Origin: a virus | Virus record (IMG/VR): IMGVR_UViG_3300032288_004867 | Span: 1-59,347 of that record | Strand: one strand, 5' to 3' | DNA length: 59,347 nt | In this document: piece after piece, positions 1 to 59,347 of the stretch | Layout of the letters: each line of letters starts with the position of its first letter | How positions within the stretch are numbered: position 1 is the stretch's first letter | Notes under the pieces: model-generated | Told to the model about the DNA's origin: nothing | Database searches by the model: none | Seen by the model: the letters and a program-made list of their open reading frames with translations, nothing else | Made by a program: the position numbers and the translations under genes

Positions 1-905
1 CAGCACCAGTATGCCCAATTAAATTTTTTATTAAAGAACCATTAGTTGCATCCCATATTCTAGAATTACCGTCTGAAGATGCTGTAACTACTTTAGTCCC
101 ATCTGGACTAAAATTAGCATCAAATACAGAAGAAATATGACCAACTAATGTGAATAATACATTACCATTAGTCACATCCCATATTCTAGCGGTTTTATCA
201 CGAGATGCTGTTACTACTTTAGTTCCATCTGGACTAAAATTTGCATCATATACAGCACCAGTATGCCCAATTAAATTTTTTATTAAAGAACCATTAGTTG
301 CATCCCATATTCTAGAATTACCGTCTGAAGATGCTGTAACTACTTTAGTCCCATCTGGACTAAACATGGCACTATATACAGAGCTAGTATGACCAGATAA
401 CTTAAATAAACTATTACCATTGGTTGCATCCCATATTCTAGCAGTATCATCATATGAAGCTGTCACTACTTTAGTTCCATCTGGACTAAAATTTGCATCA
501 TATACCATATCAGTATGCCCAATCAATGTGAATAATGAATTACCATTAGATACATCCCATATTCTAGCGGTTTTATCAATAGATGCTGTTACTACTTTAG
601 TCCCATCTGGACTAAACATGGCGCTATATACAGAGCTAGTATGACCAGATAACTTAAATAAACTATTACCATTAGATACATCCCATATTCTAGCGGTTTT
701 ATCATATGAAACTGTAACTACTTTAGTCCCATCTGGGTTGAATTTAGCATAATCTACCATATTAGTATGACCAGATAACTTAAATAAACTATTACCATTG
801 GTTGCATCCCATATTCTAGCAGTATTATCACGAGATGATGTTACTACTTTAGACCCATCTGGACTAAACATGGCATTACTTAAAGGAAAAGTATGACCAG
901 ATAAT
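1..905 (-). repeat. WD40-coding tandem repeat, 126-nt period
   Basis: Seven WD dipeptide codons lie at positions 55, 181, 307, 433, 559, 685 and 811, exactly 126 nt (42 codons) apart. An eighth repeat starts at the window edge. Positions 1-113 and 253-365 are identical, so some units were duplicated recently as 252-nt pairs. Confidence 0.9.
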
Positions 906-3343
906 GTAAATAATAAACTTGCATTTTTAGCTCTACATTTACCATCTTCATAATCAGGATATTTATCAATATCATAAACATCATTTGGGAAATATACATC
1001 AAAACTAGGTGGCGCAACATCTGGCTCTTTTTTAATTTCTGGTTTTTTTTCAACATTAACAACTTCAGTTTTTACAATTTCTTCTTGTGTTAATATTGCT
1101 TGTAAATCTTCTTGTGGAATACAACCAGCAAAATAAGAAGCTAAGAAATCATCATAAGTTTCTGGAGATATACCTGTCGCTTTACCAATAAAATTTAAAT
1201 AATTAGGGTGGTCAATTATTATTTTCCAACTTAAATTACCACTTCTTTCAGTATTGTTATAGGTATACACAGGTTCACCTCTACCAATGAAATTATGTTT
1301 ATCCCAACTTGCTGATGTTGATTCGCTAAAATTGATATCATACGGTGGAAACCACATAATTCTACCTCTATGATTACTTAAAGGGTCACCAGGTCCAACT
1401 TCACATGGTAATAAATTAACTAAGTTATCATTCCATGCTAAATTTTCAATTGAAAACATATACCTTTTATTGTCAGTATCACCCCTATATGTTTTCATTT
1501 TATTACCAGCAGATGTAACACCTTCAGCATCAACAACTTGAGCCATTTTATCTTTTTTATATGGTGCTACTCTAGCAAAACCGTTGTCTTCTAAAACAGA
1601 AAATTCAACATTTCTTCTAAAAATTACACTATTTTTAGTCCCACCATATAAACTTCTATTTTTTTGTAAATCAAGTACTTGAGAATATCTATCATATGTT
1701 GTCCAAGTTCTACAAAAAACATTTTCAGGTCCTTTATCTTCATTTTTTAAAAGTGCGTTTTTTGATAATACACCACTACCTTTAGATGTATATTTACCAA
1801 CATTAGATACTGATGAATTTATTTGAGTTTTGTCATCTTCTTTAATACCATGTCCTGTTATTAAAGTTCTCATATAACCACTATTAAATAATTTTTGAGT
1901 TTTATATAATAAAGTTTTTTCATTTGATTTAGTACCAATAAATAATTCATTAGAACCAATATTTGGTTCAACATTACTATCTTTATTATATTTTAAGTCA
2001 GGCCAACCCCAAGAATCTTTATACATAAAAGAAACACCACCTTTTTGTGAATTATAATCATTTCTTCTAAAATAATATTTATCCCAACCATCTTGAGATA
2101 TTTGTTCACTTCTAGCATAATTACCAGATGATATTGGAATATTTTCATCACCACTTAAAAAATTAAAAATATCACCTTTACCATTATCTCTAGCATATAA
2201 AAAAGGATTTAAACCATCACCAGTATTTTCACCTTTTGATACTCTATCATCATTATATCCTGGTGCATAACCCTTTCTTAAAATCCTATTACCTGGGTTT
2301 TGTATATTTGTATTTGCTCTTAAGTTAGTAAATAATGAATTAACTTGACCTTTACCTGAATTTTTAATTATTTCATTACCTCTTTCAATATTACCAATTG
2401 TTATAATACCACCTTTATCATCAAAACTAAAAATACTTTGTTGTAATAAACTAACAGGTGCTTGAACACCTAATACGTTTGCTGCAAAATTTAAAATTTT
2501 ACCACCATTGGTTGAATTTTTTGGTACAGTAACTTGATAGTTTAAAGTAATTAAATCGGTACCCCTTATTAATGATAGTGGATTTAAATTTAAACTACCT
2601 AAAGTTTCTTGTTGTAAACCAAATGCTGCATTATAACCAACATGTGCTAATAATTGTTGACCACCTATATTACCTAAAGGTGTATCGTTTATAACTCCAG
2701 TTGCACCTAATACTCTACCTAATAAAGTTGACCTAATATCTTCATTTGCAACTAAACCACCAGTGGAATTAAAACCAACACCTTGACCACTTGCAATACC
2801 AGCTATTATATCAGCAGCTTGTGTAGATGGTCCACCAACATTTAAATTATTATTTTCATCAATATAAGAAGTTAAATTTTGATAAGCAGCAACTGGTTGA
2901 GTATTTAAATTAATTACAGTTTGCTTTTCTTTATCAATATAAACATTTTTAGTTGTTAAATCTTGTCTTATTGATTCACTAGTAACTAAATTACCATTAT
3001 AATAAAATTGACCATTTAATAATTCATTATTACTTGTATATGGTCCAGATTGAGTTATTGTACTATTAATTGAATTATTAAAAACTATATCAACTTGAGT
3101 ATAATCATTTTCAGTACCTTGATATTGATTTAGTATAGTATTTAATTCTTGATAAACAGGACCAGTATTACTAATACTATTTGAAGGTTGTACTGCATTT
3201 GGTGAAGTTTCAATTTCAGTTGGTTTACCAATACCACCTAATAATGATTCTAAACCATTATCAACAACCGTATCGGTAACTAAATTTTTTAATAATAAAT
3301 AATCCCTAAAAGAAGGTGATAATAAATTTATTGAATTTGGCAT
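1..3343 (-). CDS. Baseplate-like protein with C-terminal WD40 repeats (partial)
   Basis: Open reading frame from ATG at 3343 to the left window edge with no stop (at least 1114 residues). I checked the frame at three places (near 2011, 1354 and 55) and it is continuous. The N-terminal ~800 residues include the motifs RGRIMWFPPYDINF and FIGRGEPVYTYNNTERSG. To my recollection, similar motifs occur in baseplate or hub proteins of Bacteroidota phages, but I cannot assign a T4 gene number. A Lys/Glu/Pro-rich linker follows (roughly 785-805). Next come WD40-type blades (GHT...FSPDGTKVVTAS.D.TARIWD) continuing past the edge. The gene lies directly downstream of the tape measure, the usual place for hub and baseplate genes. 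WD40 propellers are protein-binding scaffolds, so an adhesin or interaction role is inferred. Start supported by a TATTTAT promoter-like core 18 bases upstream. Confidence 0.75.
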   Translation of the reverse strand, partial: MPNSINLLSPSFRDYLLLKNLVTDTVVDNGLESLLGGIGKPTEIETSPNAVQPSNSISNTGPVYQELNTILNQYQGTENDYTQVDIVFNNSINSTITQSGPYTSNNELLNGQFYYNGNLVTSESIRQDLTTKNVYIDKEKQTVINLNTQPVAAYQNLTSYIDENNNLNVGGPSTQAADIIAGIASGQGVGFNSTGGLVANEDIRSTLLGRVLGATGVINDTPLGNIGGQQLLAHVGYNAAFGLQQETLGSLNLNPLSLIRGTDLITLNYQVTVPKNSTNGGKILNFAANVLGVQAPVSLLQQSIFSFDDKGGIITIGNIERGNEIIKNSGKGQVNSLFTNLRANTNIQNPGNRILRKGYAPGYNDDRVSKGENTGDGLNPFLYARDNGKGDIFNFLSGDENIPISSGNYARSEQISQDGWDKYYFRRNDYNSQKGGVSFMYKDSWGWPDLKYNKDSNVEPNIGSNELFIGTKSNEKTLLYKTQKLFNSGYMRTLITGHGIKEDDKTQINSSVSNVGKYTSKGSGVLSKNALLKNEDKGPENVFCRTWTTYDRYSQVLDLQKNRSLYGGTKNSVIFRRNVEFSVLEDNGFARVAPYKKDKMAQVVDAEGVTSAGNKMKTYRGDTDNKRYMFSIENLAWNDNLVNLLPCEVGPGDPLSNHRGRIMWFPPYDINFSESTSASWDKHNFIGRGEPVYTYNNTERSGNLSWKIIIDHPNYLNFIGKATGISPETYDDFLASYFAGCIPQEDLQAILTQEEIVKTEVVNVEKKPEIKKEPDVAPPSFDVYFPNDVYDIDKYPDYEDGKCRAKNASLLFTLSGHTFPLSNAMFSPDGSKVVTSSRDNTARIWDATNGNSLFKLSGHTNMVDYAKFNPDGTKVVTVSYDKTARIWDVSNGNSLFKLSGHTSSVYSAMFSPDGTKVVTASIDKTARIWDVSNGNSLFTLIGHTDMVYDANFSPDGTKVVTASYDDTARIWDATNGNSLFKLSGHTSSVYSAMFSPDGTKVVTASSDGNSRIWDATNGSLIKNLIGHTGAVYDANFSPDGTKVVTASRDKTARIWDVTNGNVLFTLVGHISSVFDANFSPDGTKVVTASSDGNSRIWDATNGSLIKNLIGHTGA

Positions 3344-3361
3344 AGTTTAAATTCTTTCTAT

Positions 3362-3368
3362 ATAAATA
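3362..3368 (-). promoter_or_regulatory. Putative late promoter core TATTTAT
   Basis: TATTTAT on the minus strand, 18 bases before the ATG of the WD40 protein. It matches the core found before most virion genes here. Confidence 0.45.
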
Positions 3369-3412
3369 CTATGCTAATAAAAATTTTGAAAAAATAAATA
3401 AACTATAATATT

Positions 3413-3497
3413 ATTATTAATTATATTATATATTATTTATTGTATATTATTAATTATATTATATATTATTTATTATAATTTATATTATTAATTATAT
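3413..3497. repeat. AT-only direct repeats in intergenic gap
   Basis: A 29-base A/T sequence occurs identically at 3413-3441 and 3446-3474, with a 14-base partial copy at 3484-3497. It lies in the 245-bp gap between the tape-measure stop and the WD40 gene start. The gap is almost pure A/T from 3400 to 3540 and no gene is visible in it. Confidence 0.8.
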
Positions 3498-3588
3498 ATA
3501 ATATTATTATATTATAATATATTAAAATAATAGTATATTTATTTCTATTTAGCAACTTTTTTATTAATTTTAACAAAAAATTAACAAA

Positions 3589-6132
3589 TTATTTTTTACC
3601 TGATTTTTTTGGTCCACCACCTGATAATTTACCACCACCAGCAGCCATGGCAATTTCTTTATTAATTGCTTCATTAATTCTTCTAATAAATTCTGGTGTA
3701 TTTGCCAATTGAGAACCTAATTTTTCGTTTCCTGGAATATTAACATCGATTGTTATCTTCATATCTTCAAATTTATGAGTCATCTCACCAGGCATTGAAG
3801 ATGAATTCTTTGAAAGTTCTTGAGCTAATTTAGCATTACCATTTACACTAGTACCAGCTATTTGAACTGCATCATTAACTTTTAAAAATTTATCTTGTTC
3901 ATGAAACATTACTGCATCATTAAATTTATGTGTGGGTACAGTATTTGATTTATTTTTACCTCTAGTACCTTTAGTCACATATTCATCATAAATACCCATA
4001 CCAAGACCAAGACCACCACCTATTAACGCACCCCATGGTCCAAACATAGAACCCATAGCAGCATATTCCAAACCTTTAGCACCAATACCTAACATTTTAC
4101 CACCAGTGCTTTCAGGATTATCCATTTGACTTCTACCATATTGCATACCCATACCTAATGCACCTAAACCTAATCCAAGACCCATAGAACCCATAGTTCC
4201 CGCAGCAAATTTACCACCAGCAACATTTTTACCCATCATCTTACCCATTAAACTAGTTGCACCACCACCTCCAGGCACACCACCACCTCCAGGCACACCA
4301 CCAAACATACCACCAGTACCTAGTTTAAATCCTTGAGCTAATGCTAAACCACTTGCAATCCATTTAGCACCTTCAAATAAAATTCCACCAAATGTGGCAC
4401 CACCAGCAACAACTGCTGAAGTTATTGGATTATTTTTCATGAAATCACCAATATATTTTATAAAATCACCAATACCAGTAATTACATCTTCAACCATAGT
4501 TCTAAATTCTGAACTATTAAACCATTTAGCTAAATCTTTAACTCTATCACCAAAATTTTCTCTTAATGATTTAGCTAATGGTAATAACATTTCTTTAACC
4601 ATTAAAATCAAATCTTGAATGGTTTCATCAAAAGACCTACCAAACTCAGCTCTTTCTTCTAAAGTTTTATCTTCAGCTTTAATCCTTTCAATATCACGTT
4701 GATTTAAATCCTTTAAATCTTTACTAAAACTACCAGCCTCAACTTTCCATTTACCATCTTCAAATTTTGCAAAAGAACTTATTAATTCAGAATCAGCTTC
4801 ACTGAACATACCACCCTTAAGACCTCTTTTAACTTCTTCTAATTGCGCTTGAGCTTCACCCATTTCTTGAAGTTTTTCAACTGAAATACCAGTTGCATCA
4901 GAAATCTCACGCATCAAATCAAGTGAACCTGGTTTAATTTCCATTTCACCAGTTTCTTTATTGAATGTAACAAATTGAGATGTTGCCTTTCCAATATCTT
5001 TTGAAAATCCAGCAAAGTCATTTCTTGCTTTAAACATTAATTGCATAGGGTCACCCAAAGCAGCAAATTTACCACCTAAAGTTGTTAATCTAGCAGCCAT
5101 TTCTATTGCACCTTCTGGTCTAAATACTTTTTCAGCCATACCAGCAATACCATCCATATCCAATCTAAGTTTTGTAGCCTCAGCAGATAATTTAGCTAAA
5201 CCAGCAATACCACCTTTGAAATTAAATCTTTGTGCTAATTTTAAATTGTTTTGTAATGATTTTAATGCTGCGGCACCATTAACACCAATTTTTGCAGCTT
5301 TATTCATAGTGTTTTCAACAATAGTACTAGTTCTTTCAGCTGAAATGTTAAATTTATCCATTTCACCAGCAATACCGATAGCAAATTCTTTACCTAATCC
5401 AGTACCTTCAGACATTCTACCCATTGCAATATAACCTTCTTTGGTTAACATTACTGACCTACCAATAGCCTCACTATAACCTTGTTGCATTTCAGCTAAA
5501 TCTTTAACACCAACACCCCACATTGTTGTTGATTTAGCAGCACCTCTAATACTATTAAAAATATTATCATAAGTTTTTTCTGAACCAGCCATGCTTTTAT
5601 TAGCATTCAATATTGGTTTTTCAATATCAAAGATTCCAGTACTTTTAAGCATACCATAACCTTTACTAATCAATCCAGGGGTTTTACCTAAAAACCCAAC
5701 AGCTGAACCTAAACCAGCACTTAATAAACTAGCTTGCTTTGCTTGCTCAGTTAATTGTGCAGTTTGTTCTTTAAGTAACCCTAATTCTTTTTCGGTTATT
5801 TTTAAACCTTCTTTTTTAGCTGCAAGAATTTTTCTTAATTCATCATCTTTTTTTTGTAATGCTTTTATTTCTTCAGCATCACCATCAGCAGTCGCTTTAT
5901 TAAGTTTTTTTGTATTTTCTAATAAATCTTTTTCAGCTTTAGATTGTTCTTCCTTTAACTGAGTAACCTTTTGTTCAATAAACTGAATATTTTTTTGTAG
6001 CTCACCAATTTTCTTCATGGTTTCAAAATAACCACCAAGACTACTATTCATCTTTTGTTGAATTTCAAGTGACTCCTTTTGGGCCGCTTTCCATTCTTCA
6101 AATTTCTTCTTATCAAATTCGTATTTAGCCAT
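3589..6132 (-). CDS. Tail tape-measure protein candidate
   Basis: 847 residues. The N-terminal ~140 residues are a charged Lys/Glu/Gln-rich coiled coil. A helical middle follows, then a long hydrophobic Gly/Met-rich stretch (roughly 565-720) containing GGVPGGGGVPGGGG and GLGLGALGMGMQYG. The C-terminus is Lys/Gly-rich. This layout, and the position downstream of sheath, tube and the chaperone-like pair, fit a tape measure that fills the tail tube, sets its length and is ejected with the DNA. It starts 2 bases after the preceding gene's stop, so translation is probably coupled. I see no lysozyme or peptidase motif. An alternative is another elongated baseplate or ejected protein; position favours tape measure. 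Confidence 0.65.
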   Translation of the reverse strand: MAKYEFDKKKFEEWKAAQKESLEIQQKMNSSLGGYFETMKKIGELQKNIQFIEQKVTQLKEEQSKAEKDLLENTKKLNKATADGDAEEIKALQKKDDELRKILAAKKEGLKITEKELGLLKEQTAQLTEQAKQASLLSAGLGSAVGFLGKTPGLISKGYGMLKSTGIFDIEKPILNANKSMAGSEKTYDNIFNSIRGAAKSTTMWGVGVKDLAEMQQGYSEAIGRSVMLTKEGYIAMGRMSEGTGLGKEFAIGIAGEMDKFNISAERTSTIVENTMNKAAKIGVNGAAALKSLQNNLKLAQRFNFKGGIAGLAKLSAEATKLRLDMDGIAGMAEKVFRPEGAIEMAARLTTLGGKFAALGDPMQLMFKARNDFAGFSKDIGKATSQFVTFNKETGEMEIKPGSLDLMREISDATGISVEKLQEMGEAQAQLEEVKRGLKGGMFSEADSELISSFAKFEDGKWKVEAGSFSKDLKDLNQRDIERIKAEDKTLEERAEFGRSFDETIQDLILMVKEMLLPLAKSLRENFGDRVKDLAKWFNSSEFRTMVEDVITGIGDFIKYIGDFMKNNPITSAVVAGGATFGGILFEGAKWIASGLALAQGFKLGTGGMFGGVPGGGGVPGGGGATSLMGKMMGKNVAGGKFAAGTMGSMGLGLGLGALGMGMQYGRSQMDNPESTGGKMLGIGAKGLEYAAMGSMFGPWGALIGGGLGLGMGIYDEYVTKGTRGKNKSNTVPTHKFNDAVMFHEQDKFLKVNDAVQIAGTSVNGNAKLAQELSKNSSSMPGEMTHKFEDMKITIDVNIPGNEKLGSQLANTPEFIRRINEAINKEIAMAAGGGKLSGGGPKKSGKK

Positions 6133-6134
6133 AA

Positions 6135-7532
6135 TTAATATGCATCTAGAACTCTTATTGCTCTATTTTCTTCATTTTTAGTACCATCATTAACAATTAA
6201 AGTTGCTCTAAATTCATTTTTAGCATCACCAAGTAAAGAATTAACTTTAAATATAAAACCATCACCATATAAAAATACGGTTAAACCTCCTTTAACATTT
6301 GTTCTTTTTTTAGCTTTTACTTTATATTTTTTAGTTAAATCAATAGTTAATTCACCTCTGGTAAATGATTTATCTAATAATTGTACATAATATTCTACGT
6401 TATTTTTAAAAAAATCAATAACAACATTCTTTTCTTTTTTATCATCATCTTTAGATGATGATGTATTAAAATTCTTTAAGATATCTTTAGCTGCTAATAT
6501 ACCTTTTGGTTTACCACCAACTAAACTTTTCCAAAAATTAGGTTTAGATAAAAAAGCTGATTTAAATGTTGGGTCATTTAAAACCAAACTAGTTATGTCC
6601 TCAACAGACATATCATCAATTTCCTCATCAGAAAAATCTTCTATTTCTTTACCTGACTCTTCTTTATTATCTTTATCTTTTTCATTAAAAGAACCAATTG
6701 GGTCAATTTCTTTAATATTTTTTATAGTAATAACATCATATGCTCTATTACCTTGTTTATCTTCACCTTCTTTTAATTTCTTAAATTTAATAGTATAAAC
6801 AGAGTCAACATTTTCTTCATCTGCTATTGATGATACTTTTTGTTGAACGTTTTGTTTTGATAAATCTAAAATTAATTCAGCATTTATTAAATCAGTATAT
6901 GCCTTTGCTGGACCAATTAAGTTATTATATTCAAAAAATAAACTATTTTCTTTATTATCAATTAAATTTAAATCTATTTCACCACCATTTGATAGTGTAA
7001 ACTTATATGTTGTACCAGGTTTAAGTGATTTTAATTCATCATAAATTGGTGTCAAATCTTTAACTGGTATATAGTTTTTAAATTTTTCATCTTCAGCTTC
7101 TGGTTTAACAATATCGATTGCTTCACCACCCATTAATATTTTATCAAGATTTTTAAATGATGACTTTTTCCATTTATCAATTGGAAATGATTTTAATATT
7201 GCTGATAATTTTTTAGAGTCATCTTTTTCGTCTTTTAAATTATCTGGTAAATTTTTTAATATATTTATTGTTTTAAATGATAAATTGTTATCAGTTAAAT
7301 CACTAACCGTAAGGAAAAAATAATTATTCTTATAAACGCCATTATCTAAATTTTTTAGATATAGTTGACCACTATCATTGAATATGACTTCAAAGTTTAA
7401 AACTTCACCGTTTTTATCGGTATATTCTAACTTATCACCTTTTTTAAGTTTTTTAATAATATCTTGATATTTGGCTTCAGATACTAAACCATTTGATATT
7501 AATAAAGTCCATTCATTTATTATAAGTTTCAT
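6135..7532 (-). CDS. Unknown virion-cluster protein
   Basis: 465 residues, not recognised. It is Lys/Asp/Asn-rich with a low-complexity acidic segment in the middle (around 285-310, with EESGKEIEDFSDEEIDD). No signal peptide, membrane segment or enzyme motif is visible. It lies between the tail chaperone-like pair and the tape measure, ends 2 bases before the tape measure, and has its own TATTTAT core 20 bases upstream of the ATG. Expression with the tail genes suggests a tail assembly or baseplate role, but the sequence itself does not show one. Confidence 0.7.
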   Translation of the reverse strand: MKLIINEWTLLISNGLVSEAKYQDIIKKLKKGDKLEYTDKNGEVLNFEVIFNDSGQLYLKNLDNGVYKNNYFFLTVSDLTDNNLSFKTINILKNLPDNLKDEKDDSKKLSAILKSFPIDKWKKSSFKNLDKILMGGEAIDIVKPEAEDEKFKNYIPVKDLTPIYDELKSLKPGTTYKFTLSNGGEIDLNLIDNKENSLFFEYNNLIGPAKAYTDLINAELILDLSKQNVQQKVSSIADEENVDSVYTIKFKKLKEGEDKQGNRAYDVITIKNIKEIDPIGSFNEKDKDNKEESGKEIEDFSDEEIDDMSVEDITSLVLNDPTFKSAFLSKPNFWKSLVGGKPKGILAAKDILKNFNTSSSKDDDKKEKNVVIDFFKNNVEYYVQLLDKSFTRGELTIDLTKKYKVKAKKRTNVKGGLTVFLYGDGFIFKVNSLLGDAKNEFRATLIVNDGTKNEENRAIRVLDAY

Positions 7533-7552
7533 TTAAATATTAGTTGTTAGTA

Positions 7553-7559
7553 ATAAATA
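7553..7559 (-). promoter_or_regulatory. Putative late promoter core TATTTAT
   Basis: Minus-strand TATTTAT 20 bases before the ATG at 7532, directly downstream of the terminator hairpin at 7576-7602. It therefore begins a new transcription unit. Confidence 0.5.
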
Positions 7560-7575
7560 TCTAAACCAAAGAAAA

Positions 7576-7602
7576 ATACCCAACTTTTTATTAGTTGGGT
7601 AT
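7576..7602 (-). terminator. Rho-independent terminator overlapping a stop codon
   Basis: Nine-base stem ATACCCAAC / GTTGGGTAT with a 9-base loop, followed on the minus strand by TTTTTC. The 5' arm encodes the last residues of the 87-residue gene and its TAA stop lies in the loop. Confidence 0.75.
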
Positions 7603-7854
7603 CTCTCCAGATTTTAATTTTGCTTTTAATTGGTCGCCAGAAACTTTTGTTGTTCTACTACCTTTTGCATTTTTATTTGCGTATTTTTCTTTTTCTTCTT
7701 CAATTACCTCTGATTTTTTTTGATTTTCATTAAGTAATAAATTTAAATATTGTCTTCTTTCATATACTGACATATTTAAAACATCGTTATAAGTAAAACC
7801 AATATGTTTAACACAATAATAAATTTCTTCTAACAAATAAGTTTTATAGTTCAA
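7591..7854 (-). CDS. Small tail-assembly chaperone-like protein
   Basis: 87 residues if translation starts at TTG 7854. No ATG exists before residue 28. The N-terminal half (EIYYCVKHIGFTYNDVLNMSVYERR) resembles the short downstream partner of phage tail-assembly chaperones; the C-terminal half is Lys-rich and looks disordered. It overlaps the upstream 365-residue gene by 11 nt in another frame. The frame stays open upstream of the TTG through a run of seven T. Expression as a frameshift extension of the upstream protein is therefore possible, as for lambda gpG/gpGT and Mu. Lying between tube and tape measure supports a chaperone role; T4 gp51/gp26 occupy a similar functional niche. Confidence 0.5.
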   Translation of the reverse strand: MNYKTYLLEEIYYCVKHIGFTYNDVLNMSVYERRQYLNLLLNENQKKSEVIEEEKEKYANKNAKGSRTTKVSGDQLKAKLKSGEIPN

Positions 7855-8941
7855 AGTCAGGCCAAAAAAACTTGATTGTAAAGGGAAGAAATCGAGTAAC
7901 GGACTCTCCCCCAGGAGTCCTGAACGTAATGTTCATGTCAATTCCACAATTTATATCAACAATATGTTCTTTTAATTTTTTACTATCCATTATTCTCATG
8001 TTTTCAATAAAATCAGAAATATAACTTTTCTCTCTAATACCATCAATATCAATAATTTGAGATTCAAGTAATAAAGTTGCTTCAGTATTAATTAAATTAT
8101 TTTCTTCTTTTAAGAATCGTGATAACTTTTCAAGTTCATCAATCTCACCAATTGTTAATAATTTAAATTTTACAGTTGATTTTGAAACTGGTAAAGTAAA
8201 TGAAAATAAACCTTCATTATCTGGCTCAACTGGTAATTTTTTAACTTTTAATTTTGTTAAATCAACTTCAGTATCAAATGGTTTATTATTTTCATCTAAA
8301 ATCGTCACTGGATACATCTCACCATAACCAGTAGCTCTAAGCCAAATCATAATAGCATCTCTATCACCAGGTAATAAATCCCTATATCTTAATTCTGATT
8401 CTAATACTTTTCTATTTATTAAAATTTCTAAGAAATCACCACTCTCTAATAAGTTTGGTGATGTTAATATATTTTCATCAGCAGCAGTTAAAAAAGATAC
8501 TTTAATTTTACCTTTTTTGTTTTTATATAATTTACCTTCACTTGGTAAAGGAATAATATCATAAGGTTGATTCATTTGTGGTTGACTAATTTCAGACAAC
8601 TTTGCATCAAGATTTGATTTAACTTCCTTTGGTAAAGATTTTATTGGACTTTGTATTGGTTGTGAAAATACTTGTGTTTGTTGTGGTTGAACTTCAACTT
8701 GTGGATTTAATGTAGTAGAAACAACATCGTTATTAGCCAATTCAGCTTGTCTTAAAGCTTCTTCTCTAGCTTTTAATTGTTCATATGTTCTTCTTGCCAT
8801 TTCAGCAGCAGCCGCAGCTTCACCAGATGATACTTGTCCAGATGTAATTGTTTGTTCTTGTTGTTTTGCGATTTCTTCACCAGTTTGATTTGCAGATGCA
8901 ATTTGTTCTGGGGTTGGAAAAACCTTTGGTCTATTATCCAT
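7844..8941 (-). CDS. T4 baseplate/tail-chaperone-like protein (gp26-like family candidate)
   Basis: 365 residues. The first ~125 are Gln/Ala-rich and probably disordered. The remainder has IIPLPSEGKLYKNKKGKIKV, TAADENILTSPNLLESG and LLPGDRDAIMIWLRATGYG. I associate this pattern with the T4 gp26-type baseplate hub assembly family (Pfam T4_baseplate), from memory rather than a search. It lies between tail tube and tape measure, where chaperones that coat the tape measure are encoded. Its 3' end has a T7 run (7864-7870) and overlaps the next gene by 11 nt. A TATTTAT core lies 47 bases upstream. Confidence 0.5.
   Translation of the reverse strand: MDNRPKVFPTPEQIASANQTGEEIAKQQEQTITSGQVSSGEAAAAAEMARRTYEQLKAREEALRQAELANNDVVSTTLNPQVEVQPQQTQVFSQPIQSPIKSLPKEVKSNLDAKLSEISQPQMNQPYDIIPLPSEGKLYKNKKGKIKVSFLTAADENILTSPNLLESGDFLEILINRKVLESELRYRDLLPGDRDAIMIWLRATGYGEMYPVTILDENNKPFDTEVDLTKLKVKKLPVEPDNEGLFSFTLPVSKSTVKFKLLTIGEIDELEKLSRFLKEENNLINTEATLLLESQIIDIDGIREKSYISDFIENMRIMDSKKLKEHIVDINCGIDMNITFRTPGGESVTRFLPFTIKFFWPDFEL
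7864..7870 (-). other. Possible programmed frameshift site (T7 run)
   Basis: The minus strand reads AAG TTT TTT TGG in the zero frame, 21 bases before the stop of the 365-residue gene. A -2 (or +1) slip here enters the frame of the 87-residue gene with no intervening stop (reading F-G-L-T-L-N-Y-K). The pair lies in the position of classical frameshifting tail chaperones. I have not identified a stimulatory structure. Confidence 0.35.
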
Positions 8942-8988
8942 AATTAAAACTTATTAATTTTTATATTTATTTATTTATTGTTTCAAAA

Positions 8989-8995
8989 ATAAATA
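8989..8995 (-). promoter_or_regulatory. Putative late promoter core TATTTAT
   Basis: Minus-strand ATATTTAT followed by a T-rich then A-rich leader, 47 bases before the ATG at 8941. Confidence 0.4.
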
Positions 8996-9041
8996 TAGGT
9001 CAATAAATTTTTTTGTAAATAATATTAATAATTACTTTTAT

Positions 9042-9506
9042 TTAATTTTTTTTAAAATCGGTTTCACCCGCATAAAAGTTTTTTGAAAAACTAACAGCAT
9101 AACCATTTTCATCTTTACCTATATATGAACCTTGGTCACCTTTTTTAACTGATTTACCATCTGAAAATATTTTATCATCACCTAACCAAGTAATAGAATC
9201 ACCATAATTTAAATTATTAGTAATTGGTGTATTAAATGATTCGTTTATACTTTTAATTCTTTTATCCCTAGGTACAGCATATTCTTCACTACCATCGTTA
9301 TATCTAATAAGATAAAAAATTTCATTATTAAGATTGGTTTTGTATTCAATTACTTCACCATCTTTTCCGTTAAATTGAATTTTAGAACCAACTGGTATTA
9401 ATTTATTATCAAAATCTTCATTAATAAATTTTTTTAATTCAAAATATCTTTGTTCAGCCAATAAATTAGCTTTTTGTATGTTTAATTTTTTATCAAATCT
9501 TCTCAT
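9042..9506 (-). CDS. Small protein, function unknown
   Basis: 154 residues, Lys/Asn-rich, with no membrane segment. It begins with KKLNIQKANLLAEQRYFELK, a helical opening I associate with uncharacterised proteins of marine and Bacteroidota phages, without a known role. The middle (VGSKIQFNGKDGEVIEY, then YLIRYNDGSEEYAVPRDKRI) looks like small SH3-like beta barrels. The same pattern recurs near the end (GDSITWLGDDKIFSDGKSV...GYAVSF), suggesting two related barrels. It has its own promoter-like core 11 bases upstream. It lies between tube and chaperone genes, so a tail-assembly role is possible but unproven. Confidence 0.65.
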   Translation of the reverse strand: MRRFDKKLNIQKANLLAEQRYFELKKFINEDFDNKLIPVGSKIQFNGKDGEVIEYKTNLNNEIFYLIRYNDGSEEYAVPRDKRIKSINESFNTPITNNLNYGDSITWLGDDKIFSDGKSVKKGDQGSYIGKDENGYAVSFSKNFYAGETDFKKN

Positions 9507-9517
9507 TACTTTTATTT

Positions 9518-9524
9518 ATAAATA
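9518..9524 (-). promoter_or_regulatory. Putative late promoter core TATTTAT
   Basis: Minus-strand ATATTTATAAATAAAAG, 11 bases before the ATG at 9506. It contains both the local TATTTAT core and a T4-style TATAAATA. Confidence 0.55.
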
Positions 9525-9540
9525 TTTAAATTAAAATAAA

Positions 9541-9564
9541 AAAACCTATATTTCTATAGGTTTT
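9541..9564 (-). terminator. Rho-independent terminator overlapping a stop codon
   Basis: Stem AAAACCTATA / TATAGGTTTT with a 4-base loop, then a T-rich tail on the minus strand. The TAG stop of the 38-residue gene is inside the hairpin. Confidence 0.7.
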
Positions 9565-9670
9565 CTTGATATTGTTTTAATAACTCATAATTTTTATCAA
9601 TTAATCGTAATTTTTTAGCTAGGTTAACCCTATTTCTTTTAGGTTTACCATCCTTCTTTGCCTTTGCCAT
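9554..9670 (-). CDS. Tiny basic protein, function unknown
   Basis: 38 residues from ATG at 9670 (MAKAKKDGKPKRNRVNLAKK...), strongly basic, with a helical C-terminal half. A longer frame to 9736 would overlap the tail tube gene by 26 nt and adds a non-basic N-terminus, so the internal ATG is preferred. The gene lies 40 bases after the tube gene and ends in its own terminator hairpin. High Lys/Arg content would allow nucleic-acid binding, but I recognise no family. Confidence 0.5.
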   Translation of the reverse strand: MAKAKKDGKPKRNRVNLAKKLRLIDKNYELLKQYQENL

Positions 9671-9710
9671 AATGCTTATATTTGATAAAGTTTTTTTTGT
9701 TAAATAAAAA

Positions 9711-10199
9711 TCAAAACAAAAGTATTGCTCTGTCAAATCTTAAATCAGCAGTGATATCAGCAATCGCATCATCATCCATTGATAAGTCACCAAAGTTAAC
9801 ATTTGTTAACATAGTACCTTGTAATTGCCATTTTTCAATAACAACACCAGTTGGGTCAAGCATTTCTAATTCAACATCTTTTTTATAACCAGCGGCATAA
9901 CCTTGTCTACCTGTGATAGATTCTGATTGTAAACGAACCCATTCCATAATAGCTTGAGCAGCAGAAGGACCAATTGGGTCTCTAAATGTTACACTTATAG
10001 ATTCCCAAGTAAATCTACCGATTACCCATGTAGAAGTATTTAAGAAAGGAATCTCAACTTCGTTTTGTGTGATAGAAGGTCTTGAAGCAGACGCTAACCA
10101 CCATTCTTGTATACCCAAGTCAGCTGGAAATCTTAAAAGCCATCTATTCTTCTTTTTTGGCTCATAAGGTACGGGCATTTTCATCAATAAATCAGCCAT
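9711..10199 (-). CDS. Tail tube protein, T4 gp19-like
   Basis: 162 residues, essentially the length of T4 gp19 (163). Features typical of the contractile tail tube fold are an N-terminal KKNRWLLRFPADLGIQEWWLASASRPS, a central TFRDPIGPSAAQAIMEWVR, and a C-terminal beta segment (TNVNFGDLSMDDDAIADITADLRFDRA). The protein would stack as hexamers to form the inner tube, with the sheath around it. Directly downstream of the sheath gene, as in most contractile phages, but separated by a terminator and its own promoter-like core. This allows a separate expression level. Confidence 0.88.
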   Translation of the reverse strand: MADLLMKMPVPYEPKKKNRWLLRFPADLGIQEWWLASASRPSITQNEVEIPFLNTSTWVIGRFTWESISVTFRDPIGPSAAQAIMEWVRLQSESITGRQGYAAGYKKDVELEMLDPTGVVIEKWQLQGTMLTNVNFGDLSMDDDAIADITADLRFDRAILLF

Positions 10200-10239
10200 T
10201 TTCTTTTATTTTTTAATTCTTTTTATTTGTTATCTTTTA

Positions 10240-10246
10240 ATAAATA
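10240..10246 (-). promoter_or_regulatory. Putative late promoter core TATTTAT
   Basis: Minus-strand ATATTTATTAAAAG, 40 bases upstream of the tube ATG and just downstream of the sheath terminator. Confidence 0.5.
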
Positions 10247-10266
10247 TTGACAATTCTATTTTTTTT

Positions 10267-10297
10267 AAAAAAAGGGTTGAATAAACAACCCTTTTTT
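10267..10297 (-). terminator. Rho-independent terminator after tail sheath
   Basis: GGGTTG / CAACCC stem extended by A and T runs (AAAAAAAGGGTTG ... CAACCCTTTTTT), 11 bases after the sheath stop. The runs make it potentially active on both strands. Confidence 0.8.
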
Positions 10298-10307
10298 ATT
10301 TTATTTT

Positions 10308-13139
10308 TTAGATATCATCAAATGATGCACCAGTTGGTACGATGTTAAATTCTACACATATAAATTCTAACGCTCTAGTTGGTTTTAAGAATATTCTACC
10401 ACATAACTCATTTCTATCAATTGATTCTGGAGTTACATCAAGAACAACTCTAAAGTCTGTTAAACCTCTTTGTGACCTAATATTGTCTAATATTGGGTTA
10501 ACCAAACTTAAGAACTGATTTCTAACGATATCATCATTTTGTTCGAATAGTAATCTAATTGCAACAGCAGAAATAAGTTTTCTAGCTTGTAACAATAGTC
10601 TTCTAACATTGATTCTATCAAGAGCACTTTCTTTAACTTGTAATGTTTTATTACCCCAAATTTTAATACCTTCAGATGCGAATGTTGCAATTGGGTTAAT
10701 TCTATTTTCGTATAATGTATCTCTTTCACCTAAAGTTAACTTAACTCTAGCTTTGATAGCATCAACATCACCTCTTTGAACACCAGCTACAGCGAACCAT
10801 GGGAATGCGATATTATCCGTTAAAGCTATGTTTCTAACAACATCTCTTGTTGGTGGCACATAGATATAAACATTATTCTCAGCATCGTTAATTTGAATCC
10901 ATGGCCAGTAAGTACATGTGTAGTTACTATCAAATTGACCATATAATTGGTCAGCAACATCTTCTGGTAATAATACCTCACCTCCAGCATCAGTATCTGG
11001 TGTTGTAACAATGTATAAAGAGTCAGCTCTATCTTGCTCAACCATTTCAATAGCTTCTTCAATTAAGTTAGTATTGCTAAATGTATCAATACCTGGAGTT
11101 GCAAATACGTTAATATTTGTTGCTTCTGGATTTTTAAATGTCCAAATAGCTTCTAAGTATGCGTAATAATCAGATGTAATACCTGGGTCACCATTAGATA
11201 ATGTTCTATTACTAAAAGTACCATTAACCAAACCAACAGAACCTTTTGTACCATTAATTAAATAAGGGTCAGTGTTTGTTCTTCTTGTTCTATATGGGTC
11301 CCAACCATCAAATCCACCATAAGGTACAAAGGTAAACTTACGAGAATATAATTTTTCATATGAAGTACCTTCTAATTGGAAATCATTTTGGAAAGGACAA
11401 CAACCAGTTTCGAATTCATATACTGGACAATATGTACCACCAGATGCATTTATAACAACACAAACATTATCAATTGTTGCCATACTAGCACCACTATCCA
11501 TGTGGAATCCTTTTGTTAATCCAGTCCACATATCAATAACTGAACTATCTGGCGCACCTTTATAATCAAAGAAATCTTGGTCAATACCTTTTGTATCAGT
11601 TAAACCTAAATAATATTTACGTTTGTTTTCAAATACACCATAATCTTTTTTATATTCAATTGTTGGTGCTTGAACATTTGTGTTACCATTTTCAGTATAA
11701 TCTCTTTGTGGGTAACCAACAAATCCAGCTGGGAAAGATTCTTTATTATCTGAATCATCCATTTCAATTAATACATAATTAGACATTGAAGGAAATTCAC
11801 CATCTAATGTACCTATTCTTTTAGCAATATAATTATTAGATGCTGGATTCATAGAACATCTACTAAATGATTCTAAAACATTTGGTCTAGCATCTGTGTC
11901 ATAATAACTTCTAACAATTAAATCAAATTCTTTTAAATCTGGTTGAATATTTCTAATTGATATTTTAAATTGTTTATTTGCTGCATCACCATCAGAAATA
12001 GTCCAAAGTCTAAATAATCTAAATACGTTAGTACCACGAAGTTCAGATACAACCCATGGTGTTACAGCTGGTTGGAATTCTTTTTTGAAATCATCAAATG
12101 CTTTATCGTATTCAACTAAATTAGTTATATTAATACCTAAAACTTGTTCATTTGATATATAATCAGCAAACATATTTTCATATATTTCTTCAACAAATAT
12201 TGTTGTTTTACCATCTTGTGGGTCTCTACCTAAAACTCTTGGTAAATAATTTTTCTTAGTTTTATCAAAAGATAATACATAACTAAATGGTCCAGATATG
12301 CTACCAGTACCAAATATTTCAAATTCACCATATGGGTCAATTTCAGCTGTAGTAACACTAGTACCAAAACCGATTTGTGTATTTGCAGAAATTTCAAATA
12401 CTAATTGCTCATTACCATTATATTTACCTCTAGACCTTAATAAAGTCAAAAGTTTACCCTCAACATTAGAATAACCAGCACCAGAATATTGAATTGTAAT
12501 ACCTGAAGTTGTACCAGTTGTACCATTTGAGTCAGATACTGTAGATGTCAATGTTAAACCAACAGTTTCAGCACCTTGAAATACTGTACCAACCTTTTCA
12601 AATGTTTCTGGGATATCAGAAACTGGACCAACAGATGCAGAAACTAAATAATCAAGACCTATCACATTATTATTCCATAAACTTTGTATAACTGAGTTTG
12701 TTGAAACTAAATTAGTTATTGAACCAGTTGAATCAGCAGTAAATGAAATTAATGGGTCATTTGAAGTAGTTGAAGCAATACCAACTGTTGATGGGTCTAA
12801 TGCTGAACTTAACGTTATACCCCATGCTCTACCACCATCATAACCAGAAAACCCTAATACTCTGGTAACAAATAATTGATTTGATTGTGATAAATATGAT
12901 TTTGCAATATATGGTAATTCATATTTAGGGGCACCATTATCTTTTACTCTAGTCGCATTACAAGAACCAAAGAATGATACAAACTCATCGTAGTTTGAAA
13001 CAAAAATAGGTTGAAATGCTGGACCTTGTGTTGTTTCACCAACTAACCCCAATGTTGTTACACCAACCTGACGTGTAACGAATGTTAAGTCTTTCTCTGA
13101 GGTATAGACACCTGGACTGACGAATACTTTATCTGCCAT
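10308..13139 (-). CDS. Contractile tail sheath protein, T4 gp18-like
   Basis: 943 residues, longer than T4 gp18 (659). The N-terminus MADKVFVSPGVYTSEKDLTF and following VGVTTLGLVGETTQGPAF are the classic sheath opening. The C-terminal ~150 residues (RGDVDAIKARVKLTLGERD, INPIATFASEGIKIWGNKTL, VRRLLLQARKLISAVAIRLL, LCGRIFLKPTRALEFICVEF) form the conserved sheath core that interlocks with neighbouring subunits and the tube. The excess length lies in the middle (roughly 130-700), where sheath proteins carry variable surface domains. It forms the contracting outer tail tube. Transcribed from a TATTTAT promoter 43 bases upstream and ended by a strong hairpin. Confidence 0.95.
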   Translation of the reverse strand: MADKVFVSPGVYTSEKDLTFVTRQVGVTTLGLVGETTQGPAFQPIFVSNYDEFVSFFGSCNATRVKDNGAPKYELPYIAKSYLSQSNQLFVTRVLGFSGYDGGRAWGITLSSALDPSTVGIASTTSNDPLISFTADSTGSITNLVSTNSVIQSLWNNNVIGLDYLVSASVGPVSDIPETFEKVGTVFQGAETVGLTLTSTVSDSNGTTGTTSGITIQYSGAGYSNVEGKLLTLLRSRGKYNGNEQLVFEISANTQIGFGTSVTTAEIDPYGEFEIFGTGSISGPFSYVLSFDKTKKNYLPRVLGRDPQDGKTTIFVEEIYENMFADYISNEQVLGINITNLVEYDKAFDDFKKEFQPAVTPWVVSELRGTNVFRLFRLWTISDGDAANKQFKISIRNIQPDLKEFDLIVRSYYDTDARPNVLESFSRCSMNPASNNYIAKRIGTLDGEFPSMSNYVLIEMDDSDNKESFPAGFVGYPQRDYTENGNTNVQAPTIEYKKDYGVFENKRKYYLGLTDTKGIDQDFFDYKGAPDSSVIDMWTGLTKGFHMDSGASMATIDNVCVVINASGGTYCPVYEFETGCCPFQNDFQLEGTSYEKLYSRKFTFVPYGGFDGWDPYRTRRTNTDPYLINGTKGSVGLVNGTFSNRTLSNGDPGITSDYYAYLEAIWTFKNPEATNINVFATPGIDTFSNTNLIEEAIEMVEQDRADSLYIVTTPDTDAGGEVLLPEDVADQLYGQFDSNYTCTYWPWIQINDAENNVYIYVPPTRDVVRNIALTDNIAFPWFAVAGVQRGDVDAIKARVKLTLGERDTLYENRINPIATFASEGIKIWGNKTLQVKESALDRINVRRLLLQARKLISAVAIRLLFEQNDDIVRNQFLSLVNPILDNIRSQRGLTDFRVVLDVTPESIDRNELCGRIFLKPTRALEFICVEFNIVPTGASFDDI

Positions 13140-13182
13140 TATTTACTTTTTTAATTTAATTATTATCTTGACTCATTTTATA

Positions 13183-13189
13183 ATAAATA
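13183..13189 (-). promoter_or_regulatory. Putative late promoter core TATTTAT for tail sheath
   Basis: Minus-strand ATATTTATTATAAAATG, 43 bases upstream of the sheath ATG. Confidence 0.55.
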
Positions 13190-13264
13190 TATCGATAAAA
13201 TCGAAAAACTTTTTTTTGTTGTTTTACAACAAAAATTAGTATGATAAAAGTAATACTTTTGTCA

Positions 13265-13271
13265 TATTTAT
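13265..13271 (+). promoter_or_regulatory. Putative promoter core TATTTAT, plus strand
   Basis: ATATTTATTATAAAAAC, 13 bases before the ATG at 13285. Together with the sheath promoter this makes a divergent pair about 75 bases apart. Confidence 0.5.
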
Positions 13272-13284
13272 TATAAAAACTATT

Positions 13285-13434
13285 ATGAAGCGTACAAAAA
13301 ACCTTAAAATAACCCCAAATACTCATAAATTATTAAAAGAGTATTGTGAAGAAAATGGTCTTAAAATGTTTTCTTTTGTTGAGAAATTAATAAAAGAAAA
13401 ATGTACTAAACCAAAAGATTTATATGATGAATAA
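13285..13434 (+). CDS. Small ribbon-helix-helix-like protein
   Basis: 49 residues, read directly from the sequence. KNLKITPNTHKLLKEYCEENG is a short beta strand followed by a helix; LKMFSFVEKLIKEKC is a second helix. This is the strand-helix-helix layout of small Arc/MetJ-type DNA-binding proteins, which bind operators as dimers through the paired strands. It is the only plus-strand gene among 34 kb of minus-strand virion genes. It has its own TATTTAT promoter 13 bases upstream and a shared terminator immediately after its stop. A regulator of the flanking late units is inferred. The fold assignment is by pattern only. Confidence 0.6.
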   Translation: MKRTKNLKITPNTHKLLKEYCEENGLKMFSFVEKLIKEKCTKPKDLYDE

Positions 13435-13466
13435 AAAAAGGTTGGGAAACCCCAACCTTTATTTTT
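13433..13466. terminator. Bidirectional terminator between convergent genes
   Basis: AAAGGTTGGG / CCCAACCTTT stem with an AAAC-type loop and A/T runs on both sides. It lies between the plus-strand 49-residue gene and the minus-strand gene ending at 13484, so it can stop both. Confidence 0.85.
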
Positions 13467-13483
13467 ATTATTATGTTTTAAAT

Positions 13484-14389
13484 TTACACTATTGAAGCTA
13501 TTACAGCACCAGCATCTGTAATGGTTAATTTATATCTTGTACCGTTTGGACTTTTCATAATAACACCTTCACCAGTTTCAGCTAATTCAATTTTAGGCAT
13601 ATATACAGTGTCACTATCTGAACCTGTAATATTTTGACCACCAATAACTGCACTTCTATTTCCAAATGCTGTTGAATTAGTTGAATGAACAAATGATGCA
13701 GTTCCTGATGCTAATGAACTAACACCTCCAGCATGTGAATATTGACCATTAGCAGTTGTTTGACTACCTTCAGTATGAGATAGTTCACCATTGGCTTTTG
13801 TTAAATAACCTTCAGCATGTGAATAATCACCTTTTGCAAAAGTACCATAACCCTCAGCATGTGAATAATTACCACCAGCTGTTGTTTGACTACCCTCAGC
13901 ATGTGAAGTTAAACCACTAGCTATTGTTTGACCACCTTCAGTATGTGAATAAGCACCACTAGAAGTTGTATAACCACCTTCAGCATGTGAATAATTACCA
14001 ACGCTTGTTGTATAACTACCTTCAGCATGTGACCCAGTACCAATTGCTTTTGTATTATAATTTTGAGAATGTGAATAAGCACCACTAGCTATTGTTGAAT
14101 TACCTTCAGCATGTGACCTAATACCACTAGATGTTGAACTATCTCCTTCAGCATGTGAACCTTCACCAATTGCTGTAGTATATAAACCTTCAGCATGTGT
14201 ATAATTACCTTGTGCTTTTGTAAATAAACCCTCAGCATGTGATGAACTACCACTTGCTGTGGTTGAATTACCTTCAGCATGTGCTGATTGACCACTAGCA
14301 ATTGTATAATTACCTTCAGCAACACTTCCTTTAATTTGAACTAAATCAGATGTGTAACCTGATATTATATCTACCTTAATTTGACTCAT
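13484..14389 (-). CDS. SHAEG-repeat fibre protein (YadA head-like), 301 residues
   Basis: Short head (KVDIISGYTSDLVQIKGSVAEG), then about 15 copies of a 14-residue SHAEGxxTxAxGxx repeat (about 23-231). The cap SFVHSTNS...GNRSAVIGGQNITG...DTVYMP follows, then a tail GVIMKSPNGTRYKLTITDAG. The repeat resembles the YadA head repeat (SxAxGxxSxAxG), which forms a trimeric left-handed beta-roll in bacterial adhesins. A trimeric tail-fibre or adhesin component is therefore inferred. Head and tail are shared with the genes at 14417 and 18355, so these three are paralogues. First in a run of five such genes separated by 23-33 bases. The last gene before the bidirectional terminator. Confidence 0.75.
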   Translation of the reverse strand: MSQIKVDIISGYTSDLVQIKGSVAEGNYTIASGQSAHAEGNSTTASGSSSHAEGLFTKAQGNYTHAEGLYTTAIGEGSHAEGDSSTSSGIRSHAEGNSTIASGAYSHSQNYNTKAIGTGSHAEGSYTTSVGNYSHAEGGYTTSSGAYSHTEGGQTIASGLTSHAEGSQTTAGGNYSHAEGYGTFAKGDYSHAEGYLTKANGELSHTEGSQTTANGQYSHAGGVSSLASGTASFVHSTNSTAFGNRSAVIGGQNITGSDSDTVYMPKIELAETGEGVIMKSPNGTRYKLTITDAGAVIASIV

Positions 14390-14416
14390 TTTTTTTTATT
14401 TATTAATATTATTATT

Positions 14417-15064
14417 TTATGCTGGTGAAGTACTTAATGTACCATCATTTAATACTGTAACACGATATCTTGTACCATTTGGGCTTCTCATAATAATACC
14501 ATTAATATCTGTAAATTCAGTTGCTGACATATATACCATATTACTTACTGTACCATTAATATTATTACCTAAAACTATAGTATTAGTACCTGAAGCTGTT
14601 GAGTTATAACCATGAACAAATGAACCATCACCACTAGCTATTGTAATATTACCACTAGCATGTGAATATGCACCACTAGCTGTTGTGTAAGAACCTTCAG
14701 CATGTGACGAATTACCACTAGCTATTGTATAACTACCTTCAGCATGTGAACCAACACCATTAGCTGTTGTTACAATACCTTCAGCATGTGATGCATTACC
14801 AATTGCACTTGTGCCATCACCTTCAGCATGTGATGCTTGGCCATTACTTATTGTATTAGTACCCTCAGCATGTGAATAATTACCATTTGAAGATGAAAAA
14901 CCACCCTCAGCATGTGAATAATCACCACTAGCTGTTGTATTTCTACCTTCAGCATGTGATGCTATACCACTAGCTGTTGTGTTTAAACCTTCAGCAACTT
15001 TACCATCTATGGTAACCAAATTTGTTGTGAATCCAGATATTAAATCTACTTTTAATGTGCTCAT
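14417..15064 (-). CDS. SHAEG-repeat fibre protein, 215 residues
   Basis: The smallest of the SHAEG family, with about nine 14-residue repeats (about 23-147). It has the same head (KVDLISGFTTNLVTIDGKVAEG) and tail (GIIMRSPNGTRYRVTVLNDG) as its neighbours at 13484 and 18355. Its cap differs from theirs (SFVHGYNSTASGTNTIVLGNNINGT) and instead resembles the cap of the S74 fibre at 56051. That points to module exchange between distant fibre genes. A short trimeric fibre or adhesin is inferred. Probably co-transcribed with the flanking repeat genes, since the 27- and 23-base gaps hold no clear TATTTAT core. Confidence 0.72.
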   Translation of the reverse strand: MSTLKVDLISGFTTNLVTIDGKVAEGLNTTASGIASHAEGRNTTASGDYSHAEGGFSSSNGNYSHAEGTNTISNGQASHAEGDGTSAIGNASHAEGIVTTANGVGSHAEGSYTIASGNSSHAEGSYTTASGAYSHASGNITIASGDGSFVHGYNSTASGTNTIVLGNNINGTVSNMVYMSATEFTDINGIIMRSPNGTRYRVTVLNDGTLSTSPA

Positions 15065-15087
15065 TTTTTTTTATTTATTTTAATTTA

Positions 15088-18000
15088 TTATATTATTGTT
15101 AAAGTTGTACCAGCTGGTACTGTTACTGAATAACCTGGGTCAATAATTAATGGTGTTGGGTATGTTACAGTTGAATTGTAAGGTAAAACAACATCTTGAC
15201 CAATTGTTGTTGGTGTTGGTGACGTAATTGTAAATCCTAAATCAGAATAAGTTAAACCAACAACCCCACCAAGATTTGAACCATCACCATAAAAATAATC
15301 AGCTGTTATACTTGTAGCACTAATTGTGTTAGCAGTTACACCACTAGTAAATGTAACACCACTAGTAAAAATTGTTTCACCAGTTACGGTACCACCACTT
15401 AATGGTAAAAACTCACCAACAGCCCCACCACCAATTGTGGAAGCTGACCTATATTTAACTGTACCATCATTTGCTCTAACTAATACATCATCTAATGCAT
15501 TATCATTTGATGGTGTATAATTTATATTTAAATTAGGAACATATACAGTATCATCTGTATAACCTGTAATATTTTGTCCACCAATAATAGCACTTCTATC
15601 ACCACCTATGTTTGAATTTGTTGAATGTATAAATGAAGTTAAACCACTAGCAATTGAATAAGAACCACCAGCATGTGAATAATCACCTTGTGCTGTTGTA
15701 TTTCTACCTTCAGCATGTGAAAAATAACCAAAAGCTGTTGTTAAATAACCTTCAGCATGTGATGCCTCACCTTGTGCTGTTGTAGAATCACCCTCAGCAT
15801 GTGATGCATAACCAATTGCTTTTGTACCACTACCTTCAGCATGTGATGCCTCACCTTGTGCTGTTGTAGAATCACCCTCAACATGTGATGAATTACCAAT
15901 CGCTGTTGTTAAATAACCTTCAACATGTGATGAATTACCGCTTGCTGTAGTAAAATAACCTTCAGCATGTGACCTTTCACCAATAGCTGTTGTATTTCTA
16001 CCTTCAGCATGTGAATAATAACCAAAAGCTGTAGTAAACCAACCTTCAGTGTGTGATGCATCACCTATTGCTTTTGTTGTATAACCTTCAGCATGTGATA
16101 TATGTCCACTAGCTAATGAACCACTACCTTCAGCATGTGATGACTCACCAATCGCTGTTGTTAAATAACCTTCAACATGTGATGAATCACCGCTTGCTGT
16201 AGTAAAATAACCTTCAGCATGTGACATATCACCAATAGTTGTTGTATTTTGACCTTCAGCATGTGAAAAAGAACCAAAAGCTGTAGTAAACCAACCTTCA
16301 GTGTGTGATGCATCACCTATTGCTTTTGTTGTATAACCTTCAGCGTGTGAACTACTACCACTAGCTATTGAACCATTACCCTCAGCATGTGATGCAACAC
16401 CTTTAGCTGTTGTACCTGAACCTTCAGCATGTGAATAATCAACTAAGGCAGTTGTATAATAACCTTCAGAGTGTGCAGCTTGACCAATAGACCTTGTTAG
16501 CTCACCTTCAGCATGTGATGATTGACCACTTGCTATTGTTGAATTACCTTCAGCATGTGAACCAAAACCTTTTGTAATTGTATAACTACCTTCAGCATGT
16601 GACATATCACCAATAGCTGTTGTTTGAAGACCTTCAGCATGTGATGATTGACCAGATGCTATAGTACCTTCATATAATGTAAAACCATCAAAATAATAAC
16701 CACCTTCACCATGTGAACCATTACCTAATGCTTTTGTTTTATTACCTTCAGAGTGTGAATAATTACCACCAGCGGTTGTTAAATAACCTTCAGCATGTGA
16801 TGAACTACCACTAGCTATTGTTTCCCTACCTTCAGCATGTGATACGATACCAATAGCTTTTGCTTGAAAACCTTCAGCATGTGAATTTTGACCACTAGCT
16901 GTTGTGTTTCTACCTTCGGCATGTGAATAATTATGTTTAGCAGTTGTATACCAACCTTCAGCGTGTGATGAAAAACCACTAGAGATTGTATTATAACCTT
17001 CAGAATGTGAATAATTACCTAATGCCCTAGTATTAAAACCTTCAGCATGTGATGCTGTATTATTTGCAGTTGTTCCACTACCTTCAGCATGTGATGCAAT
17101 ACCTTTTGCTATTGCAGACCAACCTTCAGCATGTGATGTATCACCACTAGCTAATGTGAAATAACCCTCAACATGTGATGCAGCACCTTGCGCAGTTGTA
17201 TTACTACCTTCAGCATGTGACCTATTACCTAATGCTTTTGTTTGAAAACCTTCGGAATGTGACCAATTACCTTCTGCCAATGTACCACCACCTTCAGCGT
17301 GTGATATAATACCTTTTGCTACTGAACCATTACCTTCAGCATGTGATGTGTCACCACTTGCTATTGTATTAGCTCCTTCAGCATGTGATGCATAACCACT
17401 AGCTGTTGTTAATAAACCTTCAGCATGTGATACTGTATTATTTGCAGTTGTACCTGAACCTTCAGCATGCGAACTATCACCAGTTGCTTTTGTATTTTTA
17501 CCTTCAGCATGTGATGCGTTGTTACTTGCAGTTGTTTCATAACCTTCAGCATGTGATGCATAACCACTAGCTATTGTTGATTCACCTTCAGCATGTGATG
17601 CTATACTATTAGCTAATGTTAATACACCCTCAGCATGTGAACTATCACCAAGAGCCTTTGAATCACCACCTTCAGCATGTGATGCGGCACCACTTGCTGT
17701 CGTACCAGCACCTTCAGCATGTGAACTATCACCAGTTGCTTTTGTGTTTTGACCTTCAGCATGTGAATATTGATTACTAGCAGTTGTTCCAGCACCTTCA
17801 GCATGTGATGCATAACCACTAGCTATTGTACCTTCACCTTCAGCATGTGATGAAAAACCACTTGCTGTTGTATAAGAACCTTCAGCATGTGATATATCAC
17901 CAAGAGCCTTTGAATCACTACCTTCAGCATGTGATGCGGCACCAATAGCGGTTGTACCAGCACCTTCAACATGTGAAAACTGACCACTAGCTATTGTTAA

Positions 18001-18321
18001 ATAACCTTCAGCATGTGATGCTGTACTTGATGCAGTTGTACCTGAACCTTCAGCATGTGATGCATTACCACTTGCTAATGTATTACTACCTTCAGCAACA
18101 GCATAATTTCCAGTTGCGTCAATGCTACTAGCATTGTTTGCTTTAATTGAATTTGTCCCAGTTGAACCACTAACCCAAACACTAGATACACCAGTTAAAT
18201 TAGAACCGTCACCATAAAAGGTTGAACCAGATAAGTTACCGTTAACCTTTAAGTTACCGTTAATAGTTTGACCAGTCAATAATAATCCTTCTTGATTATT
18301 TATTATATAAGAAATGCTCAT
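15088..18321 (-). CDS. Giant SHAEG-repeat fibre protein, 1077 residues
   Basis: The N-terminus MSISYIINNQEGLLLTGQTI followed by KVNGNLSGSTFYGDGSNLTG is a fibre-type beta segment. About 58 SHAEG repeats follow (about 73-895). One repeat is interrupted by an insert GGYYFDGFTLYEGTIASG. After the cap (SFIHSTNS...GGDRSAIIGGQNITG) comes a C-terminal ~140 residues of fibre-like beta repeats (FYGDGSNLGG) and hydrophobic strands. If each 14-residue repeat adds one turn of a YadA-like beta-roll, this would be a very long shaft. The head matches the gene at 19597. At DNA level it contains near-identical 252-nt blocks (six repeats), a sign of recent expansion. Confidence 0.75.
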   Translation of the reverse strand: MSISYIINNQEGLLLTGQTINGNLKVNGNLSGSTFYGDGSNLTGVSSVWVSGSTGTNSIKANNASSIDATGNYAVAEGSNTLASGNASHAEGSGTTASSTASHAEGYLTIASGQFSHVEGAGTTAIGAASHAEGSDSKALGDISHAEGSYTTASGFSSHAEGEGTIASGYASHAEGAGTTASNQYSHAEGQNTKATGDSSHAEGAGTTASGAASHAEGGDSKALGDSSHAEGVLTLANSIASHAEGESTIASGYASHAEGYETTASNNASHAEGKNTKATGDSSHAEGSGTTANNTVSHAEGLLTTASGYASHAEGANTIASGDTSHAEGNGSVAKGIISHAEGGGTLAEGNWSHSEGFQTKALGNRSHAEGSNTTAQGAASHVEGYFTLASGDTSHAEGWSAIAKGIASHAEGSGTTANNTASHAEGFNTRALGNYSHSEGYNTISSGFSSHAEGWYTTAKHNYSHAEGRNTTASGQNSHAEGFQAKAIGIVSHAEGRETIASGSSSHAEGYLTTAGGNYSHSEGNKTKALGNGSHGEGGYYFDGFTLYEGTIASGQSSHAEGLQTTAIGDMSHAEGSYTITKGFGSHAEGNSTIASGQSSHAEGELTRSIGQAAHSEGYYTTALVDYSHAEGSGTTAKGVASHAEGNGSIASGSSSHAEGYTTKAIGDASHTEGWFTTAFGSFSHAEGQNTTTIGDMSHAEGYFTTASGDSSHVEGYLTTAIGESSHAEGSGSLASGHISHAEGYTTKAIGDASHTEGWFTTAFGYYSHAEGRNTTAIGERSHAEGYFTTASGNSSHVEGYLTTAIGNSSHVEGDSTTAQGEASHAEGSGTKAIGYASHAEGDSTTAQGEASHAEGYLTTAFGYFSHAEGRNTTAQGDYSHAGGSYSIASGLTSFIHSTNSNIGGDRSAIIGGQNITGYTDDTVYVPNLNINYTPSNDNALDDVLVRANDGTVKYRSASTIGGGAVGEFLPLSGGTVTGETIFTSGVTFTSGVTANTISATSITADYFYGDGSNLGGVVGLTYSDLGFTITSPTPTTIGQDVVLPYNSTVTYPTPLIIDPGYSVTVPAGTTLTII
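15637..18105 (-). repeat. 42-nt tandem repeat array encoding SHAEG units
   Basis: About 58 in-frame 42-nt units, each with a well-conserved TCACATGCTGAAGG-like core on the coding strand and a variable remainder. Blocks around 15890-16100 and 16142-16352 are near-identical at a 252-nt offset. Confidence 0.9.
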
Positions 18322-18339
18322 AATATATTTTTTTTATTT

Positions 18340-18346
18340 ATAAATA
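18340..18346 (-). promoter_or_regulatory. Putative late promoter core TATTTAT
   Basis: Minus-strand AATATTTATAAATAAAAA, 18 bases before the ATG of the giant SHAEG gene. Confidence 0.55.
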
Positions 18347-18354
18347 TTATTTAA

Positions 18355-19563
18355 TTATGCTAAAGTTATACTAATAGTACCACCATTAGCAATTGTTAAT
18401 TTATATCTTGTACCATCTGGACTTTTCATAATAATACCTTCACTAGTTTCAGCAACTTCAAGTTTAGAAACATATACAGTATCATTAGCAGTACCTGTAA
18501 TATTTTTACCACCTAATACAACACTTCTATTACCACTAACTGTTGAACCTGATGAATGTATAAATGAATTTAAACCATCACTAACTGTCTCAAAACCACC
18601 AGCATGTGAATAATTACCATTAGCAATTGTATAATAACCTTCAGCATGTGATGCAACACCAACAGCATTAGTTAAATAACCTTCAGCATGTGAACCATTA
18701 CCAGTTGCTGTTGTTGTATAACCTTCAGCATGTGATGCATTACCAGTTGCTTTTGTGCCACTACCTTCAGCATGTGATGCTGTATTACTCGATGTTGTAT
18801 TATTACCTTCAGCATGTGCACCATAATTACCACTAGCGGTTGTAGCATAACCTTCAGCATGTGCACCAATATAACCACTAGCAACAGTACCAAATCCCTC
18901 AGAGTGTGGAGCATAAGTACCAGATGCAATTGTATCATAACCTTCAGCATGTGAAGCTTCACCATTCGCTTGTGTATTTCTACCTTCCGCATGTGATGCA
19001 ATACCACTAGCTGTTGTACCACTACCTTCAGCATGTGCTGCTGCATTTATTGTTGTTGTATTTTTACCTTCAACATGTGATGCCTCACCACTCGCTAATG
19101 TGAAATAACCTTCAGCATGTGAATAATCAGCAGACGCATAGCAAGTATAACCTTCAGCGTGTGATGCAGTAGAAGTAGCTGCGCTGTTCCACCCCTCAGC
19201 ATGTGATTTAGAACCAAGTGCAGTTGTTTGATAACCTTCAGCATGTGATGAAGTACCCTTTGCTTTACTTAATTGACCCTCAGCATGTGATGTATCAGCT
19301 TGAGCTGTTGTTTCAGAACCTTCAGCATGTGATGCATCACCTATTGCGGTTGTAATAACACCTTCAGCGTGTGAATAAAGACCACTAGCTATCGTATAAT
19401 AACCTTCAGCATGTGATTTGTTACCACTTGCTGTTGTTTGTTCACCTTCAGCATGTGATATTAAACCACTAGCTGTTGTTTGCTCACCTTCAGCAACACT
19501 TCCTTTAATTTGAACTAAATCAGTTGTATAACCTGATATTAAATCTACTTTTAATGTACTCAT
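18355..19563 (-). CDS. SHAEG-repeat fibre protein, 402 residues
   Basis: Same head (KVDLISGYTTDLVQIKGSVAEG) and tail (GIIMKSPDGTRYKLTIANGG) as the genes at 13484 and 14417, with about 22 repeats (about 23-332). Three consecutive repeats carry one-residue insertions (TYAPHSEG, YIGAHAEG, NYGAHAEG) that may kink or adjust the roll. The cap is SFIHSSGSTVSGNRSVVLGGKNITG. A trimeric fibre or adhesin is inferred. The upstream leader has TATAAATAAATAAATA, which is closer to the T4 late consensus than to the local TATTTAT core. Confidence 0.73.
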   Translation of the reverse strand: MSTLKVDLISGYTTDLVQIKGSVAEGEQTTASGLISHAEGEQTTASGNKSHAEGYYTIASGLYSHAEGVITTAIGDASHAEGSETTAQADTSHAEGQLSKAKGTSSHAEGYQTTALGSKSHAEGWNSAATSTASHAEGYTCYASADYSHAEGYFTLASGEASHVEGKNTTTINAAAHAEGSGTTASGIASHAEGRNTQANGEASHAEGYDTIASGTYAPHSEGFGTVASGYIGAHAEGYATTASGNYGAHAEGNNTTSSNTASHAEGSGTKATGNASHAEGYTTTATGNGSHAEGYLTNAVGVASHAEGYYTIANGNYSHAGGFETVSDGLNSFIHSSGSTVSGNRSVVLGGKNITGTANDTVYVSKLEVAETSEGIIMKSPDGTRYKLTIANGGTISITLA

Positions 19564-19596
19564 AATTTTTTTTGTTTTTATTTATTTATTTATATT

Positions 19597-21057
19597 TTAA
19601 AATGTTGAACCCAAAACTCTTAACCATTGACCATCAGCTTTCCAATAAAAATAAGTATCATCCCAAGTTATTGACCCATCTTCACCTATTGTATCAGAAC
19701 TACTTGTTGGTACGGCTTCAACTTTTTTAATTACAAAATCTGGTACATATACAGTATCATTAGCAGCACCATTAATATTTTGACCACCTAATACAGCACT
19801 TCTAACCCCACTAACAGTTGAATTAGTTGAATGTATAAAAGAAGTTTCACCAATAGCTATTGACGTTGAACCACCAGCATGTGAAAAATTACCTTGTGCG
19901 GTTGTACTATTACCTTCAGCGTGTGAACCAGTACCAAAAGCTATTGTTAATTGACCTTCTGCATGTGAATAATTACCACTAGTAACAGTATATAAACCTT
20001 CAGCATGTGATGCATTACCTTGTGCGGTTGTTTGAAAACCCTCAGCATGTGACGCACCAAGTTGAGCAATAGTATTATAACCCTCAGCATGTGAATAAGT
20101 ACCATTAGCAGTTGTTTGTCTACCTTCAGCGTGTGAAAATTGACCAGTAGCCTTTGTTGAATAACCTTCAGAGTGTGATGCTGTATTTGATGCAGTTGTA
20201 CCAGAACCTTCAGTATGTGAACCATTACCACTAGCTACTGTTTGATAACCCTCAGCATGTGAATTAATACCACCAGCGGTTGTTTGTCTACCCTCAGCAT
20301 GTGACTGGTCACCAATCGCTGTTGTTTCTTTACCTTCAGCATGTGAATAACTACCGCTTGATATTGTAGAGGCACCTTCAGCATGTGATGCATAACCAAT
20401 TGCTCTTGTATTACTACCCTCAGCATGTGAAGCAATATAAAAAGCTGTAGTATATTCACCTTCAGAATGTGATGAATCACCACTAGCAATTGTTTCTCTA
20501 CCCTCAGCATGTGACCAACTACCACTTGCTATTGTTGAAAAACCTTCAGCATGTGATGTATTACCACTTGCTATTGTATAAGAACCTTCAGCATGTGATT
20601 GGATACCACTAGCAGTTGTTGAATTACCTTCAGCATGTGATTTATCACCACTTGCTATTGTGCTACTACCTTCAGCATGTGAATAAGCACCAACAGCAGT
20701 TGTAAAAATACCTTCAGAATGAGACGTACTACCACTAGCTGTTGTTCCTCTACCCTCAGCATGTGATGCATTACCAATTGCAGTTGTTTCTCTACCCTCA
20801 GCATGTGAACCAAGACCACTAGCAGTTGTAGCATCACCTTCAGCAACTGCATAATCACCAGTTGCATCAGTTAATGTATCGTTTGAAGCTTTAATCGAAT
20901 ATGAACCAGTTGAACCACTAGTGAAAACAACTGCTCCAGATGGTGGTAAATTTAAATAAGTTGTTGCTGAAAAAGAACCAGCAACATTTAAATCACCACT
21001 AATATTTTGACTAATTAAAGAACCGTCATTGTTGTTAATAATGTAAGAAATAGACAT
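19597..21057 (-). CDS. SHAEG-repeat fibre protein, 486 residues
   Basis: Head MSISYIINNNDGSLISQNIS as in the giant gene at 15088, then a SATTYLNLPPSG module that recurs in the fibres at 24295 and 50545. About 24 SHAEG repeats follow (about 70-405), then the cap SFIHSTNSTVSGVRSAVLGGQN. The C-terminal tail (PTSSSDTIGEDGSITWDDTYFYWKADGQWLRV) resembles the end of the S74 fibre at 56051. It therefore looks like a mosaic of modules found in at least three other fibres here. First gene of the five-gene SHAEG run, with a TATTTAT core 17 bases upstream. A trimeric tail fibre or adhesin is inferred. Confidence 0.73.
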   Translation of the reverse strand: MSISYIINNNDGSLISQNISGDLNVAGSFSATTYLNLPPSGAVVFTSGSTGSYSIKASNDTLTDATGDYAVAEGDATTASGLGSHAEGRETTAIGNASHAEGRGTTASGSTSHSEGIFTTAVGAYSHAEGSSTIASGDKSHAEGNSTTASGIQSHAEGSYTIASGNTSHAEGFSTIASGSWSHAEGRETIASGDSSHSEGEYTTAFYIASHAEGSNTRAIGYASHAEGASTISSGSYSHAEGKETTAIGDQSHAEGRQTTAGGINSHAEGYQTVASGNGSHTEGSGTTASNTASHSEGYSTKATGQFSHAEGRQTTANGTYSHAEGYNTIAQLGASHAEGFQTTAQGNASHAEGLYTVTSGNYSHAEGQLTIAFGTGSHAEGNSTTAQGNFSHAGGSTSIAIGETSFIHSTNSTVSGVRSAVLGGQNINGAANDTVYVPDFVIKKVEAVPTSSSDTIGEDGSITWDDTYFYWKADGQWLRVLGSTF

Positions 21058-21074
21058 AATATTATATTTTAATA

Positions 21075-21081
21075 ATAAATA
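21075..21081 (-). promoter_or_regulatory. Putative late promoter core TATTTAT
   Basis: Minus-strand ATATTTATTATTAAAAT, 17 bases before the ATG at 21057. Confidence 0.55.
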
Positions 21082-21103
21082 TAATAAAATATATTAAAAA
21101 ATA

Positions 21104-22036
21104 TTAAAATGATGTAATTATTACCAAACCATCTCCACCATTTCCACCTCTACCACCAGTACCATTATAAGCACCACCACCACCACCACCACCAGAACCA
21201 AATGAACCGTTACCACCATCACCACCATTACCTGTTTGTGCACCAGCCCCACCAGCACCACCACCACTAAATAATGGATTTCTAGATAAACTATCCATTG
21301 ATGTTAATGTTGGCCTAAAACCATTTTCACCACTTTGACCAGAAACTAAACCACCATTTATTGTTGGTATAAATCCATTACCAGTAATGCTAGCACCAAC
21401 TGAAATAGTACCACCAGCGGTAGTTCCACCACCCCCACCACCACCAGTTAATAAACTAGTAACAGATACATTTGTTGGTGTTGAACCAATTGATGAACCA
21501 ACGGTTGAACTAGCAGAAGCAAATGAATTAACAATACCAATATAACTAACTGGTCTAGCGGTTGAAAAAGTAAAACCACCAGCAGCACTACCAAAAGTAC
21601 CAGACCCAGATGATAAACCACCACCACCACCAGTCGCAGCAGTACTATTACTCATTAGTAAAATATTTTGATTAGTAGAAAATGGGTTAATAGATATGTA
21701 AGAAATACCTCCAGCAACACCAGCAGACCCATTAGCACCAGCACCACCAGCACCACCAGCACCACCAGCACCAACTTGAATATATAAAATATCTGGTAAT
21801 AATGATGCTAAATAAAAACCTTTAGTTATGGCAGAACCACCACCACCAGAACCACCACCAGATGAGTTTATTGAAGAACCTCTACCTCCACCACCACCAG
21901 AACCACCACCAATAGCTAAAATACTAATAAATTTACAATTTTTAGGTTTTTGCCAAGTTTGCCATGCAGTAGAACCATTGGTGTAAAATATATCTGTATT
22001 ATAAGAACCGTCAACAAAATTAAATAAATCAATCAT
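21104..22036 (-). CDS. Glycine-rich adhesin-like protein 1
   Basis: 310 residues. The N-terminus is conserved (FYTNGSTAWQTWQKPKNCKF), then many GGGSGGGGG and GGAGGAGGAG runs, ending GGNGGDGLVIITSF. To my knowledge, Gly-rich domains with the GGDGLVIITW-type end occur in phage tail-tip proteins. The T-even gp38 adhesins (for example phage S16) fold such sequence as a polyglycine type II sandwich whose loops contact the receptor. Receptor binding at a fibre tip is inferred. One of three tandem paralogues (gaps of about 15 bases) that differ mainly between the glycine runs. Confidence 0.7.
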   Translation of the reverse strand: MIDLFNFVDGSYNTDIFYTNGSTAWQTWQKPKNCKFISILAIGGGSGGGGGRGSSINSSGGGSGGGGSAITKGFYLASLLPDILYIQVGAGGAGGAGGAGANGSAGVAGGISYISINPFSTNQNILLMSNSTAATGGGGGLSSGSGTFGSAAGGFTFSTARPVSYIGIVNSFASASSTVGSSIGSTPTNVSVTSLLTGGGGGGGTTAGGTISVGASITGNGFIPTINGGLVSGQSGENGFRPTLTSMDSLSRNPLFSGGGAGGAGAQTGNGGDGGNGSFGSGGGGGGGAYNGTGGRGGNGGDGLVIITSF

Positions 22037-22051
22037 AAATTAAAAAAACAA

Positions 22052-22942
22052 TTACCAAGCTGTTATTATTACCAAACCATCACCACCATTTCCACCTCTA
22101 CCAGCATTACCAGCTGAACCAGCTCCACCTCCACCACCTCCACAACCAAATGCACCATCACCACCATTACTACCAGCACCTAAAGCACTACCAGAACCAC
22201 CACCACCACCAGTGAAAAATAATGGTTGTTGCATTGATGAATTAAATGATGTTATTGAGTTAAATCCACTAGAACCAACTTCAGATGTGGTTACCGCACC
22301 ATATATTTTTGGTACAAACCCAACTTCTGGTGAATCAATTGAACCACCACTAAAAGACAAAGCACTGGCACCACCACCAGCACCACCACCAGAAACAATA
22401 TTATTTATAGTAACTGAACTACCATTATTAGCAATAAGTCCAGCTCCACCAGATGAACCAATTACCGCTTGAAAATAACCTAAATAACTTAAAATACTAT
22501 TTGTTTGAATTGAAAGTGTTCCACCACCACCAGCAGTGCCAATAGCTAAACCACCATTACCACCATTAAAACCATTTCTCAATAAAACATTCCCAGATGT
22601 TGTGTTAGGTAAAAATGATACATATGATAAACCACCACCAGTACCATTAGCACCACTATTTCCACCAGCACCACCAGCACCAACTTGAATATATAAAATA
22701 TCTGGTAATAATGATGCTTGATAAAAACCTCTAGCTATTGCAGAGCTACCTCCACCACCTCCACCAGACCTATTTCCAGTACCAGCAGAGCCACCACCAC
22801 CTCCACCACCTCCACCTAATGTGAAAATATTTACAAATTTACAATTTTTAGGTTTTTGCCAAGTTTGCCATGTAGTAGAACCGTTAGTATAAAAAACCCA
22901 ATTAATTATATTAGTACCAGGAACATTAAAAATATCCATCAT
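22052..22942 (-). CDS. Glycine-rich adhesin-like protein 2
   Basis: 296 residues, paralogue of its two neighbours. The N-terminus shares FYTNGSTTWQTWQKPKNCKF and the end is GGNGGDGLVIITAW. Two segments are nearly identical to protein 1 (GFYQASLLPDILYIQVGAGG). The stretch between them (about 125-230) has diverged, as expected for receptor-contacting loops between polyglycine strands. No promoter is visible in the 14-base gap, so it is probably co-transcribed with 1 and 3. The leader AATTTAT is retained immediately before the ATG. Confidence 0.7.
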   Translation of the reverse strand: MMDIFNVPGTNIINWVFYTNGSTTWQTWQKPKNCKFVNIFTLGGGGGGGGGSAGTGNRSGGGGGGSSAIARGFYQASLLPDILYIQVGAGGAGGNSGANGTGGGLSYVSFLPNTTSGNVLLRNGFNGGNGGLAIGTAGGGGTLSIQTNSILSYLGYFQAVIGSSGGAGLIANNGSSVTINNIVSGGGAGGGASALSFSGGSIDSPEVGFVPKIYGAVTTSEVGSSGFNSITSFNSSMQQPLFFTGGGGGSGSALGAGSNGGDGAFGCGGGGGGAGSAGNAGRGGNGGDGLVIITAW

Positions 22943-22956
22943 AAATTAAAAAACAA

Positions 22957-23850
22957 TTACCAAGCTGTTATTATTACCAAACCATCACCACCATTTCCAC
23001 CTCTACCTCCAGCTGAACCAGCACCACCTCCACCACCTCCACAACCAAATGCACCGTCACCACCTTTACCACCTACACCAGCAGAAAAAGCACCACCACC
23101 ACCTCCACCTAAAAACATTGTTGGAGCTAATTTTGTTATTCCATCATTAGGGAAAGCAGTACATATACCAACTGAACCATTACCACCACCAACAGCACCG
23201 CCAGATATTAATGGTGAAAATGTGGTTGCAGCAACACTACCACCAGCGTTATTACCACCAGTATTTGTTGCAGTACCACCACCAGCTCCACCACATGTTA
23301 TTGTGGTTGGTGTAATTGAACTATTTGATGCTGAACCATTTGAACCTGGAACCGTACCAATAACACCTAAATAAGATAAAAATCCATTACCTTGAGAAAA
23401 TACAGAACCAGCTGTACCACCTAAACCAGATGATGAACCACCACCAGCTGCTACAGCTGTGGCACTAGTTAATAGAACGTTTGTTTTAGCTAAATTTGCT
23501 TCAAATGAAACATATGATATTGAACCTTGAGAACCAGTTGTATCAGCATCTCCACCATCACCACCAACCCCAACTAAAACGTTTAAATTATCTGGTAATA
23601 AATTAGCTGGAAATAAACCAAAGGTTGCGGAGGCAGCGGCACCACCACCACCACCAGACCTGTTGGTTGATGCTATTCCACTAACACCACCAGCACCACC
23701 AGCACCACCACCTAAAACAAAAATATACACAAATTTACAATTTCTAGGTTTTTGCCAAATCTGCCAATCACCTGTTGAAGTTGTACCTGATGCATTTTGA
23801 AAAAATATTCGTGTACTATTACTTTTTGGTATGTCAAATAAGTCAAGCAT
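22957..23850 (-). CDS. Glycine-rich adhesin-like protein 3
   Basis: 297 residues, first transcribed of the three paralogues and the most divergent. The N-terminal aromatic motif is DWQIWQKPRNCKFVYIFVLG. The middle has ANLLPDNLNVLVGVGGDGGD in place of the LYIQVGAGG version, and the end is GGNGGDGLVIITAW. The dense Gly codons make a long antisense proline-rich frame that is not a gene. It starts 2 bases after the stop of the 142-residue gene, so translation is probably coupled. A fibre-tip or receptor-binding role is inferred. Confidence 0.7.
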   Translation of the reverse strand: MLDLFDIPKSNSTRIFFQNASGTTSTGDWQIWQKPRNCKFVYIFVLGGGAGGAGGVSGIASTNRSGGGGGAAASATFGLFPANLLPDNLNVLVGVGGDGGDADTTGSQGSISYVSFEANLAKTNVLLTSATAVAAGGGSSSGLGGTAGSVFSQGNGFLSYLGVIGTVPGSNGSASNSSITPTTITCGGAGGGTATNTGGNNAGGSVAATTFSPLISGGAVGGGNGSVGICTAFPNDGITKLAPTMFLGGGGGGAFSAGVGGKGGDGAFGCGGGGGGAGSAGGRGGNGGDGLVIITAW

Positions 23851-23852
23851 AA

Positions 23853-24281
23853 TTAATATTTTCCACCTATAACTGTTGCACGATAACCACCAGCAACGCC
23901 TGTACCTAAAGTTACATAAATAGTATAACCTGGAGGCATTGCAAAATTTAATGGTAATTCATAAACTGGTAAAGCAGCGGTTGGTGAACCAGTTGTTGCT
24001 GGTAATGATATCTCATCGATTAAAACATTATTAGTTGCGGTAGCTGTTGTACTACCGTTATTTAACCAAACCCTAGCAACTGTTGCTATGTTGTTAGTAC
24101 CAGACGCATTATTTGGTTTAAATCTAATTCTCTGAACATATCCACCATTTGTGGCATCCGCTGTAAAAACTAAATAAATAGTACCTGATGTTAAATCAGT
24201 TGTTGCATTAACAGCGGTCATATTTGATGACCACTGTACATCTCCAATTCTTGAATAAACTGGTGCAGTATTTCCCGCCAT
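23853..24281 (-). CDS. Small beta-rich virion-like protein
   Basis: 142 residues, not assigned to a named family. The sequence is Thr/Ala/Asn-rich with alternating hydrophobic strands (TIYLVFTADATNGGYVQRIRF, VARVWLNNG, YTIYVTLGTG). These suggest a single beta-sandwich without signal peptide or membrane segment. It lies between the 2155-residue fibre and the glycine-rich adhesins with gaps of 13 and 2 bases, so it is probably produced with them. A small fibre-attachment or capsid-decoration protein is plausible but not shown. Confidence 0.65.
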   Translation of the reverse strand: MAGNTAPVYSRIGDVQWSSNMTAVNATTDLTSGTIYLVFTADATNGGYVQRIRFKPNNASGTNNIATVARVWLNNGSTTATATNNVLIDEISLPATTGSPTAALPVYELPLNFAMPPGYTIYVTLGTGVAGGYRATVIGGKY

Positions 24282-24294
24282 AATCTTTTATTTT

Positions 24295-27200
24295 TTAAGT
24301 TAAATAGTTATTTATTGTTTGTGCAAATCCTAAACCAAAATCATAACCTGAATTAATGGTTAATGATGTAGAACCCGATGTTATTGTTATGTTTGAACCA
24401 GCAATGATTGACCTAAATTGTAAATCAAATCCTGATTTTTGGGCAAATATATTATTACCACTACCTAAGTTTGAAGCAGTATTAGGTTCACCACTTGAAT
24501 TAATAGTTAATTTAGTAGTTCCAGATGTTATAGTTACATTTGTACCAGCAGATAAAGTTCTAAATTGTAAATCAAGACCAGATTTTTGATAAAAAATACC
24601 ATTAGCACCTCCAACGTTTGAAGCGGTGTTTACTTCACCGCCACCACCAGAAGGTGACCAATAAGCATTACCATTACTATCTGATGCCATAAGCACATAA
24701 CCAGCTGTAGCTCCAGATGTGACTTGTAATTTAGTTGTTTTAGTTTTACCACTAACGTCCAATTTTTCAGACGGTGATGAGGTACCAATACCTAACCTAG
24801 AATTAGAATTATCCCAATGGAAATTTATGTTATAAGTTAAACCACTAGTACCAGACCAATAAGCAACTTTATTAGTAATACCAGAACCAGTTAATGTACC
24901 ACTACCAGAACCAGTACTAAAACCATTTATTGTTATATCACTAAGACCATTTCGATTTAAAGTTAATGTACCACTAGAATATGTACCACCAGTTACGTAA
25001 TAATCGGTAAAACCATTAACTAATAAACTAGTACCATTGTTCCTATTTAAAGTTAATGTGTCAGTTGAATTATTAAAAGTTGCACCAGTAAATGCTGTGG
25101 TAAATCTTAAATCATTTTCACCAACAACAATTGGATTTGATACTAAAACTGGTGAAGTACTTAATTTAACTTTACCTAATGTTGTGGTACTACCAGTTGA
25201 AACCCAACTATCTAGTTTACCACTAACATCAGCATATGGTATTGCATTAGCTGATGGAGTTGTAGTACCAATCTGGTCAGCACCACCAAATTGATGTCTT
25301 GTTGCATGAGCACTTACTGTCACACCATCCACAGTTCCAACACTTGTTATATTATTAGAACCCATGTTTAAGTTTCCAGACATAGCTCTACCACCATTAA
25401 CTAAAAGATATTGAGTATGGTCATCAGCACCAAGCCCTAATAGGTTTCCATGTACTGAAGAAGCATTTACACCTCCAGCCTTAAAACCAATAACAGGTCT
25501 AATGTCTTCAATTTGTGTAATACCACTAAAACCTTGTTCAATATAAATGTTTGCTATTTGAGAAACTGAATCAATAAAGAATGATGGTGGTGTTGGTAAT
25601 AATGCATTTTCAGCCTCAACTAATGTTGAATATTCATTCTGACCAAGTACTAAAAAATATTTTTCATAAATACCGTCACCAACAACATATAAAGTATGTT
25701 TTGTATAATAACCAGTAGTTAAACCAGATAAAGAACCATTACCATCATATGATGTGTTATTCACAATAGTTGTTGCAGAAGTATTCCAACCACCCAAACC
25801 ATCTCTATAATATTGTGTAAATGATATTTGGGTACCACCAGATGGTAAATATTCACTTGTTGAATAATAATATTCACCAGAAGTTACATCTAATTTAAAT
25901 GGTGTTGCATTTTCATTAACAATTGACCCTAATGCATATATGGGACCTAGCGCTTCTCTAAATAAATTACCAAATCTATTTGAAGTGTGGTCTGAATGTG
26001 ATGGACTTAAATCAATAAATGAAATACCAACGGAATTCGTAACAACTCTACCTAAAACAATGTTGTGAATTGAATTTGGTCTAGTACCAGAATTAGATAA
26101 TACACCGTTTTCATTTATAAAAATATATTTATTTTCATTAGCACCTAATGTAATTTGAGAATTATTCCAATCAATTCTCTTATGTATTTCTGGGGTTAAA
26201 GTTTTTGATAAATAACCAAAACCAGCGGCAGTGCTAACTGTAAATCCACTTACAATTGTAATTTCACCACCTTCCATAACACCCATCGTAGAACCATCAA
26301 AAATTAAAGTTGTAAAATCAGTATGTGTCCCATCAGCAAATGTTACTGAAGCTTTTCTAGTTATATCAAATTCACCATCATTTATATCTAAAAATGACCA
26401 ATAAACATCAGTACTTTGAGTATATAATTTTTCGTGATTAGAACTACCAGCAAATGTACCAAAAGTTGTTACTCTCTCAATATATAAATCCCATTCACCA
26501 TTTACTATACTAGCGTTATCAATATCAAATCTAACACCACCACCAACATTTGGGTTATAAACACCATATGTAAATCCATCAATAGTTGTTGTTGATGCAT
26601 TTAACTCTGCGTAATCTTGAATATAATACGCAGTAGAACCAGATACACCATTTGATTGACAATCAGCAACAAAAACACTTAATGTTGCACCACTTCCTGA
26701 TGCATAGTTACAATATGTTATCCCAGTACTACTTGGGAAATTATAATAATTTTCTAAATTTGCTAAAGCAAGAAAACCATTTGAACTTAAAATTTTTGAA
26801 CCGTATGTGTAAGTACCATTAAAATCTAAATATTCACCATAAAATTTAGTATCTTGAGTTACTGATTCCACCCAAAGATTTATATCACAATCATAAAAAG
26901 ATATTTTATGTGCTTGAGCAAAATCACCTATATCGTAACAATATAATCCAGAATATCCAGATGGTGCACCAGATAATGATAAAAATGATACCTCGTTATT
27001 TTGTCCAATTTTTATAATATGTTGATTATTTGTATTTGGTAATATTTGTGTGGTTTGAATATTACTACCAACAATACTAACATAAGGTGTTGAAGTTAAA
27101 TCAATTTCATTTTCAATAAATTGACCAGGCCCAACTTCTATTATATATCTACTATTTATTGAAGTTGTTGCACTAGCTATTAAATAATCAACAGCGGATT

Positions 27201-30200
27201 TTATAGAAGAAAAATCACCACCCTTTTTAGCTACAGTTATTACTCTAGCGTCTTGACCAACTTCATAAAGTGGTGAATTGATATTTATTTTTGTTTTTAA
27301 AAAATTATCAGTACCTTGTATTTTACCAGTTGCACCAGAATGTACAATATTAACATCTGTTGTACAATTTTCAAAATTTAAAGCAATAGCATCTATACTA
27401 GGTGCTGAACCAATTTGAGGTGCATATATACCAGTTGACCATCTTTGAAAATTAACCGCAGTTAATCTTAAAAATCCACCATTTTCAACATAAAAACCAG
27501 TACCAGCAGCAGCACCAGCTGACTTTGTTAATAAACAACCGTTTACTATAAACCCACAATTTGCCGCATCAGCTTTAGCGAATATCAAACCAGTAGTTGT
27601 AGAAATACCACCATTTGTTGACGTTACGTTACGTAATTGCATCCTACCTATACCACTACCATTATTCGTAGCATAGAATCCAATTGTAAATGGATAACCA
27701 CCATATTTAACATTTGAACATTGTATAATAATGTTAGCACCACCATAAGCAACAACTTTAGCGTGTGTATAGTTTGAACCAAACCTAACATTTTCAACAT
27801 AAGAAATTGCAGTTGATTGTGGTGTTGTTGACGATGAATAAATAATAGCTGATACGCCAGTATCAGTACAACCTTGAACCTGACAATCAAATAATGCTGA
27901 TTGGTCACTTAAATGTATTAATGTTTGTGAAGAATCATTAGCTTCAATTATTGTTGATAATGAACTATCACCAACAACAGATACCCAAGTTGGTATTGTG
28001 AAAGGGTCTTCATAATATATACCACCAGAAACTTTAACAGTGTATGTATTTGCTGATGAAGAACCAGTAATACTTTCAACAGCTAATTTAATAGAATTAA
28101 AATCGACACCAGTACTACCAGTGAGTGCAACTGTTATTGTATTATTTGTGTTAATTAAACTATTAATTGTTCTAATCTCAACATCACCTGTTGTTGCGTT
28201 TCTAACTAACACATTATCTGTGTTTGTATTTGTGTTAGGTGTAACATTTATATTTAAATTAGGAACATATACAGTATCATTTGTTGAACCTGTAATATTT
28301 TGTCCACCTAATACCACACTTCTAGAACCAGTTACAACTGAATTAGTTGAATGTATAAATGAAGTTAAACCACTAGCAATTGAATAATAACCACCAGCAT
28401 GTGAATTTGAACCTAATGATTCTGAAGACCTACCCTCAGCATGTGAAAATTCACCAAGTGCTGTAGTTGCATAACCTTCAGAGTGACTATAATCACCAAA
28501 AGCACTTGTACCTAAACCTTCAGCATGAGCTGTTATACCACTAGCTTTAGAGCCACTACCTTCAGCATGTGAATAATCACCTATAGCTTCTGTATCTCTA
28601 CCTTCCGCATGTGATGCTAAACCACTAGCTGTTGTTGAATAACCCTCTGAGTGAGATGCTTGACCACTAGCTGTATTAATATAACCTTCAGCATGTGATT
28701 GATTACCAGTTGCTTTAGAACCACCACCCTCAGCATGTGATGCAATACCACTAGCTGTTGTACCAGAACCTTCAGCATGTGAACCAAGACCAGTTGTTGT
28801 TGTTCCAGTACCTTCAGTATGTGATGATGAACCACTAGCCACTGTCCAAGAACCCTCAGCATGTGAACTAAAACCTATTGCTTTGTTTAACCAACTTTCA
28901 GCATGTGAATAATCAGCATAAGCTGTTGAACCTAAACCTTCTACGTGTGCAGTATAACCAACAGCAGATGTACTTCTACCTTCAGCGTGTGAATGGTCAC
29001 CAATTGCTGTTGTTTCTCTACCTTCAGAATGTGATGTATCACCAATAGCTTTTGTTTGATAACCTTCAGAATGTGATGAATTACCAACTGATGTTGTTAA
29101 AAAACCTTCAGCGTGTGATGAATTACCACTAGTGATTGCTCTATATCCTTCAGCGTGTGATGAATTACCATTAGCTGTTGTTTCTTCACCTTCAGCATGT
29201 GAATAGTTACCTATTGCTGTGGTTAAATAACCTTCAGCTACTGAATAATCACCAGTCGCATCTAATCCACTATCATTATTTGCTTTAATTGAATATAATC
29301 CAGTTGAACCAGATGTAAATACTGCTAAAGGTAAGTTTAAATAAGTAGCTGCTGAAAATGTATTAGCAGTTAAACCATTTGTGAAATTAGTTGGGCCATT
29401 AATAGTACCACCACTAAATACAGCTGGTGGTAAATTTAAATAAGTAGCTGCTGAAAATGTATTAGCGGTTAAACCATTTAAGAAAATAGTGTTACCAACA
29501 ACAGTACCACCAGTAAATACAGCTGGTGGTAAATTTAACCATGTTGATGCTGATATAGCATTTATTAAAACATAATTAGTAAAATTAGTTAAACCAGTAA
29601 CTGTACCACCAGTAAATGTTGTTTCTGGTAAGTTTAAATAAGTTGTTGCTGATATAGTTGTTGCTGTTAAATTATTTAAATTTGTTTCACCACTAACAAT
29701 CAAATTACCACCAATATTAGTATCACCAGTTATTGTATATGAACCATTTAATTTTTTTGTATTCACCCAAACTGAAGAACCATTATATGAACCACGCATT
29801 AATAAATCACCTTGCGTTGATGCACTTATTCTAGCATCATGTAATTCATCTAATTCCCAACCATTTGAAATATTGATAAATATTGAACCAACTGTTGCCG
29901 AAACTCTAACAACATAACCAATTAAAACAATATGGTTTGGTCCTTTTGGTTTTATTGAAGTATATCCACCAGCAACTGTTGGTGAAAGAAATATAGCGGT
30001 ACCACCAGTTAAACCTAAAGTATTTAAATTACTTATTATACCGAATGTTGTTACATAACCTTCACTACCTGGTGCAATATTTCTATCAACCATACCAAGT
30101 GTTGTAACAGAGTATCCATCACTTGTTGCTATAGCCCTTTTGACTGATGGTCTATTTCCTTGTGAACCAGAAACATAAACTATTTCACCTTTTTGTAATG

Positions 30201-30762
30201 TTGTAGATTCAGCATTAAAAACTCTAACAATCTCTTCCTGACCAACTTGTAAATCTATAAGTCCAGTTCCAGTATCACCAACAGCAATGTTTAATGTACC
30301 AGTTCCAGCATCCCAATTTATTCTACCAGGTGATTGTGTTACAGTTGCACCAGTATTAAAATCAATATAATCAGTATATATAGTATTAGCTGTTAAACCA
30401 TTTTCAATAATAGTTGAACCAGTTATAAATACACTACCACTATAATTTAAATCTCCACGAACATAAACATCACCAACAAAATTTGTATCACCTGTAACTG
30501 ATAGTGCATAACCACCTGGTAATGATGAACCACTAATTGAAACATCCCCAGTTATATTAAAATTACCAGTAACTGTATCACCAGTCCTACTAATTCTATC
30601 CCAACCGATAGGTAAAATTGAATTTGCTGTAGTACCAGATGCATATAAAATAGCATCAGATGTATTTAATGCGATTTCACCAAGTTTTAAATCACCAGGT
30701 GATGGTATTTTTCCAGGTACATTAGACCTTTTTAAAAGGAATGTATTTTGTCTATTGGCCAT
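24295..30762 (-). CDS. Giant multi-domain tail fibre, 2155 residues
   Basis: The N-terminus (FLLKRSNVPGKIPSPGDLKLGEIALNT, quoted in part: KIPSPGDLKLGEIALN) is typical of phage fibres. Several ~33-residue modules ending SAATYLNLPP follow (about 350-480). Next are about 20 SHAEG repeats (about 507-794) with cap RSVVLGGQNITG. Two pectate-lyase-like beta-helix regions follow (about 880-1500; for example TVKVSGGIYYEDPF and IIEVGPGQFIENEI), then a DDHTQYLLVNGGRAMSGNL fibre motif (about 1780). The end (about 1985-2155) holds LGIGTSSPSEKLDVSG and two copies of an IFxQKSGxDLQFR unit. Beta-helix regions in phage fibres often bind or degrade polysaccharide; I see no catalytic residues. No S74 chaperone domain is present. 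Probably a main long tail fibre. Confidence 0.8.
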   Translation of the reverse strand: MANRQNTFLLKRSNVPGKIPSPGDLKLGEIALNTSDAILYASGTTANSILPIGWDRISRTGDTVTGNFNITGDVSISGSSLPGGYALSVTGDTNFVGDVYVRGDLNYSGSVFITGSTIIENGLTANTIYTDYIDFNTGATVTQSPGRINWDAGTGTLNIAVGDTGTGLIDLQVGQEEIVRVFNAESTTLQKGEIVYVSGSQGNRPSVKRAIATSDGYSVTTLGMVDRNIAPGSEGYVTTFGIISNLNTLGLTGGTAIFLSPTVAGGYTSIKPKGPNHIVLIGYVVRVSATVGSIFINISNGWELDELHDARISASTQGDLLMRGSYNGSSVWVNTKKLNGSYTITGDTNIGGNLIVSGETNLNNLTATTISATTYLNLPETTFTGGTVTGLTNFTNYVLINAISASTWLNLPPAVFTGGTVVGNTIFLNGLTANTFSAATYLNLPPAVFSGGTINGPTNFTNGLTANTFSAATYLNLPLAVFTSGSTGLYSIKANNDSGLDATGDYSVAEGYLTTAIGNYSHAEGEETTANGNSSHAEGYRAITSGNSSHAEGFLTTSVGNSSHSEGYQTKAIGDTSHSEGRETTAIGDHSHAEGRSTSAVGYTAHVEGLGSTAYADYSHAESWLNKAIGFSSHAEGSWTVASGSSSHTEGTGTTTTGLGSHAEGSGTTASGIASHAEGGGSKATGNQSHAEGYINTASGQASHSEGYSTTASGLASHAEGRDTEAIGDYSHAEGSGSKASGITAHAEGLGTSAFGDYSHSEGYATTALGEFSHAEGRSSESLGSNSHAGGYYSIASGLTSFIHSTNSVVTGSRSVVLGGQNITGSTNDTVYVPNLNINVTPNTNTNTDNVLVRNATTGDVEIRTINSLINTNNTITVALTGSTGVDFNSIKLAVESITGSSSANTYTVKVSGGIYYEDPFTIPTWVSVVGDSSLSTIIEANDSSQTLIHLSDQSALFDCQVQGCTDTGVSAIIYSSSTTPQSTAISYVENVRFGSNYTHAKVVAYGGANIIIQCSNVKYGGYPFTIGFYATNNGSGIGRMQLRNVTSTNGGISTTTGLIFAKADAANCGFIVNGCLLTKSAGAAAGTGFYVENGGFLRLTAVNFQRWSTGIYAPQIGSAPSIDAIALNFENCTTDVNIVHSGATGKIQGTDNFLKTKININSPLYEVGQDARVITVAKKGGDFSSIKSAVDYLIASATTSINSRYIIEVGPGQFIENEIDLTSTPYVSIVGSNIQTTQILPNTNNQHIIKIGQNNEVSFLSLSGAPSGYSGLYCYDIGDFAQAHKISFYDCDINLWVESVTQDTKFYGEYLDFNGTYTYGSKILSSNGFLALANLENYYNFPSSTGITYCNYASGSGATLSVFVADCQSNGVSGSTAYYIQDYAELNASTTTIDGFTYGVYNPNVGGGVRFDIDNASIVNGEWDLYIERVTTFGTFAGSSNHEKLYTQSTDVYWSFLDINDGEFDITRKASVTFADGTHTDFTTLIFDGSTMGVMEGGEITIVSGFTVSTAAGFGYLSKTLTPEIHKRIDWNNSQITLGANENKYIFINENGVLSNSGTRPNSIHNIVLGRVVTNSVGISFIDLSPSHSDHTSNRFGNLFREALGPIYALGSIVNENATPFKLDVTSGEYYYSTSEYLPSGGTQISFTQYYRDGLGGWNTSATTIVNNTSYDGNGSLSGLTTGYYTKHTLYVVGDGIYEKYFLVLGQNEYSTLVEAENALLPTPPSFFIDSVSQIANIYIEQGFSGITQIEDIRPVIGFKAGGVNASSVHGNLLGLGADDHTQYLLVNGGRAMSGNLNMGSNNITSVGTVDGVTVSAHATRHQFGGADQIGTTTPSANAIPYADVSGKLDSWVSTGSTTTLGKVKLSTSPVLVSNPIVVGENDLRFTTAFTGATFNNSTDTLTLNRNNGTSLLVNGFTDYYVTGGTYSSGTLTLNRNGLSDITINGFSTGSGSGTLTGSGITNKVAYWSGTSGLTYNINFHWDNSNSRLGIGTSSPSEKLDVSGKTKTTKLQVTSGATAGYVLMASDSNGNAYWSPSGGGGEVNTASNVGGANGIFYQKSGLDLQFRTLSAGTNVTITSGTTKLTINSSGEPNTASNLGSGNNIFAQKSGFDLQFRSIIAGSNITITSGSTSLTINSGYDFGLGFAQTINNYLT
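28380..29240 (-). repeat. SHAEG-coding 42-nt repeat array inside giant fibre
   Basis: About 20 in-frame 42-nt units between the shaft and beta-helix modules. It has the same N-cap (SVAEG) and C-cap (SFIHSTNS) as the stand-alone SHAEG proteins. Confidence 0.85.
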
Positions 30763-30785
30763 ATTTATGACATTATTATGTTAAA

Positions 30786-30831
30786 ACCTTATTTAAGGTA
30801 TATTATTAAAAAAGTAAAGGTTATATAACCT
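30786..30831. repeat. Two small palindromes in the leader of the giant fibre gene
   Basis: Perfect 14-bp palindrome AGGTTATATAACCT at 30818-30831 and a 6-bp stem with 2-base loop (ACCTTATTTAAGGT) at 30786-30799. Both lie between the promoter-like core and the ATG. They could be an operator or mRNA leader hairpins. Confidence 0.5.
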
Positions 30832-30837
30832 ATAAAA

Positions 30838-30844
30838 ATAAATA
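30838..30844 (-). promoter_or_regulatory. Putative late promoter core TATTTAT
   Basis: Minus-strand ATATTTATTTTTATAGG, 75 bases before the giant fibre ATG. The spacing is unusually long because of the leader palindromes. Confidence 0.45.
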
Positions 30845-30855
30845 TTAAATAAAAT

Positions 30856-30886
30856 AAAAAAGGTGGGTTATTAGCCCACCTTTTTT
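30856..30886 (-). terminator. Rho-independent terminator
   Basis: AAAAAAGGTGGG / CCCACCTTTTTT stem with a 7-base loop, 18 bases after the stop of the 653-residue fibre gene. It is symmetrical and could act on both strands. Confidence 0.85.
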
Positions 30887-30904
30887 ATTTTAAAAAATTT
30901 AATA

Positions 30905-32866
30905 TTAATATTGACCCCCATCTAAAATATCAAATTCGGCTAACACTCTCACACCATTTGGTGAACCTTCGTTTTTATTTGTGTTTCTAATTACAATATC
31001 ATTTAGTTGAGTAACCCAACCTCTATTATTGTACCCAGTTAATCCTGTATATTCTGAAACATTTGGAATATTACTAGGTGTTAAACCAGTAAGGTTTTGC
31101 ATTTGACCTATTGTAAAGTAAGTATTACCACTTGCAATACCATTACCATCTTGAATTCTAATACCTGAAGAAACTGAAGTTGCAATTGTAGAACCAGTAG
31201 GGTTATAGTTTAAAGTCACTTGCGGGTCTTCAACATATAATTCAGTAGTTGCAACAATTGTTTCAGTACCAAATACAGTTAAATTACCATGCACTGTTAA
31301 ATTACCAATACCAGGTGTGGATAATGAACCACCAGAACCAATTACTAAACCACCTTGACCAATGTTTGCGGTTGTACCTGATGCATTTTGAACATTAATA
31401 TTACCAACTGTTAAAGTATTTGCTGATTGAGAATATTCAAATCCAGATTCAGTTGTTAATTTACCAGAACCAGTTGTATAAACAACTCTATTAGCTGATA
31501 ATGTTGAAACTGTTAAACCTGTAACTGAACTTATTTGTGCAGTTAATGGTGATTCACCTTGATTTCTATCTATTGTAAAGGTATTATCACCTGGGTTATA
31601 TGTAAATCCAGTAACGTATGTATCTCTACCATCTATAATACTTAATAAGTTAGTACCACCACTATAAATTGTTGTGGCATCAATCGTTGATGCTGTAGTC
31701 GGACCTAAATATGTATTACCAGTTACAGTTAAATTACCATTTATTGTTAACCCACTCATTGAAGTGATAGTGACACTTAATGGTGCTTCACCTTCATTTT
31801 GATAAATTGTCAATGTATTTGCTGAAGCTGTGTAAGTATAAGCAGTAACATAAGTATCATTTATATCAATAGCACTTAAATCTAATGTATAAGCAGATAA
31901 TGACTCATTAGTGTTAAAATAAACAGTATCACCTATTAATGTTGCACCAGTTGTTTGAACATCAGTTAATCCAGTAATTGGAATATCAACATTATCATTT
32001 CTTTTTAAAGTTACAGTTGCATTTAAATTTTTACTATCATAAGAAACAGTACCACCAGTAACATAAGTGTCATTAACATCAATTGAACTTAAATCAACAG
32101 TATATGGTGTACCATCATTTCTATTAAATGTTATTAAATTAGTATTATTATCATAAGTACCACCAGTTGTATAAGTATCTTCACCTGATAAAGTATTAGG
32201 ACTATTTAATGGAACTCCATGATAATCTAAAGTAAATGTGGTATTATTACTATTGTCAGTTGCTGGTGTATAAGTAGCACCAGTAACATATACATCATTA
32301 GTTTGACTAAACCCAGTTAAATAATCAACATTAACTATTTCATTAGGGTTTGTACCACCTACATTTTGATAATAATAAGATGAACCACTAAGATTTGTTG
32401 TACCAGTTACCGTTAAATCACCAATAGTTAATGCTGTAAATGCGTTAATATTTACTGATACATTTGGTTTATTATTATTTAATTTTAATGTAAGAGTATT
32501 TGGTGTCCAAGTAGCTCCTGTAGTATAAGAGTCAACCGAATTTGCAATATCAGTAATATCAGCTAATACAAAACCATTTGTTGTACCAGATAAGAATTTA
32601 CCAGAAAGATTTGTTAATCCACTATATGATGTTATTTGGTTTCTAATTTTTAAATCATATAAATTAGAACCAACCTCAAAGAAGTTTGCATTTCCACCAG
32701 GTCCAGCTGGTGTCCATTCTGATGTTGATGAAGTTATACCTGAAAACATTAAAATACCGTCAGCGGTATTAACTATTGCTTCACCTTTTAATAATGTTGC
32801 CCCAGAAAACGGAGCACTAGGTACTGTATTATTTTTAATTACTAACCTGGTTTGTCTTGTTGCCAT
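30905..32866 (-). CDS. Tail fibre shaft protein, 653 residues
   Basis: The N-terminus (TRLVIKNNTVPSAPFSGATL, GEAIVNTADGILMFSG) is the same fibre-type opening as in the 2155-residue gene. The shaft is built of loosely repeated units with D(T/V)YVTGGTY...LTxxRNxGxP...VDLSSID, about 35-60 residues each. The C-terminal part has LTVHGNLTVFGTETIVATTE followed by a VEDPQVTLNYNPTGSTIATS segment. To my knowledge this pattern occurs in T4-like long-fibre and baseplate-attached proteins. The end FDILDGGQY matches the end of the next gene (DDILNGGNY). No SHAEG repeats. Probably a fibre subunit or connector between baseplate and distal adhesins. Own promoter and terminator. Confidence 0.7.
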   Translation of the reverse strand: MATRQTRLVIKNNTVPSAPFSGATLLKGEAIVNTADGILMFSGITSSTSEWTPAGPGGNANFFEVGSNLYDLKIRNQITSYSGLTNLSGKFLSGTTNGFVLADITDIANSVDSYTTGATWTPNTLTLKLNNNKPNVSVNINAFTALTIGDLTVTGTTNLSGSSYYYQNVGGTNPNEIVNVDYLTGFSQTNDVYVTGATYTPATDNSNNTTFTLDYHGVPLNSPNTLSGEDTYTTGGTYDNNTNLITFNRNDGTPYTVDLSSIDVNDTYVTGGTVSYDSKNLNATVTLKRNDNVDIPITGLTDVQTTGATLIGDTVYFNTNESLSAYTLDLSAIDINDTYVTAYTYTASANTLTIYQNEGEAPLSVTITSMSGLTINGNLTVTGNTYLGPTTASTIDATTIYSGGTNLLSIIDGRDTYVTGFTYNPGDNTFTIDRNQGESPLTAQISSVTGLTVSTLSANRVVYTTGSGKLTTESGFEYSQSANTLTVGNINVQNASGTTANIGQGGLVIGSGGSLSTPGIGNLTVHGNLTVFGTETIVATTELYVEDPQVTLNYNPTGSTIATSVSSGIRIQDGNGIASGNTYFTIGQMQNLTGLTPSNIPNVSEYTGLTGYNNRGWVTQLNDIVIRNTNKNEGSPNGVRVLAEFDILDGGQY

Positions 32867-32883
32867 TTTTTTTGTTTTTATTT

Positions 32884-32890
32884 ATAAATA
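32884..32890 (-). promoter_or_regulatory. Putative late promoter core TATTTAT
   Basis: Minus-strand AATATTTATAAATAAAAAC, 17 bases before the ATG at 32866. Nearly identical to the leader of the giant SHAEG gene. Confidence 0.55.
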
Positions 32891-32908
32891 TTATTATTAT
32901 ATTAAAAA

Positions 32909-33280
32909 TTAATAATTACCACCATTTAATATATCATCTTGTATAACTGAATTATTAGCAGTTATTATTCTATTATTACCTTCATCGTCTAACCCTAAAT
33001 TTAAATTAGGTGTATTAACTTGTATAGTTGATGTCCAAATTGTAGATTGACCATTAATTGTATTTATATTTCTAAATCTTTTTGATGGTGTACCAACATC
33101 ATAAGTATCTGTTGTTTTTGGTGTAATATTACCCTTTATTGCAATATCATTAGTTGATAATTCAATACTAGTATTACCACTACAACTAACAACCATATTG
33201 GTACTAATGCCACTACATGTGTTATCTTGTCCTTCAACAATGAATGTTACATTTAAACCGTTATCACCACAAGTATTCAT
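32909..33280 (-). CDS. Small fibre-related virion protein
   Basis: 123 residues. It has the fibre motif TYDVGTPSKRFRNINTINGQ and a C-terminal end DDILNGGNY that parallels the end of the 653-residue fibre (FDILDGGQY). It looks like a short relative or truncated paralogue of a fibre C-terminus. Four cysteines lie in the first 33 residues (C4, C17, C28 and another nearby), unusual for this region. It begins 2 bases after the gp15-like gene and ends 43 bases before the fibre gene. A small fibre connector or whisker is inferred. Confidence 0.6.
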   Translation of the reverse strand: MNTCGDNGLNVTFIVEGQDNTCSGISTNMVVSCSGNTSIELSTNDIAIKGNITPKTTDTYDVGTPSKRFRNINTINGQSTIWTSTIQVNTPNLNLGLDDEGNNRIITANNSVIQDDILNGGNY

Positions 33281-33282
33281 TT

Positions 33283-34335
33283 TTAAAGTCTATTACCTAT
33301 TAATGTGAAATCACTATCACTATTATTAATTCTAACGATTTGTATATTTACCAAATCACCATTTTGTATAATTATTGGGTTTATTATTGAAGTACCATTT
33401 AAAACAGTATTATTATTAACTTTAATTATAATTTTTGATATATTTTTATATTCAGCAATTGTATTAAATTTCAAATCATATTCTGAATTAAAATTAAAAC
33501 TAGTTGTTGAGTTTTTCTTAAACACAAAATTGAAATTGGCACAACCATCTAATGGGTTAACATTAGCTTTCATTTTAACTCTAGGTGCTTCATCTAATAA
33601 TTCAGTAACAACAAAAGCTCTATTAACAGTTGGTATAACTTGAAAATCAGCTTCATCTAATATGTAACCATATAATGATATTTCAAATGGTTGAACATAA
33701 AATCTTCTATTTTCAAAATCATCTATATTGCTTTCATCACCAACATTTTCCAAATGTACTGGCATTGGGTGACCATTTACTCTTATATAGTGTTGTCTAG
33801 ATTGAAAAATCTTTTGTACTAATTGATTTAATTTATTTAAATCCCTCATTCTATTACAAAATAATCTAACTTCATAAATTAAATCAACGGAAGTTGGTTG
33901 TGGTATTTTATAAGTATCAACACCAGTTCTACCACCTTCAAATGTTGGAACCTTTAAATATGTGTAAGTTCTTCTACCTGGAATATTAAATAAGCCAGCT
34001 TGATTTCTACCAGGTTGAGGATTTGGTTGCCTAACAATAGTAATAAAAGGCATTTTTATATCCCTATATTTATCTGAAAATTGCCATGTTTTACTAAATT
34101 CAGACCATCTTTGTAATGTTAAAAATAATACAGGAACTTTATCACCATCAATTGAAATTTCTAAATCATTTTCAATAAATTCAATGAAACTCGTATCCAT
34201 ATCTTCATACATTACACCTCTAGGTAAAAAAGTACCTTTATGCGAAATATCATCTAGATAACCCTGTCTTTGTTCAAAACCGTAAGGTTGTCTAACTATA
34301 TTTATATCTTTCCTAAATCCCTTTGGTACTGCCAT
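33283..34335 (-). CDS. Tail completion / sheath stabiliser candidate (T4 gp15-like)
   Basis: 350 residues. The pattern MPFITIVRQPNPQPGRNQAG, then VDLIYEVRLFCNRMRDLNKL...VQKIFQSRQHYIRVNGHPM, then ENRRFYVQPFEISLYGYILD parallels T4 gp15. In gp15, a similar predicted segment order (a 'YELSIFTR' strand, a long helix, then a 'SLTFEVNGW' strand) is seen; this comparison is from memory. T4 gp15 forms the hexameric terminator capping sheath and tube before head joining. The C-terminal ~90 residues are an extra beta domain (FNFVFKKNSTTSFNF...). It is flanked 2 bases on either side by virion genes and follows a gp14-like candidate, as in T4. Confidence 0.5.
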   Translation of the reverse strand: MAVPKGFRKDINIVRQPYGFEQRQGYLDDISHKGTFLPRGVMYEDMDTSFIEFIENDLEISIDGDKVPVLFLTLQRWSEFSKTWQFSDKYRDIKMPFITIVRQPNPQPGRNQAGLFNIPGRRTYTYLKVPTFEGGRTGVDTYKIPQPTSVDLIYEVRLFCNRMRDLNKLNQLVQKIFQSRQHYIRVNGHPMPVHLENVGDESNIDDFENRRFYVQPFEISLYGYILDEADFQVIPTVNRAFVVTELLDEAPRVKMKANVNPLDGCANFNFVFKKNSTTSFNFNSEYDLKFNTIAEYKNISKIIIKVNNNTVLNGTSIINPIIIQNGDLVNIQIVRINNSDSDFTLIGNRL

Positions 34336-34337
34336 AG

Positions 34338-34862
34338 TTAAACACCTCTAAATTCATTATAATCAATTGGGGCACAAAGAACTGTTCTAAATGCACCTTT
34401 ATATCCTAATATTGTGTGTGCGTTATCATAGTTTTTCTTACCATCATTAACAACACTGTAATACCTAACTTCATTTTCATTTACCGCATAACCAATATAA
34501 TCACCAAAACTTAATTCAATATCTAGTTCAGCTAATTGAGCATCATATATACCAAATTTTAATTGACCATCTTGAAGATATCTTAAAGAACCAGAACCAC
34601 TATTATAAGCTTTGTTTTCAGCTTCAGAAATAGTCGGTATAACTCTTAACTCAACTGGGGGTAAAAATCTTATACCATCAACAAATGATTCACCGTATAA
34701 ACTATCTTTAGTTGTTAAGTTTCTGTCAACACGATAAAGAATAACCGTAAAATTACCATCATCTTCAATAGCTTCTCTACCCATGTCTATTTCTAGGTTG
34801 AAGTCTTCTCTGCTAAAGAATTTGTTGTTTCTATTTATTGGTATTATTCTAGGTCTTGACAT
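34338..34862 (-). CDS. Neck protein candidate (T4 gp14-like)
   Basis: 174 residues, a compact beta-rich protein. A segment LSFGDYIGYAVNENEVRYYSV recalls the 'GDLIYFPMDNSLFEI' strand pair of T4 gp14, but it is shorter than gp14 (256) and the match is weak. The neighbour downstream, 2 bases away, is the gp15-like gene, and T4 has the order 13-14-15. A gp13-like gene is also close by, on the other strand at 37147. T4 gp14 with gp13 forms the neck that joins head to tail. First gene of this unit with a TATTTAT core 11 bases upstream. Function is inferred mostly from context. Confidence 0.4.
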   Translation of the reverse strand: MSRPRIIPINRNNKFFSREDFNLEIDMGREAIEDDGNFTVILYRVDRNLTTKDSLYGESFVDGIRFLPPVELRVIPTISEAENKAYNSGSGSLRYLQDGQLKFGIYDAQLAELDIELSFGDYIGYAVNENEVRYYSVVNDGKKNYDNAHTILGYKGAFRTVLCAPIDYNEFRGV

Positions 34863-34873
34863 ATCTTTTTTAG

Positions 34874-34880
34874 ATAAATA
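34874..34880 (-). promoter_or_regulatory. Putative late promoter core TATTTAT
   Basis: Minus-strand AATATTTATCTAAAAAAG, 11 bases before the ATG at 34862. Confidence 0.5.
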
Positions 34881-34910
34881 TTTACAATAATATAAATAGA
34901 TGATTTAAAC

Positions 34911-34940
34911 TTGATTTTTATTTAAAAATCATTATATTTA
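34911..34940 (+). promoter_or_regulatory. Host-type (Bacteroidota) promoter candidate
   Basis: TTG at 34911-34913, 19 bases, then TATATTTA at 34933-34940, one base from the Bacteroidota -7 box TAnnTTTG. It lies about 48 bases before the helicase start, where the late-type TATTTAT core is absent. Confidence 0.45.
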
Positions 34941-34988
34941 GTAGTATTTCATGTACAAATAACAATATAAATTAAAATATTTGAACAA

Positions 34989-36839
34989 TTGATTAATTTA
35001 GACGACATAGGTGGTTACTCAGCACTCTCAAGATTAAGGGATTATGAAGGTAAAAACCCATATATAAAAAAACTTAAAAAAAAACTATTGAAAGACGGTA
35101 AAATAGTATTAACCGACTTACAAAGAAAATATATTTTAGATAATTACGATAAAGAACCAATATTAATAAATAAAGTTGTTAGTATAAGTGAATTCTTAGG
35201 TGAATCATTACAAAAACAGGAAGAACTATCTTTTAAACCAGAAAGAATATTAATTGAATATATATTAGCTGATTCAGAAAAAACATACCATGTCTATGGT
35301 AAATTAACCAAAAAGCAAGAAAAATCTGGAATGTATTTTTTACCAAAAACACAAGTTATTGATGACCCATATTTTGAAGAAAGTAATATTGATTTTGATT
35401 TTGAAAAGTATGAAAAATTAGACCAATTTATAAATGGTGATGGTACTATTGGGAGAAAAATATTAGAACACCAAAAAACTGGTATTAAATTTTTATTAGC
35501 TAGACCAGGTGCAATATTAGCTGATGATATGGGTTTAGGTAAAAGTTTACAATCGGTAATTGCCGCATTAGAGAGTGGTGCTAAAAGAATATTAATTGTT
35601 TGCCCATCTTCAGCTAAAATAAATTGGCAAAGAGAAATTAATTATTTCCAAGAACATGATACAGCAATAATTAGTGGTTCTAGGTGGTCAACAGCAAAAT
35701 TTACAATTATAAATTTTGACATATTAAAAAATTTTCATACATTAAAAGATGATAAAAATGATGGTATGCCACCATTGAGAGATATGGTTAATTCTAAATT
35801 TGATTTATGTATAATTGATGAAGCTCATAATTTGAGAAACCATAAAAGTATACGTGGTGCAATTATGACTGAACTATGTGTTGATTATGGTATTAAAAAT
35901 GTTTGGTTATTATCTGGTACACCAGTTGCTAATAGACCTATGGATTTTTATAATTTATTAAGATTAATTAAATCACCATTAGTTGATAACTGGAAATTTT
36001 ATGTGCAAAGGTATTGTGAAGGTAGACAAATAACACAAAGACTTAAAAATGGTAAAAAAAGAAAAATATGGTTAACAGATGGCGCATCAAATTTAGATGA
36101 GTTATCAATTAAAACTAGAAATCTTTTATTGAGAAGAATGAAAGATGAGGTTTTGGATATGCCAGATAAAACCAGGATACCAAATTATTTTGAAATGTCT
36201 AGTAAACAAAGATTAGAATATGAATCACTTTGGGAAGATTATTTAATTGAACGACAAAAAAAGAAAAAAAGAGGAAGTGTTCAAAGAGATTTAGTTGAAT
36301 TGGGTTTATTAAGAAAATATATTGCAATGCAAACTATTCCAGAAACAACTGCACTAGTTGATGAAATTATAGACCAAGGTCATAAAGTTATTATTTTTAC
36401 TTGTTTTACTGATGAATTATTAGAATTATCAGAATACTATGGTAATAATTGTGTTTTACATTATGGTGAAATGAATGAAAATGATAAACAAAAATCGGTT
36501 GATAGATTTCAACAAGAAGGTGGCCCAATGGTATTTATAGGTAATATCATTTCTGCTGGTGTTGCGATTACATTAACTAGGTCAACATATGTTGTATTTA
36601 ATTCATTTGACTGGGTTCCTGGTAATTCTGAACAAGCTGAAGATAGAAGTTACAGATTAGGTCAAAAAAATAATGTTACAGTATATTATAACTTATTTGA
36701 AGATACGATTGTAAGTAGAATGTGGTCAACATTAAATAGGAAAAAAGATATAATTAGTAGAATTATGTCTAGAAATGAAAGTAATAATGAAGTTATTGAA
36801 GAAATAATAGATTATATAATAGAAGATAAAAACGAATAA
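34989..36839 (+). CDS. SNF2-type DNA helicase/translocase
   Basis: 616 residues. It has the superfamily 2 motifs of the SNF2 class: Walker A ADDMGLGKS (179-187), motif Ib region VCPSSAKINWQREI, Walker B DEAH (277-280) and motif III WLLSGTPVANRP. The C-terminal RecA domain ends in the SNF2-characteristic QAEDRSYRLGQ (549-559) with both arginines. The class translocates on double-stranded DNA; small members (SMARCAL1-like) anneal or remodel forks. In a phage, a fork-restart or recombination role comparable to T4 UvsW is plausible. The start is TTG at 34989, since the frame is closed by TAA at 34968 and no ATG occurs before residue ~115. Host-like promoter upstream; glutaredoxin follows after 2 bases. 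Confidence 0.88.
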   Translation: MINLDDIGGYSALSRLRDYEGKNPYIKKLKKKLLKDGKIVLTDLQRKYILDNYDKEPILINKVVSISEFLGESLQKQEELSFKPERILIEYILADSEKTYHVYGKLTKKQEKSGMYFLPKTQVIDDPYFEESNIDFDFEKYEKLDQFINGDGTIGRKILEHQKTGIKFLLARPGAILADDMGLGKSLQSVIAALESGAKRILIVCPSSAKINWQREINYFQEHDTAIISGSRWSTAKFTIINFDILKNFHTLKDDKNDGMPPLRDMVNSKFDLCIIDEAHNLRNHKSIRGAIMTELCVDYGIKNVWLLSGTPVANRPMDFYNLLRLIKSPLVDNWKFYVQRYCEGRQITQRLKNGKKRKIWLTDGASNLDELSIKTRNLLLRRMKDEVLDMPDKTRIPNYFEMSSKQRLEYESLWEDYLIERQKKKKRGSVQRDLVELGLLRKYIAMQTIPETTALVDEIIDQGHKVIIFTCFTDELLELSEYYGNNCVLHYGEMNENDKQKSVDRFQQEGGPMVFIGNIISAGVAITLTRSTYVVFNSFDWVPGNSEQAEDRSYRLGQKNNVTVYYNLFEDTIVSRMWSTLNRKKDIISRIMSRNESNNEVIEEIIDYIIEDKNE

Positions 36840-36841
36840 TT

Positions 36842-37099
36842 ATGGTTAGATTATATGGGTTTGACGAATGTCCTTATTGCCAAGAACTTAAAGGTTTATA
36901 TGATGAAAATGGTGTAGAATATACCTTTGTTGATGTTACACTTGATGAAAATGAAGCTGAATGTGAAAAATTATTTAAAATTACGGGAGATGAATCGGTA
37001 CCAGTTGTTTTAGTTAATAAAACAATTTTATCACCAGATTCATCATTTAAAACAATACAAGAAGCTTACGAATTAACTTTAAAATTTTTGAATCAATAA
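36842..37099 (+). CDS. Glutaredoxin
   Basis: 85 residues, the usual glutaredoxin length. It has the active site C10-P-Y-C13 after an initial beta strand, the cis-Pro motif SVPVVLVN (Pro54), and a final helix. It is a dithiol reductant; in T4 the equivalent NrdC/Grx feeds electrons to ribonucleotide reductase. No reductase gene lies in this window. It starts 2 bases after the helicase stop, so it is in the same operon and probably expressed early or middle. Confidence 0.9.
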   Translation: MVRLYGFDECPYCQELKGLYDENGVEYTFVDVTLDENEAECEKLFKITGDESVPVVLVNKTILSPDSSFKTIQEAYELTLKFLNQ

Positions 37100-37123
37100 T
37101 TTGGTGATTAATAAATTACTTAA

Positions 37124-37130
37124 TATTTAT
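37124..37130 (+). promoter_or_regulatory. Putative late promoter core TATTTAT, plus strand
   Basis: AATATTTATTAATAAAC, 16 bases before the ATG at 37147. It separates the late neck gene from the helicase-glutaredoxin pair. Confidence 0.55.
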
Positions 37131-37146
37131 TAATAAACAAATTATT

Positions 37147-38298
37147 ATGTCTTTACTTGAAGATGATAAAATAAAAATATTCGAGCAGTTTAGAGTATCA
37201 ATGGGTTGGCCAAATAGAAAGGTTGAACTTGATGATGACCAACTTTGTGTGTTACTTGAAATCGCTATTGAAGATTATGCACAATATACTCAAGAATGGT
37301 TAATTGAGCATCAGTGGCAATCTTTACTTGGTAAAGATGTTGATACTGTTGATATGGCATTTGCATTAAGTGTTAGAAGTTTAGATTTCTCAACGCAATA
37401 TACGTTTGCTTATTCAAAACAAGTTGGTCTTCAAACTAGAGGCCCATGGGAACTTAAAAAAGATTATATAAACATAGAAGCTGGTAGACAAGTATATCAA
37501 ATACCAGCTGGTCGTGAAATAAATGAAGTTCTTTGGGTTACACCACCAACCACAGATAGAGCATTATTTGCTAACTATGGTGGTCTTAACTATGGTTTAG
37601 GTGGTGGATTTGCACAAATGGGTTCTGGTGGTGGAGCAATGGGTGCTGGTATGGGTGGTGCTGGTATGGGTGGTTATTTTATTGCCCCAGCTTATGACAT
37701 ATTATTAACAGCATCAGATTTCAATTTAAAAAATAGAATACTTAGAAGTGAATTAGTTTATAAAATAACTAAAGGTCCAGATGGTACCAGATTATTACAT
37801 TTATTAAGTACACCAGGTTCTAAATTTAGTTTTGGTGGTGCAATAGGTAATCAAGGTGTTGGTGGTGGAATAAATTTAACTGGTTGTCAAGTTTGGTATT
37901 ACTATTATGATACTGATAATCCAGATGAATGTAGGTTAGCAAATCCAGACATTATAATGTCACCAAATGATGTTCCATTAGCTAAATTAGATTATGGTAA
38001 ATTTAATGAACCAACAAAAACATTAATTCGTCAATTATTTGTTGCAGAAGCTAAAAGAGCATTAGGTAGAACTAGAGGTAAATTTGGAGGTATTGTTGGT
38101 CCACCAGAAGCTGAAAGAACAATGGATTATGATTCATTACTATCAGAAGGTAATGATGAAAGAAAAACAGTTCTAGAAAGGTTAGATGAAAGATTACAAA
38201 GGTTATCTAGTACTTCACAATTAGAGAGAGCAGCAAATGAAGCTGAATATTTAAATAGAGCGTTAAAATTTAGACCATTAGGTTTTTGGGTTAAATAA
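37147..38298 (+). CDS. Neck protein candidate (T4 gp13-like)
   Basis: 383 residues. The N-terminal helices (LCVLLEIAIEDYAQYTQEWL, IEHQWQSLLGKDVD) are followed by TYAYSKQ-type text (FAYSKQVGLQTRGPWELKKD) and PAGREINEVLWVTPP. I associate this pattern with gp13-type neck proteins of T4-like phages, from memory. A Gly/Met-rich loop (roughly 150-180, GMGGAGMGG) is an insertion relative to T4 gp13 (309 residues). gp13 with gp14 closes the packaged head and accepts the tail. Transcribed alone from a late-type core; ends in a terminator shared with the DNA polymerase. Confidence 0.6.
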   Translation: MSLLEDDKIKIFEQFRVSMGWPNRKVELDDDQLCVLLEIAIEDYAQYTQEWLIEHQWQSLLGKDVDTVDMAFALSVRSLDFSTQYTFAYSKQVGLQTRGPWELKKDYINIEAGRQVYQIPAGREINEVLWVTPPTTDRALFANYGGLNYGLGGGFAQMGSGGGAMGAGMGGAGMGGYFIAPAYDILLTASDFNLKNRILRSELVYKITKGPDGTRLLHLLSTPGSKFSFGGAIGNQGVGGGINLTGCQVWYYYYDTDNPDECRLANPDIIMSPNDVPLAKLDYGKFNEPTKTLIRQLFVAEAKRALGRTRGKFGGIVGPPEAERTMDYDSLLSEGNDERKTVLERLDERLQRLSSTSQLERAANEAEYLNRALKFRPLGFWVK

Positions 38299-38325
38299 AA
38301 AAAGGGACTTTATGGTCCCTTTTTA
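38297..38325. terminator. Bidirectional terminator between convergent genes
   Basis: AAAAAAAGGGAC / GTCCCTTTTT stem with a short loop, between the plus-strand neck gene and the minus-strand DNA polymerase. Confidence 0.85.
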
Positions 38326-38329
38326 ATTT

Positions 38330-41300
38330 TTAGAAATTCCATTCAGATTCTTCATCTTGTTCTTTATATTCAGTTTCAAATTTACCAATATCATAACCTT
38401 CAGCTATCATTTCATCTTCTGGTTCATTATTTTCAATAAATGTTGTAGTTGTTGATGAAGAATATGTTATAGTATCACCAGACATTTCTTTCATTTCAGC
38501 TTTATAGTCTAACCACATATCATACATATTATCAGCCCCAGATTCAACAGAATTATACCAAATGTTTCTTTCTTTAGCATCATCTTCATATTCAAATATT
38601 ATGGATGAATCAAATAAAATTTCACCCCATTTTATAGATATTAAATTATTATTATCATCCAGGTCAATTAAAGATTCTATTTCTATTGGTAATTTACCAT
38701 ATTTACCTAATCTATCATAATCCTTAACTTCCATCCTTTTGAATAGATTAATTAAATCTCTTTTTTCTTGTTTAATACCCTCTATTTTGGCAATTCTCAT
38801 TCGCTCTAAATAATCTGATGTCATTTCAGACCATTTATCTTCTTCCATGAAATTAGGTAATTTATTTACAGATAACCAAAATTTAATTTCACGGTCTTCC
38901 ATTTGCATTAAATCCTTTTCATAATCATCTTGGTCCTCAGGCTCAATAGGTTTACCACCAACTAATTTACATTCAGATTCAGTAAAAACACTTCGTTGTT
39001 GTAATTTCATTAATTTAGTTTTCTTATCCTTTTCAACACTAATTAATATTTTATTTCTTATTTCTGGGTCAAAACAAACAAGCAGTGGTTCTATCCTAGT
39101 ATTTAATGCTTCTAAATATTTTGCAACATTATAATCTTCCATTAATAAATTAGGGTTTGTTTCGATTTGTTCTTGTGGTATTAAAACACAATTGAATTGT
39201 ACCTCAACTGAACCAGTTTCTTTATTTTTAACAGCTTTTATATCACTATGTGACTTTGCTAAACCAGTATTAATATAATAAATTACATCACCTATATCAA
39301 CCTTTAAATTATGTTTTAAAGCTAATTCCATATGGGCTTGTCTAGACTTGGAATTACCAGCTTTATTTTTTTGATTGCAATAAGTATTTTTGTAGTTATC
39401 TAAAGTCATTTTAACTTTTGATTTGGATGCGATTTTAATTGCTGGGATTTGGTAATTATATATTCTATTTACAGTATCATAGTATAATTCTATAAATTCA
39501 TAACCTTTACCATCTAAAAGTAAACCAACGCCTTCATTTATAAATTCCTCAATATAAGTAGACATTGATTTTGATTTGATAGTATTACCAACCAATTTTA
39601 CTTTACCATCAATTTTGTTTGCGTAATTCTTTCTTTTAAAGTTTATCGATGAATCATAAATATCATCGATATCTAGACCCATTCTACCTTCCATATATGT
39701 TTCATTAAATTCAGCTAATGTCGCATCTAATCCAGTTAATAATGTACCTGGTTTATACTTGTTAGTTTTCCAATGTGATGCTTTAACAACGTATGTAATT
39801 TCATTAATATTTTCAGGTATTACGAAGTTACAACCATCAGTATCTAATACGAGTGGTTCAAAGTTATATTTACCTTTGAAGAATCTAACCATTAAACGTA
39901 ATGATTGTCTACCACGACATGTTGTTTCTTCAGCGCAATCAGTATCACCCCATGGGAATAAATAAGGTGCACCATATGAACCAAACCATGAGTTAGCTAG
40001 AATCTTAAGTGGTAACTGTTTTTTATCGTAATCAGAACTTATCTTAGATTCTTTATTAATCATTTCTTTAGCCTTACTAATCCTTTCTGTAGTTAGTTTG
40101 TGTTGATTAATTTCTAATAACTCTTTAAGTCTTTTTGATTCATCTTTATGTTCACCAGTTAAGAATTTAAACTCATCACGTTTATCAACTACGTAAGTCA
40201 ACAATCCTTCCATTACACCAGTAATATCTAATTCTGGGAATATTAACCAAGTTAACTGAGTTTTAGGGTATAGTGCAGCAAAGTCAAATTTAACAACACC
40301 ACCACTTCCAGCATATCCAACTTTTAATAATCTAGATAAACCACCTGTGAATTCTCTTTTCTTTTGTAAGCTAGGGATACCTAAACCATTTTCATATGAC
40401 CATGCAGCCATAATTAATTTCCATTGACCAGCGGTACCCATTGTTGAACTTCGCATATATGAAGTTGGTAAAATCTTGGCTAATAAGAATGATGCTTGAT
40501 TGTATATATAATCAACTTGTTCTGTTTCCCAAAGGTCATCTAATAGATATCGCTGAACAATATAATCACCTTTAACCACTTTAATTGATTCTTGTAATTC
40601 ATTAGCGTATTCAGAACCATCTAATAAACCCCATGAACCATTTTCATCATTAAACCAATAATCACGAGTATCAGCCCATGTTGAATTAATTTTATCACCT
40701 GGAACATAAACACGATTAGTTTTGGCAACTTTTGAAAATTTGGTAATGTATTTTAAAGTCCATTGTTTAATATCTGAATTAATTGCTTGGGCTCTACGAA
40801 CCGCATGAGATATATCCAACACATTATATCCCCACATATATGTTTGAAGATAATTAATTGTTTCTTGACCAAGTTTTAACTGTGAATCTTTTCTTTTTAT
40901 TTTAATATTTGGATTTAATGTTTTAACAACATCTTCAAATGTTAATGATAGTCTTTCACATCTCCTTTCGATAAATGGCCAGTCAAAGTTTTCAGAGTTA
41001 TAGGCTGTAATTAAATCTGGTTTTAATCTGTGTATTATTTTGAAAAATTCAATAATGTTAGCTTTTTCAGAATCTCTACGTTCTTTTGGTGTATCACCTT
41101 TAGTTTCTAATATACTTTCATAACCTCGATTATCTCTAATACCAATTTGGAATATTTCATGTCTGCTAGCATCTAACCCAGCAGTTTCAAGGTCAAATTG
41201 TAATCTATGTAAGTCGTTATAGTCTTCCATACCTTTGAACAATCTTTTACCTGTTTGTATTAAAAATTGTTCACTTGGTGAAAGAACTAAAAATAAATCT

Positions 41301-41704
41301 TTATATTTTTCAGACCAAATATCAATACCACCGTCTCTAAAAAAACCAATTAAACTACTATATCCGTTTTTTGTTTCAGCTAAGAACTTATAACCACTGT
41401 TCATTCTATCAGGTACAAACCCATCATCAGTACTAATCCTTAATGGTTTAATTTTCACATTAAACCTTTGCATAGCTTCTCTAATTTTACTTTTAGAACC
41501 ACCATACATTAGTTTAGCAACTTCTTGCTTTATCCAAATAAATGGTTTATATTCGTGTCTTTCAATTCTTTTACCATTTTCTGGGTCATTGATTATTAAA
41601 TCAACAAAATTATCACTATAAGTTGATTCAATACCAACTATATATTGTTGTGGGTCATTACCCTCAAGAAATTGTTCGATTACATCAAAACTAACTTTAC
41701 TCAT
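38330..41704 (-). CDS. Family B DNA polymerase, T4 gp43-like
   Basis: 1124 residues (T4 gp43: 898). Proofreading exonuclease motifs: ExoI FDLETAG (170-176), ExoII ITAYNSENFDWPF (232-244), ExoIII region YLLDDLWE (386-393). Polymerase motifs: A DFAALYP (474-480), B with K567 and NSWFGSYG (571-578), C LDTDG (620-624), followed by the KRKNYANKIDG segment (KKY-type). All catalytic aspartates appear present. Extra length lies between ExoII and motif A and in an acidic C-terminal tail ending ESEWNF, which may contact a sliding clamp. Replicates the phage genome. It is embedded among virion genes but preceded by a host-type promoter and no TATTTAT core, so early/middle expression is inferred. Confidence 0.95.
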   Translation of the reverse strand: MSKVSFDVIEQFLEGNDPQQYIVGIESTYSDNFVDLIINDPENGKRIERHEYKPFIWIKQEVAKLMYGGSKSKIREAMQRFNVKIKPLRISTDDGFVPDRMNSGYKFLAETKNGYSSLIGFFRDGGIDIWSEKYKDLFLVLSPSEQFLIQTGKRLFKGMEDYNDLHRLQFDLETAGLDASRHEIFQIGIRDNRGYESILETKGDTPKERRDSEKANIIEFFKIIHRLKPDLITAYNSENFDWPFIERRCERLSLTFEDVVKTLNPNIKIKRKDSQLKLGQETINYLQTYMWGYNVLDISHAVRRAQAINSDIKQWTLKYITKFSKVAKTNRVYVPGDKINSTWADTRDYWFNDENGSWGLLDGSEYANELQESIKVVKGDYIVQRYLLDDLWETEQVDYIYNQASFLLAKILPTSYMRSSTMGTAGQWKLIMAAWSYENGLGIPSLQKKREFTGGLSRLLKVGYAGSGGVVKFDFAALYPKTQLTWLIFPELDITGVMEGLLTYVVDKRDEFKFLTGEHKDESKRLKELLEINQHKLTTERISKAKEMINKESKISSDYDKKQLPLKILANSWFGSYGAPYLFPWGDTDCAEETTCRGRQSLRLMVRFFKGKYNFEPLVLDTDGCNFVIPENINEITYVVKASHWKTNKYKPGTLLTGLDATLAEFNETYMEGRMGLDIDDIYDSSINFKRKNYANKIDGKVKLVGNTIKSKSMSTYIEEFINEGVGLLLDGKGYEFIELYYDTVNRIYNYQIPAIKIASKSKVKMTLDNYKNTYCNQKNKAGNSKSRQAHMELALKHNLKVDIGDVIYYINTGLAKSHSDIKAVKNKETGSVEVQFNCVLIPQEQIETNPNLLMEDYNVAKYLEALNTRIEPLLVCFDPEIRNKILISVEKDKKTKLMKLQQRSVFTESECKLVGGKPIEPEDQDDYEKDLMQMEDREIKFWLSVNKLPNFMEEDKWSEMTSDYLERMRIAKIEGIKQEKRDLINLFKRMEVKDYDRLGKYGKLPIEIESLIDLDDNNNLISIKWGEILFDSSIIFEYEDDAKERNIWYNSVESGADNMYDMWLDYKAEMKEMSGDTITYSSSTTTTFIENNEPEDEMIAEGYDIGKFETEYKEQDEESEWNF

Positions 41705-41719
41705 TTAATTTATTTTGAG

Positions 41720-41750
41720 CAAATATATGATAAAAGGTTTGTTAAATCAA
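41720..41750 (-). promoter_or_regulatory. Host-type (Bacteroidota) promoter for DNA polymerase
   Basis: On the minus strand: TTG (41750-41748), 20 bases, then TATATTTG (41727-41720), a full match to the TAnnTTTG -7 box. It lies 15 bases before the ATG. Confidence 0.6.
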
Positions 41751-41771
41751 CTAATTTAACTTAAATTTTTA

Positions 41772-41793
41772 TTAACCGTTTTAAAAACGGTTA
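41772..41793 (-). terminator. Probable terminator hairpin
   Basis: TTAACCGTTTT / AAAACGGTTAA stem just upstream of the polymerase promoter and about 40 bases after the stop of the 122-residue gene. The T tail is weak (AATAAAAATTT), so this is less certain than the others. Confidence 0.5.
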
Positions 41794-41830
41794 AAATTAC
41801 TATTTTTTTATTAGAAATGCAACAATTTTT

Positions 41831-42199
41831 TTATTTTTTTATACTACCATCTAAAATGTGTATGTATAATTCTTCCCTGATTGGAACTATCAATGTACCA
41901 CCACCATCTAAAAATTCAATAATAAATTGACCAATATATGTTCCAGGTTTTTTTGTTTCTTTTTCTGAAAATTTATAACCAATATAGTATTCTTCAGTAC
42001 CACATGATGAATCTTTTGGTAAACAAAGTGCTGGTTTTTTACCAATAACCTTAATACCAGTTTCTAATTCAGCCATAGAAAAATATATGTTAGAATTTTG
42101 TATTAATTCATATAATTTAGACATATCATTTCTACCATCTTGAATTACATCTAATTTCATGATTGGTAATGTAGCATTTTTGTTTATGTAGAAATCCAT
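41831..42199 (-). CDS. Baseplate upper-protein-like (BppU N-terminal-like) domain protein
   Basis: 122 residues. DFYINKNATLPIMKLDVIQDGRND, SNIYFSMAELETG, then YYIGYKFSEKETKKPGTYIG, FIIEFLDGG and VPIREELYIHIL form an Ig-like strand pattern. It resembles the N-terminal domain of phage baseplate BppU-type proteins, which attach receptor-binding proteins to the baseplate. The match is by pattern only. Here the domain stands alone without a C-terminal fibre. Its neighbour 23 bases upstream is the heptosyltransferase homologue. A TATTTAT core lies 13 bases before its ATG. Confidence 0.5.
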   Translation of the reverse strand: MDFYINKNATLPIMKLDVIQDGRNDMSKLYELIQNSNIYFSMAELETGIKVIGKKPALCLPKDSSCGTEEYYIGYKFSEKETKKPGTYIGQFIIEFLDGGGTLIVPIREELYIHILDGSIKK

Positions 42200-42212
42200 A
42201 AAGTTTTTTATT

Positions 42213-42219
42213 ATAAATA
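42213..42219 (-). promoter_or_regulatory. Putative late promoter core TATTTAT
   Basis: Minus-strand ATATTTATAATAAAAAAC, 13 bases before the ATG at 42199, inside the 23-base gap after the glycosyltransferase stop. Confidence 0.5.
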
Positions 42220-42222
42220 TCT

Positions 42223-43272
42223 TTAATTTTTAAATTCTAAATATTTTTTTATGGATTCAATGACAGTATCTGGGTGTGTTATATTTAATGCATTATAGTC
42301 AATATTTTTTAAATCTGGATTAGCAGATATTCTTGTAACATTACTTTTAAATTCATGGTCAATATGTGTGACATCACTAATTAAAAACGTGTAAGTGTTA
42401 ACACCCCACGCTAACCAAGATAAACCAGAACTAAGACCCATAAAAAAATCAGCATTTTTTAATGTGAGACCCCTATCCATTATTGATTTGTTACCAGTTA
42501 AATCAATAACATTTGTTAATGTGGTTGGTTCTTTAGAAATAACTAAAACATCATACCCTAATGATACTAAGAAATCAACAATAATTTGCCAACCACCTGG
42601 GTATTTCCAATGTTTTTTCTCATGACTTGCATATTCAGAAATACATACATATTTTTTACCGTAATTAATGTTACTAAATTGAAGTTCTAATTGAGGTCTT
42701 AATTCCACTAATGGTAAATAAAGTAATGAACTAGCAACATTTTGCAATGGAACATAATCAACAGATACAGGTGAATATTTTGGTGTTAAATCATGTGTGG
42801 CACCTATATAATATTGAGTATATATATTATCTACATTTGTGTTAGGGGCAACAAATAATATTTCTTTATATATATTTTTAAATAAATCATTAAAAAACGT
42901 TGAACATATTACTTTACAGTTTCTTAATTTTCTGAATTCATCAACATATGCAATCCAAGCGATATTATCACCTAAAGCATGAGCATCCATTTTTATAAAG
43001 ACAACTTCATTAGTAACATCAAAAATATCTCGACCTATTAATTTACCATTTTCATAAATTTCTATTTGCCAATCATTATACCATTGATTAAAATTAGCAA
43101 AAACAGTTTCATTTGTTTTACATTTTGTACGTTTTACCGTATAAATACCATCTTTTTTTACTATATTAAATAAAACTTCATATTCAGATGGTATATCCCC
43201 ATAAACAGAAACCGAAGGTGCGTTAGCTTCCTTCGGTAATGTTGTTTTGTAATTAAAGTTAGCGTAATTCAT
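42223..43272 (-). CDS. TibC/AAH-like autotransporter heptosyltransferase homologue
   Basis: 349 residues. Diagnostic text: FIKMDAHALGDNIAWIAYVD (93-112), CKVICSTFFNDLFKNIY (119-135), YTQYYIGATHD (151-161), WKYPGGWQIIVDFLVSLGYD (222-241) and ADFFMGLSSGLSWLAWG (274-290). This series matches the TibC/AAH branch of GT9-like enzymes, which transfer ADP-heptose to serines of autotransporter adhesins. Known members (about 400 residues) have a C-terminal cluster of four cysteines that binds iron. This protein ends about 60 residues earlier and has no cysteine after C210, so it lacks the cluster. It may use another sugar or a different oligomer. Surrounded by YadA-like fibre genes; a self-glycosylation role is inferred. 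Confidence 0.75.
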   Translation of the reverse strand: MNYANFNYKTTLPKEANAPSVSVYGDIPSEYEVLFNIVKKDGIYTVKRTKCKTNETVFANFNQWYNDWQIEIYENGKLIGRDIFDVTNEVVFIKMDAHALGDNIAWIAYVDEFRKLRNCKVICSTFFNDLFKNIYKEILFVAPNTNVDNIYTQYYIGATHDLTPKYSPVSVDYVPLQNVASSLLYLPLVELRPQLELQFSNINYGKKYVCISEYASHEKKHWKYPGGWQIIVDFLVSLGYDVLVISKEPTTLTNVIDLTGNKSIMDRGLTLKNADFFMGLSSGLSWLAWGVNTYTFLISDVTHIDHEFKSNVTRISANPDLKNIDYNALNITHPDTVIESIKKYLEFKN

Positions 43273-43315
43273 GATTAAATTATACTAACTTAATTCAGTA
43301 AGTAAATAGTATTAA

Positions 43316-43576
43316 TTATGCTTTTGGTGCTTCACCAATGATATCTTCTCTAACTACAGGTGTAGGTAATACCACTGGTTCAATTTTATCAACCACTAAT
43401 AATGCGTCATTAGTGTTTTTTAAAATAACGTCATTAGAATCAGCTTCAGCACCATCAAATGATACCGAATAAATCATAAATTCATTATCTGAAACTAATA
43501 CATTCCATCTACCTGATTCAAATGTTGCACGAACAATTTTAGTTAATGCAATTTCTTCTTGTGTTAATTTTGCCAT
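43316..43576 (-). CDS. Small protein, function unknown
   Basis: 86 residues. It begins with a helix (LTQEEIALTKIVRATFESGR), then beta strands and an acidic-proline tail. The central WNVLVSDNEFMIYSVSFDGAEAD has no motif I recognise. There is no membrane segment. It precedes the heptosyltransferase homologue by 43 bases with no promoter between them, so the two are probably co-transcribed from the TATTTAT core 32 bases upstream of this gene. A partner or accessory role for the transferase is possible but untested. Confidence 0.6.
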   Translation of the reverse strand: MAKLTQEEIALTKIVRATFESGRWNVLVSDNEFMIYSVSFDGAEADSNDVILKNTNDALLVVDKIEPVVLPTPVVREDIIGEAPKA

Positions 43577-43608
43577 TTTTTTTGTTTTTTTTTATTATTA
43601 TTTATTAT

Positions 43609-43615
43609 ATAAATA
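43609..43615 (-). promoter_or_regulatory. Putative late promoter core TATTTAT
   Basis: Minus-strand ATATTTATATAATAAAT, 32 bases before the ATG at 43576. It would drive the small gene and the heptosyltransferase homologue. Confidence 0.5.
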
Positions 43616-43623
43616 TATGTAAA

Positions 43624-45957
43624 TTATAAAAAAGCTAAAGAAATCATAGTAGTTGTAACTGATGCGCTATTACGTCTAAAAGTGGTTAAAGGTAGATTAA
43701 ACAATAAATCTCTAGTACCATCTGGTTTGATTTTTATAATTCTTGTTGGGTTGTAATTTTGATATTGTATATAACCCACTAAATATATGTTACCCTTTGA
43801 ATCGATAAATATATTATTTATATTATTATTAGTAACCCCAGCTCTCATATTAAACGTTTCATCAATTGAACCATCGTAATTAAGTCTAATAAAAGCATTA
43901 TAAGGTTTGTTTTTATAAGTTGTAAAAGAACCAGCCACGTAAATTTTATCACCCCACATTTCCATATTATTTACAGTAGAATCAAACCCAGTACCATAAT
44001 TAAATGTATTATCAATGGAACCATCGGTATTTAACCTAATTATTCTATTTGCAGAAACACCTTTATATGTGGTAAAAACACCACCGACTAGTATTTTACC
44101 ATAATTATCAACTAAAATTTTATTTGTAAAAGAATTAAAACCTATTGAATTATCAAATGAATTATCTTTATACCCTGTTGATGTTAGTTTAATTATTCTA
44201 TTATTTGTTGAACCAGAAAATGTAGTAAAATCACCACCTAAATAAATGTTATTTGATGAATCAAAATCCATTGTATTATAAAATGCTAGTTGTAATCCAG
44301 CTCTATTAAATGTATTATCAATACTAGCATCTGGATTTATTTTAACAATTCTAGGTACTGAAACACCTTTATATGTTGTAAATCCACCCATAATAAATAA
44401 TTTACCAAGATTATCCTCGAATATGTTATTTACAGTATTATTTGCTCCCGTTGAAACACTTATTGCTGGATTTGGTGAACCGTCCATATTTAAACCTAAT
44501 AAACCAATAGCTCTATAAGATGAATTTAATAATGAATAATATTCAAAATAACCACCAATGTAGATATTATTAGTTTTTGATTTTAAAATTGAACGAGTAG
44601 AAAGATTATTTAAAACTCCAGCAGATATCCCATAATTCGGGTTAAACGAAGTATTAGTTTTAGCGTTATATGTTTTTAAGGAATATAATGCATTAGGTTC
44701 CTTATATGAATTAAATCTACCACCAATCACAAGATTATTTAAATTATCAAATTTGATAACATCAATTGTTTGACCATACCCATGACTACCATTATAATCA
44801 AAAGTGTTATCTAATGAACCATTACTATTTAACCTTATTAAATTATTAACAACTGTTGTATTTGAATTATACATAGTGAATATACCACCAACCACTACTT
44901 TATTGTTAACATCAATAGCTATTGATGTTAACAATAAAGCACTACTAGTTGAAAAACTATGTGTGAATGTAGTATCTTTACTACCATTATTGTTTAATTT
45001 TATGAGTCTATTATTAGTTGCACCATTATATGTAGTAAACCTACCACCAACATAAATTTTATCTGAACTATCAATAGTTATTTCACGTATTTCATCATTA
45101 AACCCAGTACCATAAACAAATGTACTATCAATGGAACCATTGGTATTTAATCTAATTATTCTATTTGCAGAAACACCTTGGTATGTAGTAAAAGTAGTAC
45201 CACCAACTACTATTTTACCTAATGAATCTAATTTAATTTTAGTAACTGAATTATTAAACCCAGTACCATAAACAAATGTACTATCAATGGAACCATCGGT
45301 ATTTAACCTAATTATTCTATTTGCAGAAACACCTTGGTATGTAGTAAAATTCCCACCAACTACTATTTTACCATCAGGTTGTATTTGTAATATATTTACA
45401 GTAGAATCAAACCCAGTACCATAAACAAATGTACTATCAATGGAACCATCAGTATTTAACCTAATTATTCTATTCGCAGAAACACCTTTATACGTTCTAA
45501 AATTCCCACCAACTACTATTTTACCATCAGGTTGTATTTGTAATATATTTACTGCTTCATTAAAACCAGTATCATAAACAAATGTATTATCAATGGAACC
45601 ATCGGTATTTAACCTAATTATTCTATTCGCAGAAATACTTTTATACGTGGTAAAATTACCACCAACATAATATTTATTATTAGAATCAATTACAATTTGG
45701 TTTATAATTGGGTATACACCACTATCGTTTACATCTAAAAAACCATAATCAACTATAAATGTATTATCAATAGAACCACCAGAAAAAATTCTAGCAATTC
45801 CACCACTATATTTATCAAACCCTTTAAAAAATCCAGCAACTAATATATTAGTGTTGTCATCGTCATATGTAACGTAATCAATATTATCAATGTTAGTATT
45901 AGTAACTGAATTAATTTTAGTTGTAGCTGAGAAATCTATGTTAAAAATTTTTGGCAT
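43624..45957 (-). CDS. Delta-60 repeat beta-propeller protein
   Basis: 777 residues built almost entirely of about 14 repeats of ~50 residues. The pattern is IxxDxxxKIxVGGxFTTYxGVSANRIIRLNxDGSIDxTFxxGTGF, the delta-60 (DUF5122) type predicted to form beta-propellers. Several adjacent repeats are nearly identical in DNA, implying recent expansion. There is no signal peptide. It lies between the heptosyltransferase unit and the 1479-residue fibre, starting 2 bases after that fibre's stop, so the two are probably translated together. A receptor-binding or fibre-tip propeller is inferred. Its coding sequence holds the 42-bp perfect palindrome. Confidence 0.8.
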   Translation of the reverse strand: MPKIFNIDFSATTKINSVTNTNIDNIDYVTYDDDNTNILVAGFFKGFDKYSGGIARIFSGGSIDNTFIVDYGFLDVNDSGVYPIINQIVIDSNNKYYVGGNFTTYKSISANRIIRLNTDGSIDNTFVYDTGFNEAVNILQIQPDGKIVVGGNFRTYKGVSANRIIRLNTDGSIDSTFVYGTGFDSTVNILQIQPDGKIVVGGNFTTYQGVSANRIIRLNTDGSIDSTFVYGTGFNNSVTKIKLDSLGKIVVGGTTFTTYQGVSANRIIRLNTNGSIDSTFVYGTGFNDEIREITIDSSDKIYVGGRFTTYNGATNNRLIKLNNNGSKDTTFTHSFSTSSALLLTSIAIDVNNKVVVGGIFTMYNSNTTVVNNLIRLNSNGSLDNTFDYNGSHGYGQTIDVIKFDNLNNLVIGGRFNSYKEPNALYSLKTYNAKTNTSFNPNYGISAGVLNNLSTRSILKSKTNNIYIGGYFEYYSLLNSSYRAIGLLGLNMDGSPNPAISVSTGANNTVNNIFEDNLGKLFIMGGFTTYKGVSVPRIVKINPDASIDNTFNRAGLQLAFYNTMDFDSSNNIYLGGDFTTFSGSTNNRIIKLTSTGYKDNSFDNSIGFNSFTNKILVDNYGKILVGGVFTTYKGVSANRIIRLNTDGSIDNTFNYGTGFDSTVNNMEMWGDKIYVAGSFTTYKNKPYNAFIRLNYDGSIDETFNMRAGVTNNNINNIFIDSKGNIYLVGYIQYQNYNPTRIIKIKPDGTRDLLFNLPLTTFRRNSASVTTTMISLAFL
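44898..44939. repeat. Perfect 42-bp palindrome inside the propeller gene
   Basis: Two 21-base arms with no spacer, centred between 44918 and 44919; the left arm begins CTTTATTGTTAACATC. Because it is self-complementary, both strands encode the same peptide LLTSIAIDVNNK. The minus-strand reading fits the delta-60 repeat, so that strand is the gene. Confidence 0.9.
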
Positions 45958-45958
45958 A

Positions 45959-48900
45959 TTATGTTAATTGAATAAATGTAGGGTCAACATTAAACATTAT
46001 TGAATTTGTATTAGCTAATTTATAACCAACCACTCTAACTATATAACCAACACCTGAAGGTGGGTATTCTGATATTAAACCATCAGTTGTTGTTAAATAT
46101 AATGGTTGACCAGCCGTACCTGTTAAAAATGTATTATTAGCAAAACCGTTTATTAACATACCATTTGTTGATGGGTTAGTACCAATTGCAATACCTATTA
46201 AACCAGTTGATTTTAATATATCTGAAGCATTTGTTTTGGCCCAAGTATTATCACTTTTTAAATAATAAACATAACCAGCTTCAGTTGTACCATTACCAAC
46301 CTTCAATATATCACCATTATAAGTGTTAGCTATATTTATATCTTGGAAAACTCTACTATTAGAAGATATTGTACTAACATCTCTATATTTTACGGAACCA
46401 TCAGATGCCCTAACTAATATATTTGTTAATGTATTATCACTTGAAGGTGTTGTTGCTATATTTAAATTAGGTACATATACTGTATCATTATATGTACCAA
46501 TAATACCTTGACCACCTAATACAACACTTCTATCTCCGTCTACCCTTGAACTAATTGAATGTATAAATGATGCATTACCATTAGCTCTTGAATTATTACC
46601 ACCAGCATGTGAATTAGTACCAATTGCGGTTGTATAAAAACCTTCAGCATGTGATGCAATACCAATTGCGGTAGTATATACACCTTCAGAATGTGACCAT
46701 TGACCACTAGCTGTTGTATTATCACCTTCAGCATGTGATGCCTGACCACTAGCTATTGTATAACTACCCTCAGCATGTGCTGATTTATTTGATGCAGTTG
46801 TTCCAGAACCCTCAGCATGTGATGCACTACCAGATGCCCTAGTACCAAAACCTTCAGCATGTGATGAATTACCTTGAGCAGTTGTTGACCTACCCTCAGA
46901 ATGTGATGTAGTACCACTTGCTGTTGTATTACTACCTTCAGCATGTGATGCCTGACCACTAGCTGTTGTATTAGCTCCTTCAGCATGTGCACCATAATTA
47001 CCAATAGCTTTTGTTGATTGACCTTCAGCATGTGAATAAGTACCACTAGCTAATGTTGCACCACCCTCAGCATGTGATAAATCACCACTAGCTGATGTAT
47101 AAAAACCTTCAGCATGTGATACATAACCAATAGCTTTTGTACCTGACCCTTCAGCATGTGACATATCACCATTAGCAGTTGTTTGACTACCCTCAGCGTG
47201 TGATGATGCACCATTTGCTGTTGTATTATTACCTTCAGCATGTGACGAATTACCAATTGCTATTGTATAACTACCCTCAGCATGTGCTGATGTATTTGAT
47301 GCTGATGTATAAGAACCTTCAGCATGTGAAGCTTCACCACTAGCTATTGTAACACCACCTTCAGCATGTGAATAATTACCAATTGCTGATGTACTATCAC
47401 CTTCAGCATGTGAATAAGTACCAAGTGCTTTCGTATTATCACCTTCAGCATGTGATGCACCACCACTAGCTGTTGTTTGATTACCTTCAGCATGTGAATA
47501 TAAACCAAAAGCAGTTGTAAAAATACCTTCAGCATGTGAGTAATCACCATTAGCTGTAGTGTTACCACCTTCAGCATGTGAAAATTGACCACTAGCTGTT
47601 GAACCAATTGATTGTAGTGAATTATGTAATGTTATTGGTGAACAACCATATAAATTAGAAATATATAAATCAGTAATACAAGAAGCTGATGTATTCCCAG
47701 TAAAATCTAAAGCTGATAAATCAACAGTATATGCTGATAATGAATTAACCCTATCAAAATATAACATATTATTTGATAAAGTTGTACCAGTTACTGATAA
47801 TGGTAAATTATTATATTCGGTAGATGATAAATGATAATATTCTCCTGGTGCACCACCTTGAATATTTAATAAATCATTATGGAATCCAGATGCATAACCA
47901 GATGGTTGGAATACTGTACCAAATGATGTTTGTGTAATACCAGTTAATTCACCAACTTTAACAATAATTCTACCAACTAAAAATGCATGTGAAGTTATTA
48001 ATTCTGGTAATGTTGGTTCAGAAGCTGATTCAGCTTCTAAAATTGATAAATACTCATTGTTACCATAAACTTCATATAAATGGTCATTTATTTCTTGACC
48101 TCTATAATAATAATTAACTATATAATTACCAGTTGTTGCTGATACTACATCATTACCATCATCATAATAAGTATTATTTAATGTATTTCCAGTTGTTGTA
48201 TATGTCCATGTACCACCACTATGGTAATTCTTAAAGAATATATCATCTTGTGAATTCACAGCAGTTAACTGTTGTCTATAAGGACCGTTCCAAGCAACAC
48301 CTGATGATAATAAAACAACACCAGTTGAACCACTTAAACCTAATGATAAACCACTTTCTCTTGCGAATCTATCGGTCATCATTAACCTATCATTAAGTTT
48401 ATTAGGTAATCCAGCTCCGTAATTACCAAATTCTAGAACATGTATAAAATTATTTAATCTATAAACAACCAAATATAATACAATATCACTATCATTTACT
48501 GTACCATCATTATTTAAAACTTCATAAATTGGATTACCATTATTGTAATTAATAACAATGTAATTCGTATCATTATCAACTAATGGGTTAATACCACCAG
48601 AACCAGAAACACCAGCTGAAACATTATAAACCATAATAGGTTCAATGTTATCTGAATTATTAAATAATGCTACTTTTAATGCTGGTAAATTAATTTGACC
48701 AGTTCCAGTTGAGGTCCAACCTGTTGCACCACTAATAACACCAGCTGAATATGTTGTGGTTGATGAAACCACAAAAGTACCACCTGTATTATTTGTGAAA
48801 GTAGTGAAACCATTATTATATGTACCACCAGTAGTATAAACGTCACTAAAACCACTAATTGATACTGTACCACCAGTATTATTTGTTAAAATTAATGTTT

Positions 48901-50398
48901 TATTTATATTGTTAAATGTACCACCAGTAACAAATACCTCAGTACTACCAGTGTAGAATCCATTAATGGATACTGTACCACCAGTATTATTTGTTAAAGT
49001 TAAAGTACCATTAGAATATGAACCACTTACAGTTTTAGTGTCAAATTTAGGTAAATCAACACAAAGTGTTGTACCATTACCACTAATCGAACCACCACTT
49101 AATATAATATCGCCATTTAATACAACTAACTGTGAATCATCATTTAATTTTAATAACCCTTGTATATATAAATCACCATATATAAACGATTGATGATTCT
49201 CGTCAATTTCAAAAACTTCACCACTAGGTATGTACCAATAATTACCATATAATGAATTAAATCCATTAATAGATACTGTACCACCAGAATTATTTGTTAA
49301 TGTTAATAAACCATTAGTATATGTACCATTAACAGTTTTAGTGTCAAATTTAGGTAAATCAACACAAAGTGTTGTACCATTACCACTAATCGAACCACCA
49401 CTTAATATAATATCACCATTTAATACAACTAATTGAGCATTATCATTTAATTTTAATAAACCTTCGATATATAAATCACCATATATAAATGATTGGTGAT
49501 TTTCTTCAATTTCAATAACTTCACCACTAGGTATATGCCAATAATTACCATATAATGAATTAAACCCATCAATAGTTATTGTGCCACCAGTATTATTATT
49601 TAATGTTAATATTTTATTAAGTTCATTAAATGTACCACCAGTAACAAATACTTCAGTACTACCAGTGTAGAATCCATCAATGGATACTGTACCACCAGTA
49701 TTATTTGTTAAAGTTAAAGTACCATCACTATATGTACCACTTACAGTTTTAGTATCAAATTTAGGTAATTCAACTGATAATGTTGTACCATTACCACTAA
49801 TCGAACCACCACTTAATATAATATCACCATTTAATACAACTAATTGTGAGTTGTCGTTTAGTTTAATTAATCCTTGAACATATAAATCACCATATATAAA
49901 TGATTGATAATCACTAGGTATTTCAACAACAACATCAGATGGAATATACCATCTGTTACCATCATTTCTTATAATTGATGATAAATCAACAGTATAAGCT
50001 GATAACGTATCAGTTCTATCAAAAACTAAGGTTTCATCAACCAATGTAACACCAGTTGTATAATAGTTTGTGTATCCAGTTAAAAATCCAGACACATCAA
50101 ATGTACCACCTGTATTATTTGTAAATGTGGCAATACCATTTGTTGGATTATAAGTACCACCTGTTATGTAACTATCAGAACCACCACCAATACCATTTAT
50201 TGTTATTGTATTACCATTTATTTTTTGTAATACTAATTGATTACCACTTGTGTAACCAGAATGGATTAACTCACCTTTTAAATATATAAAATTATTATCA
50301 ACGTCAGCCCATGATAAAACACTACCAGTTGTTATATCATTAAAAGGACTAACCCAGGGGCTAATTACACTACGTAATATTAACTTATTATTTGCCAT
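45959..50398 (-). CDS. Multi-module SHAEG tail fibre, 1479 residues
   Basis: The N-terminal module contains SPWVSPFNDITTGSVLSWAD and DNNFIYLKGELI, which I associate with Bacteroidota phage fibres. Three large repeats follow (about 140-460) with QSFIYGDLYIxGLLKLND and LSGGSISGNGTTL. A mixed beta region comes next, then about 24 SHAEG repeats (about 936-1266) with cap SFIHSISS...RSVVLGGQGI, and a C-terminal head (about 1340-1479, YVYYLKSDNTWAK...GQPLYLTTTDGLISEYPPSG). The last module resembles the common phage C-terminal fibre domain. Trimeric fibre inferred. A TATTTAT core lies 12 bases upstream; 2 bases separate it from the propeller gene, which is probably a fibre partner. Confidence 0.78.
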   Translation of the reverse strand: MANNKLILRSVISPWVSPFNDITTGSVLSWADVDNNFIYLKGELIHSGYTSGNQLVLQKINGNTITINGIGGGSDSYITGGTYNPTNGIATFTNNTGGTFDVSGFLTGYTNYYTTGVTLVDETLVFDRTDTLSAYTVDLSSIIRNDGNRWYIPSDVVVEIPSDYQSFIYGDLYVQGLIKLNDNSQLVVLNGDIILSGGSISGNGTTLSVELPKFDTKTVSGTYSDGTLTLTNNTGGTVSIDGFYTGSTEVFVTGGTFNELNKILTLNNNTGGTITIDGFNSLYGNYWHIPSGEVIEIEENHQSFIYGDLYIEGLLKLNDNAQLVVLNGDIILSGGSISGNGTTLCVDLPKFDTKTVNGTYTNGLLTLTNNSGGTVSINGFNSLYGNYWYIPSGEVFEIDENHQSFIYGDLYIQGLLKLNDDSQLVVLNGDIILSGGSISGNGTTLCVDLPKFDTKTVSGSYSNGTLTLTNNTGGTVSINGFYTGSTEVFVTGGTFNNINKTLILTNNTGGTVSISGFSDVYTTGGTYNNGFTTFTNNTGGTFVVSSTTTYSAGVISGATGWTSTGTGQINLPALKVALFNNSDNIEPIMVYNVSAGVSGSGGINPLVDNDTNYIVINYNNGNPIYEVLNNDGTVNDSDIVLYLVVYRLNNFIHVLEFGNYGAGLPNKLNDRLMMTDRFARESGLSLGLSGSTGVVLLSSGVAWNGPYRQQLTAVNSQDDIFFKNYHSGGTWTYTTTGNTLNNTYYDDGNDVVSATTGNYIVNYYYRGQEINDHLYEVYGNNEYLSILEAESASEPTLPELITSHAFLVGRIIVKVGELTGITQTSFGTVFQPSGYASGFHNDLLNIQGGAPGEYYHLSSTEYNNLPLSVTGTTLSNNMLYFDRVNSLSAYTVDLSALDFTGNTSASCITDLYISNLYGCSPITLHNSLQSIGSTASGQFSHAEGGNTTANGDYSHAEGIFTTAFGLYSHAEGNQTTASGGASHAEGDNTKALGTYSHAEGDSTSAIGNYSHAEGGVTIASGEASHAEGSYTSASNTSAHAEGSYTIAIGNSSHAEGNNTTANGASSHAEGSQTTANGDMSHAEGSGTKAIGYVSHAEGFYTSASGDLSHAEGGATLASGTYSHAEGQSTKAIGNYGAHAEGANTTASGQASHAEGSNTTASGTTSHSEGRSTTAQGNSSHAEGFGTRASGSASHAEGSGTTASNKSAHAEGSYTIASGQASHAEGDNTTASGQWSHSEGVYTTAIGIASHAEGFYTTAIGTNSHAGGNNSRANGNASFIHSISSRVDGDRSVVLGGQGIIGTYNDTVYVPNLNIATTPSSDNTLTNILVRASDGSVKYRDVSTISSNSRVFQDINIANTYNGDILKVGNGTTEAGYVYYLKSDNTWAKTNASDILKSTGLIGIAIGTNPSTNGMLINGFANNTFLTGTAGQPLYLTTTDGLISEYPPSGVGYIVRVVGYKLANTNSIMFNVDPTFIQLT
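46600..47600 (-). repeat. SHAEG-coding 42-nt repeat array
   Basis: About 24 in-frame units in the 1479-residue fibre. One unit has the GNYGAHAEG one-residue insertion also seen in the gene at 18355. Confidence 0.85.
49020..49960 (-). repeat. Three-copy fibre module repeat
   Basis: A block including LVVLNGDIILSGGSISGNGT occurs three times. The first two copies in the window are near-identical at exactly 300 nt offset (for example 49051 and 49351). The third, around 49765, is more diverged. Confidence 0.8.
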
Positions 50399-50410
50399 TA
50401 TAGTTTATTG

Positions 50411-50417
50411 ATAAATA
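50411..50417 (-). promoter_or_regulatory. Putative late promoter core TATTTAT
   Basis: Minus-strand CATATTTATCAATAAAC, 12 bases before the ATG at 50398. Confidence 0.5.
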
Positions 50418-50489
50418 TGTTTTTAAAAACCGTTAGTTTCATTATTTTTTAGTTTTATTATAAATATCTTAAAAAGATTAAATGTAAAT

Positions 50490-50520
50490 AAAAAAAAGGG
50501 AGTATTACTCTCCCTTTTTT
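50490..50520 (-). terminator. Rho-independent terminator
   Basis: AAAAAAAAGGGAG / CTCCCTTTTTT stem with a 7-base loop, 25 bases after the stop of the 1239-residue fibre gene. Confidence 0.85.
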
Positions 50521-50544
50521 TATAACTTTTTATTTTTTTTATTT

Positions 50545-53500
50545 TTAATCTGTTATGTTAGCAATTACTAATACATCAGTACTATCGTAATATGATAATC
50601 TGATAGTATTATCTTGCCTTCTAAAAAATGTTTTATCATAACTACTATAAACAATAGTGGCACTAGTAAAATCAGTATTACTTAAATTATCAGTTAAAAT
50701 ATTATTTCTTTTAAAATTACTACCAATAGTGTTGTAATTAAAATATGGTTTAATTATGTTATTTTCAAAATTAATCCCTATTGTATTATTATTAAAATAG
50801 TAATATATAACATTAGAACCAAATGAGGTATTAGTGGTATTATTGTTAAATCCAAAACCTATTTCATTAGAATAAAAACTACCAAGAATGTTATTAGCAT
50901 TAAAACCACCACCAATCACATTACCATTAAAATTATCAGTAGTTGTATTAGTATTAAATCTGTTACCAATAACATTATTATGGAATTTTGAACCACCAGC
51001 GTTATTTAAAGTATTACCAAAAAATTCATTACCAATATCATTTCTATAAAAATCAAGTTCGATAGTGTTACTGTAAAATTTATTACCAATTAAATTATCA
51101 TAAAAATTATCAATAATGGTATTACCATAACCTGAACCATGACTACCAGCATCACCAAAATAATCACCAATATTGTTGTTTTTAAAATTATCACTAATAG
51201 TATTAAATATAAAATAATTTTTAATATTGTTTGATTCAAAATTATTATCAATCGTATTATTTCCAAAATAATTTAATATGTTATTATCAGCAAAGAAATT
51301 TAAAACTGTATTATTATTAAAAGCGTTGCCTATTTTATTACCATAAATTTCATTACCTAATGAATTATTATCAAATCCATTAAGTATTTGATTATTATAG
51401 AAATAACCAACAATTTGATTATTAGTGAAAGCGTTACCAATTTTATTGTTGTAAAATTCCTGACCAATAGTGTTGTTATTAAACTCATAACCAATATCAT
51501 TTCTATAGAATGACCAATTACCAATATTTAAATTATCACCAAGTGTGTTATTATTAAAATTATAACCTAGTTTATTACTATTAAAATTATTATATATTTC
51601 ATTATCATTAAACCCATTGTCAATAATATTACCATAAAAATTATGAAATATTGTATTATTATTAAACCCGTTTAATATTTCATTTCTATAAAAATCACGA
51701 GAAGCAAAATTATTATTAAATCCATTATTTATAATGTTATTTTGAACATCAGAACCAAATTCATTATCATAAAAATCAACACCAAATTTGTTTCTCCATA
51801 CTTCACCATTAAATTTATTATTATTAAAGTTGTCACCAATAGTATTATTATAAAAACCATTTTTAGTTACATTACTATATAACTCACCAACAAATGTGTT
51901 ATTATAAAAATCATCAGCAAATGAATTATTATAATATAAATTTAAAGTATTATTGTAAGATTGACTTCCAAATGTTGTGTTTGGTAATAAGAAATTATTA
52001 TTATTAATTACTTGACCTAAATAGTTATTTTTAGATATTACCTCACCAAAATTATCCAATTCAAAATCAAATCTAAATGTAGGTACTTCAACATAACTAT
52101 CACCAACTATATTATTTGACTTAAATTCAAATGATTTATATTCTGTAGCATATAATGGTGAAACAATATAGTTACCAGTATCATACATATCATTACCACC
52201 ATCACCAATAAAGTTTGTACCAACATCATTAAAATAATATAATCTAGGGCTAGGACCTGATTGAGATGGTAAAACACCAGTTATATTTGAATAGTTTGTA
52301 TTTAAATTAGTTAATATATTATTTATCGTTTGCCCACTAGATAATAATAAATACTGATTAACAATATTGTCTATATCTAAATCAGAAATAGTGTTACCGT
52401 TATCTAAAGCAGTTAATAAATAACTCACTTGAGTTACACCAGCTAAATTTTCAAGCTTATGTAATCCACTATTAGTTCCTGAACCAATAGTTTGAACAAT
52501 ACCAGAACCATCAGTATTTACAATAATGATTTCATTTATTGATGGGTCACCAGCATTATATACTCTTTTAACAAATGCTGTGTAATTATTTGAACCAACA
52601 GTGTACGTATAAACATTTTGAGAACCATTACCATCAGCACCTAAATCACCATTTAATTCAAATCTATCAATGTTAACATTGTCAGCAATCATAACGAATA
52701 ATCCTGGGTATGTATTTGTAAAATAATTTGACCCAGAACCAAAATATGTGTCACCAGATTGAACTGAACCATCAAATGTAAAATCACCAAATGAAGCTTC
52801 AACCATAAGATTAATTGGTGGTTGCATTTGTGTATGGGTGTACGGTACATAAGTTGGTGAACCAATAATTTGAGTACTTGTTGAGTAAAAATATAAATTA
52901 GTGTTATTGTAATAAGTTTCACCGCTAACTACCATATTTAAATCATCAGCTATTGAAATTATTTTATAATTTCGACCACTATTTGGGTTAAATGGGTCAA
53001 TAACATATATAACCTGATTAATATTAAAGTTTGTAAATAATGTATTTGTACCAGTTACAGTACCATTACTCATATCTAACTTACCTGGTTCTGGATTATT
53101 TAAATTATAAAAATATGTTTTGTATCTTTTAAATAAAATATTTCTATGGTCGTAAGATGTTCTATTGTTAAATTCATCTATTCTTTCTGTAATTCTACCA
53201 AACGCAACATTAGTTGTAACTTCAGTAGCACTAAAAGTCCAATCATATTGAATTCTATCATTAGGGTATTCTGGTTGGTATGCTTCTGATGATATTTTAT
53301 TAACATCAATTGCTAATACTAATATAGGTTCAACTGGACCTTGTTTATAAGTATTTGAACCAACTATTTCGTTAGCATCAAAATCAAAATCTGGTTGGTC
53401 ATAACATGTTTGATAATCTGAAATTAAATAGAAAGAACCAGCCAATAATTTAGAACCTAATATATCAGAAACTAATTGACTATATGTTGTTGTTATTGCA

Positions 53501-54264
53501 TTATTAGTAAATCCAGTTATTGTAATATTACTTAATTGGGTTCTACTTAATGTTAATGTACCAGCTGAGTATGTTCCACCAGTTATGTATATATCTGCTG
53601 GTAAATTTAAATAAGTAGCTGCTGAAAATGTATTTGCTGACAACCCATTTGTGAATTGAGTTGCTCCAGAAACTGTACCACCAGTAAAAGAATCAACTGG
53701 TAAATTTAAATAAGTAGTTGCTGAAAATGTGTTAGCAGTTAAACCATTTAAAAAGTTAGTGTTACCAACAACAGTACCACCAGTAAAAGAATCAACTGGT
53801 AAGTTTAAATAAGTTGTTGCTGAAATCACATTTGCATCTAAACCATTTGTAAATGATGTAGCACCATTAACAGTACCACCAGTAAAAGAATCAACTGGTA
53901 AGTTTAAATAAGTTGTTGCTGAAATCACATTTGCATCTAAACCATTTAAGAAATTAGTTGGCCCAGCAACAGTACCACCAGTAAAAGAATCAACTGGTAA
54001 ATTTAAATAAGTTGTTGCTGAAATTACATTTGCATCTAAACCATTTGTAAATGATGTAGCACCACTAACAGTACCACCAGTAAACTGTAAACCATCACTT
54101 TCTAAATTTATTATTGCACCATTAGGGTTTTTCTTTTCGAAAATACCACTAGATAAATCAACACCTAAAAAATATGTGTTAGTTGATGCTGATAATGAAT
54201 TAAAATTTTCACCAGTAACATATACTGTTGTTTTACCATTGTTTTGTTGAATAATTCTTCCCAT
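50545..54264 (-). CDS. Tail fibre with asparagine nonapeptide solenoid, 1239 residues
   Basis: The N-terminal fibre head (MGRIIQQNNGKTTVYVTGENF) is followed by five 33-residue modules (FTGGTVxGxTxFxNGLxANxxSATTYLNLP, about 60-225). A beta-rich middle (about 260-750) is not recognised. Then about 44 consecutive nonapeptides of pattern N-x-(I/L)-x-x-x-F-x-x run from about 755 to 1190, ending shortly before the C-terminus. The repeats alternate between FNN and FY(N/R) versions, giving an 18-residue period that suits one coil of a right-handed beta-helix with stacked Asn and Phe ladders. I do not recognise a named family for this repeat. No S74 domain. Adhesin or fibre role inferred. Own promoter and terminator. 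Confidence 0.72.
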   Translation of the reverse strand: MGRIIQQNNGKTTVYVTGENFNSLSASTNTYFLGVDLSSGIFEKKNPNGAIINLESDGLQFTGGTVSGATSFTNGLDANVISATTYLNLPVDSFTGGTVAGPTNFLNGLDANVISATTYLNLPVDSFTGGTVNGATSFTNGLDANVISATTYLNLPVDSFTGGTVVGNTNFLNGLTANTFSATTYLNLPVDSFTGGTVSGATQFTNGLSANTFSAATYLNLPADIYITGGTYSAGTLTLSRTQLSNITITGFTNNAITTTYSQLVSDILGSKLLAGSFYLISDYQTCYDQPDFDFDANEIVGSNTYKQGPVEPILVLAIDVNKISSEAYQPEYPNDRIQYDWTFSATEVTTNVAFGRITERIDEFNNRTSYDHRNILFKRYKTYFYNLNNPEPGKLDMSNGTVTGTNTLFTNFNINQVIYVIDPFNPNSGRNYKIISIADDLNMVVSGETYYNNTNLYFYSTSTQIIGSPTYVPYTHTQMQPPINLMVEASFGDFTFDGSVQSGDTYFGSGSNYFTNTYPGLFVMIADNVNIDRFELNGDLGADGNGSQNVYTYTVGSNNYTAFVKRVYNAGDPSINEIIIVNTDGSGIVQTIGSGTNSGLHKLENLAGVTQVSYLLTALDNGNTISDLDIDNIVNQYLLLSSGQTINNILTNLNTNYSNITGVLPSQSGPSPRLYYFNDVGTNFIGDGGNDMYDTGNYIVSPLYATEYKSFEFKSNNIVGDSYVEVPTFRFDFELDNFGEVISKNNYLGQVINNNNFLLPNTTFGSQSYNNTLNLYYNNSFADDFYNNTFVGELYSNVTKNGFYNNTIGDNFNNNKFNGEVWRNKFGVDFYDNEFGSDVQNNIINNGFNNNFASRDFYRNEILNGFNNNTIFHNFYGNIIDNGFNDNEIYNNFNSNKLGYNFNNNTLGDNLNIGNWSFYRNDIGYEFNNNTIGQEFYNNKIGNAFTNNQIVGYFYNNQILNGFDNNSLGNEIYGNKIGNAFNNNTVLNFFADNNILNYFGNNTIDNNFESNNIKNYFIFNTISDNFKNNNIGDYFGDAGSHGSGYGNTIIDNFYDNLIGNKFYSNTIELDFYRNDIGNEFFGNTLNNAGGSKFHNNVIGNRFNTNTTTDNFNGNVIGGGFNANNILGSFYSNEIGFGFNNNTTNTSFGSNVIYYYFNNNTIGINFENNIIKPYFNYNTIGSNFKRNNILTDNLSNTDFTSATIVYSSYDKTFFRRQDNTIRLSYYDSTDVLVIANITD
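50690..51960 (-). repeat. 27-nt repeat encoding the Asn/Phe nonapeptide solenoid
   Basis: About 44 in-frame 9-codon units. Each has Asn at position 1, Ile/Leu at 3 and Phe at 7, with two or three longer loops (for example GDAGSHGSGYG). Confidence 0.85.
53580..54090 (-). repeat. 99-nt tandem repeats, YLNLP fibre module
   Basis: Five units of 33 codons at 99-nt spacing (for example the CCAGTTG sites near 53694, 53793, 53892 and 53991). Related modules occur in the fibre genes at 24295 and 19597. Confidence 0.85.
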
Positions 54265-54283
54265 GTCTTAATTAATTTTATTA

Positions 54284-54290
54284 ATAAATA
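54284..54290 (-). promoter_or_regulatory. Putative late promoter core TATTTAT
   Basis: Minus-strand ATATATTTATTAATAAAA, 19 bases before the ATG at 54264. Confidence 0.5.
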
Positions 54291-54341
54291 TATTCTTATA
54301 TTAGATACAACATATTTTTTTTATTTTTTTTTTATAATTCT

Positions 54342-56048
54342 TTATGTTTCACAATAAACAACACAACCAGAACTAATATCACACCAGTTTAAATCACAGA
54401 TATTAAATTTAAATTCTGATATTTGACCAATAAAACTACCAGCAAAATTTTGCTCAATTAATAAACCTAAATCTTCAGTATCCTGACCATCAAACGTCAT
54501 ACTTTCCAATAAACCTTGAGAACCGCCACCAATACTAATATTGAATGGTACACCAACTTGCTTACCCTTATATTCATTAAGTCTTCTACCTATAAATTCG
54601 TCAACATTCTTAAACGTTGCTTTTAATTTGCAATCAACATAAATCATTATTTTACCTTTCCTACTTGGTAAACATTTTAATTCCTCATCAGTATAATAAT
54701 CATCAGATACATATCTAATTGTTATTTTCGTCCATTGGTCATTTTTAACCATACCACTTAATGAATATTGTTCTTCAACTGTAACACCCGTTGTGCCACC
54801 AGAACAATAATATTTTAATGCTCTATACCCTACACTACCGTCATCAGTTATTCTAAAACCTATCGCATTATCATAAACATCTAAATTTTTATCTAATTCT
54901 AATACTATTTCACTATCACCACTATATGAACATACAGTTTGTTTACCATATGATTCATCATCTTTAGGTTTACCACAACCACCACATCTACCTGAATTTG
55001 ATTTAGCTCTACCGTATATTAAAAATTGATTTCTAAAATCGGTTCGTTTTCTAACATAATCAGCAATAGTGATACTATCACCAGTAAAACTACATACGGT
55101 TTGTTTACCATACTCATCACTATCTAATGGTTTACCACAACCACCGCATCTATCACTAGTATTTTTAGCTCTACCATATATTAAAAATTGATTAGTTATT
55201 GTTTTAATGTCTAATAATGGTGGATTTAAAAATATATGATAACCAGTATCTGAATCGTATAACTGTATTTCAGTTTCCTTTGTTTCTGTACAAAATTTAG
55301 TTATGACATCTGAACAACCATCAGGTTGAGTACAATCAATTGTACAACCAGTATTATTACCATCAAATATATTCCAAAATTTATTTTCAGCCCTTGTACC
55401 CATATAAAAGAAAAACCCTTTATTATCTGGGTATAAATCATTTAATGTTGTCCCAGTTGTTCCAGAGCATGATTCTTCTTTCATTAACCAAAAATCCGCA
55501 ACCCAAGCTTTATTAGTTCTAGTTGGTAAGACTTGATATGTTGAACCATCAATTTTATAATAACCTTGATAAAAACCACCACAAAATCTAATAGTATTAC
55601 CCCATGGTTCTGGGTTATTAACTAATTCAATTGGATATATAAATTGTTGGGTTGAACCAGTAACTCTATGTAATTTTAATCTATAATCATTTGCTGGTAT
55701 TGTTAATGTTGTACCTGTTAATATATTAACCAGACCTTCATTTTTTGTATCACCTAATGCTTGATTATAAACTAATTCACCATTATCTAAACCAGTTAAC
55801 CCAAAGGTATCAAATGTGTAACCACTATTGGTTGCACCAGTCCATGTTCTTAATGAATAAATTTCATTTATTGATGTTAAATTGTTAAATGTTTTTGGGT
55901 TATTAAAATCAAACCAAGTTACAAAACAATCAATAGATTCCATATTTTGACTATGATGATAATCGACATCACCGTTTAGTAAATAAAAATCATAATATTC
56001 ACTATCACTAAGTCTTAAATCTAATTTTTTATTAATAAAATTTCCCAT
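54342..56048 (-). CDS. Cys-rich virion protein with LamG-like C-terminus
   Basis: 568 residues. The N-terminal ~250 residues are beta-rich (CFVTWFDFNNPKTF, VADFWLMKEESC). A ~53-residue unit starting NQFLIYGRAK and holding RCGGCGKP...YGKQTVC is present twice (about 285-338 and 339-385); each has a CxxC plus a third Cys and could bind zinc or form disulphides. The C-terminal half (NDQWTKITIRYVSDDYY, GKIMIYVDCKLKATF, NISIGGGSQG, QISEFKFNICD) has the strand pattern of a LamG/concanavalin-like sugar-binding domain. It begins 2 bases after the S74 fibre stop. A baseplate or fibre protein that binds a surface glycan is inferred. More than 20 cysteines, unusual for this region. Confidence 0.65.
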   Translation of the reverse strand: MGNFINKKLDLRLSDSEYYDFYLLNGDVDYHHSQNMESIDCFVTWFDFNNPKTFNNLTSINEIYSLRTWTGATNSGYTFDTFGLTGLDNGELVYNQALGDTKNEGLVNILTGTTLTIPANDYRLKLHRVTGSTQQFIYPIELVNNPEPWGNTIRFCGGFYQGYYKIDGSTYQVLPTRTNKAWVADFWLMKEESCSGTTGTTLNDLYPDNKGFFFYMGTRAENKFWNIFDGNNTGCTIDCTQPDGCSDVITKFCTETKETEIQLYDSDTGYHIFLNPPLLDIKTITNQFLIYGRAKNTSDRCGGCGKPLDSDEYGKQTVCSFTGDSITIADYVRKRTDFRNQFLIYGRAKSNSGRCGGCGKPKDDESYGKQTVCSYSGDSEIVLELDKNLDVYDNAIGFRITDDGSVGYRALKYYCSGGTTGVTVEEQYSLSGMVKNDQWTKITIRYVSDDYYTDEELKCLPSRKGKIMIYVDCKLKATFKNVDEFIGRRLNEYKGKQVGVPFNISIGGGSQGLLESMTFDGQDTEDLGLLIEQNFAGSFIGQISEFKFNICDLNWCDISSGCVVYCET

Positions 56049-56050
56049 TA

Positions 56051-58558
56051 TTAAAATGATTCAAGTGGAAACCTTCTCCAACCGTTATTACCCTTTATGT
56101 ATAAATAGTCTTCATCTCTAGTTATATCACCAACTTTACCATAATTATCTGAACTTGAAGTTGGTGTTCTTTCTGGTATTATTAAACTTAGTGGTGCAAT
56201 TGAATTATTTGTTATCCAACTACCTTCTGCATTTAATTTAAATTCAGCACTAACACCATTATCCAAACCATTTATAACTGATATACCACCACCAACTGAA
56301 GTTTGTTTATTTCCGTTATAATTAAGTTCAATGTTATTATCTTCAGCAACAACCGTTTGGGTTTCTAATATCAAACTGTTAGTTGTTGTTAATTCTTTAA
56401 TTGCTTCAACTAATAACGGAATAACCCCATCAATATGAATACCTTTATATTCACTATTTTTATTTGTGAAAACCAATAATGGTTCAACATTTTCAACTTG
56501 TTGTGCAATAAAACCTAATCTAATATTATCACCACCAGCACTTCTATCTTTCCATTGATAAGTAACACCTTGTAAATTTTTTATTTTAGTTAAAGCATTT
56601 GAAATAGGTTCAATATTTTCTTTTAATCTTTCATCAGATGTATTTGTTGTTAAAAATCCGTTGGCATCGATTCTAATATCATTAACAAATGCTGTGGCAC
56701 CAACAAGGTTAATATTTAAACTTTCAACATAAGTGTGATTTGCAGTGGTACCATTAAGATTATCACCCAAAACTATTGTTGAATTTGCTGTAGCTGTTGA
56801 ATTATTACCGTGAACAAATGAATAAATACCAATTGTTGCTGTTTGACTACCACCAGCATGTGAATAATTACCACTTGCAGTTGTATTAAGACCTTCAGCA
56901 TGTGAATAATTACCATTAGCTATTGTACCATACCCCTCAGCGTGTGATGCAGTACCACTAGCTAATGTTGCACCACCCTCAGCGTGTGAATAAGAACCAA
57001 TAGCTGATGTACTATTACCTTCAACATGTGAATAATCACCAATAGCTGTTGTATTAACACCTTCAGCATGTGACCCAGCACCAATTGCTTCAGTATTACC
57101 CCCCTCAGCATGTGACCCAGCACCAATTGCGGTTGTTTGATAACCCTCAGCATGTGAATAATTACCTCTTGCTGTTGTTAAATAACCTTCAGCATGTGAT
57201 GAACTACCACTAGCTATTGTTGATTGACCTTCAGCATGTGACATATCACCAAAAGATGTTGTTAAATAACCTTCAGCATGTGACGCATAACCACTAGCTG
57301 TTGTATTATTACCTTCAGCATGTGAATAAGGAGCAAGACCTGTTGTACTAATACCTTCAGCATGTGACGAATTACCAATTGCTTTAGTACTATCACCTTC
57401 AGCATGTGAATAATCACCAATAGCTGTTGTACTATTACCCTCAGTGTGTGATAATGCACCATTAGCTTTTGTATTAACCCCTTCAGCATGCGAGGCAAAA
57501 CCAATAGCTTTACTTAAATAACCTTCAACATGTGACATATCACCTTGTGCTGTTGTAAGAACACCTTCTGAGTGTGATGATTGACCAGATGCTATAGTAC
57601 CTTCATATAATGTAAAACCATCATAATAAAAACCACCTTCAGCATGTGAACCATTGCCAATAGTTATTGTACTTTTACCTTCAGAGTGTGAATAATTACC
57701 GCCAGCGGTTGTATCTCTACCTTCAGCATGTGATGAACTACCACTAGCTATTGTTTCTCTACCTTCAGCATGTGAACCATAATCACCACTAGCTGTTGTG
57801 TTATCACCTTCAGCATGTGATTGATTACCACTAGCTGTTGTAGAATAACCTTCAGCTAATGCGTAATTACCAGAAGCTAAATTTAACGAGCTTTCAGTTA
57901 CAATTGCATAAGTACCAGTTGATGCCGACCAAAATGTTGTGCCAGATGTAACAGCAGATACTGATTGCCAAGTTGCTTCACCTTCAAAATTAGAAGTTAA
58001 AACATAACCAGGTTGTGGATTATCACTTACTATTAATTTTTTTGTTCTTAATATTTCTGTATTATCAATCCATATTGTTCTACCTGTAAAATCTAAAGTA
58101 CCAGCACTAAATATGAAAAAATCAGTAGATACTGTACCGATATAATTACCAGGTGTTGGTTCTGTCATTGTTATTGGATAAAAGTTTTGGAATGAAACAC
58201 CAGAATATGTTAAATTAACAACATTACCATCAATTATTGTTGAACTACTTGGTGCAAATACAGCACCTATAAATTGAGAAACACCACTATTTGATGGTGT
58301 TAATGCTGAAATATATGGGTCAACTAATGAAACATTTGGAATACCCCAAGTAAATATTGTTGTTGCACTATTACCAGAATACGAACTAATAACACCAAAA
58401 TATTGGGATGTTTGTGCAGTTGTTGTTAAATCTGGCCCAGAAGTCAAACCACTAAATGGTACACCAAAAACAGTGGTACCAGACAATATAGTATTAGTTC
58501 TTTCCCTTTGTTTTATTTGTCTATTATCAGAATAATCTAATTTTGTTCTAAAAGCCAT
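56051..58558 (-). CDS. SHAEG tail fibre with S74 intramolecular chaperone, 835 residues
   Basis: The N-terminal fibre domain (about 1-230) is followed by about 24 SHAEG repeats (about 233-569). One has the insert GFYYDGFTLYEGTIASG also found in the gene at 15088. The cap is SFVHGNNST...IVLGDNLNGT. The peptidase S74 chaperone starts at S641-DERLKENI, with the Ser and the Lys five residues on. It continues through YQWKDRSAGGDNIRLGFIAQ and GVIPLLVEAIKEL. In this family the domain trimerises the fibre, then cuts itself off before the Ser. The domain is followed by ~105 extra residues ending DEDYLYIKGNNGWRRFPLESF, so cleavage would remove about 195 residues. First gene of this unit with a TATTTAT core 17 bases upstream. 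Confidence 0.85.
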   Translation of the reverse strand: MAFRTKLDYSDNRQIKQRERTNTILSGTTVFGVPFSGLTSGPDLTTTAQTSQYFGVISSYSGNSATTIFTWGIPNVSLVDPYISALTPSNSGVSQFIGAVFAPSSSTIIDGNVVNLTYSGVSFQNFYPITMTEPTPGNYIGTVSTDFFIFSAGTLDFTGRTIWIDNTEILRTKKLIVSDNPQPGYVLTSNFEGEATWQSVSAVTSGTTFWSASTGTYAIVTESSLNLASGNYALAEGYSTTASGNQSHAEGDNTTASGDYGSHAEGRETIASGSSSHAEGRDTTAGGNYSHSEGKSTITIGNGSHAEGGFYYDGFTLYEGTIASGQSSHSEGVLTTAQGDMSHVEGYLSKAIGFASHAEGVNTKANGALSHTEGNSTTAIGDYSHAEGDSTKAIGNSSHAEGISTTGLAPYSHAEGNNTTASGYASHAEGYLTTSFGDMSHAEGQSTIASGSSSHAEGYLTTARGNYSHAEGYQTTAIGAGSHAEGGNTEAIGAGSHAEGVNTTAIGDYSHVEGNSTSAIGSYSHAEGGATLASGTASHAEGYGTIANGNYSHAEGLNTTASGNYSHAGGSQTATIGIYSFVHGNNSTATANSTIVLGDNLNGTTANHTYVESLNINLVGATAFVNDIRIDANGFLTTNTSDERLKENIEPISNALTKIKNLQGVTYQWKDRSAGGDNIRLGFIAQQVENVEPLLVFTNKNSEYKGIHIDGVIPLLVEAIKELTTTNSLILETQTVVAEDNNIELNYNGNKQTSVGGGISVINGLDNGVSAEFKLNAEGSWITNNSIAPLSLIIPERTPTSSSDNYGKVGDITRDEDYLYIKGNNGWRRFPLESF
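56850..57860 (-). repeat. SHAEG-coding 42-nt repeat array
   Basis: About 24 in-frame units in the S74 fibre. The segment around 57580-57650 is nearly identical to 16660-16710 in the giant SHAEG gene. Confidence 0.85.
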
Positions 58559-58575
58559 AATATTTATGTTTTATT

Positions 58576-58582
58576 ATAAATA
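58576..58582 (-). promoter_or_regulatory. Putative late promoter core TATTTAT
   Basis: Minus-strand AATATTTATAATAAAAC, 17 bases before the ATG at 58558. Forms a divergent pair with the plus-strand core at 58599. Confidence 0.55.
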
Positions 58583-58598
58583 TTAAGATATTTGAATA

Positions 58599-58605
58599 TA
58601 TTTAT
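58599..58605 (+). promoter_or_regulatory. Putative late promoter core TATTTAT, plus strand
   Basis: ATATATTTATTATTAAAAT, 15 bases before the ATG at 58621. Confidence 0.55.
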
Positions 58606-58620
58606 TATTAAAATATATTT

Positions 58621-59091
58621 ATGAAATTTACTAAAGAATATTTTGAAAAACATAAACCAATCACCAATGAAATGAAATTGGATGAACTTATTGATATGAA
58701 TGGTTCAGCAATTGAAGGTGATTTTAACCCTAGTTATAAAGATATTCAAACTGGCCCTGTTGCTAAATCATTTAATGATAATTCAGATTATGTAAAAGGT
58801 TTACCAACTACTACAGATAAGATAGCAACTTATGCGCAACCTAGAAGTTGGTGGGCACTATATTATGGTTATGGTGGTACACCTTATAGTCATGGTAATA
58901 AACCAATATCTGAAGCTGAAATGAGTGAAGCGTTAGTTGATAAAAAAGAATCTAAAGATATTGTTGAAAAATCAAAAGATTTAGATTTGGAAGAAAAATT
59001 AAAAAGAATTGAAGATTTAGTTAACAAATCAGATTTATCAGCTAAGGATAAAGAAAAAATGTTAGATATTATTAAAGATTCTGAAAATTAA
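58621..59091 (+). CDS. Small protein, function unknown
   Basis: 156 residues. The N-terminal 95 residues are mixed and include the aromatic stretch SWWALYYGYGGTPYSHG. The last 55 residues are a Lys/Glu/Asp-rich helix or coiled coil. No signal peptide is visible. It has a late-type promoter-like core and is followed after 1 base by a second small Lys-rich gene. Charged small proteins beside virion genes can be head-assembly (scaffold- or prohead-core-like) proteins, but I see no motif to confirm this. Confidence 0.65.
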   Translation: MKFTKEYFEKHKPITNEMKLDELIDMNGSAIEGDFNPSYKDIQTGPVAKSFNDNSDYVKGLPTTTDKIATYAQPRSWWALYYGYGGTPYSHGNKPISEAEMSEALVDKKESKDIVEKSKDLDLEEKLKRIEDLVNKSDLSAKDKEKMLDIIKDSEN

Positions 59092-59092
59092 T

Positions 59093-59347
59093 ATGAATAT
59101 TAACGAAGAAAATAAAGACCTGGATAAAAAAGGTACATTTGTACCTGTGCCAGATGAATTTAAAAAATTCTTCAAAGGGGATAAATTAAGTTATACTAAT
59201 TTAACAACTAAAAAAGACAGATTAGAAAAAAATCAAAATATCACACCAGAAGAAAAAAAATTATTGGATTGGGTTAATAAAAAATTAAAATCAGAAATCC
59301 AAAAAGACCGAGGACCAAAAGCTGCAAGAATGCATATTGATGCTGAA
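59093..59347 (+). CDS. Small lysine-rich protein (partial)
   Basis: The frame from ATG at 59093 is open for 85 codons to the right window edge. It begins MNINEENKDLDKKGTFVPVP and continues Lys/Glu/Asp-rich with predicted helices (TPEEKKLLDWVNKKLKSEIQ). It starts 1 base after the previous stop, so translation is probably coupled. Not recognised. Confidence 0.6.
   Translation, partial: MNINEENKDLDKKGTFVPVPDEFKKFFKGDKLSYTNLTTKKDRLEKNQNITPEEKKLLDWVNKKLKSEIQKDRGPKAARMHIDAE

Follow-up and report, generated by a model that had tools for sequence, protein, structure and literature searches.

A probable anchor-shaft-tip fibre family built on the SHAEG repeat in a T4-like myovirus

Why should one virus carry eight genes that share a 14-residue repeat, and what do these genes encode? 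The question is raised by a 59,347-base virus record with 31% GC (IMG/VR IMGVR_UViG_3300032288_004867, the whole of which is here called the window), in which a sequence-only reading had noticed eight genes with about 9 to about 58 copies of a SHAEG repeat, five of them consecutive. All eight open reading frames are present where they had been placed, all on the minus strand, and five (S1 to S5) follow one another at 13484-21057; the names S1 to S8 follow the order of the genes in Table 1. Our analysis suggests, as the probable answer, that the eight genes form an anchor-shaft-tip fibre family of a T4-like myovirus that was diversified by recombination.

Repeat units were counted with a position matrix built from strict units, utilizing a cut of 9 bits. 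This gave 197 units in total, with 10-57 per gene (Table 1), in agreement with the earlier estimate; shuffled proteins gave a mean of 0.5 unit windows, which places the arrays far beyond chance. The unit consensus is S-H-A-E-G-x-x-T-x-A-x-G-x-x, in which the Gly at position 5 is kept in 195 of the 197 units, the His at position 2 in 188 and the Glu at position 4 in 186, and positions 6, 7, 13 and 14 are the most variable. The spacing is 14 residues nearly throughout, with a few spacings of 15 and one 38-residue step each in S3 and S8. The caps described earlier for the array ends hold in part: the xVAEG/ALAEG N-cap, thought to be in every gene, is found in seven of the eight and is lacking in S7, and for the C-cap the SF(I/V)H element occurs in all eight genes, with a strict GGQNI after it in four (S1, S3, S5 and S6). 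In S1, S2 and S4 the array makes up most of the protein, between a 21-residue anchor and a short tip.

Units within a gene are 67.9% identical and units from different genes 67.2%, and the nearest neighbours of a unit lie mostly in other genes, except in S3. Recent tandem duplication as the general origin of the units was rejected because the identity within genes equals that between genes, S3 being a partial exception. Codon homogeneity as a sign of homogenisation at the DNA level was also rejected: the Ala at position 3 is encoded by GCT in 98% of the units versus 52% in the background genes, and this excess is explained by codon context, since in other genes of the window, too, 30 of 32 Ala codons that precede Glu are GCT.

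Table 1. Positions of the SHAEG genes and of the reference features in the window
Feature	Position	Strand	Description
S1	13484..14389	minus	type A anchor, 15 units, type a tip (SPNGTRYKLTI)
S2	14417..15064	minus	type A anchor, 10 units; L151 orthologue 89% identical, 10 units; AlphaFold2 model m3df4a17f97ec
S3	15088..18321	minus	type B anchor (MSISYIINN), 57 units, type c tip; L151 orthologue 12 units
S4	18355..19563	minus	type A anchor, 22 units, type a tip
S5	19597..21057	minus	type B anchor, 24 units, type b tip (VPDFVIKK...WLRVLGSTF); AlphaFold2 model mea7054da3ea4
S6	24295..30762	minus	2155-aa multi-domain protein; 21-unit SHAEG block at aa 507-800
S7	45959..50398	minus	1479 aa, of which 940-1276 hold 24 units; relatives share the anchor and differ in their tips
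S8	56051..58558	minus	835 aa, 24 units; Peptidase_S74 chaperone C-terminal, then type b-like tip
Tail sheath	10308..13139	minus	phylogenetic reference, downstream neighbour of S1
Tail tube	9711-10199		adjacent tail gene
T4-type baseplate hub gene	7844-8941		adjacent tail gene
Intrinsic-terminator-like hairpin (GGTTGGG/CCCAACC + T7)	13433..13457	minus	read directly; directly 3' of S1
Conserved gene that flanks the variable fibre island opposite the sheath	33283..34335	minus	94% identical in L151

The proposed likeness to YadA heads was borne out at the level of sequence. All eight proteins match Pfam YadA_head (PF05658), seven of them above the cut-off by hmmscan; S6 scores 16.9 bits against a cut-off of 25 when taken alone in hmmscan and passes together with its neighbouring units. 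The best sequence match in the PDB is the BpaC head 7o23 (E 2e-11), and phrog_25468, a phage family of unknown function, spans the same arrays. The array is confidently predicted to be a beta-roll with two strands per repeat, which is what the earlier reading had expected from structure prediction: AlphaFold2 models of the S2 and S5 monomers show two strands for every 14 residues and have pLDDT of 92-97 across most of the array, with low pLDDT in the first 10 to 51 residues and in parts of the C-terminal tips. The case for the YadA fold is built on the sequence and on the secondary structure as predicted, because a Foldseek search of the PDB with these two monomer models gave no significant match; compared with YadA heads by Foldseek and VIA-align, the monomer models gave generic solenoids only. 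Among the best viral Foldseek matches are proteins that carry the annotation of a YadA-like head domain, and one of these comes from an uncultured caudovirus.

Like the YadA head repeat, the SHAEG unit has a 14-residue period, a conserved Gly and small strand residues. It differs in that the hydrophobic V/I core of the canonical SVAIG is absent, with His and Glu at the matching places. Judged by sequence alone, the register of SHAEG against the solved heads is ambiguous by half a layer, and thus the line of His and Glu may lie either on the three-fold axis or on the outer face, which in both cases would be unlike the YadA and BpaC subtypes. A further difference from YadA is that Pfam found no YadA membrane anchor domain in the eight proteins; they are not trimeric autotransporters. 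The intramolecular chaperone Peptidase_S74, which is common in fibres without being universal, was found by Pfam in S8 (E 1e-17) and in none of the seven others.

The neighbourhood of these genes agrees with the fibre reading that had been proposed. The SHAEG genes lie in a tail gene region, where they adjoin the sheath, tube and hub genes. Searches by tblastn with the sheath found relatives in T4-like phages, cyanophages and Flavobacterium phages of the genus Immutovirus. Because of these tail genes and sheath relatives, the window is assigned to a T4-like myovirus, and the sheath relatives make a Bacteroidota host likely. The hairpin at the end of S1 (13457-13433) closes the run from S5 to S1 and parts it from the sheath gene. 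A scan for T4-type late promoters (TATAAATA) was uninformative, with 24 found versus 20 expected.

Several other features of this region were recorded. The sheath protein has 943 aa and its sheath-family matches are confined to the C-terminal third, which leaves a large additional region. Between S1 and the sheath gene, in antisense, lies a 49-aa Arc-like (ribbon-helix-helix) open reading frame (13285-13434, plus strand) that most sheath-relative loci, some with no SHAEG gene among them, have in the corresponding position with 71-100% identity; it may regulate the sheath or the late operon. A 777-aa protein with delta-60/DUF5122 beta-propeller repeats (43624-45957, minus strand) is encoded beside S7 in the fibre region. 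In a 1239-aa protein (50545-54264, minus strand), short Asn-rich repeats of the FNNNxIGxxFxxN type follow one another in a long array that makes up the C-terminal half, and a Pfam search with this protein gave zero matches.

The dedication of a phage to one adhesin repeat had been thought unusual, and this stands for the number of genes and not for the repeat. In a scan of viral and of bacterial and archaeal collections with a three-unit DNA pattern, at least 119 viral stretches and at least 117 bacterial or archaeal stretches matched, the latter largely from Paenibacillus, Bacillus, Clostridium and their relatives. The SHAEG repeat itself is therefore not new but widespread in viral contigs and Bacillota chromosomes; when the word SHAEG was looked for in the literature, the hits were unrelated text. 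Counts of SHAEG genes per locus are lower bounds, since the loci are stretches: among the 119 viral pattern matches listed, 108 loci have one SHAEG gene, nine have two and one has four, and among the matches listed for S4, 71 related loci divide into 60 with one gene, nine with two, one with three and one with four. Three relatives with a sheath 85% identical to that of the window (G014, G015 and G016) have two SHAEG genes each in the stretches read, of which one is placed like S7 and the other adjoins the sheath. There are two other contigs with at least four SHAEG genes. A second multi-gene case is L333 (contig IMGVR_UViG_3300042938_001753, 2917-17695, plus strand), whose four SHAEG genes have 75, 31, 29 and 18 units. 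Multi-gene SHAEG families occur in bacteria too, as a single genome of Longirhabdus pacifica (Bacillota) has arrays on six contigs or more (L253, L258, L280, L282, L283 and L285). We conclude that the copy number of eight genes, rather than the repeat, is unusual.

Comparison with relatives indicates how the genes change. All contigs used, with the relatives drawn from among the matches listed, are metagenome assemblies in which repeats may be collapsed or misjoined; assembly usually resolves arrays whose units are about 68% identical, although some may be collapsed or chimaeric. In the relative L151, whose sheath is 91% identical to that of the window, the homologue of the 33283 gene is followed by four SHAEG genes and then by the sheath, with nothing else between, whereas the same interval of the window holds S6, Gly-rich genes and others in addition. 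Because L151 and the window differ between these two markers, the region is a variable fibre island. The Gly-rich genes of this island are three consecutive ones between S6 and S5 (21104-23850, minus strand); the two proteins that were tested match Pfam Gly_rich_2.

Repeat-number variation among related phages, which the earlier reading had proposed to measure, is strong among orthologues. S3 and its L151 orthologue have ends that are 81-82% identical, with 96.0% DNA identity over the last 350 nt, yet they hold 57 versus 12 units, while S2 and its orthologue hold exactly 10 units each. Orthologues of S8, with anchors about 50% identical, have 7, 7, 18, 18, 54 and 75 units versus 24 in S8, and five of these six relatives keep the S8 tip (47-59% identical), the one without it being L012. 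Orthologues of the S7 anchor have 18, 43, 45, 47 and 52 units versus 24 in S7, and several different tips. If the rise per layer is that of BpaC, 7 to 75 layers would correspond to roughly 3 to 36 nm of shaft. Orthologous fibres thus retain their end domains and vary in array length.

That one module yields several fibre lengths, as had been suggested, is therefore right as to the lengths and incomplete as to the rest, because different anchors and tips are found on the common shaft. With a type A anchor, S1 and S4 have tip a, whereas the third L151 gene has tip b; with a type B anchor, S3 has tip c, S5, L132 and L133 have tip b and L131 has tip a; and tip b is also found on an S7-type anchor in L340. 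L131 and L132 have sheath genes 98.0% identical in DNA and have their shaft DNA in common, with tip a in the former and tip b in the latter; the switch point lies just after the C-cap. In a wider sample, the cluster of tip b and S8-like tips is joined to more than 10 N-terminal clusters, an approximate number obtained by single linkage. Because this method lumped fibre sequences of low complexity together in a single large N-terminal cluster, our claims use mainly the named anchors.

Constraint on the repeat was estimated from three pairs of orthologous arrays. His2, Glu4 and Gly5 show zero changes across the three pairs (dN/dS of His and Glu, 0), the small strand residues have a dN/dS of 0.21 and strand positions 9 and 11 one of 0.41. 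The turn positions reach 1.43 both at 6 and 7 (0.84-2.14) and at 13 and 14 (0.91-2.11); pooled, the variable positions have a dN/dS of 1.05 (0.69-1.71) versus 0.12 for the core. Since the turn values in these three pairs are not significantly above 1, their intervals including 1, the turns are free or mildly diversifying, and a relaxation of constraint explains them as well as diversifying selection does.

The mechanism that we propose is as follows. The eight genes would encode fibre or adhesin proteins in which the SHAEG array is a beta-roll shaft, with one 14-residue layer per unit, that connects a specific N-terminal anchor with an exchangeable C-terminal tip. By analogy with the YadA and BpaC heads the shaft would be a trimer with about 4.8 A per layer, or about 5 to 27 nm in the window. 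The strand residues would hold the roll, with His and Glu invariant between orthologous arrays and the two Gly and small strand residues rarely varying, and the four turn residues of each layer would vary freely and make the outer surface. T4-like phages recombine readily, and because every gene has the same repeat, recombination inside the arrays could alter the length of the shaft and shuffle tips across anchors and genes, as its products suggest. The sequences inserted at the 38-residue steps of S3 and S8 are closely similar, which is the one direct sign of exchange inside the window genome. Where its relatives have one or two SHAEG genes, the lineage would thereby have reached eight, most likely presenting several host-surface binders at different distances. 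The SHAEG proteins are probably virion parts, trimers and receptor binders, and their function as multiple adhesive fibres is suggested by where the genes lie, by the S74 chaperone in S8 and by the known role of related fibres.

The same data can be read in other ways. The arrays could be passive spacers whose number and length drift neutrally through repeat recombination, with binding left to the tips or other fibre domains. The dN/dS range at the turns, which includes 1, agrees with this, and so do the S8 orthologues, which mostly retain their tip across 7 to 75 units, as if length were little constrained; however, eight intact genes have been retained, the array is most of the protein in S1, S2 and S4, and S2 holds its exact number of units in L151, so we regard pure spacers as somewhat unlikely. 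It is a good deal more doubtful that S1, S2 and S4, which are short, and possibly S3 and S5 as well, encode decorations of the head, tail or sheath and not receptor-binding fibres. These genes lie directly upstream of the sheath, also in relatives with a SHAEG gene there, and their short N-termini have no recognised fibre anchor, but 71 of 79 sheath-relative loci have no SHAEG gene at this place (some of the stretches being short), which makes such genes seem dispensable, and the terminator-like hairpin stands between them and the sheath.

That the proteins serve the surface of the infected cell or are secreted during infection, not being virion parts, we consider highly improbable. The repeat is common in bacterial chromosomes, where some of the genes with it could be host genes, but the membrane anchor of YadA was not found by Pfam, and the S74 chaperone and the neighbouring tail genes point to fibres. 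The fibre family remains our preferred reading. An extension of it, which we hold to be unlikely, makes the shared shaft a recombination hub that gives combinatorial anchors, lengths and tips in eight fibres at once, and lets the invariant His and Glu line up in an unbroken ladder along the fibre; this ladder would have its own role, in salt bridges or with metal, and would set the array apart as a distinct beta-roll subtype.

The closest structural comparison is the C-terminal head of BpaC from Burkholderia (PDB 7o23), an all-left-handed-parallel-beta-roll of 42 layers of 14 residues with a rise of 4.8 A per layer and a core of Thr, Ser and Asn, the core strand residues of YadA being hydrophobic (PMC9543794). 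The SHAEG arrays resemble it in their 14-residue layers, their polar core in place of Ile/Val and their length; unlike the SHAEG genes, BpaC is a bacterial trimeric autotransporter encoded by one gene, with near-identical triplet repeats and no SHAEG His/Glu pair. Its homologue BoaC is 10 layers shorter, and the authors speculate that DNA repeats let heads gain or lose layers (PMC9543794); the present comparison is evidence of length change in phage fibres.

YadA-type domains are also found in phage tail or structural proteins. They are reported in tail fibres of pelagiphages (PMC3909814) and in ORF108 of cyanophage S-TIM4, which mutated during adaptation to new or poor hosts (PMC6224464), and the Immutovirus 'tail spike' immuto26A_170 has one. 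One such gene per phage is described in the available parts of these papers, or found in Immutovirus, versus eight in the window, and the same parts of PMC3909814 and PMC6224464 describe no gene family with a shared shaft and swapped ends for YadA-domain phage fibres. As far as the available part of PMC3909814 goes, metaviromic islands at tail-fibre genes make host-recognition genes a variable island in an otherwise conserved phage genome and vary in the C-terminus, whereas the fibres of the window vary also in shaft length, anchor and gene number.

How phages rapidly change the reach and specificity of their fibres is a central question of host range. Here one repeat connects different anchors and tips, and orthologous fibres stand tens of layers apart with their ends still recognisable. 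The invariant His/Glu pair would mark a structural subtype absent from the descriptions of YadA and BpaC heads in PMC9543794. Nature provides both a series of lengths, from 7 to 75 layers, and swaps of tips between near-identical phages, so that what shaft length and tip each contribute to adsorption becomes testable. The change in shaft length and the swapping of both ends between genes probably vary the attachment of these phages to bacteria.

Follow-up and report, generated by a model that had tools for sequence, protein, structure and literature searches.

The closest described relatives of the phage protein considered here are TibC and AAH, bacterial O-heptosyltransferases (BAHTs) whose partners are classical autotransporters. 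BAHTs act on repetitive beta-solenoid proteins, and TibC mutants affected in the iron finger or the thumb lose both the dodecamer and the activity (PMC4358343). Pro-300 limits TibC to one epimer of ADP-heptose, whereas AAH, with Ser-294, takes both. A further BAHT homologue, BimC of Burkholderia, is encoded next to the BimA autotransporter; BimC binds iron, and it reportedly binds BimA directly but lacks glycosyltransferase activity (PMC6439308). Thus, a homologue encoded beside an autotransporter may be inactive. The glycosyltransferases encoded by mycobacteriophage Maravista have been taken to suggest virion glycosylation, although the target proposed there is the capsid and not a tail fibre (PMC11256854). 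The TibC catalytic domain also occurs in phages, including Microcystis phage Mel-JY01, LR756501, LR756504 and an uncultured Caudovirales phage whose protein is named 'Glycosyltransferase Aah/TibC' in UniProt (A0A6J5SVC1). Literature searches of partial coverage on phage TibC, on phage sulfotransferases with tail fibres and on YadA fibres with heptosyltransferases yielded nothing usable.

The window, i.e. the whole stretch of 59,347 nucleotides that was analysed, is a genome fragment from a contractile-tailed phage. The sheath gene is 31-37% like those of Mel-JY01, cyanophages and a huge uncultured phage, and its polB shows a distant likeness to Salinibacter phages. An open reading frame in the window, starting with ATG, encodes a protein of 349 residues (Table 1) that is a relative of the TibC/AAH O-heptosyltransferases by sequence and fold. 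The original prediction had assigned the protein to this family from a run of short motifs (ALGDNIAW, ICSTFFNDLF, YTQYYIGA and others), all of which are present, and had proposed a search against TIGR and Pfam models. The single NCBIfam match is TIGR04414 (hepto_Aah_TibC, E 5.8e-53), the model for autotransporter strand-loop-strand O-heptosyltransferases, at 180.2 bits against a curated cut-off of 200; the alignment covers positions 44-317 of the 374 in the profile, leaving its C-terminal part unmatched. TibC (4rap) was the sole match of a phmmer search against the PDB (E 7.7e-22), Pfam gave just a sub-threshold match to Glyco_transf_9, and no PHROG family matched the protein.

An AlphaFold2 model built from 25 relatives (mean pLDDT 94.5) has the fold of the TibC protomer, with an N-terminal beta-barrel and a GT-B core. 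Foldseek placed TibC first (TM 0.84 by query length) and the lipopolysaccharide (LPS) heptosyltransferase WaaC next (0.52). The donor-site residues, whose loss had been named as evidence against the assignment, are retained: TibC D110, T226, K230, R286 and W305 are matched by D102, S216 (Thr to Ser), K220, R267 and W286, as counted by hand in a phmmer alignment with TibC for the residues named in the TibC study (PMC4358343). Across 25 finger-less sequences, D102, S216, K220, S281 and W286 are invariant and R267 is nearly so. S281 lies at the position of TibC P300 and equals AAH Ser-294, such that the protein shares with AAH a serine at the stereoselectivity site. With these residues in place, the protein probably works like a TibC-type transferase.

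Two elements of TibC and AAH, the four-cysteine iron finger and the beta-hairpin thumb with its hydrophobic tip, are absent from the window protein. In the alignment, eight TibC residues near the F265/V266 tip are left unpaired, and the model shows no hairpin strands over residues 245-263 or so. The protein is not a full BAHT member as that family is defined, because it has neither finger nor thumb; since both are needed for the ring in TibC, the dodecamer as described presumably cannot serve the phage protein. The predicted TibC/AAH assignment thus holds for the profile match, the fold and the donor site, but not for the profile cut-off, the finger and the thumb. The missing elements would also fit a protein without catalysis that chaperones or targets fibre proteins, as a partner like BimC might do; BimC is reported to bind BimA without transferase activity (PMC6439308). 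However, the catalytic and donor-site positions that were mapped show conservation throughout the clade, and a scaffold would not need them; we regard such a role as improbable. Phage DNA glycosylation, as carried out by the alpha- and beta-glucosyltransferases of T4, is a further conceivable function, given that DNA-modifying GT-B enzymes are common in T4-like phages and that polB is nearby. The closest fold, however, is that of a protein heptosyltransferase, and no DNA glucosyltransferase was among the 50 PDB matches listed by Foldseek, making this function highly improbable.

A scan of viral sequences with the window protein as lone query found no relatives; alignment queries against IMG/VR were then used and retrieved at least 568. 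The gene is therefore not unique among phages, and one phage protein already carries the family name in UniProt. Eighty of these relatives were kept, namely 27 finger-less and 53 finger-bearing viral loci (L044-L096), all from contigs that are fragments and partly redundant. They split cleanly into finger-less, stand-alone proteins of about 341-366 residues, to which the window protein belongs, and finger-bearing, often fused proteins, a form also present in LR756501, LR756504 and Mel-JY01, the last of which has no YadA_head repeats. The iron finger is present in 53/53 of the finger-bearing viral loci and in nearly all bacterial relatives. With a second alignment scan, the finger-less set grew to 49 loci, the window among them; 36 of the 49 are distinct, and nearly all lie in phage contigs. 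The finger-less sequences form one clade, with support of 100/99 in a careful tree with a five-row outgroup and of 99 in a larger, quick tree; in the latter, two distant archaeal sequences from metagenome-assembled genomes (MAGs), also without the full cysteine pattern, fall outside the clade. Among 77 bacterial and archaeal genome loci, nearly all relatives retain the finger, and there is one close finger-less match (L097). The latter lies on a 3.7-kb contig of a Rickettsiales-binned MAG (CAIKLL010000108.1, 1-3756) with ClpP-like and GIY-YIG-like proteins recognized by eye; this contig is probably of phage origin and was misbinned. Ratios of dN/dS over eight pairs range from 0.05 to 0.25, which indicates purifying selection to keep the protein.

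As in TibC and AAH, the gene is found near genes for repetitive surface fibres, the presumed partner being in this case a YadA-head-like phage fibre. The eight genes with about 200 repeat copies that had been described around it were confirmed, with about 197 SHAEG-type motifs (12+13+55+22+25+18+27+25) counted by the simple pattern that was used throughout to identify SHAEG genes. Pfam detects YadA_head repeats in these genes, and no autotransporter translocator domain is among the Pfam matches of the window. The description of the glycosyltransferase as lying beside the fibre genes needs qualification, for 2.7 kb separate it from the nearest SHAEG gene. This closeness is at chance level (gene-rank p = 0.59) and is uninformative, because fibre genes fill the window. 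No additional glycan-modifying enzyme was seen within the 59-kb fragment. The small open reading frame upstream, which is probably on the same transcript as the glycosyltransferase, keeps its position in L017-L020, L339 and L340; the one downstream is conserved beside polB in the same lineage. Elsewhere in the window, similar 153-bp DNA repeats occur in the DUF5122 propeller gene, a WD40 propeller protein (2-3343) is open at the window edge, and three Gly_rich_2 (PF21722) genes lie in a row at 21104-23850, apparently duplicated.

Table 1. Positions of the glycosyltransferase gene, its neighbours and the SHAEG-type fibre genes in the window.
Feature	Coordinates	Strand	Evidence or remark
SHAEG/YadA_head repeat protein, 301 aa	13484..14389	(-)	PF05658 E 7.8e-12; 12 motifs
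SHAEG repeat protein, 215 aa	14417..15064	(-)	13 motifs; PF05658 repeats
SHAEG/YadA_head repeat protein, 1077 aa	15088..18321	(-)	PF05658 E 1.6e-24; 55 motifs
SHAEG/YadA_head repeat protein, 402 aa	18355..19563	(-)	PF05658 E 2.5e-08; 22 motifs
SHAEG/YadA_head repeat protein, 486 aa	19597..21057	(-)	PF05658 E 8.5e-23; 25 motifs
Fibre protein with SHAEG section, 2155 aa	24295..30762	(-)	18 motifs; PF05658 repeats
122-aa ORF downstream of glycosyltransferase	41831..42199	(-)	Unmatched in Pfam, NCBIfam and PHROGs
Finger-less TibC/AAH-like GT-B glycosyltransferase, 349 aa	42223..43272	(-)	TIGR04414, PDB 4rap, AlphaFold2/Foldseek
86-aa ORF, immediate upstream neighbour of glycosyltransferase	about 43316..43576	(-)	Gap about 43 nt
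Promoter-like motif (TATTTATATAATA)	43603..43615	(-)	Upstream of 86-aa ORF and glycosyltransferase
DUF5122 beta-propeller gene, beyond 86-aa ORF	43624..45957		Pfam, 11 matched stretches
SHAEG/YadA_head repeat protein, 1479 aa (closest of the candidate substrates)	45959..50398	(-)	PF05658 E 2e-11; 27 motifs
SHAEG/YadA_head fibre with Peptidase_S74 chaperone domain, 835 aa	56051..58558	(-)	Pfam; 25 motifs

The motif TATTTAT[ATC] occurs 20 times at 8-60 nucleotides upstream of gene starts in the window, against 1.2 expected, and a longer form, TATTTATWAWWAA, has 42 matches against 18.3 in shuffled sequences. Examples of the longer form lie at 18334-18346 and 54278-54290 as well as ahead of the 86-aa reading frame. 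The same kind of motif precedes the sheath gene and several fibre genes; among the upstream regions of the window's genes, it was not found ahead of polB or the Snf2 helicase. The longer form is likely a late promoter of this phage. Late co-expression of the glycosyltransferase with the tail genes fits this distribution, since the motif is common to sheath and fibre genes and absent before polB and the helicase, but the fit is not proof. The late expression originally proposed from a core at 43609 is consistent with a motif shared with sheath and fibre genes, though the motif fronts the 86-aa reading frame and not the glycosyltransferase directly.

An enzyme of this kind might instead act on LPS or on a protein of the host surface during infection and so, for instance, prevent re-adsorption or superinfection. 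Phage-encoded glycosyltransferases that alter the O-antigen are established, and the fold is related to that of LPS heptosyltransferases such as WaaC. However, TibC is much nearer than WaaC in both fold and sequence, and several lineages have the gene in a late or tail module. This role is accordingly rather unlikely.

Co-occurrence of the gene with SHAEG fibres in other phages, which the original prediction had suggested as a check, was borne out in several lineages. A SHAEG gene lies within 10 kb in 12/27 of the finger-less loci, unlike the finger-bearing viral loci (1/53); the control sets gave 1/76 for bacterial loci and 0/59 for terminase loci, the latter being a background for SHAEG only, because it was drawn from a TibC-bearing phage. 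Against the two viral sets, Fisher's test gave p = 3e-6 and 1e-7, with kinship and duplicate contigs uncorrected. Counted over whole contigs, SHAEG genes are present in 12/25 finger-less against 1/25 finger-bearing cases. Conversely, a finger-less TibC gene lies within 10 kb in 5/78 SHAEG loci, as against hundreds in 2.9 million contigs, a rough comparison in which some loci are on the same contigs. In two long contigs, the gene-rank p was 0.017 and 0.037. Linkage appears in three separated branches of the tree (the window clade, the L028/L344 branch and the L035-L043/L348-L358 clade) and requires six changes on it; thus, it was gained or lost several times. No SHAEG gene lies within 5 kb in 22/36 distinct finger-less loci, some with incomplete flanks. 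The largest unlinked group (L024-L031, L341, L343 and L361) is found mostly among small genes of unknown function, outside any tail module. The Ser/Thr content of SHAEG repeats is about equal with and without a TibC gene nearby.

The neighbourhoods of several relatives combine tail genes with further modifying enzymes. In L348, the order is fibre, small gene, TibC, small gene, tail sheath and tail tube, and in L356 it is tail tube, fibre, small gene, TibC and baseplate hub. Beside the finger-less TibC, L023 (4144-5848), L028/L344, L036 (7848-9995) and L350 encode a sulfotransferase together with an APS kinase and a DUF2061 protein; the L344/L210 contig also has, next to a YadA_head fibre, a DUF2827 protein together with a GT8 and a methyltransferase, and in L040 a GT4 lies between fibre and TibC. 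Contig G003 has two TibC-like genes, one finger-less and one finger-bearing (11744-12790 and 31721-32866), each near a different SHAEG fibre gene, and the finger-bearing one is located between fibres with FkbM and multi-GT genes. Judged by gene content, these clusters look like glycan-decoration cassettes next to fibre genes, and the co-location of sulfotransferase, APS kinase and DUF2061 genes with finger-less TibC and SHAEG fibres suggests sulfated virion glycans.

The same neighbourhoods allow for an active protein glycosyltransferase directed mainly at a different virion protein (sheath, tube, baseplate or head) or at a growing glycan, with SHAEG linkage reflecting location in the tail module. 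Sheath, tube and baseplate hub genes are indeed neighbours in L348 and L356, in finger-bearing phage relatives the domain is joined to other glycosyltransferase domains or to methyltransferase domains, with YadA_head repeats absent from those genomes, and more than half of the finger-less clade is without a SHAEG neighbour. Where linked, however, the finger-less gene mostly adjoins a SHAEG fibre and not one constant other structural gene, and repetitive beta-solenoid proteins are known targets of BAHTs (PMC4358343). We consider such a target unlikely, though by no means negligible.

Fibre self-glycosylation is the reading we prefer, with a probability of roughly 0.55: a phage-specific, finger-less TibC/AAH-like enzyme, produced late, would O-glycosylate the SHAEG fibres of its own phage. 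Homology, fold, donor site, linkage, cassettes and the promoter-like motif argue for this part of the original prediction; the SHAEG repeats, no richer in Ser/Thr near TibC, and the many relatives without SHAEG genes argue against it. The glycosyltransferase would be expressed together with the tail genes. Acting in the cytoplasm ahead of assembly, it would transfer a sugar, probably heptose taken from host ADP-heptose, to Ser/Thr residues of the phage's own tail fibres, which have a beta-solenoid (SHAEG/YadA-head-like) character. Neither gmhA nor hldE was found in the finger-less contigs searched, so the donor would come from the host or be another sugar. In related phages, the GT4, GT8, DUF2827, methyltransferase and sulfotransferase plus APS kinase genes probably serve to extend or modify the sugar. 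That the enzyme is active, which donor and acceptor it uses, when it is made and how it might affect fibre stability or binding to the host are all inferred. More tentatively, and with rather more doubt than confidence, a phage-only TibC-like clade without finger, thumb or ring may act with these cassettes to give sulfated or methylated fibre glycans.

If fibre self-glycosylation is correct, some large aquatic phages sugar-coat their own receptor-binding fibres by means of an adhesin-type enzyme, and fibre sequences would have to be interpreted differently with regard to host range and receptor binding. It would also mean that a protein O-glycosyltransferase can be active without the iron-finger dodecamer thought essential for TibC.
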